Below, piece by piece: positions 1 through 24,638 of a DNA stretch of 24,638 bases. Each line of letters starts with the position of its first letter. Within the stretch, counting starts at the first letter, position 1. The DNA is taken from IMG/VR virus record IMGVR_UViG_3300005253_000231, positions 1 to 24,638 of that record; one strand, given 5' to 3'. A model generated the notes under the pieces. That model searched no databases. It saw only the letters and a list, made by a program, of their open reading frames with translations, and had not been told where the DNA came from. Source of the stretch: a virus. The position numbers and the translations under genes are program-made.

Positions 1-332
1 CCGTCAACATCCATGACAACCGTCCCAGAAGTATTAGCAACAGATGGGAGCCACCGAACGCGACCCCCGGTGATGTAACTTCTGATATCTTCTTTGGGGG
101 CAACTGTCGTAAGAGTTTGAGCGTTGGCAGTCCCGGCACCAGTGAAATAATCTGAAGCTCCACACATCATGGCAATCGCCGCTGCCATTTGACTGCCATC
201 TCCTGCGCTAAGGGAAATCCCTAGTCCTTGAATAATGGTCTGCATTTCTGTAGGAATTTGGATAAATTCTGTTGCAGGCAATTGCCCATTCGGAGGACCA
301 GCACCGTCAAGTTTTCCAGTTAGATCTTGCAT
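1..332 (-). CDS. Tail fibre N-terminus (partial; runs off the left edge)
   Basis: The gene starts at ATG 332 with AGGAG 5 bases upstream and is open to the edge of the window, giving the first 110 residues. The start reads MQDLTGKLDGAGPPNG and continues with TEFIQIPTEMQTIIQGLGIS and LSAGDGSQMAAAIAMMCGAS, a beginning typical of Mu/P2-type tail fibres and collar-like proteins that first attach to the baseplate through a helical segment. Later comes the strand-rich GGRVRWLPSVANTSGTVVMD. In Mu the gene at this position encodes the receptor-binding fibre, whose distal part determines host range. That part is outside the window, so no receptor can be guessed. Confidence 0.85.
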   Translation of the reverse strand, partial: MQDLTGKLDGAGPPNGQLPATEFIQIPTEMQTIIQGLGISLSAGDGSQMAAAIAMMCGASDYFTGAGTANAQTLTTVAPKEDIRSYITGGRVRWLPSVANTSGTVVMDVD

Positions 333-340
333 TGTTTCTC

Positions 341-955
341 CTATACCTCTATAACGATGATGTCGTTAGTTGCTGGCTTGAGCTTCGTAAACAAACATTC
401 CATTTCCTCTTTACTTGGATTCGTAAATGGGATAGGAAAATCAAGTGGGAAAGTCAGGTCTGCTGGAACTACGACACGAATGACAATTGTATTCCTTGCA
501 GTTTTCACGTCAGCGAAATCGGCTGGAATAGCGAATGGTGGCGAAGCAGTTCCATATCCACCATCACCAGGAGGGACATGATCAATACCACTGTTTACTT
601 CTATGGAGAGGCCGAACAGAGCTGCAAGCGTAACGAAATCTGCAGGTGTCTGAACACCAAGAGAAGCAAGTTTAATGACAATGTTCCTACGCCTTATGAT
701 TGGATTAGAATGCTCTCTAAAGCACTCATCAGGAATCTTTAGCGCAGACTCCCACTCATCAAGGAACAGTTCGGTCTCGTCTGGTATGCTGTCAAACAAA
801 AGGTTTATCGTGTCATAGACACGTATATTCTCTTTTGCCATACCGCGAAGAATCAAATTCGCGACATGACCAACGATACGAAATGTGATCCAAGCTTTTC
901 CACCTGGCATGAACCTGGCTATGATCTTCGTTTCTACATCTACACTTCTGCTCAT
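341..955 (-). CDS. Baseplate/tail protein (Mu gp48 / DUF2313-like)
   Basis: This 204-residue protein lies after the J-like gene, where Mu gp48 and P2 gpI type proteins lie, and bridges the baseplate to the tail fibres. Family signs are a start with FMPGGKAW (about 15-22), an LFDSIPDETELFLDEWESAL stretch (about 53-72, with the D-E-W-E-x-x-L-x-h-P pattern), a paired arginine run near NPIIRRRNIVI and a later ASLGVQTPADFVTLAALFGL (about 97-116). The C-terminal 85 residues include a proline-rich linker (DHVPPGDGGYG) and a beta-rich end (VVPADLTFPLDFPIP, PATNDIIVIEV), an additional domain. The stop lies 8 bases before the fibre start. The overlap with the upstream gene is ATGA. Confidence 0.86.
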   Translation of the reverse strand: MSRSVDVETKIIARFMPGGKAWITFRIVGHVANLILRGMAKENIRVYDTINLLFDSIPDETELFLDEWESALKIPDECFREHSNPIIRRRNIVIKLASLGVQTPADFVTLAALFGLSIEVNSGIDHVPPGDGGYGTASPPFAIPADFADVKTARNTIVIRVVVPADLTFPLDFPIPFTNPSKEEMECLFTKLKPATNDIIVIEV

Positions 956-2268
956 GGCGGTGTCACCGTTCCGAGAGTTACGAGTTGCGCCGAGGTCGTG
1001 GTGATATCACCTGTAGGCGTTGACAGTGTGAAAGTTTCAACCGTATCGCCATTGCTGGTATCAACCGTATTAGCAATCGCAGAACGGTAGACATCTTCGT
1101 CAACGTCAACTCCAACCTCTGGAACTTCTTCAAAAAATTGCTGAAGCCTTGCGCTTACTGCCGCGAACATCGAGTCAGTTGCTGGCTGAAGATCAGTGAA
1201 AGTGAAGTCCTGTGAAAGCTCAGAAGGAGCGCTGACAATCACATCTGCGTCAGAAGTCGTAGCTGGCTTAATCTCCAATAGCTTGTTTTTCGCAGTAGTG
1301 ATTTCAGGAGCAGAAGGTATTGGACTAGAGTCTTTGTCTCGTGTGAAGTACACAGTGACTTGACCGACTGCCGGAGTGATCTCTTTTACGAAAACTCTCG
1401 TAATGCCAGTGACCAATTTCATTTGAGCGATGATGTCTGAGACATTGAAGTGTGCGACTGGATTCTGTAATCGCTCAAGAAATCGTACACGGAATTCTGT
1501 ATCAATCTCCTGCTTAGCTCCACCTTCTACGGGGAGCTGAAACAAAACTGAAGCTTCGTCAGTGACCCCGGTGATCGGTGTTTCCAGTGTCATCACCACA
1601 TCGGTAAGCTGATTTTGTGGATCACCATACTTTACGGATGTGACACTAACGAGAGCGAAAAAGGCACCGTATGTGAGAGTCCCTGTTGCTGGGGTTGCCG
1701 GAGTTCCGGCAACTTCATATGTAAATGTCCTGTTCCCAGTAACAATGATATCTGGATTCACAAGGTTATACTCAGCTTCGTTCGCACCGTTAATCGTAAT
1801 TTGCGCATTCGATGCGAAAAAGTGATTCGCAGTAGTCGTTACCTCCGCAACAGATCCTGAGCGTGTAATCGAAACAATGGAATTATCTACGGGGACTCCA
1901 GCAGTTGTCAAAGAGTCAACTGTATAAGACTTATCCCCGACTTTGAAAACCGTTCCTGGAGGTATGAGTATACCTAGACCTGTAAACGCATGGATTCTTC
2001 CAGTGGCTTGAGTTGCGGCCAATCGAACTATTCCCCATATTGCAGCCCATCGCGCAAGAAATTCACCGGTTGCTGTGTCAGGAAGTTGCTGCAAGGCCGT
2101 TTGAGAAAGAGCTTTGTAGAATTCGAATGTCCGATTGCTTAATCCGCTAATCATTCCACCAAGCCAAGCCATCGAAAGAAATGGATTGCTCGAACCCAAC
2201 TCTCGCTGAACATCTACTTTAGTTCGCTGAGAAATCTCAGTCGCATTTTCAGGAGTATTAATCGCCAT
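952..2268 (-). CDS. Baseplate J-like protein (Mu gp47-like), with an inserted beta module
   Basis: This is a wedge protein of the baseplate J family. In 438 residues, the N-terminal helical part (TEISQRTKVDVQRELGSSNP, then LARWAAIWGIVRLAATQATG, about 10-90) is followed by the GTVFKVGDKSYTVDSL segment. An inserted small beta domain lies at about 130-200, with VSITRSGSVAEVTTTANHFF, QITINGANEAEYNL and FTYEVAGTPATPATGTL. The J-core continues (VTDVVMTLETPITGVTDEA-like stretch, ETEFRVRFLERLQNP-like helix, and FVKEITPAVGQVTVYFTRDK). The C-terminal region ends with DTSNGDTVETFTLSTPTGDI, the usual final strands. The ATGA overlap with the gp48-like gene and contact with gp46 match the Mu order. The insert type is widespread in phage structural proteins. 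Confidence 0.9.
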   Translation of the reverse strand: MAINTPENATEISQRTKVDVQRELGSSNPFLSMAWLGGMISGLSNRTFEFYKALSQTALQQLPDTATGEFLARWAAIWGIVRLAATQATGRIHAFTGLGILIPPGTVFKVGDKSYTVDSLTTAGVPVDNSIVSITRSGSVAEVTTTANHFFASNAQITINGANEAEYNLVNPDIIVTGNRTFTYEVAGTPATPATGTLTYGAFFALVSVTSVKYGDPQNQLTDVVMTLETPITGVTDEASVLFQLPVEGGAKQEIDTEFRVRFLERLQNPVAHFNVSDIIAQMKLVTGITRVFVKEITPAVGQVTVYFTRDKDSSPIPSAPEITTAKNKLLEIKPATTSDADVIVSAPSELSQDFTFTDLQPATDSMFAAVSARLQQFFEEVPEVGVDVDEDVYRSAIANTVDTSNGDTVETFTLSTPTGDITTTSAQLVTLGTVTPP

Positions 2269-2718
2269 TTACTTCCCCGTATTCTCCCAAAGATTAAAGT
2301 ATCTAAGAAATACAGAAGAATCAGGACGAATGATTTCAACTGCAATTTGAATACCTTCATGAGTGCCGGAAGAGTCTACACGCACAGAGAGTGCTAGTTC
2401 TTCTTCGACCATTTTTGAAAGTGCTTGAAGCGCATATTCTTCTGAGAGATTAACATTAGCTGGAGTAACATCCGCTTGATCAAGAAGCCATAGCTTTGAA
2501 CCCATCTCAAAGCCTGGAGTTTCTTCGTTACCAATCCACCCTCTACGATTTTCTGAAGTCGCAACTTCACTTCCATCTGCGCGAATATCTGTGAACAATG
2601 CTACGATGATATATGTTTCAAACGCGTCTTCTGTTTCAATGTCCCCATCTTCAGTTAGCGTCATCGTCCAGATATTGTCTGAGTCTAGAGTAAGCTTCGC
2701 ATCGATGCCAGTGCTCAT
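2269..2718 (-). CDS. Baseplate wedge protein (Mu gp46-like)
   Basis: This 149-residue protein belongs to the GP46 baseplate family (functional equivalent of gp25/gpW-type wedges). Clear signatures are an EDAFETYIIVALFTDIRADG stretch (about 30-49), RRGWIGNE (58-65) and GSKLWLLDQADVT (73-85), then EEYALQALSKMVEEELALSV, the order conserved in Mu-like phages. It starts in an ATGA overlap with the spike gene, and its TAA directly abuts the ATG of the gp47-like gene, with GGGGAAG as ribosome-binding site for that next gene. The protein connects tube, sheath and the wedge arms. Confidence 0.9.
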   Translation of the reverse strand: MSTGIDAKLTLDSDNIWTMTLTEDGDIETEDAFETYIIVALFTDIRADGSEVATSENRRGWIGNEETPGFEMGSKLWLLDQADVTPANVNLSEEYALQALSKMVEEELALSVRVDSSGTHEGIQIAVEIIRPDSSVFLRYFNLWENTGK

Positions 2719-3212
2719 GTGCCCATTCCCTCGACTCTTGCTTTTAACGCAACCATCAATGCTTTGAACGCTGCCGTCGTTGGTCGATCACCAGAATGAG
2801 TTACTTCTAAGTCATGCATTGACTGGATCATTTCTGCGAGTATAGCGATAACTTCTTCACCACCAAAATTTCCTTCAAACAATGCGCCATTCATGACGAG
2901 ATTGCCCGTAGTCGTTACTTCAAGATCACCGTTAGCCTTGAAATGAACCTTCGCTCCAGTAGTTGGGTTGAATATCCCAGAGTCATTCTTTGCTTGTGCT
3001 GGTCTATTCGTCGGGTCATCAGGCCAAACTACACGTTGTTCATTGCCGCCAACTCTTTCAAGTCTAGCCATGCAATCATCTGGATTCCCGAATACTCCAT
3101 ACCCGTACCATCCAATTGCGTCAACTGGCTTGCCATGATATTGAATCTTATGTTTCGGAAAGTCACGTGTGCCGTCGTCTTCCTTTATGACATGTACGAA
3201 TTTTTCAGACAT
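2715..3212 (-). CDS. Baseplate spike/assembly protein (Mu gp45-like)
   Basis: This protein is about 165 residues from ATG 3212, which overlaps the hub stop by 8 bases and follows GAGG at 9 bases. An in-frame ATG at 3242 would overlap the hub by 38 bases and is less likely. Segments matching the gp45 family are FPKHKIQYHGKPVDAIGWYG, GVFGNPDDCMARLERVGGNE (where Mu-like proteins carry an E-x-V-Y/H pattern), and a beta-helical tail region VHFKANGDLEVTTTGNLVMN. In Mu the protein trimerises to form the membrane-puncturing tip. A final helix (IIQSMHDLEV..., FKALMVALKARVEG) follows the spike repeat, an addition to the usual end. The stop overlaps the next start (ATGA). Confidence 0.8.
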   Translation of the reverse strand: MSEKFVHVIKEDDGTRDFPKHKIQYHGKPVDAIGWYGYGVFGNPDDCMARLERVGGNEQRVVWPDDPTNRPAQAKNDSGIFNPTTGAKVHFKANGDLEVTTTGNLVMNGALFEGNFGGEEVIAILAEMIQSMHDLEVTHSGDRPTTAAFKALMVALKARVEGMGT

Positions 3213-4350
3213 TCCCAATAGCCTCAAGTTGATACACATCACGATTTACGAAACGCAAATTCGAAGAATGCCCGCTATCTTTATCAAGGCTAAATATGAC
3301 TTTGTCTAAAATCATTTCTTCCTTCAGTCCGCCTTTCACGACGAACTCATCAACTACTGGGAGAATAGTTCCTACAGCCCAATTCTTACCTGTCTGGTTC
3401 TTGTACCCATCAACATTACATTGATAAAATCTTCCACGTGCTCGGCGAATAGCAAGCTCCCATGCAGAACGATCCTGAGCTTCTCCTTCAGAGCTTGCTA
3501 CTTCACTTTCGAAAACTAGCTGTCGTGTCTGCCGAACCTGCGCATCAGTTGCAATGCCACGATTATCAACAATTTTCCCAGCGGTAACAGAACCTGATTC
3601 ATTTGCTGCGATAATATTGAACTGACTAATGTCGATATATTTACCAAACCTTTTCAGACCGCTATCCTTGAACGTGTAGGTTAGGACGTTGTTGTTGTCA
3701 TCACCATCAATGTGAGTAATGGCTGCGTCAATTTCTTTCCCAGAAGCACGAGTAACCATTAGATCACCATTAGCTGTTGGAACAAGCAACGAGTGACGTT
3801 TTAGCGCGAGACCCATAACGTAATCTAATGCTTTCCCTCCAGGCTCTGGCGTAGCAAGGTCTTCAGCTTCAGTGAATAGTTGCAACTCCCGTGCTACCTT
3901 ACCACTAAATCCCGTAGCCCAATTCTCTAATCCGTAGAAACGAACATACTCGCCACCGACATCATCTATAACTTTGACATCAAGTCCAAGATGATTGATC
4001 ACATGCTCAATGCAACGCTGTAACGAAACCGGAGGTCTTAAATCTCCGAGTACATTGATTCGACTATCAACTAGATCCGCCAATTTATCACGTCCAACAA
4101 TAGCGATTTTATGAGAGCTCTTAGTCCCACTAGTTGTGATCTCTTCAACGAACCCAGTTAAAAATTTCTCTTCTCCAATGTATATCTTACACTTGTCGTC
4201 ACGCTTAAAAGGTACATGCTGCTTCGAGTCTGAAACTGCATCAAGGACGAATGAACGTGAAAGCTCGCGCAATGAAGCAGTAGCATTCATCCCAGTGAAT
4301 CCAGAATACTGCTTTCCGTTTACCTCGATGACAACATTTCTATCACTCAT
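3205..4350 (-). CDS. Baseplate hub protein (Mu gpP / T4 gp27-like)
   Basis: This is the trimeric hub that links the tube to the spike. The 381 residues start with NVVIEVNGKQYSGFTGMNAT and SLRELSRSFVLDAV, then KCKIYIGEEKFLTGFVEEIT (about 52-71) and HKIAIVGRDKLADLVD, typical of the gpP/gpD hub family in which an N-terminal beta-barrel is followed by the VxGR-x-x-x-DLVDS motif. The remainder includes ALDYVMGLALKRHSLLVPTA and a late domain with the RARGRFYQCNVDGY and VDEFVVKGGLKEEMILDKVI segments. It overlaps the gpN-like gene by ATGA and is followed by the spike gene, the invariant Mu order. Confidence 0.88.
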   Translation of the reverse strand: MSDRNVVIEVNGKQYSGFTGMNATASLRELSRSFVLDAVSDSKQHVPFKRDDKCKIYIGEEKFLTGFVEEITTSGTKSSHKIAIVGRDKLADLVDSRINVLGDLRPPVSLQRCIEHVINHLGLDVKVIDDVGGEYVRFYGLENWATGFSGKVARELQLFTEAEDLATPEPGGKALDYVMGLALKRHSLLVPTANGDLMVTRASGKEIDAAITHIDGDDNNNVLTYTFKDSGLKRFGKYIDISQFNIIAANESGSVTAGKIVDNRGIATDAQVRQTRQLVFESEVASSEGEAQDRSAWELAIRRARGRFYQCNVDGYKNQTGKNWAVGTILPVVDEFVVKGGLKEEMILDKVIFSLDKDSGHSSNLRFVNRDVYQLEAIGNV

Positions 4351-5555
4351 GCTGTAAGTATCTTAATCGTTCCAGAGATATCGTCTGAGTGCTGATATCC
4401 ATTTAACTCAGTGATTGAATCACCCAACTCTGAACTTCCGTAATATTGATATGCAAGCAATCTTGCAGAAGTCGGGGTGCTTTCAATTTCAATAATTCTT
4501 CGCGCAGTTATTCTCGCTTCATCAAAAACTTTTTGAGCTGCAAAGCGCAGGTCCGTAAGAGACGCATCCTGTGATAGGCTCGCAAACTGATCCTCAAGTA
4601 TTTCGTTTATCTCATCAATCTCTTCTACAGTTTCGAATTCAATTAATGAAGCCTGAAGGTACGCTTGACTAATCGCTAATATGTTTACACCATTGTTGAT
4701 TGCTTCCTTATTCGCGGCTCTCTCGATGCTCACTGCTGTCTGAATACTTGTGTCTACACTCCCTTCCCCGAAACCAAACAGGTTCACTAGAGTCCCGAAG
4801 GTTCCACGAACAGAAGTATAGAGACCACCGATTGACTGAATGCTATTGGTTAATCCATCAGCTATACGTTGCGGAGTCGCAACAAGACCAGCAATGTCCG
4901 AAGAAAGATTACCGATGCCAGTGTTGAATTCGTCAAGCTTATCGAGCGCTATATTCGTTTTTTCTGCGGCCTTTTTGATAGCGTCAATTGCATCGCCTAC
5001 AGTTTCCATCGCATCAGCAAAATTGCCTGAGTTCTCAACTCCAAAACCTTCTGCGATACTAGCGTTCGTTTGTTCATCAAGGCTATTCGAGAGAGCATTT
5101 ACTTCGTCAATAGAGGCCGGTGCCTTAACTACAATTTCGTCAATGCTTGAAATCTCAAGGGTGAATGTAACAGGTGTCAGACCAATGAATTGCTCAGACT
5201 CTTCTATTTCCCATTCAGAGCATATTGCTGCTGGAATATCCGGACCAAACGGATTTACGAATATGCCTGGAGTAGACATCGCAAATGCGCTCAGTAAATT
5301 CTCTTTCATCTCAAAGTATGAAGGATTCTCCGACATCTCGCCCTCATTGTCTAGGACAAACCTCGCTGAGATGAATCCAGCTACTGAATAGATGTTATCA
5401 TTATTTCCAAGGTCCTCAACCTTCTGCTTGCTTGAGTTAAGAATCTTTTTACGAGCAAGCGCTTTCCCTCCACCAGTCGTTACTTTAGTGGCGAACAAAG
5501 TTGCACCATGAAACTTAGCAAGTTTCAATTTGCTTTTCAAGTCAGTGACTGCCAT
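4347..5555 (-). CDS. Baseplate protein, Mu gpN-like (DNA circularisation N-terminal family)
   Basis: This protein has a 402-residue length. Its N-terminal 130 residues match the gpN/DNA-circularisation family pattern: FHGATLFATKVTTGGGKALA (about 15-34), a VEDLG motif (about 46-50), IYSVAGFISARFVLDNEGEM and a segment with NPFGPDIPAAICSEWEIEES, then FIGLTPVTFTLEI. The rest is helical with low-complexity regions (DAMETVGDAIDAIKKAAEK, ETVEEIDEINEILEDQF). In Mu this protein forms part of the baseplate around the hub. Despite the family name, DNA circularisation is not its established role here. It lies immediately after the tape measure, and its stop overlaps the hub gene ATG (ATGA), matching the Mu N-P order. 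Confidence 0.82.
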   Translation of the reverse strand: MAVTDLKSKLKLAKFHGATLFATKVTTGGGKALARKKILNSSKQKVEDLGNNDNIYSVAGFISARFVLDNEGEMSENPSYFEMKENLLSAFAMSTPGIFVNPFGPDIPAAICSEWEIEESEQFIGLTPVTFTLEISSIDEIVVKAPASIDEVNALSNSLDEQTNASIAEGFGVENSGNFADAMETVGDAIDAIKKAAEKTNIALDKLDEFNTGIGNLSSDIAGLVATPQRIADGLTNSIQSIGGLYTSVRGTFGTLVNLFGFGEGSVDTSIQTAVSIERAANKEAINNGVNILAISQAYLQASLIEFETVEEIDEINEILEDQFASLSQDASLTDLRFAAQKVFDEARITARRIIEIESTPTSARLLAYQYYGSSELGDSITELNGYQHSDDISGTIKILTA

Positions 5556-5556
5556 T

Positions 5557-6927
5557 TCAATTCCCGTATGCCGTGGAATAATTGCCAGTGTCGATTATCG
5601 TATTGCCTTCCGTACGAGTGTCAACCTCCTTGATCACACCGGGCTCAGCCTCAATCACGATCTTAACTTCAGACTTGTTCTCAATCATCGCGTTGTCGAT
5701 GCTACCAACGAGCTTGTGGGTAGTGTCTGACAATCCGAGGAACTCAAATCCACCAACGATAAGATCCTTAATTTGTGCGAACTTGTTGATAATGCCGCCC
5801 AAGACACCTTCAAGAATTGGCCCGATCGTACTCCAATACTTCACCATAAGTTTGCCAGCTACAATAAGAGCAAGCACGGCAGCGACAGCGATAGTGACGG
5901 GCCAGAACGCAAACGAGAATGATATGCCGAGATATGCAAGCCCGATTTTCAACATTGCAATCGTCGCTATCAGTCCACCAAGCGCAATCATTAGTGGCCC
6001 AAGGACAATAAGGATTCCAGCGAGTGCGATCCCAGTCTTCATGATTCCAGGATGAGCCTTCGCCCATGCAGGAAACCATTCCTGGAATTCTTTCAAGTGC
6101 TTTGTCATACTTACGATCGTAAGATCTATCCCTGTGGTCTCACGAATAGCGTCACCGATGACTGCCATCGACATCGTGATATTATCGCTTAAAGTTGAGA
6201 TCAATCCTGGGAATGTATTCGACATCTTGAGCATCATGTCGTGGAAGAGGCCGCCCTTCTTCGTCATGCTTTGGAGGGCGGCGTCAAGATGAGCGAATGT
6301 CATCTTGCCCTTCGCGAAGAGCTTGATGATCTGATCTTTGGTCTTGCCCATCGTCTTCGTCATGGCTGGCCAAAGGTTGATGTTCTTCTCCAAGAACTGA
6401 GTCATTACCTCCATGCTGAACTTGCTTGACTTACCTTTCAAGAAAGGTTGGGCTACTTCTGCTATCGACTTATTAACTCCAGCCGCGATATCTCCTAGAG
6501 TCTTAAGTCGAGCTGTAAGTTCACTTGCCTTGAATCCGACACTTAGCAGACCAGTCGCTACGCCAGAGACTCCTTCAAGTTGGAACGGCGTGCTTGCGGT
6601 AAAAGCGATAACTGATTTCAAAGCCTGCTGACCCGCTTTAGCACTTCCCGTCATCGTCTCAAACGCAACACCTATCTGTTCAATCTCCCCGGACTTCTTC
6701 AGCGCGAGTATCCCAAACGCAAGGATCCCGGCCCCCAACAAACTGACTTTCGCGCCAGCACCAGATATTGAGGAGCCGAGAGCCTTGTAACTCTTTGAAG
6801 CTTCTTTTGCGTTCTTGGCAGAAGCCCTCACGGATTTGGAGAATTTCTTGGTTGCGTTTCTCGCCTTGTTCACTACTCGGGAGTAATGATCGCCAGCAAC
6901 GAAATTAACTACCGCTTTGAACCCCAT
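5557..6927 (-). CDS. Tail tape measure protein (short)
   Basis: This protein sets tail length and is ejected during infection. At 456 residues it is short for a contractile tail. Features are a basic N-terminus with a coiled-coil-like alanine/lysine helix (about 15-50), a glycine-rich hydrophobic segment (about 51-77), and the typical tape-measure stretch AFETMTGSAKAGQQALKSV with FTASTPFQLEGVSG (about 109-122). An amphipathic middle is followed by a long hydrophobic block with several membrane-like segments (about 296-358) and a beta-like C-terminus (VKIVIEAEPGVIKEVDTR). The ATG has AAAGG 8 bases upstream, inside the end of the chaperone extension. The baseplate genes follow directly. The small length implies a short tail if the usual proportionality holds. 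Confidence 0.88.
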   Translation of the reverse strand: MGFKAVVNFVAGDHYSRVVNKARNATKKFSKSVRASAKNAKEASKSYKALGSSISGAGAKVSLLGAGILAFGILALKKSGEIEQIGVAFETMTGSAKAGQQALKSVIAFTASTPFQLEGVSGVATGLLSVGFKASELTARLKTLGDIAAGVNKSIAEVAQPFLKGKSSKFSMEVMTQFLEKNINLWPAMTKTMGKTKDQIIKLFAKGKMTFAHLDAALQSMTKKGGLFHDMMLKMSNTFPGLISTLSDNITMSMAVIGDAIRETTGIDLTIVSMTKHLKEFQEWFPAWAKAHPGIMKTGIALAGILIVLGPLMIALGGLIATIAMLKIGLAYLGISFSFAFWPVTIAVAAVLALIVAGKLMVKYWSTIGPILEGVLGGIINKFAQIKDLIVGGFEFLGLSDTTHKLVGSIDNAMIENKSEVKIVIEAEPGVIKEVDTRTEGNTIIDTGNYSTAYGN

Positions 6928-7169
6928 GATCTATGCCTTTCTGCTTCTTGCTTCTGCTTCTGTTGAATCTTGACCATCTTGTTGCGTACGAAATAAAGTT
7001 CTTCGATCGGCATATCAAGTAGATCCTCGTACGAAAACCCCTTGAACAGAGCAGCCATCTCGACTACGTTTTCGATGAGGCTTTCTTCTGTTTCATCAAT
7101 ACCGATCGAACGATAAAATTCACCATGTATGAACCAATCATTCGTTCGGAATCTTCCATGCTCATTCTG
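6909..7169 (-). CDS. Tail assembly chaperone -1 frame extension (GT-like product, needs ribosomal frameshift)
   Basis: In the -1 frame relative to the chaperone, the sequence is open from a TGA at 7170-7172 to TAG at 6909-6911 (86 codons) and contains no well-placed start. Its sequence from RSIGIDETEESLIENVVEMA through GFSYEDLLDMPIEELYFVRN to a charged helix looks like real protein, and it fills the space between the chaperone stop (7064) and the tape measure start (6927), overlapping the latter by 19 bases. Phage chaperones of this position nearly always make a longer product by frameshifting. The fusion point must lie between 7169 and 7064. A TTTT run at 7115-7118, where the Phe codon could slip back one base (giving NF then YRSIGID), is the best candidate I see. 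Confidence 0.7.
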   Translation of the reverse strand, partial: QNEHGRFRTNDWFIHGEFYRSIGIDETEESLIENVVEMAALFKGFSYEDLLDMPIEELYFVRNKMVKIQQKQKQEAERHRSWGSKR

Positions 7170-7549
7170 TCAAATAGCTCTGTGGTCATCTCCACCTTGC
7201 CTTCGATAAATGCTGAACCTCTACACATCAAGGCGCGTGCACGATCGAAAAACTCTCCAAGGTCAACGCTTGAAGAACCAATCAGGATTGCGACTTCCTC
7301 CGGGTCCGGCTCCTCTTCCTTTGTATCCGTTTCGTCCTCAGGTTCTTCAGTCTTCTTTTTCTTGGAATCCTGCTCACCGCTAACCTCATGCAAGGCTCGA
7401 AGAAACTGCTGTTTCAAGAACAGACAGTCTCTTCGGTTCCTCGTAGTTGGCGCTTTCAGGATCACGAGCGTTGCTTCTGAAGTTCCCCCGTCAACTGCAT
7501 ACTGAATTGGTTCTTCAAGCTCAAACTCAATTTCTCTTCGAATTGCCAT
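7064..7549 (-). CDS. Tail assembly chaperone, short (G-like) product
   Basis: This 161-residue protein lies between tube and tape measure, the standard place of the tail assembly chaperone that coats the tape measure during assembly. The N-terminus (IEFELEEPIQYAVDGG) and FLKQQFLRALHEVSG region are followed by a striking lysine run then acidic low-complexity linker (about 62-85, KKKKTEEPEDETDTKEEEPD). A second helical part follows (EVAILIGSSSVDLGEFFDRA, then MEDSERMIGSYMVNFIVRSV), resembling the E/gp41-type chaperones. The C-terminus (VLMKQKKASSKT) is basic and looks less protein-like than the overlapping -1 frame, which supports a frameshifted longer product. The ribosome-binding site GAGGGAG precedes the ATG. 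Confidence 0.82.
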   Translation of the reverse strand: MAIRREIEFELEEPIQYAVDGGTSEATLVILKAPTTRNRRDCLFLKQQFLRALHEVSGEQDSKKKKTEEPEDETDTKEEEPDPEEVAILIGSSSVDLGEFFDRARALMCRGSAFIEGKVEMTTELFDRMSMEDSERMIGSYMVNFIVRSVLMKQKKASSKT

Positions 7550-7565
7550 TGGGCTCCCTCACTTT

Positions 7566-7955
7566 CTAAACGGCAGGATCAGATGAAAACTCGAGCGTGA
7601 TCACAGTGTCGGATCCAAAAGCGACCTCGTAATCCCCCAGCAAAGCAGCTCGAGTGAATGTCTTCAGGACCTCTCCTTCGTCGTTTTTCGCGACAGCCTG
7701 AATAACATTTCGGTTCTTGTTCTTCTTCATTGCCCGAACTTTCTTCACGGTGTCAACCGTTACGGGAACGTCCATCATCACTTTACTGATCTCGGTAGAA
7801 ACATCTTCTGCGTAAAGCTGCTCACTCGTGCCGCCACCAGAAGAAACGGCAGTCATCTGCTGCTCCCCCAGACCTTCAGTATACCTGAACGTATTCGGCA
7901 TGAACTCAAGGTCTTTGTTATTCACAATGGCGCGACAATCGTTGATCTGGATCAT
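7566..7955 (-). CDS. Tail tube protein (Mu gpM-like)
   Basis: This protein is stacked as hexameric rings to form the inner tail tube. At 129 residues it is similar in size to Mu gpM. Features are an N-terminal strand IQINDCRAIVNNKDLEFMPN, FRYTEGLGEQQMTAVSSGGG, YAEDVSTEISKVMMDVPVTV and NDEGEVLKTFTRAALLGDYE before the terminal strand ITLEFSSDPAV. It follows the sheath by three bases with GGGAGGG overlapping the sheath 3' end as a strong ribosome-binding site, consistent with the high copy number a tube protein needs. The next gene, 16 bases away, is the tail assembly chaperone, completing the standard sheath-tube-chaperone-tape measure order. Confidence 0.88.
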   Translation of the reverse strand: MIQINDCRAIVNNKDLEFMPNTFRYTEGLGEQQMTAVSSGGGTSEQLYAEDVSTEISKVMMDVPVTVDTVKKVRAMKKNKNRNVIQAVAKNDEGEVLKTFTRAALLGDYEVAFGSDTVITLEFSSDPAV

Positions 7956-7958
7956 CGA

Positions 7959-9569
7959 TTATCCCTCCCCGACTGTGAACGCGATTTGAATAGTAGCAAT
8001 CACGTTCCTGATCTGCGTCACGATTGGCACCCTCATGAAGATGATGACCGCACCGGTAAGCAAATTAAGGTCAACTGTCTTATTGTCCTTGAAGAAGTTC
8101 AATGGACCTTCACCAGCCTGTGTCAAAGCAAACGACCTGCCAGAAAGATCACTATACAACTTGTCCATGAACGCACTGATACTTTCAGCGTTTTCTTGCT
8201 CACGGTCACGAACCAAGATACCCTCAGTCAAACGAGACTGGGCGTATCTATCACGAACGTTGTTGACCATGTACTCACGAACTTGACTCGAAGTGTCAAT
8301 GTAATTCAGAAAACCCCAAGTCGGATCAGGATTACCAGCCGAATCATTCTTGTACGTTGTCCGAACAGCACCAAGAATCGTTGCGTTACCAACGACATTC
8401 TCGCCGATGATAGAACCGCCAAGAGCCTCAAGCGCTTTAATGTTCGCACGTGTGAATCCGAGACCGTCGAACGAAAGCTCACTATCGATCGGCGTGTTGT
8501 GGTATGGAAGTGAAGCTGATCCAGGCCCACCACGCTGATCCAATGCAGCATTCGCAACAACGATATCGGAGATATTGTGATCGGCAGTAAAGCGCCGAGC
8601 ACGAACCCCACAGAATCGAGCAGTCAGCTCATAACTCGTAGCGAATCGTGTCACGATTCCGCCACGACCTCCCCCGCCGTTTTCTTGCTGAAGGAACGTA
8701 ACGAGTGACTTAGAGTTCAACAGCGCGAGCTTGGTGCTGTGACCTGCAACGACGTCGACCATTGTGCAGATCGCCACACCGTCAAGCACTTCAGCCTCAG
8801 CGTTGAACCGAGCATCAAGGAAATCAGCAGGTTCACTGATGTCGTCAATGTCTGCAGCTCCAGACTCATCGAATGGCCACGCTATCGTGTTGTACCTGAT
8901 GTTCGTGACGTTGTCAAACACGTCAGTAAGATCAGGATTAACAGCACCGGCGACACCGTCAACAAACGAGGTCAACGTGATCCCAGGACAATTGCTAACG
9001 TCGAGCATGAACCCAACGTCAATATCCTGACCCTTGTGAACACACGTCCATGTCATTACAGCGGTGGGAGCTGCAAGGATATACGGACTCGTGAGATCTT
9101 CAAGATCCCATGCAGTCTTAATCAGCCCGGCGGCGTCTGCGGCTGCGGTCGCATCAGGGATAGCAACCGTCACCTTACGATCCAATGAAGAGATCGTAAC
9201 GTCGATCGTCCCGGCAGCAGTTGAACTCCCAGCGATAGTCGCAACAATCGTTCCAGCAGTTCCGGCAACAGCTTCAAGGATTGGCTTGACATCGAACTTC
9301 GTCACGTGTTCTTCTGGGAACCCGCTCTTCGAGTTTGACTTCTTGAATTCCCGAACCATGTTCGCGAGTTGAGAGCGTGGACCGAAATCCGTGTTCTCTA
9401 CGCCAGCATAATTCTGGAAAACCATTTTGTCCGTATGGACCTTTACACTATCGTATGTCGCCGCATCGACTAGCCCAGTAATCAGCACCTTATGATCAGC
9501 ATTAGGAACAACTGTATCAGCAGAAACTAGGGTGAAATCGGCGGTAGGCTCTCGAACTACCTGACCCAT
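7959..9569 (-). CDS. Contractile tail sheath protein (Mu gpL-like)
   Basis: This is the subunit of the contractile sheath around the tail tube. The 536-residue length suits the Mu/P2 class. The C-terminal third carries the conserved sheath core: NPDPTWGFLNYIDTSS, then VREYMVNNVRDRYAQSRLTEG, FMDKLYSDLSGR and the final beta hairpin (VDLNLLTGAVIIFMRVPIVT and QIRNVIATIQIAFTVG) that exchanges strands with neighbouring subunits. The middle (DVFDNVTNIRYNTIAWPFDE, then DARFNAEAEVLDGVAICTM) matches the domain in which Mu-like sheaths read NTIA-P. A glycine-rich loop (QENGGGGRGGIV) interrupts it. It starts in TAATG overlap with the small upstream gene and is followed after three bases by the tube gene. 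Confidence 0.93.
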   Translation of the reverse strand: MGQVVREPTADFTLVSADTVVPNADHKVLITGLVDAATYDSVKVHTDKMVFQNYAGVENTDFGPRSQLANMVREFKKSNSKSGFPEEHVTKFDVKPILEAVAGTAGTIVATIAGSSTAAGTIDVTISSLDRKVTVAIPDATAAADAAGLIKTAWDLEDLTSPYILAAPTAVMTWTCVHKGQDIDVGFMLDVSNCPGITLTSFVDGVAGAVNPDLTDVFDNVTNIRYNTIAWPFDESGAADIDDISEPADFLDARFNAEAEVLDGVAICTMVDVVAGHSTKLALLNSKSLVTFLQQENGGGGRGGIVTRFATSYELTARFCGVRARRFTADHNISDIVVANAALDQRGGPGSASLPYHNTPIDSELSFDGLGFTRANIKALEALGGSIIGENVVGNATILGAVRTTYKNDSAGNPDPTWGFLNYIDTSSQVREYMVNNVRDRYAQSRLTEGILVRDREQENAESISAFMDKLYSDLSGRSFALTQAGEGPLNFFKDNKTVDLNLLTGAVIIFMRVPIVTQIRNVIATIQIAFTVGEG

Positions 9570-9808
9570 TATTCACTTTCCTCCAGCTCGGGAGTGGCTT
9601 CCATTACTTCTTCCGTAGGCTCAACTTCCGGAGCCCCAAGGAATCCGTCTCGGACCCGTTCCCTGTTCGCATACTCAAGGGGGATGCCCGTCCGACTGCA
9701 CCATAGAGTCAGTACTTCACCTTGTGAATGAATAATTTTGTTTGAGTTACTGGGATCCCGGATGTCCGCGAGCACAGTGAACTCAAGCTCTTGTGCGTCC
9801 TTTCTCAT
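9569..9808 (-). CDS. Small protein preceding the tail sheath (Mu gp38 position)
   Basis: This is about 79 residues from ATG 9808, chosen because GGAG lies 5 bases upstream. A TTG at 9823 directly after the previous stop would add five residues. The sequence has VLADIRDPSNSNKIIHSQGE, an RDP-x...G pattern reminiscent of the small DUF2635-type protein that sits before the sheath in Mu, then WCSRTGIPLEYANRERVRDG and an acidic C-terminus rich in glutamate (EVEPTEEVMEATPELEESE). The stop forms TAATG with the sheath start, so expression is coupled to the sheath. The function is unknown. A role in sheath assembly is inferred only from position. Confidence 0.72.
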   Translation of the reverse strand: MRKDAQELEFTVLADIRDPSNSNKIIHSQGEVLTLWCSRTGIPLEYANRERVRDGFLGAPEVEPTEEVMEATPELEESE

Positions 9809-9823
9809 TTCATCTCCATCCAA

Positions 9824-10921
9824 TCATTGCGGAACGATTATTTGAACGTTCGCAGTTTGCATTGTTTCTACTTCAGTCCCATCCTTGATCGCTAGTTCTA
9901 GCGAGAATTGCTTGAATGCAACATCCGGTGATTGCCTGACCGTATCTCGGTCAGAAAGATCGCATGTTTGTTGGAACGAGAATGCATGAACATAAATCGC
10001 TCCATCAAAATGTGCCCTGCCATGATTCATAAAATGAACATGACCCTGCTCTCCAACACCGAATTGAGAATCGAATCGGTGCATGAGAATAGACTTACAG
10101 ATGCCTTGAAACATTGTCTCGCAATCGTCACGAGCCTGCCTAGCGAGTGCATCGCCTGAAACGTTTTTCATAACATACAGAGTAAACGGCTGGATTGTAA
10201 TTTGGCGAAAGAACTCGCCTGCGCTTGAGTCTTGAATTGAATCAGTTCTAAGATTTCGATCCTTGGAAGCGAATACATCTTCAAGAAAGCAAAACATCCA
10301 CCAATCAACTTGCTTGTCGTTCTTGTATCCCTTTATGAATCCTTCAAGGTCAACACCACCACCAATGCGAGGGCGGGCACGGATTTGTGATTCTGAGTCA
10401 AAGAACGGCTGTCCGGTAGTAGAGCGACCGTCATTGACTGCGAAAGAAGTATCAGAAGTAGTTCTTGAAACTTCATACGTATTGTTGTAATCAGAACCTA
10501 CCCCACCAGCATTTAGCAGAACACTCCCGCCACCAGAGTCTGAGGGTATTGAGTCAGACATCAATACAGTGATAGTGTTCTTGTCTTGAATATTCAATAC
10601 TGTAAACTCACCATTGAACTCAAAGTTCGCTGAACCAAGGACCGTGACCTTTGGCGATATCGGCTTTGTTAAATCATGATCAATCGAAGTAACGACCGTG
10701 CCTACTGTGTCTATTCTCGTGAACGATGATATTGGGATTCGTGATTGCGTCTCGACGATGGTGACCACCTTCCCGTCGGAAAGATTGTGTGGTCTGTCCA
10801 GTTCTATTTCAAATTCATCTCCCAACCGTTTCATTACACGAATGGAATATGTATCCGTAAAAAACTCAGAGTTGTGTGGCAGATAAACTGCGAGCTGAAT
10901 AATGAGATCTTCGAGAGTCAT
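9824..10921 (-). CDS. Probable tail terminator (Mu gp37 position) with inserted beta modules
   Basis: Position is the main evidence: directly after the gp10-like gene and before the small gp38-position gene and the sheath, where Mu has its tail-terminator. It starts LEDLIIQLAVYLP, similar to terminators, but at 365 residues is about twice the usual length. The excess seems to be beta modules: EFEIELDRPHNLSDGKVVTI (about 36-55) and a second, HDLTKPISPKVTVLG with NGEFTVLNIQDKNTITV (about 82-119). The C-terminal half (WWMFCFLEDVFA, ALARQARDDCETMFQGICKS, then VHAFSFQQTCDLSD and VAFKQFSLELAIKDG) is mixed alpha/beta as expected for a tail-end ring. It could also be a neck or collar protein. No family motif is decisive. 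Confidence 0.72.
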   Translation of the reverse strand: MTLEDLIIQLAVYLPHNSEFFTDTYSIRVMKRLGDEFEIELDRPHNLSDGKVVTIVETQSRIPISSFTRIDTVGTVVTSIDHDLTKPISPKVTVLGSANFEFNGEFTVLNIQDKNTITVLMSDSIPSDSGGGSVLLNAGGVGSDYNNTYEVSRTTSDTSFAVNDGRSTTGQPFFDSESQIRARPRIGGGVDLEGFIKGYKNDKQVDWWMFCFLEDVFASKDRNLRTDSIQDSSAGEFFRQITIQPFTLYVMKNVSGDALARQARDDCETMFQGICKSILMHRFDSQFGVGEQGHVHFMNHGRAHFDGAIYVHAFSFQQTCDLSDRDTVRQSPDVAFKQFSLELAIKDGTEVETMQTANVQIIVPQ

Positions 10922-11382
10922 AGACCTTCATCCCTGAGCGCATCATCAAAATGCGATTGCGCTTTTGAACCGATTGAATCTACTGCATTTCCCAGCGTAG
11001 GGCGAGGAGCCATCTGACCACCTGGAGTCCCAAACTCAAGATCATCAACGTAATCCGGTGCAGCGTTACGCGCGCTCACTGAAACTCCGTACCCGAAATC
11101 TGCACCTTTAGAGCCATGAACTTTCCAACTCAATGAACGACGAGCCTTCCCTGTGAGGTCTGCGTGCGTTTCTCCTGGGGCAGAAGACTTATGTACTCTG
11201 CCTTTGAACCTATATAGACGACCGGACTTAGAACCATATAGAATCTCACGGTCAGTCGACCGCTTAAGATCCTGCATCAATGAGAACCACATCTGACGAA
11301 CTGCACGAGTAGACTTCGCACCAATAAGGTTAATCCCCTTCATGATGGTTTCGTTCGGGCTCTCTTTAACTTCAAACATCAT
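10918..11382 (-). CDS. Tail-completion/neck protein, HK97 gp10-like
   Basis: This small protein of the HK97 gp10-like family acts at the head-tail junction. The 154 residues begin with a helical region (NETIMKGINLIGAKSTRAVRQMW as two helices), a basic middle (YRFKGRVHKSSAPGETH) and then the diagnostic order: DLTGKARRSLSWKVHG, a VSVSARNAAPDYVDDLEFGT segment (about 100-119) and the family motif MAPRPTLGNAV (about 124-134), ending in a helix. The LEFGT and M-x-PRP-x-L motifs make the assignment secure. The start is one of two adjacent ATGs (11382 or 11379) overlapping the stop of the head-closure gene. The stop overlaps the start of the next gene by four bases. Confidence 0.88.
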   Translation of the reverse strand: MMFEVKESPNETIMKGINLIGAKSTRAVRQMWFSLMQDLKRSTDREILYGSKSGRLYRFKGRVHKSSAPGETHADLTGKARRSLSWKVHGSKGADFGYGVSVSARNAAPDYVDDLEFGTPGGQMAPRPTLGNAVDSIGSKAQSHFDDALRDEGL

Positions 11383-11768
11383 ATTCTTGCAGCCACGTTC
11401 TCTCTACTTCCACGCTTTGAACACACAAGCTTGAGGAACTCATTCTCTTCGTCAAGGTCTTCGGTATCAAGTATGTCAAGCAATGTTCCGTCACCAAGCT
11501 CAACCCACATCGTAGTGTTCACTGCGGATTCATAACGAATGTATACGGTATGAGTAATTGGAATATCACTTGTCACACCACCAAACATCTCAGTGCCAGA
11601 CCTTGAAACGACCTTCGCCCAGACATCAATATGATCAGAAAACGCTTCGTCAATATCAACATCACCAAATGAAGGCTCTGCAAGCTCACGATATCGAAGA
11701 CTAACGATCGTCTTCAAATCACCAATTGAAACTTTCCTTCTAGGGGAGTTGATCCTATTTCTAGACAT
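11379..11768 (-). CDS. Head-tail joining (head-closure) protein
   Basis: This is a head-closure protein of the phage head-tail joining family, which plugs the connector after packaging and provides the tail docking surface. The ~129 residues match the family pattern: IGDLKTIVSLRYRELAEPSF, HIDVWAKVVSRSGTEMFGG, THTVYIRYES, a short turn with LGDGTLLDILDTEDLDEENE, and EFLKLVCSKRGS near the end. I start at ATG 11768. A TTG one codon upstream (11771) is the alternative, and either start overlaps the previous stop by a few bases. The stop overlaps the next gene's ATG. Placement between adaptor and gp10-like genes is exactly where this protein is expected. Confidence 0.85.
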   Translation of the reverse strand: MSRNRINSPRRKVSIGDLKTIVSLRYRELAEPSFGDVDIDEAFSDHIDVWAKVVSRSGTEMFGGVTSDIPITHTVYIRYESAVNTTMWVELGDGTLLDILDTEDLDEENEFLKLVCSKRGSRENVAARI

Positions 11769-12309
11769 CAATGCAATTGTCCACGACTATGCCGCATAGT
11801 GAATCAGTGATATGAATGGCACCGAAAATAAATATCTTTCTTATCTCAATCTCTTTCCCGACCTTTAGCCCTGGATGATTCCAAGCAAGTATTCCAAGGA
11901 ACCCATACCTGGCACTACCAATCTTTGCTTCTCCGAACTCAAGCATATTGATTGAATTGCCGAGCCGAGTACGAACCCGCCTATCAATTCCGCATGTCGC
12001 AGTGATCGCGTTCGTTATCCCAACAGTGTTCGCAGTGGTGTCAATTGCGGTTATCGCTCCCCCGTCATGCATGATTGAATCGTCTTGCTCAATCTCACAT
12101 ATCTCACCGATAGTAAACTTCCCTGCGTCAGCAACACTCAAAGTTACGCCAGAAGAAACAACTGCTATCAACACAGATTCTTCGTTGGTGCTGTAGACCT
12201 TGAAACTACAGGTAGCTCCATCGTTGGTGAAGTCAATCGCGTTGTCCGTAAGGCGATCAACAGGTTTCTCCCATACGATGTTGCGACTTTTATTTATTGG
12301 AAATCCCAT
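11761..12309 (-). CDS. Unknown protein in the head-tail completion block
   Basis: This 182-residue protein, unrecognised as a whole, starts in a TAATG overlap with the stop of the Ig/repeat gene and has a good GAGGGA ribosome-binding site 5 bases upstream. The middle (about 45-105) looks like a beta module, VLIAVVSSGVTLSVADAGKF, then IGEICEIEQDD and ITAIDTTANTVGIT, a style common in small inserted domains of phage tail proteins. The C-terminal part (INMLEFGEAKIGSARYGFLG and HPGLKVGKEIEIRKIF) is also beta-rich. It lies between the connector/appendage genes and the head-tail joining protein, so a neck or collar role is plausible but unproven. Confidence 0.75.
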   Translation of the reverse strand: MGFPINKSRNIVWEKPVDRLTDNAIDFTNDGATCSFKVYSTNEESVLIAVVSSGVTLSVADAGKFTIGEICEIEQDDSIMHDGGAITAIDTTANTVGITNAITATCGIDRRVRTRLGNSINMLEFGEAKIGSARYGFLGILAWNHPGLKVGKEIEIRKIFIFGAIHITDSLCGIVVDNCIDV

Positions 12310-13619
12310 TAGCTTCCCTCACGCGAAAATGATTTCATGTCACCGCCTGTTGAATCCTCAATGTAGAATCTCCCTTCAACGGATAACTCTTCTTTAAGAG
12401 CTCCATCAATTGGACTCATTGAAGATAACTCACCCTCTACAGAATCAGAACTTGAAAGGCTCCCAGATACTGAAACATCTTCTGTGAGATTTCCTTCAAC
12501 TGAATCAGAAACTCTCAGCTTGCCTTCTATCGAATCAGCTGAGGAGAACTTCCCAGTAACTGACTCCTCACTATCCAAATCTCCCTCGACTGAATCAGAA
12601 GCAAATAGTCTCCCTTCCACAGCCTCGTGTTCTGAAAGGTGTCCATGAACTGCTTCCTCTGAGAACAAGTCACCATGAATGTCATGTGGGTCTCTCAGCG
12701 CAGGAATAAAACGGACATTGATTACATACGATTGAGTAGCAGAACCACCATGTTCGTCTGTAACTCTTACGGTTACTGCATGTTCTCCGAATTGTAATTC
12801 CGTTGGTGTCCAAGTGATTACGCCTGTCGCTTCAACAATGGTCATTCCAGCCGGGGCTACATCTAAGAAGAACCCAGTAATCTCTGACTCTATATCATCT
12901 GCAGTCGCATTGTAGACATACAGGACAAAAGTTTCACCTATCGTGATTGGAGTGCTCGTGAAAAATGGATCTGTAAACGCATCGACGTTGTACAAAAGTT
13001 CTGGAATAATAGTAAAGAAAAAAGTTTCTTTTGATGCGAATGCACGCTCTCGACCAGCGACTTCATCAAGGTATACTACAACCACATAGCATAGCGGAGA
13101 CTCTGCGTGTGCCGCCATATACGCTTTCGTTCCTGACAAAAGCCCAACCATCAATTGACCAAAGAAACCTTCGCCGTCGTATGGTTCAAAATGTCCTTGA
13201 TCAGCGTATGCTGGCATCGCTGCTGTTCCTAACCATGCGTCCCCGAAAAGAACCCCGTTGATAATGTTGTGCGAATCATCAGTGGGTCGCGGGTAATCAG
13301 GCCAGGTCGGATAATTAGCAAGTGAGAACGCACCAATCGAATCCCATAGTCCGTCAGGAACCAAAAGTCCTACCGCCATTGTCCATGTTTGATTCCATAC
13401 CCCAATATCAGCGTTAGTTCTAATCTTGAGTTTGATCCCGTTGAAAATACCAGCAGGGACAGCCCCTGGAGTAAATTTCAGATAGGCGAATTGGACAAAA
13501 TCGAGTTTAAACTGCCTACCTACCTCAAGCCGAACAGATTCCGGAACAGGAACACCGGTAGTAGTTCCAGCACTAGAATCATCTATGCCGAGAAGAGCTC
13601 TATGTATGAATATCGACAA
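12309..13619 (-). CDS. Virion surface protein candidate: unique N-domain, Ig-like domain and eleven decapeptide repeats
   Basis: The 436-residue protein has three regions. Residues 1-205 form an aromatic-rich domain I do not recognise (VWNQTWTMAVGLLVPDGLW..., DYPRPTDD...). Residues about 215-302 are an Ig-like domain of the bacterial putative-Ig type, with PAGMTIVEATGVITWTPTE and HAVTVRVTDEHGGSATQSY as signature strands. Residues 315-424 are eleven consecutive units of exactly ten residues, consensus [E/T/S/D/H]-G-x-[L/F]-x4-[S/A]-[V/I], with a twelfth degraded unit. Ig-like domains on phage heads and tails often bind host surface sugars, and the repeat block may form a stalk. The start is TTG 13619, with AAAGG about 9 bases upstream and no ATG nearby. 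It lies among head-tail connection genes, suggesting a neck or capsid appendage (inference). Confidence 0.82.
   Translation of the reverse strand: MSIFIHRALLGIDDSSAGTTTGVPVPESVRLEVGRQFKLDFVQFAYLKFTPGAVPAGIFNGIKLKIRTNADIGVWNQTWTMAVGLLVPDGLWDSIGAFSLANYPTWPDYPRPTDDSHNIINGVLFGDAWLGTAAMPAYADQGHFEPYDGEGFFGQLMVGLLSGTKAYMAAHAESPLCYVVVVYLDEVAGRERAFASKETFFFTIIPELLYNVDAFTDPFFTSTPITIGETFVLYVYNATADDIESEITGFFLDVAPAGMTIVEATGVITWTPTELQFGEHAVTVRVTDEHGGSATQSYVINVRFIPALRDPHDIHGDLFSEEAVHGHLSEHEAVEGRLFASDSVEGDLDSEESVTGKFSSADSIEGKLRVSDSVEGNLTEDVSVSGSLSSSDSVEGELSSMSPIDGALKEELSVEGRFYIEDSTGGDMKSFSREGS
12348..12677 (-). repeat. Coding tandem repeat, 11 units of 30 bases
   Basis: Codons 315-424 of the Ig/repeat protein form eleven in-frame 30-base units with no insertion or deletion, for example EGRLFASDSV, EGDLDSEESV, EGKLRVSDSV and SGSLSSSDSV. 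DNA copies are diverged at most positions, with recurring GATTCAGTTGAAGG-like cores at the unit boundary, so the period is held at protein level. Such constant-length units fit a repetitive beta structure. Confidence 0.85.
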
Positions 13620-14145
13620 CTCGTGAAACCTTTACTGGAACACCATGTTTATTCTTTTCAATTTTATGCGAACTCATTTCTTCGAATAAATCTTCAAGAT
13701 GCTCTCGATCATTTGCCTTCCATCTATGCTCTTCGGTATCCGGAAAATTCCATTGAGCCAACTCAATCTTATCACCGTTTAGCAGCACAATTTCATTCTC
13801 AATGAAGTGATTCATCATTCTGCCCCAGAGCCTTTGCTTTCTAGTTTCACCCCATGGAGCAAACCCCGGCATCGGCATAGCGATGAATCTATCTTTGACT
13901 TTCTGTAGCTCGTATATTGAAAAGATACCTTGAACCCTACCTTCATGATATACGACATAGGTTATAACATCGCTCCCGCTAGAGCGATGACACATAGTCA
14001 CTCCAGGTCGTTTATCTGCAATCTCCTTCAGAAGGAACTCTTGCATTCGAAAAATCGCTAGTCTCCGGTCTTCAGTGGGCGCTCTTGATATGTCAACGAG
14101 GCGACACTTCATCTCAGGAATGTCGAAAGCTGCTCCGCTAGACAC
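13600..14145 (-). CDS. Unknown protein, possibly GNAT-acetyltransferase-like, in the head-completion block
   Basis: I start this gene at GTG 14145, which has AGGA 6 bases upstream and overlaps the connector stop by 8 bases. An ATG further upstream (14232) would overlap the connector by 95 bases and has no ribosome-binding site, and ATG 14112 also lacks one. The product is about 181 residues. Visible order: a helix QEFLLKEIADKRPG, two strands around VITYVVYHEGRVQGIFSIYE, a proline/glycine-rich stretch MPMPGFAPWGETRKQRLWG followed by a helix MMNHFIENEI, then IELAQWNFPDTEEH and a charged helix, with a last strand VPVKVSRVVDI. This strand-helix order is reminiscent of GNAT acyltransferases, but I see no convincing acetyl-CoA loop, so the function is unknown. 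Confidence 0.7.
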   Translation of the reverse strand: MSSGAAFDIPEMKCRLVDISRAPTEDRRLAIFRMQEFLLKEIADKRPGVTMCHRSSGSDVITYVVYHEGRVQGIFSIYELQKVKDRFIAMPMPGFAPWGETRKQRLWGRMMNHFIENEIVLLNGDKIELAQWNFPDTEEHRWKANDREHLEDLFEEMSSHKIEKNKHGVPVKVSRVVDIHT

Positions 14146-14695
14146 GAGAAATCCTAAATTGATCGTAATGAATTGAAGCTCCAGAATCTTTGATGTCGTT
14201 CTTTCCAGGCTGGAAGTCCCCACGATTCTCATACAAGAATGCGATGTGCTTCAGCAACCCCAATTTCATTCCTCCAATGTACCTTTTCCCTGGATCAGTC
14301 GTAAACGTCGCCACAATCGCTCCGTTCCTGACATCGGTATCAGTAGGCCATTCCTGTGATTCCTTCAGGCGTACTTCTGACCATTGATGACCACGATTGA
14401 AATACCAAATTGATGTTGCTACGGCGACTGCTGAATCGTCGACAAGGTGTGTGATTGAAGTAACTGTGACAATCGGGGAACGATACAAGCATTGAAGTTC
14501 CACAAACTCGTCAACAGTTACTTTCCATGTACCGACGCTGAAGTCACGACTGGTGTATTTCTCACCAGCCGTGACAGCAGCTTTTAGATAGATCGCGAGC
14601 AACTCATTCTCAGCTCCAGAACGAACCTTCAGATGCTGCTTCACAACAGCAATATCGATCGGTGGATCACCCTCAGAGGTTCGTTCATAGAACAT
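14138..14695 (-). CDS. Head-tail connector (adaptor), HK97 gp6-like
   Basis: This adaptor protein binds beneath the portal as a ring and receives the head-closure proteins. The 185 residues show the family pattern: an early helix LKVRSGAENELLAIYLKAA (about 22-40), A-G-E-K-Y-T-S-R-D-F ending the helical pair, a beta section with YRSPIVTVTSITHL (about 72-85), VRNGAIVATFTTD, and a final helix LGLLKHIAFLYENRGD. It starts in a TAATG overlap with the preceding small gene, and its stop lies within the first codons of the next gene. Its position (after capsid, before closure proteins) agrees with the HK97-like plan. Length is slightly above the ~110-residue HK97 gp6, typical of related adaptors of 170-200 residues. 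Confidence 0.82.
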   Translation of the reverse strand: MFYERTSEGDPPIDIAVVKQHLKVRSGAENELLAIYLKAAVTAGEKYTSRDFSVGTWKVTVDEFVELQCLYRSPIVTVTSITHLVDDSAVAVATSIWYFNRGHQWSEVRLKESQEWPTDTDVRNGAIVATFTTDPGKRYIGGMKLGLLKHIAFLYENRGDFQPGKNDIKDSGASIHYDQFRISRV

Positions 14696-14982
14696 TACTT
14701 ATTGCCCCATCCGTTCTGATGCTTGCCTTCGCTCACCTTCTTATCGTCAGCGTTGTCATCAGAATTCGTTTCCGAGTTACTTTTTGATTCACGTTCTTTC
14801 AGCACCTGTTCTTCGCCGTCAGTCACATCTGAAGCCGCCCCCTTACGAAGCAATTCTTTCCCTACTTCTTCAGGGACGTTCATGATTGTTGATTCCTCAA
14901 CGTCTTGATTCGTCGCAATAAAATGCGGACATGCCACATTCGGGTTCGCCTCTCGGAAAGGTCTCAGCGGTATAACCTTCAT
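14695..14982 (-). CDS. Small acidic protein of unknown function between decoration protein and connector
   Basis: This 95-residue protein has two parts. The first 50 residues (KVIPLRPFREANPNVACPHF..., then MNVPEEVGKELLRKGAAS) resemble short phage head-region proteins that begin with a beta strand and end with a helix carrying an L-x-x-G-A pattern. The remaining 45 residues form a low-complexity acidic and serine/asparagine-rich tail (ETNSDDNADDKK) ending in GWGNK, probably disordered. It has a clear AAGGAG ribosome-binding site and ends in a TAATG overlap with the connector gene, so it belongs to the head-completion block. I cannot assign a function. A small head-tail linker or a chaperone-like accessory factor are possibilities. 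Confidence 0.72.
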   Translation of the reverse strand: MKVIPLRPFREANPNVACPHFIATNQDVEESTIMNVPEEVGKELLRKGAASDVTDGEEQVLKERESKSNSETNSDDNADDKKVSEGKHQNGWGNK

Positions 14983-14996
14983 TTGGTCTCCTTAAA

Positions 14997-15063
14997 TGTC
15001 GGAAGTGTGACGCCCTAACGTGCGGAGCCCAATCACGGTCAAACGGACGCCACACAACCGACA
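14997..15063 (-). other. Intergenic 16-bp interrupted stem-loop after the decoration gene
   Basis: Two 18-base arms (15063-15046 and 15014-14997) fold in the transcript as six Watson-Crick pairs (TGTCGG/CCGACA), a symmetric TT/TT bubble, then ten pairs of which two are G-U (GTGTGGCGTC/GGCGTCACAC), closing a 31-base loop. The 3' arm ends 5 bases before AAGGAGACC, the ribosome-binding site of the next gene. There is no T-run, so it is not a textbook terminator. A two-part stem with a small internal loop resembles RNase III processing signals in phage operons. That role is inferred. Confidence 0.7.
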
Positions 15064-15070
15064 CAAACTA

Positions 15071-15484
15071 TCAGGTAGTCGGGACTCGTTTCGGGTTGCC
15101 GAGAACGATGACCGCACCAAAGATCATGGAAGTGAAACCGACCGTCTCAATCGAACTGAGGCGGATCCATTCCTTCTTACCGATGTATCCCATGCGCTTC
15201 GTTGCACCGTCGTCAGTTGCAGCGAGCAACCTGAGGTCCAGCTCGACACCAATCAAATCCGCATCTGCGACAGCAGAGAACGTATCGGGTGAGCCGCTAC
15301 CGTCGTCATCAGCTTCATCAAGCTGAAAGTCCGCAGTACCAGTTCCAAGAACACCTGCATTCACAATCACTACCGCTGATTCGAAACCCTTCGTACTGAT
15401 TTCTGAACCGACATTGATCGCTGCATATACAGCAGGCTCAATTGCAGTGAATTCTTTCACTTGCGTCGTCAGATCATATTCCAT
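15071..15484 (-). CDS. Probable head decoration/stabilisation protein
   Basis: This 137-residue, beta-rich protein directly follows the capsid gene. It resembles by pattern a small phage family often found next to HK97-fold capsids: a KGFESAVVIVNAG strand-turn (about 32-44), a Q-x-DEADDDGSG acidic loop (about 54-64), a VADADLIG segment (about 72-79), RMGYIGKKEWIRL (about 97-109) and a late VLGNPKR (about 127-133). The likely role is binding the outer capsid surface, but no experimental homologue can be cited from sequence alone. It has its own strong AGGAAGAGG ribosome-binding site and is bracketed by RNA stems on both sides, as expected for a gene needed in high copy number. It could instead be a head-tail or internal virion protein. 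Confidence 0.85.
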   Translation of the reverse strand: MEYDLTTQVKEFTAIEPAVYAAINVGSEISTKGFESAVVIVNAGVLGTGTADFQLDEADDDGSGSPDTFSAVADADLIGVELDLRLLAATDDGATKRMGYIGKKEWIRLSSIETVGFTSMIFGAVIVLGNPKRVPTT

Positions 15485-15508
15485 CTTACGATTACCTCTT
15501 CCTTTGAT

Positions 15509-15529
15509 ATCGTTAGAAAATCTAACGAT
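15509..15529 (-). other. Perfect 9-bp hairpin just upstream of the decoration-gene ribosome-binding site
   Basis: The inverted repeat ATCGTTAGA/TCTAACGAT is separated by only three bases and has no mismatches. On the transcript it ends 6 bases before an AAAGGAAGAGG ribosome-binding region and about 25 bases before the ATG of the decoration-like gene. It could stabilise a processed 5' end or keep the ribosome-binding site unpaired. An operator-like DNA site is a possible alternative for a perfect palindrome of this kind, but no promoter is visible next to it. Confidence 0.65.
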
Positions 15530-15538
15530 GATAAATGT

Positions 15539-15594
15539 GGCCGGTCAGCTAACATGACCTGAGTAACTGACCGGCCTGGTTCACCCCCTCAGGT
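15539..15594 (-). other. Capsid 3' RNA hairpin with potential pseudoknot
   Basis: Three bases after the capsid TGA the transcript contains ACCTGAG (15594-15588). Next comes a perfect 10-bp stem GGCCGGTCAG/CTGACCGGCC (15576-15567 with 15548-15539) around an 18-base loop. The loop holds CTCAGGT (15563-15557), the exact complement of the upstream ACCTGAG, so an H-type pseudoknot or an alternative hairpin is possible. The stem is followed by ACATTTATC rather than a run of T, so a classical intrinsic terminator is not well supported. Roles could be transcript 3'-end protection, partial termination or processing after the highly expressed capsid gene. Confidence 0.7.
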
Positions 15595-15596
15595 GA

Positions 15597-16847
15597 TCAT
15601 GCGGCGCACTTGAGAAGCTTGATCGCTTCGTGGAGCACGATGATGCCTGTGTTCCAGCGCGCCATCGTGAAGATCACGATGCCGTCACCAGCACGAGTAA
15701 ACTCGTCACGGATGATGCTGAAGCCAGTACGATCGATGATGGTGTAACCACGTGCGAAATCACCGAATGCGACGGCATAGGCGTTCGCCGCTTCATCGGG
15801 CATCGAGTTCGCAATGATGTACGGGAACCCATTGATCGTGTTCGGGGTCGCACCGTTCATACCGGGCTGCCAAAGGAACGCACCCTGCTCGTCGCCAGCA
15901 GTGATGGCATCCTCACGCTTCCCACGAAGTGAGGCGAGGACCCGGCGATTGAGAACATAGACGGGGTTGTACCCAGTCTTCAATTCGCCAGTCAGCTTGA
16001 TCATGTCAGAAACAGAAACCAAAGCCGAAGTGTCACCGGCCAAAGCATCCGCCTGAAGGGTTGCATCCTGTACGATACCGACAGGCTGCTTCACTCCATT
16101 ACCAACGATGAACCCGTTACCTTCACCGAAGCCGAAAGCTTCGCTGGAGTCCAGGGTAATTTCAGCCTCCATGTTGAACACGCTGTCCATCAGCATGTCC
16201 TTCGTGATCGGAGTCTGGAACGTCTGGCGATACGGAGTCACCGTGACGTTCTCGTAGGTCGAAGCACTTTCCGCAGCAGAGCCCGTCTCGCCTTCGTACG
16301 TCGCCGTCGGGATCGTGCTACGAATCGACATTTCCATCGACTTGTTGGAGATGGTACGAACGCGTGCGACAGAGCGGAATGGATCAATTTCTGTGATCTT
16401 CTTCGTGATCACCGGATCCATCTCGGAGGTCGTCAGAACACCACCATCAACGGCGGAGTCAGTCCGGAGCAAAGCCTTCTGCTCCATCGAAATTCCCTCG
16501 GTACCTTCACGGCACCAATCCGTCATGGCCTTGTACTCTTCCGTCGTACTGAATGCTTCGGGCGGAAGACCTGCGTTCTTGTTCCGAGCGAATGTCGCTT
16601 CCAGCTCATCAACACGCTTGTTGATTTCGCCATTCTCGACGCCCTTCTTCTCGAGCTCTTCGGTCAGGGACTTGAGCTCGAGCGACTGCTTCGTAATTTC
16701 CGAATTCGCAGCCGTGACCTCAGCGCTCTTCGTTTCCCAACCATCGAGAACGACATTCAGTCGCTCTACCTTCTCAGGGTCCATGCGGCTCGAGGCGACT
16801 TCCTTCTTCAGCTCCTCGAACGCTGCACCAATTTCATGCGGTTCCAT
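15597..16847 (-). CDS. Major capsid protein, HK97 fold
   Basis: This is the shell-forming protein. The 416 residues divide into an N-terminal scaffold-like delta domain (about 1-100, heptad-rich helix including LELKSLTEELEKKGVENGE) and an HK97-fold body beginning near LLRTDSAVDGGVLTTSEM. Body features typical of the family are DPVITKKITEIDPFRSVARV, the TYEGETGSA and YRQTFQTPITKDMLMDS segments (E-loop/P-domain region), FIVGNGVKQPVGIV and the late INGFPYIIANSMPDEAA followed by VAFGDFARGYTIIDR. Cleavage by the upstream protease probably falls between the helix and the body (about 95-130), but I cannot place it. A strong AGAAGGAAA ribosome-binding site precedes the ATG. Secondary structures in the next intergenic region suggest separate control of message abundance downstream. 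Confidence 0.95.
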   Translation of the reverse strand: MEPHEIGAAFEELKKEVASSRMDPEKVERLNVVLDGWETKSAEVTAANSEITKQSLELKSLTEELEKKGVENGEINKRVDELEATFARNKNAGLPPEAFSTTEEYKAMTDWCREGTEGISMEQKALLRTDSAVDGGVLTTSEMDPVITKKITEIDPFRSVARVRTISNKSMEMSIRSTIPTATYEGETGSAAESASTYENVTVTPYRQTFQTPITKDMLMDSVFNMEAEITLDSSEAFGFGEGNGFIVGNGVKQPVGIVQDATLQADALAGDTSALVSVSDMIKLTGELKTGYNPVYVLNRRVLASLRGKREDAITAGDEQGAFLWQPGMNGATPNTINGFPYIIANSMPDEAANAYAVAFGDFARGYTIIDRTGFSIIRDEFTRAGDGIVIFTMARWNTGIIVLHEAIKLLKCAA

Positions 16848-16891
16848 TTTTGAGTTTCCTTCTTTCGAGTTAATAGGTCAGTCGCCCTGCC

Positions 16892-17908
16892 CTAAAGTAC
16901 CTCACGGATTTCTGAAAATCCCTTTTCCAGAGCATCCATCAAGGCTTTCGTTTCGTCCACCTCTTCCTTTGCAGGCTTCAGTGGCTCACGACTTCGAACC
17001 AAGTATCTCACGGCTGCCTTGCTAAACAAGCCAGTCGCTCGAAGCCTTTGCTCCAAGTCGCCGTCTTCCCAACTCTTCACTTCGTCAAGCCCATAGAAAT
17101 GAGCCGTCTCGAATGGAGAGTCAATATTCATCTTGGCGAGATATCGTTCAGCCTGAACAATCAACGCCTTCGTTTCTTCGCTCTCGTCCAGCTCCTTGAG
17201 TTCAAGTGATGCGTCTCTGACTGCTTGAGGAACAGCCACGAGCTTGCCGTCAAGAACATCGCCGATAAGAAATCGCTCGTCACCGCAAAGAAAAGCATGA
17301 GCTCCATTGCCAATGCGGAAAGGCATCTCGTCAATCCGTTTCCTGGCCTCAGCAGACTTGAACTCAAAGTCTGCGGGTGCGATATCAAGTTCGATGAAAT
17401 CATGAACTAGCCCCTTCACCTCTGTGATTGGCGCGTGCCTGTTCTTCGGCTCATCTACAATACTACCTTCGCCGATAATCGCTTTGTAGATATCACGAGT
17501 CGCCGCATTGACTCGATCTCTAACCGTACGGAAACCAATAGAGAAGTCAGTCAACACCCCCTGCTTCACCATCGAGTACAGCTCGCGACCACGCTTCGTC
17601 TCGAGGTTCACCTCGCCCTCAACCCACAGACCGATGGCGTCTTCCTTGACCTTGTCGATGGGGAATCCACCAACGGATTCTCCATGATTGTCACAGAGTC
17701 GAATCTGGCGATCGCCACGTTGCTTATGTTCAAGGATCGACTCCTTGAACGCACCAGGCATGAATCGGTCTGGCTTCCCATATCGACCGGGCTGGATATC
17801 GGGCTTCCAAGAAGCAAGATAACCACGAACGATCCCGACAGGAACACCATTACGAGTAACCTGAGCCCCGGTCTCAAGTACATCAGATGAAAACTTATAC
17901 TCAATCAT
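16892..17908 (-). CDS. Prohead protease, HK97 family (S78/U35-like), with C-terminal extension
   Basis: This serine protease is encapsidated in the prohead and removes the capsid delta domain during maturation. Key segments are IVRGYLASW, then FMPGAFKESI, the histidine motif LCDNHGESVGGF (His about 75) and VKQGVLTDFSIGFR with the likely nucleophile Ser about 123, spaced as in HK97 gp4-type enzymes. The protein is long (about 338 residues). After the protease core comes FLIGDVLDGKLVAVPQAV and a helical segment to MNIDSPF, a module I recall as recurring in longer phage proteases, then a charged helical tail. I chose ATG 17908 because AGGA sits 8 bases upstream. ATG 17914 is only 2 bases from it, and ATG 17944 lacks a Shine-Dalgarno and overlaps the previous gene. 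It precedes the capsid gene, as usual. Confidence 0.88.
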   Translation of the reverse strand: MIEYKFSSDVLETGAQVTRNGVPVGIVRGYLASWKPDIQPGRYGKPDRFMPGAFKESILEHKQRGDRQIRLCDNHGESVGGFPIDKVKEDAIGLWVEGEVNLETKRGRELYSMVKQGVLTDFSIGFRTVRDRVNAATRDIYKAIIGEGSIVDEPKNRHAPITEVKGLVHDFIELDIAPADFEFKSAEARKRIDEMPFRIGNGAHAFLCGDERFLIGDVLDGKLVAVPQAVRDASLELKELDESEETKALIVQAERYLAKMNIDSPFETAHFYGLDEVKSWEDGDLEQRLRATGLFSKAAVRYLVRSREPLKPAKEEVDETKALMDALEKGFSEIREVL

Positions 17909-17918
17909 ATTCATAATC

Positions 17919-18665
17919 CTAACGTGCCTCTGTGATAAATCCATCGAATGAAGATATTAAATCAATGTTCGTAGTACTTCCGATTAATTGCACCTTCAAT
18001 ATGCCTGGACCATGGAAAACCTTTGGCGGATTATACTCCCGTATCCACCGCTCGTCTGTAGTCACTTCGAAACTTTCCTTATTCGTCCATGCGGTACCGA
18101 ACACGGCGTTGACCGCTGGATCTTCCATCCACAGAACTTTCCCAGTCGCGCGCAACGCCACTCCAGCAGTCTTGATCAACGCCGCCCTGAGTTGATTGAT
18201 ATGCAAGATCATACGACTTGAGATCCCAAAGATCGTCATTTGAGTTTGACTATTTCCAGCGATTATTGCTGCGGTAATCGTAGAGTCTGGTGCGGCAGCA
18301 GTCGCAGTGATATGACCCACATTGAATCCAGTCGCACCCCAAACCAATCCTTTCATCCTGTAGATCATCACATACTCGTTCACAGTATTGACTGGAGTTA
18401 CTCCGTTAAGGATAACCGTTTCATATGTGTCAAAACGCGAGTCCCAAGATGTCAATCCTCGAATGAAAACTTCCTGTAACCCTAGGCCCGGAGAATCATC
18501 AGAAGGACTAGTAGAAACGAGAGAATGAATACGCGCCGCAGTCGGAGCGACTCAAACAATTGTTCCGCCTAGCGCAATGATGGCGACTGAAGCCCCATCA
18601 TGAACGTCAGTTGGAGCTGCGTCAAGATTATCAGTCTCTCCAAACTTGTTGATCGACCTATTCAT
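17919..18665 (-). CDS. Virion (probable head) structural protein interrupted by an in-frame TGA at codon 38
   Basis: From an ATG that overlaps the MuF stop (ATGA) the frame reads 37 residues (MNRSINKFGETDNLD..., ending LGGTIV), meets TGA at 18554-18552, and continues without another stop for 210 residues (VAPTAARIHSLVSTS..., ending FDGFITEAR). The only standard start after the TGA is TTG at 18455, which would discard 32 residues that look like conserved family sequence. The whole resembles a phage virion protein family I know by pattern: an N-terminus like NRSINKFGE, a central APTAAR-h-HSLVSTS stretch, NGTTPVNT-like repeats (here NGVTPVNT) and a GP-x-h-h-K-h-Q C-terminal strand. A tryptophan would fit the TGA position well, and TGG is one base away. 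Possibilities are readthrough, a nonsense mutation, two separate products, or a sequencing error. TGA is a normal stop elsewhere in this operon. Confidence 0.75.
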
Positions 18666-19828
18666 TTCTTTTTAATCTTGTTGATGATCCTATTAGGCGT
18701 TTGCGAAAGTAACGATTGGTGCCTCTTCTTCAATCTCTCAAGCTGGGTCTGTAAAGCTCTTTGACCACCAGTGTCTTTTCGCTTGAACGCTGAGGAGAAC
18801 TGTTTTTCAACACTGTCGATCTTCCGTTGTGAATTCGCCAGTTCCTTATCAAGTTTGTCAATTGGAACCTTACGAGTCTGAAATCCTTTCTTTATACCCT
18901 TCTTAGTTCGCCCTTTCGGTCGAGGAAAAGTGAAGCCCGGCGGCAATGGAACTGTGATGGTTGCGCCGACCGTTTCTGCTCCCTCTGGAGCGATTGCACC
19001 AAGGTCCTCCCTCTTGACCCGTCCCTTCCTGATCTTCGCGATCGCAACTCGATCATAGTAGGCAGAGCAACGACATCGCTGGATGTTGCCCTGCGAAGCT
19101 CCGAGGGAGAGATCCCCTGGAAAAAGTAGCTTTTCTCCGCTGACGTCAAATGGCTTATCCGGAAGACGAGCTTGTCCATCTGCTCTGAGATGATTGAATG
19201 CTCCAACTCTAACACGACTGTCTCCAAGTGAGTCCCATATCTTGATCTTCTTTTCGCCTGCTGCCTTTAGCTCCAGATCGGTTTCGTCACCGAGAAGGAC
19301 GGCTGCTTCCACGAGCTTCGCAAATTCCGCTGACCATTGCGTCTCATAGATAGAGATTCCGTGAGAGCGACCTGCAAGCATACGTTCAAGGTTTGCACCT
19401 GCAACTCCAGCAACCTGTCCACGTGAAGCAGTGGGGTGATCTCGTTGCGCACGTCCGATCGCTTGCTCAATGTTCTTTTGAGTCGTGCGAAGAATTCTCT
19501 GACTCTGATCATCTACCCGTTCCCCGTAATGGAAGCTCAACGTGCGATTTACGATCGCCGATTCTTCTCTCGTTATCCCTACCGCTTTCGGAAGCACACC
19601 CCGAATATCGTCCTTGAAAATGTTTCCGACTTTCCGATAATGCGGAGCGAGCATCTGTGGGATATCGTCTGTCCCTGTGACATCAAGTACCGATCCGCTT
19701 TCTCTATACCTTGCTTCAACCGAACGCACCACCTTCGTATTGAATCTCACCAACTTAGTATGAAGTTGAAGTTCAGCTGTCCGTTTCCTCCGAACGTCGA
19801 TCTGAGTTTGTCTTCGTGGCGCGGCCAT
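18662..19828 (-). CDS. MuF-type minor head protein
   Basis: This is the portal-associated minor capsid protein of the Mu gpF/SPP1 gp7 type, thought to help assemble proheads or be packaged with DNA. The 388-residue protein has a helical N-terminal half (about 1-190). The MuF C-terminal domain then shows KIWDSLGDSRVR (about 196-207), H213, LLFPGD (about 234-239) and the terminal NIQRCRCSAYY (about 248-258), in the order W, D-x-R-x-R, H, PGD, CRC that defines the family. The last 130 residues are a basic, proline-containing linker and a predicted coiled coil (about 310-375) ending KIKKK, which is an extension beyond the core domain. It follows the paralogue triplet by three bases, and its TGA overlaps the ATG of the next gene, which fixes that start. 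Confidence 0.9.
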   Translation of the reverse strand: MAAPRRQTQIDVRRKRTAELQLHTKLVRFNTKVVRSVEARYRESGSVLDVTGTDDIPQMLAPHYRKVGNIFKDDIRGVLPKAVGITREESAIVNRTLSFHYGERVDDQSQRILRTTQKNIEQAIGRAQRDHPTASRGQVAGVAGANLERMLAGRSHGISIYETQWSAEFAKLVEAAVLLGDETDLELKAAGEKKIKIWDSLGDSRVRVGAFNHLRADGQARLPDKPFDVSGEKLLFPGDLSLGASQGNIQRCRCSAYYDRVAIAKIRKGRVKREDLGAIAPEGAETVGATITVPLPPGFTFPRPKGRTKKGIKKGFQTRKVPIDKLDKELANSQRKIDSVEKQFSSAFKRKDTGGQRALQTQLERLKKRHQSLLSQTPNRIINKIKKK

Positions 19829-19831
19829 ATT

Positions 19832-20269
19832 TCACAGAAGCTCGTCAATGCCAAAGCTAACCTTAACGTCAGCCCCGTTGGTAGTTTTCCACATACTGAA
19901 GAATGCTCCAGGTGGAACAAAAATCCCACGAAGAGTGGCTACACCACGACTTTGATTTGCTCGCATAAAAAAGTGCTTAGGGCTTGTCGGGGCATTAATA
20001 ATCAATAGATGCCCTGGTCGAATAATTGTCTGTAGCGCGACTCCGGGCTCCGAAATTACGAGTGGCGTAATCGCTGCGTCCGGTTCGTCCATGTCAGGAG
20101 AAGCAGAGACATACCAAGCGTAATCGAACGAATCCATATCAAGCGTATGGATCATTACTCCACGGGAGCTAGCATGTGACGCGATGTCCAGACCTGCAAG
20201 CCGACCAACAATCCCAGTAAGATCAATCCCGCCAAAAATACGAATAAGGTTTCCGAAAGGGCGATTCAT
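19832..20269 (-). CDS. Unknown virion-region protein, paralogue C of a tandem triplet
   Basis: At 145 residues, this is the last gene of the triplet. It starts RPFGNLIRIF, carries SSRGVMIHTLDMD, then ALQTIIRPGH, FMRANQSRG, an LRGIFVPPGAFFSM segment and an ending SFGIDELL. The LQTIIR-x-G, R-x-NQ-x-R, PG and S-x-x-IDE positions line up with paralogue B. The first eleven residues also match paralogue A. Beta-rich composition with an FVPPG-type turn is common in virion proteins, but I know no family for it. It overlaps paralogue B by ATGA and stops three bases before the MuF-like gene, keeping it in the head-assembly block. Alternatives are a capsid vertex or portal-proximal decoration protein, or an injected internal protein. 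The sequence does not distinguish these. Confidence 0.83.
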   Translation of the reverse strand: MNRPFGNLIRIFGGIDLTGIVGRLAGLDIASHASSRGVMIHTLDMDSFDYAWYVSASPDMDEPDAAITPLVISEPGVALQTIIRPGHLLIINAPTSPKHFFMRANQSRGVATLRGIFVPPGAFFSMWKTTNGADVKVSFGIDELL

Positions 20270-20712
20270 GAGGCAACCTCGTCAATAATGGCTGAATAAG
20301 ACATTGCGGAATTTACGCTGCTGCGCAAAAACGTCAATGTCCATCCTGGTGCAATGAATAACGGGACCAAAGACCCATCAAACACCCTGCCTTGATTTGA
20401 GCGAATAATATAGTCACTTGCCCCAGGCAATGTCCCAGCAGAAATTCTACCTTGACGAATAATCGTTTGCAACGTATGGCCCGGAAGCGAAACGAACACA
20501 GGAGTGATAACAGTAATGTTCGCATTAATCAATGGAGAAGCATTAGCCGTTAGTGTCATTCCCAACGAAATGTCAGCATTATCGAACCGACTTACGAAGA
20601 GACCCTTTCCGTCAACATGGGCCTCAATTGAACATGCAGAAGTCTCTGCGATAGTTGCAGGCTCCTCAGAACTGAAAAAGAATCTCGCAAGATTTCCAAG
20701 AGGGTAAGACAT
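20266..20712 (-). CDS. Unknown virion-region protein, paralogue B of a tandem triplet
   Basis: At 148 residues, this is the middle gene of the triplet. It has YPLGNLARFF at the N-terminus, a G-K-G version of the RG segment (VDGKGLFVSRFDN), and then a central block shared closely with paralogue C: HTLQTIIRQGR, P-G-A-S-D, IIRSNQGRV, followed by PLFIAPGWTLTF and an ending S-x-x-IDEVA. The alternation of hydrophobic residues and absence of long helices suggest a beta-sandwich. Its stop overlaps the start of paralogue C by ATGA. All three copies have intact frames and a diverged sequence, so this looks like an old duplication retained under selection rather than a recent amplification. The function is unknown. 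Location between portal and minor head protein suggests a structural or head-assembly role. Confidence 0.83.
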   Translation of the reverse strand: MSYPLGNLARFFFSSEEPATIAETSACSIEAHVDGKGLFVSRFDNADISLGMTLTANASPLINANITVITPVFVSLPGHTLQTIIRQGRISAGTLPGASDYIIRSNQGRVFDGSLVPLFIAPGWTLTFLRSSVNSAMSYSAIIDEVAS

Positions 20713-20713
20713 G

Positions 20714-21169
20714 TTAATCCTTCGTCAATACGTCTATGATAAAACTACCTTCAAGCTCGTCAGTGACAGTAGTTTTAATGAACATGAGATAATACGTCGG
20801 CGGAACATACATCGGTGTGCGCGGACCCATTATAGAAGGGGAGATTGATGTATTATTATGCCTAAAAGGGCGATCACCTTCAAGTCTTGTATATCCACCG
20901 ATGACACGACCATGACCAAATATTCCAGCAGTATCGAAATTAGGATCTGACTTAAACTTCGGTGAGCCACTGATCGTGTTAGTAAGAAATGCACTGCTCG
21001 TTAGCTTAACGACTACGTCTACGATATCGGTGAAATCGTAATGATAAACAAGTATCCCACGCGAATCGCTCGGAGCAAAGAAAGAAATTCCAGCACTGGC
21101 TCCGACAGCATTATTATCAATAGAAGCCAACATAATTCGTACAGCAGAACCAAAAGGGCGAAGATTCAT
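20714..21169 (-). CDS. Unknown virion-region protein, paralogue A of a tandem triplet
   Basis: This 151-residue protein of unknown function is the most diverged of three consecutive related genes lying between portal and MuF. Features shared with the other two copies are the N-terminal P-x-G-x-x-x-R motif (RPFGSAVRIML), an S-R-G segment followed by an aspartate (SDSRGILVYHYDF), a central hxGRhxxG element (GHGRVIGG), an R-x-N pair (FRHNNTS) and an aromatic, proline-rich end (YVPPTYYLMF) before IIDVLTKD. Composition suggests a beta-rich soluble protein. There is no signal peptide or membrane segment. It starts in a TAATG overlap with the portal stop and ends one base before paralogue B, so the three genes form a coupled block. 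Position argues for a virion or assembly role (head decoration, portal-associated or internal protein), but I recognise no named family. Confidence 0.82.
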   Translation of the reverse strand: MNLRPFGSAVRIMLASIDNNAVGASAGISFFAPSDSRGILVYHYDFTDIVDVVVKLTSSAFLTNTISGSPKFKSDPNFDTAGIFGHGRVIGGYTRLEGDRPFRHNNTSISPSIMGPRTPMYVPPTYYLMFIKTTVTDELEGSFIIDVLTKD

Positions 21170-22746
21170 TATTCATCACCTCCAAATAGAGGTGCTGGTG
21201 GAAGAGGTTTCGTGGGTTCCGGTGGATCGCCGATGATATCAGAAGCTTCGTTCATACTCATACCGAAAGCTTTCGACATGATCAGAACTGCACTCTGCTT
21301 CGAAAGATCGCCAGAGCCAACGGAAGTGACTAGCCCAATCATGGAAGTAACTTGCGCGCCGTTCAATAGGGCTGATGGATCCCCTAGCGATTCGGCGTCA
21401 TCGTCATCAACCTCCTCGATGGGGTCTGGTGTAGTCTCAGTGAGATCAAATAGATCTGCGTCTTCGTCAAAGACGTCTGAACCATCAGGGACCATTGAAC
21501 TTTGGACATAGAGAATATCACCACCCTCTGTGTCCTCACGACCAAGGATCCCACGCAACTCATTGCGAGATTCGATGCCGATTTTCTTACGAATCTCGAT
21601 CTCTCCAAGAGTCCGCATCTTTAATGTCGTAATCTGCTCTTGATCAACTGTTAGTCGCCATTCCCCCATGTCCATCCCGTATCGCGGGAATAGGAACTCA
21701 GCGAGCCCACCTAACAAGACCTTAGCGAGAGGAAGAACTCCATCGTCATAAAGCGCTAGGATTGCGACTTCATAATTATTCATCGTGCTCGCTGAAAGCG
21801 AAACTAGAGGAAGTGGTACTCCGTAAACGAGAGCAAGCGTCTGCTTAATCATTTCGTGGAGGTTAGCGAAATCCATCTCCTGATTCGTCGCGCCAGCCTG
21901 AATGATCTGGAGCTTACTTCCTGCGCTGACCCCTACAGTACCAGCCCTCGCTGCTCCCCCGTATTGCTGCTTCGTACGGAGCTTCGTCTCTCTGAAATCG
22001 TCTTCATCCATATCTTCTTCAAAGGCGAAATGAAGTGACATGCGACCGCCCTTCTCAAGGATGGATACGTTATGCTCTGTCCCGAGAATCGCTTGACGAA
22101 TGTCACGAGAAGCAGACTTCAAAAGCGACTGACCACGAATCCTGGAACCCCGGTCCGTAGCATAGTCGCGGATCATCTTGAACTCACGAACATTGTCTCG
22201 ATCAAAGAAACGTAGTTGGCGCTCAATGACCTGCTGCGAGTAAACGTCGTTGAAGAAAAGGCCGCCAACTTGATAGATCGAAGGTAATCCGTTTCCACCC
22301 TCAACCGGAGAAACATCCGATGGACTAATCGGGCTCAACTCCAACGGGGGGCGTGTCGGATTGCCAGAAGCGACCATAGTCGTTTCGCCTGTGATGAGGT
22401 AGTGATTCGCCATCGTCTTGAGAAACAACTGCTGTGAGAAACCTGGTGAGGGATTTCGCATGAGATCAAGGAGAGGATGGTCGCGAATAACCTTCCCTTC
22501 CTTGATGTTGAAGAGCACTGGCTCAATGCAAGAGAACGGTTTCGAAATCTTGTTTATTGGAATGCTGACGAACGAAGACTGGTCATAGAGACCCATCGCA
22601 GCCTGAGCTGAATGGGCGTTCGTATATCCATACTTTATAAAGTCAGACGCTCCCTGACTCAGGTTCACATCGTATGATTTCTGCTCTTGGACTGGGATAG
22701 AACCAATCTCTAAATCATTCGAGAACCATTCGGCGATTGGATTCAT
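21169..22746 (-). CDS. Portal protein, HK97-type
   Basis: The dodecameric portal sits at the unique capsid vertex, binds the terminase during packaging and the connectors afterwards. The 525-residue length fits a portal with a C-terminal extension. Visible family features are HPLLDLMRNPSPGFS (about 90-104) followed by a helix and YLITGETTM (about 116-124), the VREFKMIRDYA region that precedes RGQSLLKSA, and KQTLALVYGVPLPLVS in the clip/stem half. An acidic stretch (about 425-455, including EEVDDDDAES) precedes a recurring portal tail module beginning LNGAQVTSMIGLV, and the C-terminus is proline-rich. The ATG overlaps the stop of the Acb2-like gene as ATGA and I see no good Shine-Dalgarno ahead of it, so translation probably depends on coupling to that small gene. 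The stop overlaps the next gene as TAATG. Confidence 0.93.
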   Translation of the reverse strand: MNPIAEWFSNDLEIGSIPVQEQKSYDVNLSQGASDFIKYGYTNAHSAQAAMGLYDQSSFVSIPINKISKPFSCIEPVLFNIKEGKVIRDHPLLDLMRNPSPGFSQQLFLKTMANHYLITGETTMVASGNPTRPPLELSPISPSDVSPVEGGNGLPSIYQVGGLFFNDVYSQQVIERQLRFFDRDNVREFKMIRDYATDRGSRIRGQSLLKSASRDIRQAILGTEHNVSILEKGGRMSLHFAFEEDMDEDDFRETKLRTKQQYGGAARAGTVGVSAGSKLQIIQAGATNQEMDFANLHEMIKQTLALVYGVPLPLVSLSASTMNNYEVAILALYDDGVLPLAKVLLGGLAEFLFPRYGMDMGEWRLTVDQEQITTLKMRTLGEIEIRKKIGIESRNELRGILGREDTEGGDILYVQSSMVPDGSDVFDEDADLFDLTETTPDPIEEVDDDDAESLGDPSALLNGAQVTSMIGLVTSVGSGDLSKQSAVLIMSKAFGMSMNEASDIIGDPPEPTKPLPPAPLFGGDE

Positions 22747-22955
22747 CGCGTCACTAGATTTCTAGAGATAGCAGAAGTAGCCCACATCTTCGCTTCTTCA
22801 AGTTTCGTCATCATAATAGACTTCTCCCTACAATCAGGCATGAGCCTATTCAAATCTTCCGCAAGCTCAATGAACTTGTCGGTAATATCTTCCTTGCGAG
22901 CGGCACCTTCGCGAGTCGTTTCATAATACGTAAATCGATTCTCAACGTCGTTCAT
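22743..22955 (-). CDS. acb2: Acb2/Tad1-hairpin family protein, probable anti-CBASS/anti-Thoeris cyclic-nucleotide sponge
   Basis: This 70-residue protein matches the small helical phage family now called the Acb2/Tad1 hairpin domain. The N-terminal NRFTYY element (about 6-11) corresponds to the RF-x-Y segment of the family, followed by a first helix (about 20-38) and the diagnostic segment PDCREKSIMMTKLEEAKMWA (about 40-59), ending SAISRN. Known members (Acb2 of Pseudomonas phages, Vs.4 of T4) bind cyclic di- and trinucleotide signals and stop CBASS effectors from being activated. The related Tad1 captures the Thoeris signal. By inference this protein sequesters a host immune second messenger in the cytoplasm as a small oligomer. 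Its ATG overlaps the terminase stop, its stop overlaps the portal start, and GGAG lies 7 bases upstream. It is therefore co-expressed with packaging genes. The family call is strong. Ligand and target immunity are not readable from sequence. Confidence 0.88.
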   Translation of the reverse strand: MNDVENRFTYYETTREGAARKEDITDKFIELAEDLNRLMPDCREKSIMMTKLEEAKMWATSAISRNLVTR

Positions 22956-24457
22956 ATCTGGGCTCCAAGTTTCGCAGACAAGAACATATGCGCTTGAGAG
23001 GATGCGTCGACCATATCCTTGAACTTCCCTCTTGGGAATCTAGTATGTTCCTTGATATACGCTGCAGTCCACGGTCTTCGCAGAACTACGACGTCTCCAT
23101 TCTCTACGGTCGTTGCCCACGGTTCTGCACGAGTGACCTTATCGCCTGTCACTCGATCAATCTTGACTTTGAATCCACGGAGGTTCCGAACGGTAGCCTG
23201 AGCAGATTCTTTCCCGCCTGAGCCTGGCTCCTGCTCAATCGAAACCCATACTTTTCTTCCATCACACTCGGCGTTCTTCTTGATTCGCTTTTCTCGCTTA
23301 GGCGCTTCCTCTTGAAACGCATCGCAATCAATAACAGCAACCATCCCATTCTGGAGATTCGCCATCAACACTCCAGCGGTTCGAGCTCCTCCGCCAACGG
23401 TGCCAGCTTTATCCCATGCTCTCCATGCCTTCTTGATCGGCGAAGGTAGAACGTCTACGACCAAGAAGCTTTCTTTCTTGAACATCCCTCCAGCACGAGC
23501 TTGCGGTTGCTGCTGGAACTGGGAGGACCATGCGTAATCGGTTATCTCTCCCTGAATCTCCACTACTGCTCTCGCGCTGAACCGTTCGGGGCAGAGGAGC
23601 TCGCCTTCCACTGTGCGAGGATCCTTGAAACCAAGTGATGTTCCTTCGTCTACCACCTCGTCTTCTGCATTCTCAGAGCCTGTCGCGACAACCTTCAATG
23701 AGCACTTATGAGCGAAGTCAACGATGCACTTCGGGTCATACTCCATCGCAAGGTTCAGGTGTTCATAACCCATCTCTGTCAGGGCTTCGTTCGTGGCATC
23801 ATCAAAGTGAACACGCTGCATGATGTAGATAATCGCACCAGTCTCGCGATCGTTCAAACGAGTGGGAAGCACCTCTCGGCAATACTCAATCGTTTCCTTC
23901 CGCCTCGGTTCTGATTCGCCATCTGCTACGTTATGCGGATCATCAAATGCTATGATGTCTCCGCCTTCCCCTGTTGCCGCCCCTCTGGTTGAGATCGCCA
24001 ATCGATAACCTGAGTCTGTGTTCTCATAACGCTGCTTTTGGTTTTGGTCGGACGCTAGTTTGATATCAGTCCCCCAGTAACCTTGCATCGATGAGAAGTA
24101 ATCGCTCTCAAGGATCTGCCTTGACTTTCTCGCGTCTCGTGTGGAGAGTGGTTGATGGTAGCTTCCACAAAGCCACCGGAGGGACGGCTTCTCAATCCAT
24201 GACCACACTGGAGCCATCACAGTTGAGACAGTAGACTTGCTCATTCTCGGAGGTTCGTTGATAACTAGTCGTCGAAGTTCCCCTTTGATTGCTGCTTCAA
24301 TGTGCTCACACTTCGCATCAATGTGCCATCCGCCAATAAACTTCGTAGCGGGCTCAATGACGTGCCAATGATTCTTAACGAAATGGCGGAGCTTCTTCTT
24401 AGAAAGCTCCGCCTTAATCGCGAACTGGTCACTGACAATGTCAAGTGCTGCGCTCAA
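22952..24457 (-). CDS. terL: Terminase large subunit (DNA-packaging ATPase and nuclease)
   Basis: This is the motor that docks on the portal, pumps DNA into the prohead with ATP and cuts the concatemer. The 501-residue protein has both expected domains. In the N-terminal ATPase, a Walker A-like loop EPPRMSKST lies at about 68-76, Walker B with the catalytic acid IIAFDDPHN at about 168-176, and a QRVHFDD segment near 214. In the C-terminal RNase H-like nuclease, candidate metal-binding acids are D349 (RAWDKAG), the IEQEPGSGGK segment near 407-416 and D481/D484 (KDMVDASSQAH). It resembles the family of large terminases whose C-terminus carries an AWD...TAGVLM motif. The chosen start is TTG at 24457, with AGGA 9 bases upstream. 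No ATG in this frame is better placed. The stop overlaps the next start as ATGA. The Walker A loop lacks the usual glycine before lysine (MSK instead of HGK). Confidence 0.95.
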   Translation of the reverse strand: MSAALDIVSDQFAIKAELSKKKLRHFVKNHWHVIEPATKFIGGWHIDAKCEHIEAAIKGELRRLVINEPPRMSKSTVSTVMAPVWSWIEKPSLRWLCGSYHQPLSTRDARKSRQILESDYFSSMQGYWGTDIKLASDQNQKQRYENTDSGYRLAISTRGAATGEGGDIIAFDDPHNVADGESEPRRKETIEYCREVLPTRLNDRETGAIIYIMQRVHFDDATNEALTEMGYEHLNLAMEYDPKCIVDFAHKCSLKVVATGSENAEDEVVDEGTSLGFKDPRTVEGELLCPERFSARAVVEIQGEITDYAWSSQFQQQPQARAGGMFKKESFLVVDVLPSPIKKAWRAWDKAGTVGGGARTAGVLMANLQNGMVAVIDCDAFQEEAPKREKRIKKNAECDGRKVWVSIEQEPGSGGKESAQATVRNLRGFKVKIDRVTGDKVTRAEPWATTVENGDVVVLRRPWTAAYIKEHTRFPRGKFKDMVDASSQAHMFLSAKLGAQI

Positions 24458-24461
24458 TGAG

Positions 24462-24638
24462 CTAAATCCTATCGATTGTCTTTCCAGAGTCAGACATCAG
24501 AAAACAAGCTCTTTCTGGGACGATCCACCACTCAATCTCTTTCCCGCGAGTAATGGCAAGTACATTTCCAACGCCTTGTTTCGGTTGACCCTTGAAATCA
24601 GTCATAATGAAACAATTCGGCCACTTTGAATATCCATT
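24462..24638 (-). CDS. C-terminal part of an unrecognised protein upstream of the terminase (runs off the right edge)
   Basis: The frame is open from the last base of the window to a TAG at 24462-24464, giving 58 residues. It has no stop inside the window, and the true start lies outside it. Visible stretches include KWPNCFIMTDFKGQPKQG, then GKEIEWWIVPERACF and a C-terminus SGKTIDRI. I recognise no family. The stop lies 4 bases before the terminase start, and the sequence just ahead of it (AGGA of ATAGGATTTAG) supplies the terminase ribosome-binding site, so the two genes appear to be translated from one message. Genes just upstream of a large terminase are often small terminases or small early proteins, but nothing in this fragment (no helix-turn-helix visible) lets me assign that. 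Coding status is inferred from the continuous frame and tight spacing. Confidence 0.65.
   Translation of the reverse strand, partial: NGYSKWPNCFIMTDFKGQPKQGVGNVLAITRGKEIEWWIVPERACFLMSDSGKTIDRI

Follow-up and report, generated by a model that had tools for sequence, protein, structure and literature searches.

In-frame stop codons in described systems

UGA is the leakiest stop codon in bacteria (PMC5289835), and in Q-beta readthrough with insertion of tryptophan yields the A1 protein at about 1 in 15 (PMC8067240). For a TGA mutation in a prfB+ strain of B. subtilis a readthrough of 6% is cited in a study which also finds that single in-frame stops are widespread in bacterial genes, most frequently in the mobilome category (PMC7918605). 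Evidence for stop hopping comes from synthetic constructs, no natural case being known to the review describing it (PMC5009743). The DNA analysed here (the window) is a virus record of 24,638 bases, a single contig carrying tailed-phage structural genes on the minus strand, one of which is interrupted by a TGA. This gene belongs with PHROG 8198, a family of unknown function found in the head modules of tailed phages.

The interrupted frame

The in-frame TGA at codon 38 was confirmed, at the coordinates 18554-18552 proposed in the initial annotation, within the minus-strand frame 18665-17919 (Table 1). The start of this frame is fixed at 18665, as had been proposed, since its ATG overlaps the stop of the upstream gene as ATGA and since an in-frame TAA stands at 18674-18672. 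The full read-through product has 248 residues. The claim that no usable start follows the TGA before 18455 also holds, the first ATG, GTG or TTG being a TTG at that position with none in the 96 bases after the stop. Conservation sets in again no more than two codons after the TGA, and reinitiation downstream of it was therefore ruled out. The two sides of the stop form one protein, as had been suggested from the sequence: both are homologous to the same relatives over residues 3-247 at about 32-53% identity, and codon usage is gene-like before (score 0.44) and after (0.25) the TGA and negative in the other two frames.

Table 1. Coordinates of the interrupted frame, its parts and its neighbours in the window.
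Feature	Position	Strand	Remarks
Frame interrupted by TGA, 248 codons, ends TAG	17919..18665	minus	PHROG 8198-like, beta-rich, head-module accessory protein (likeliest role)
In-frame TGA, codon 38	18552..18554	minus	column TGG (Trp) in 43/43 homologous loci found
Pre-stop part, 37 residues	18555..18665	minus	first beta strand (residues 3-14, modelled) and NKFG motif
Post-stop part, 210 residues	17919..18551	minus	conserved to the end; 34/38 conserved positions kept
ATGA overlap, upstream stop and start of interrupted frame	18662..18665	minus	
In-frame TAA 5' of start	18672..18674	minus	rules out N-terminal extension
Weak predicted hairpin beginning at UGA	18526..18554	minus	z = -1.5, not significant
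Upstream head morphogenesis gene, TGA-terminated	18662..19828	minus	
Downstream head maturation protease frame	16892..17944	minus	real start probably nearer 17914

The window gives no sign of a changed genetic code. TGA terminates 15 of its 30 genes, TAG 8 and TAA 7; TGG occurs 81 times, and across 7,951 codons no in-frame stop other than the TGA at codon 38 is present. Because fifteen genes terminate at TGA and TGG is in regular use, a reassigned code is excluded, in agreement with the initial annotation, and genetic code 4 (TGA = Trp) was rejected on the same counts. A search of the window for tRNA genes, and hence for a suppressor tRNA, found none.

Two further observations concern other frames of the window. 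The protein encoded at 12309-13619 (436 residues) ends in an array of imperfect repeats of about ten residues (e.g. SVEGDLDSEE and SVTGKFSSAD), and 95 bases (14138-14232) are shared by the listed frames 13600-14232 and 14138-14695, the downstream gene of this pair probably starting later than its first ATG.

Codon 38 in related genes

A first family alignment, which included remote relatives, had a gap at the TGA column and was uninformative until a pattern scan found the right subfamily. For that scan the sequence APTAARIH, which lies just 3' of the stop, was turned into a degenerate pattern and run over 2.9 million viral contigs, leaving the TGA codon itself unconstrained. The pattern covers all synonymous codons bar a few of arginine-like ambiguity, and a strain variant of the interrupted gene would match it if present among the scanned contigs. 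Of the 30 stretches returned, 27 encode homologues, and all 27 have TGG at the column. A second scan of the same contigs, in which TGG and TGA were equally allowed and the IH was not required, raised the set to 43 homologous loci of 32-53% identity, again with TGG in every one; its sole match with TGA was a non-homologous chance match. The comparison with related phages which the initial annotation had proposed for this codon thus gives TGG in all 43 loci and TGA in none, all of these relatives being distant (at most 53% identity).

The motif around the column in the relatives is (I/V)W(L/V/I)APTAAR, and the tryptophan that marks this close subfamily is replaced by the stop in the window copy. 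All 41 aligned sequences have Trp at the column, as do all 33 that remain without near-duplicates; the two loci left out because of a large insertion (L134 and L137) have TGG too. Tryptophan, suggested initially as the residue fitting the position, is therefore what the family carries. The TGA, one transition away from TGG, replaces an invariant tryptophan and, among the relatives found, occurs in the window sequence alone.

Whole-protein searches returned no close relative in viral or genome contigs and none in plasmids. Phage records gave only remote relatives by protein search and no near DNA match, and a scan of genome contigs with the family alignment gave one remote relative. Across the viral, genome and plasmid collections and the phage records searched, no relative above about 55% identity was found.

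Two observations on the relatives may be added. In L134:660-2003 and L137:781-2124 the large insertion lies between APTAARIH and the rest of the protein and gives a 448-residue frame. Several relatives in viral contigs, from the L042-L068 group (e.g. L044:4851-5708), L127 and L143, have an apparent secretion signal at the N-terminus (e.g. MKRAAAIILLCLFATAAHGQ), which is odd for a head-module protein.

Protein family and gene neighbourhood

The PHROG 8198 profile matches the read-through protein with 31.2 bits (E 2.7e-07; residues 4-241 to profile positions 53-256 of 262) and the post-stop part alone with 26.1 bits. The window gene sits between the head morphogenesis gene and the head maturation protease. 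Its relatives adjoin portal, protease or head-closure genes, the order in L127 being portal, relative, protease, and a remote cyanophage relative is annotated as a virion protein. The likeliest role that we infer from this setting is that of a head-associated accessory protein.

A structure model, for which the close subfamily was used, predicts a beta-rich fold with a mean pLDDT of 89; confidence is lower for residues 21-40 (block means 66 and 55). The model places the strand at residues 3-14 and the post-stop part in one beta-rich fold, and the 37-residue product is accordingly not predicted to be a domain. Comparison with solved structures gave no relative (TM below 0.3 by query length) and the PDB no sequence relative, while the best matches in a viral structure library are uncharacterised tailed-phage proteins with TM up to 0.82.

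The gene shows no detectable decay. The post-stop part keeps 34 of the 38 strongly conserved positions, which is inside the range seen in similarly diverged intact relatives (L155 33/41, L143 33/40, L157 36/39), and no further stop or frameshift is present in the remaining 210 codons. The N-terminus of the window protein is 20-30 residues shorter than that of the relatives. The Trp of the subfamily motif D(I/V)W is His in the window protein, a change that looks like divergence of the lineage and not recent damage, since it needs three base changes.

The nearest phage relative (L075), with a terminase 72-73% identical, has an unrelated 108-residue frame at the place of the interrupted gene. The gene was sought in contigs with the same module, identified through the capsid protein, the head morphogenesis protein, the terminase and the portal, and was found in none, several of these contigs being short enough that they may miss the interval. 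The gene thus appears to be accessory in this phage group. The initial description of a conserved virion gene stands insofar as the family is real and head-associated, but not as regards the gene's conservation among these phages. Given that L075 lacks the gene and that none of the other contigs sharing this head module yielded it, loss of the gene or a nonsense allele of it looks tolerable.

The head morphogenesis protein of L075 (L075:5656-7905) has 749 residues, with a C-terminal part containing HEFAHH (zinc-peptidase-like) which the 388-residue window homologue (18662-19828) does not have. Two tandem small genes at window positions 19832-20712 both match the same two genes at the same place in L075 with 26-32% identity and hence look like paralogues, and the small gene beside them (20714-21169) has no match at that place.

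Origin of the TGA

The best explanation, to which we give a probability of about 0.8, is an isolated single-codon change in which TGG, encoding an invariant tryptophan in an accessory head-region gene, has become TGA; it would be either a nonsense allele or a consensus error, the two other options of the initial annotation. That the phage carries a real nonsense allele, recent or segregating, has about even odds; a wrong base in the metagenome consensus is possible, with distinctly poorer odds. The change itself we infer to be recent. If the base is real, most ribosomes would stop after 37 residues and this fragment would be the main product, the 248-residue protein arising only through the background level at which tRNA-Trp misreads UGA in the host, to whatever extent such leakage occurs. 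This misreading would insert Trp, the family's own residue, at codon 38, which makes suppression plausible but not selected. The absence of decay, too, fits a tolerated, suppressed stop.

The next reading, in which misreading of the UGA by tRNA-Trp is frequent enough to be useful, yields products of 37 and 248 residues and supplies full-length protein at the low dose which the phage needs, appears unlikely. It draws on the leakiness of UGA and the Q-beta precedent, on the invariant Trp at codon 38, whose misreading would give the family residue, and on a downstream part which is intact and constrained. Position also speaks mildly for it: TGG to TGA makes up 8-19% of the ways in which a random nonsense change could arise in the interrupted gene, and that at codon 38 only 1.4-3.2%, so that such a change rarely falls where misreading by tRNA-Trp restores the exact residue. 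We judge this argument to be outweighed, since no other relative carries the TGA and the pre-stop product, with one strand of a shared predicted fold, is not a domain. The base after the UGA is G and not the A linked to tRNA-Trp misreading in E. coli (PMC5289835), and the predicted RNA structure at the UGA is only slightly better than shuffles. The two-product readthrough offered initially as one option is therefore unsupported as an evolved feature, with a stop in 0 of 43 loci, the RNA fold at z = -1.5 and G as next base. A wider form of the idea, in which the phage controls the dose of a head-region protein through a UGA where Trp is obligatory, a little full-length product coming from the host's tRNA-Trp or, with less likelihood, from a stop hop between the two Val codons, is a still longer shot; if true, readthrough of a stop codon would operate in a tailed-phage head module.

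Hopping as such is very improbable. Here the peptidyl-tRNA(Val) would leave GUU and land on GUC past the UGA, giving a protein two residues shorter and without the Trp. One tRNA(Val) could read both flanking codons, but the family needs the Trp, V-W-V fits (I/V)W(L/V/I) without a hop, and in the other genes of this phage Trp commonly stands between identical residues (10 of 76). Equally remote are the other forms of recoding, namely reassigned TGA, selenocysteine or a +1 frameshift at UUUGA: the weak hairpin does begin at the UGA and GUU UGA loosely resembles the release-factor-2 shift site, but the counts given above speak against a changed code, the column is Trp in relatives and not Cys with no SECIS-like fold singled out, and homology stays in the same frame after the stop while the other frames are not coding by score. 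Programmed readthrough is possible but unsupported, and neither a conserved stop nor a suppressor tRNA in the window, a significant RNA structure or a frameshift speaks for programmed recoding.

An isolated TGG to TGA change has two consequences, depending on its origin. If the TGA is real and tolerated, the gene offers a clean natural test of background UGA misreading, in which tRNA-Trp would insert the residue that is invariant in the family. More probably it is an error or a dead allele; in that case it shows that one base in a metagenome contig can mimic recoding. What is new here are the pattern scans revealing an invariant TGG column in 43 homologous loci; scanning viral contigs for a motif in this codon-neutral way answers most of the recoding question.

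Comparison with known systems

With the PHROG 8198 family the window read-through protein shares a match over nearly the full length and the head-module position; the window copy differs from its relatives by the stop at the invariant Trp, the shorter N-terminus and the His in D(I/V)W. The coat/A1 gene of Q-beta is alike in having a UGA in a virion-type gene, with Trp as the residue that would be inserted. In Q-beta, however, the coat protein is already complete at the stop and readthrough adds a separate domain, whereas the window stop cuts one predicted fold near its start, leaving 37 residues with a single strand, and is not kept in any of the 43 loci compared. The isolated in-frame stops of prokaryotic genes (PMC7918605) differ in that the study rests on stops common to orthologues, while the window stop is in no relative; the likeness to them lies in a single nonsense codon within an otherwise intact and constrained gene of a mobile element.

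Follow-up and report, generated by a model that had tools for sequence, protein, structure and literature searches.

How does a small protein that resembles a phage counter-defence sponge come to be encoded between the large terminase and portal genes of a virus, and what might it do there? The window considered here is an entire virus record of 24,638 bases, in which an earlier sequence-only reading had picked out a 70-residue protein of the Acb2/Tad1 hairpin family. Very probably, the gene encodes an Acb2-type sponge that sequesters a nucleotide messenger of host defence and is made alongside virion parts. It is a divergent copy of a known family in an unusual, apparently late-expressed position, and its interest lies in that placement, in its divergent residues and in a sister phage with two copies.

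The gene and its operon

All 30 called genes of the window lie on one strand, and those with a PHROG annotation encode head or contractile-tail components. The features of the region are as follows, the candidate sponge being called the sponge gene from here on.

22952..24457, minus strand: large terminase gene terL, with a TTG start (PF17289, E 5.6e-11; phrog_38, E 1.5e-70)
22956..22977, minus strand: ribosome-binding region of the sponge gene, within the 3' end of terL, with TTGGAGCCCAGAT before the ATG (from duplex energy)
22743..22955, minus strand: gene for the candidate Acb2-type sponge, 70 aa (PF24729, Acb2_Tad1_hairpin; from the ORF, the profile and the predicted fold)
21169..22746, minus strand: portal gene, with a weak Shine-Dalgarno sequence of its own (PF04860, E 1.4e-30; phrog_12)
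341..21169, minus strand: remainder of the same-strand head and contractile-tail block, some of its genes unannotated (from PHROG annotation)

The ORF, which the sequence-only reading had given without a strand, is present at 22743-22955 on the minus strand, with 70 codons, an ATG start and a TGA stop. Both motifs that it had singled out are found, RFTYY near the N terminus (residues 7-11) and the diagnostic stretch PDCREKSIMMTKLEEAKMWA (residues 40-59), and Pfam and PHROG profiles confirm the identities of the terminase and portal genes on either side. The upstream terL and the downstream portal gene each share the four bases ATGA with the sponge gene. These overlaps, also part of the earlier reading, are real but not distinctive: four-base overlaps occur at 8 of the 29 junctions between the called genes, so they are ordinary in this operon and were rejected as special evidence. 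The block at 341..21169 encodes a MuF-type head protein, a head maturation protease, the major head protein, adaptors, sheath, tape measure and baseplate, and marks the region as late.

Three successive small genes of 145, 148 and 151 aa (19832-21169, minus strand) lie between the portal gene and the MuF-type gene. Of these, the first and second each match one and the same pair of small genes in the corresponding place of the sister contig L016, and for this reason look like tandem paralogues. None of the three has a Pfam match, and the first has one short, weak PHROG match.

Family membership

Assignment to the family rests mainly on sequence, and the predicted fold agrees with it. Residues 10-65 align to positions 2-58 of the 58 in the Pfam profile PF24729 (Acb2/Tad1, hairpin domain), scoring 49.2 bits where the curated cut-off is 27 (E 6.1e-13). 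This is far beyond chance and upholds the family assignment of the sequence-only reading. PHROG_1454, whose function is not annotated, matches the protein as well (E 9.7e-18). Relatives are numerous: tblastn against 50,697 phage records gave 191 matches at E<=1e-3, rising to 360 at E<=0.1; none reaches 60% identity, and they come mainly from Mycobacterium, Paenibacillus and Gordonia phages. A pattern search of IMG/VR returned at least 599 matching stretches, at least 450 of which encode relatives (80 were retained). Among genome contigs, the clade alignment A4 found no relative, whereas 45 loci came up with the broader alignment A2. Viral contigs scanned with a single protein, either the hairpin or the portal, yielded no relative, no NCBIfam profile came near a cut-off for the sponge protein, and PADLOC, run on 10 window proteins, returned no match for it. 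Published passages already carry Acb2 annotations for gp57 of the actinobacteriophage Statler (PMC13348362) and for the cluster E phages Xandras and BigBubba (PMC11953737).

To which branch of the family does the protein belong? A single-sequence search against solved structures matched Acb2 homolog 43 (E 0.0018) and gave a non-significant E of 0.94 for Tad1; with a 56-sequence profile the values were 2e-10 and 0.0018, respectively. T4 Vs.4 was not significant in the same profile search (E 0.14), and a profile comparison against T4 Vs.4 alone gave a probability of 72% and an E of 3.3e-5. Homolog 43 (9ptq), which may come from the preprint of Hadary and others (2025), is the best match by both profile and fold. 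It is ~30% identical to the sponge protein and has REKS..TKLEEA in common with it, but its N-terminal segment reads FDTH where the sponge has FTYY. Tad1 (7uav, 8kbb-8kbh) has the hairpin region in common with the sponge (RE..A.T..EEA.MW), but carries an additional antiparallel beta-sheet domain N-terminal to it, as described in a passage of PMC12043709, and this domain is missing from the 70-aa protein. Tad1 proper was rejected on the lack of an N-terminal beta domain in the model and on the single-sequence value given above. The joint label "Acb2/Tad1" of the sequence-only reading thus holds for an Acb2-type stand-alone hairpin and falls for Tad1.

Predicted fold

The AlphaFold2 single-chain model, built from the 56-sequence alignment, has a mean pLDDT of 94.6, with helices at residues 3-7, 15-38 and 43-65 and no strand. 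The Acb2 protomer is described in passages of two papers as one short N-terminal helix followed by two long antiparallel helices (PMC12043709, PMC10419184), and the model agrees with this architecture: a short N-terminal helix and a two-helix hairpin, with no added domain. The hairpin, whose absence the sequence-only reading had named as grounds against itself, is therefore present in a confident model whose top solved matches are Acb2 proteins. The best of these by Z is 9ptq, "Acb2 homolog 43 in complex with 3'cADPR" (Z 9.0, 1.3 A over 63 residues). A second aligner, run over 86 chains, gave Z 7.3 for T4 Vs.4, 6.6 and 6.5 for Acb2 (8h2x and 8h2j) and at most 5.3 for Tad1; because helical pairs without known relation reach Z 6.4 in the same set, fold alone is weak evidence for two-helix proteins. 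Foldseek placed T4 Vs.4 and 9ptq in its top rows with probability 1.00, and every E-value was 0.001 or above.

Like the sponge protein, T4 Vs.4 (7uq2) and Acb2 (8h2j/8h2x) are stand-alone hairpins with a short N-terminal helix. T4 Vs.4 differs in having an insertion between the helices; the sponge is shorter and lacks it.

Residues of the ligand pocket

Can the protein be expected to bind a messenger? Residues Y8, T68 and F82 of T4 Vs.4 align to Y10, T50 and S64 of the sponge, so that the first two have equivalents and the third does not. According to passages in two studies, the T4 mutant Y8A no longer binds cyclic dinucleotides and F82 makes a stacking contact with the ligand (PMC12657218), and T68M in T4 Acb2 is said to lower binding (PMC12657230). 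Both residues with equivalents are conserved among the aligned relatives: 55 of 56 have Y or F in the Y10 column, and all 56 have T in the T50 column. R43, E44, T50 and R65 are invariant in this alignment. The C-terminal stacking aromatic is known for T4 and does not define the family. Its column holds A in 54 of the 56 relatives and in homolog 43, and S64 in the sponge.

S64 is one of six near-invariant columns at which the sponge departs from its relatives, the others being Y11 (H in 52/56), K21 (Y or H in 53/56), C42 (S or G in 55/56), T60 (N in 51/56) and S61 (A in 55/56). The positions that Y8 and F82 occupy in the T4 protein suggest that several of these residues would flank the cyclic-dinucleotide pocket. 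By homology, the sponge protein likely binds a nucleotide messenger; the substitution of S64 for F82 and the departures at 11, 21, 42, 60 and 61 mean that binding of the canonical kind is not assured.

There are two ways to read these departures other than as variation within a canonical sponge. The gene may be a decaying remnant whose product has lost messenger binding, as might be expected with several near-invariant residues altered and a Pfam score of 49 bits, where 44 of 52 matches score roughly 70-90. We consider decay quite improbable, because the reading frame is unbroken and overlaps the genes on either side, R43, E44, T50, L52, E53, W58 and R65 are all kept, and a likely orthologue with Y11 and K21 remains intact in a phage with only 72% identity in terL. 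Alternatively, specificity may have moved from CBASS cyclic dinucleotides to a Thoeris signal (e.g., 3'cADPR) or to an undescribed signal. This is a serious possibility, though not the one we would expect. The best solved relative, 9ptq, is a complex with 3'cADPR, but its identity to the sponge is only ~30% and it has no Y10-Y11 pair. Further points in favour of a shift come from the sister phage.

The sister phage

The contig L016 is the nearest sister among the matches listed, with a terL 72% and a portal 59% identical to those of the window. Between these two genes (L016 2563-2999) it has two tandem hairpin genes, hp1 and hp2, joined by ATGA, with further small ORFs separating terL from hp1 and hp2 from the portal gene. 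On PF24729 they score 33.0 and 62.6 bits, respectively, both above the cut-off of 27. The window protein is identical to hp1 at 33 of 70 positions and to hp2 at 27 of 70, and hp1 and hp2 are identical to each other at 28 of 72. Y11 and K21 are common to the window protein and hp1, and hp2 has H at both positions. From these comparisons, hp1 is likely the orthologue of the window gene, and our reading of hp2 is that it would be a canonical paralogue absent from the window, which has only the divergent type. A shift of specificity would fit the sharing of Y11 and K21 by the window protein and hp1, the further changes at 60, 61 and 64 in the window protein, and the retention in L016 of a canonical copy next to a divergent one.

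The Gordonia phage ChisanaKitsune (L186) has three hairpin-family genes, gp11, gp18 and gp20, around its terminase and portal genes (1164-1370, 4014-4220 and 7037-7252). Their scores are 31.1 bits for gp11, 21.2 for gp18, which is below the Pfam cut-off of 27, and 73.1 for gp20.

Genomic placement of relatives

Is the slot between terminase and portal a sign of what the protein does? Neighbourhoods were surveyed at 125 loci, 80 from IMG/VR (of at least 450 relatives there) and 45 from genome contigs, and the hairpin was seen in 123. It lies between terL and portal in 6 of the 123 (L016, L020, L041, L046, L050 and L051) and within 700 bases of a recognised head or packaging gene in 19 (with at least two redundant pairs, L024/L025 and L044/L141); these counts are rough and probably low, as the small query set came partly from the same loci and many loci are short. 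The best PHROG terminase families are 38 for the window (and for L016 through its 72% identity), 9 for L041 and L046, 2 for L020 and L051, and 10250 for L050. L020 also matches 10250, and the window, L020 and L051 also match 979, so these families are different but not all unrelated.

Named phages show both kinds of placement. Gp11, gp18 and gp20 of ChisanaKitsune and gp29 of Quhwah, all deposited as hypothetical proteins, are encoded next to terminase, portal, protease and major capsid genes or in between them, and their genes overlap their neighbours briefly, as the sponge gene does. In other named phages relatives lie elsewhere, among them Balomoji gp102, deposited as a "cyclic nucleotide inhibitor". 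An open-access literature search found no paper on acb2 in packaging or late regions. In two mycobacteriophage loci (L002 922-1509 and L014 522-1079), hairpin domains occur in proteins of ~185-195 aa encoded just upstream of terminase genes.

The recurrence of this slot raises the possibility that the protein is an accessory of packaging or head assembly, such as an adaptor between terminase and portal, in which the hairpin fold has been put to a new use and whose position serves virion assembly. The slot is occupied here and at the six loci named above, and on 10 contigs of at least 20 kb with a PF04860 portal, three hairpin genes are no more than 1 kb away from the portal gene where 0.40 would be expected (p ~0.006), in a post hoc test on contigs that are possibly related and include one portal below the Pfam cut-off. 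We nevertheless regard such a role as very improbable. Relatives elsewhere adjoin helicase, SSB, endolysin, protease, MuF and anti-repressor genes. In T4, vs.4 is flanked by regB and denV and is not part of a structural operon, whereas the sponge gene is inside one. No structural gene was detected beside the hairpin in L015, the closest relative by identity among the matches listed (49%). In a set of 40 terL-related loci, which includes many fragments, the hairpin occurs only in L095, which is the same contig as L016; L096, a 35%-identical relative, has terL, a 79-aa ORF and a 757-aa ORF, with no hairpin match. Since relatives occupy scattered slots, the sponge gene is probably accessory counter-defence cargo rather than part of the packaging machinery, and a structural or packaging role was judged unlikely on these grounds. 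The hairpin gene looks like accessory cargo that has landed recurrently in packaging modules.

Expression and translational coupling

The sequence-only reading had proposed synthesis at late-gene levels and dependence of portal translation on the sponge gene. The position of the gene suggests expression at the level of late genes. A promoter of its own was rejected, as no sigma-70-like site was found upstream on its strand. In 20500-24638, a search for sigma-70-like sites gave three, against a shuffle mean of 4.5; two are on the minus strand, both downstream of the sponge gene, and none is on that strand upstream of it, where the record ends soon after terL. Terminator-like sites in the same region number 3, with 3.8 in shuffles and thus no excess. 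One terminator-like stem-loop of 11 pairs (7 G-C) lies near the 5' end of terL (24385-24413, minus strand).

The ribosome-binding duplex of the sponge gene has an energy of -5.6 kcal/mol, rank 15 of the 30 window genes, and that of the portal gene -2.3 kcal/mol, rank 25 of 30, with five genes weaker. From the sequence, it is plausible that translation of the portal gene is coupled to that of the sponge gene.

Functional implications

What would a sponge do in this position? By homology, hairpin protomers would assemble as a hexamer, which would bind and sequester a CBASS cyclic oligonucleotide or a Thoeris cyclic ADP-ribose, and with the messenger captured the defence effector would stay inactive. 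Because the gene lies inside a terminase-portal operon with four-base overlaps, the sponge is probably produced with terminase and portal and may shield the assembly phase.

There are several possible consequences. First, the supply of a sponge during virion assembly would coincide with the time when late CBASS triggers may appear. According to passages of PMC10419184, a missense change in the major capsid gene lets phages that lack acb2 evade CBASS, a hint of a late trigger, although the wild-type capsid gene alone induced no CBASS toxicity; the benefit of supply during assembly is accordingly something we infer. Second, the time of sponge synthesis should matter because sponges, which guard phages against CBASS and Thoeris, also trigger Panoptes, as passages of PMC12657218 and PMC12657230 describe; speculatively, late supply could delay this sponge-sensing defence. 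A sponge in a packaging operon, found with several PHROG terminase families, makes the question of timing directly testable. Third, the window and L016 might together represent a branch of Acb2 with shifted specificity and late timing that is embedded in the packaging operon, with the tandem pair of L016 co-translated. We hold this combined reading to be doubtful. If it were true, the canonical and divergent hairpins of L016 could assemble into mixed hexamers or, between them, capture two signals. The tandem is a natural experiment on ligand specificity.

A further locus, L063, has a canonical Acb2-type hairpin gene (4992-5195) ~1.3 kb from the gene for a 127-aa hairpin-containing protein (3268-3648), which is Tad1-sized and scores 23.8 bits, below the cut-off.
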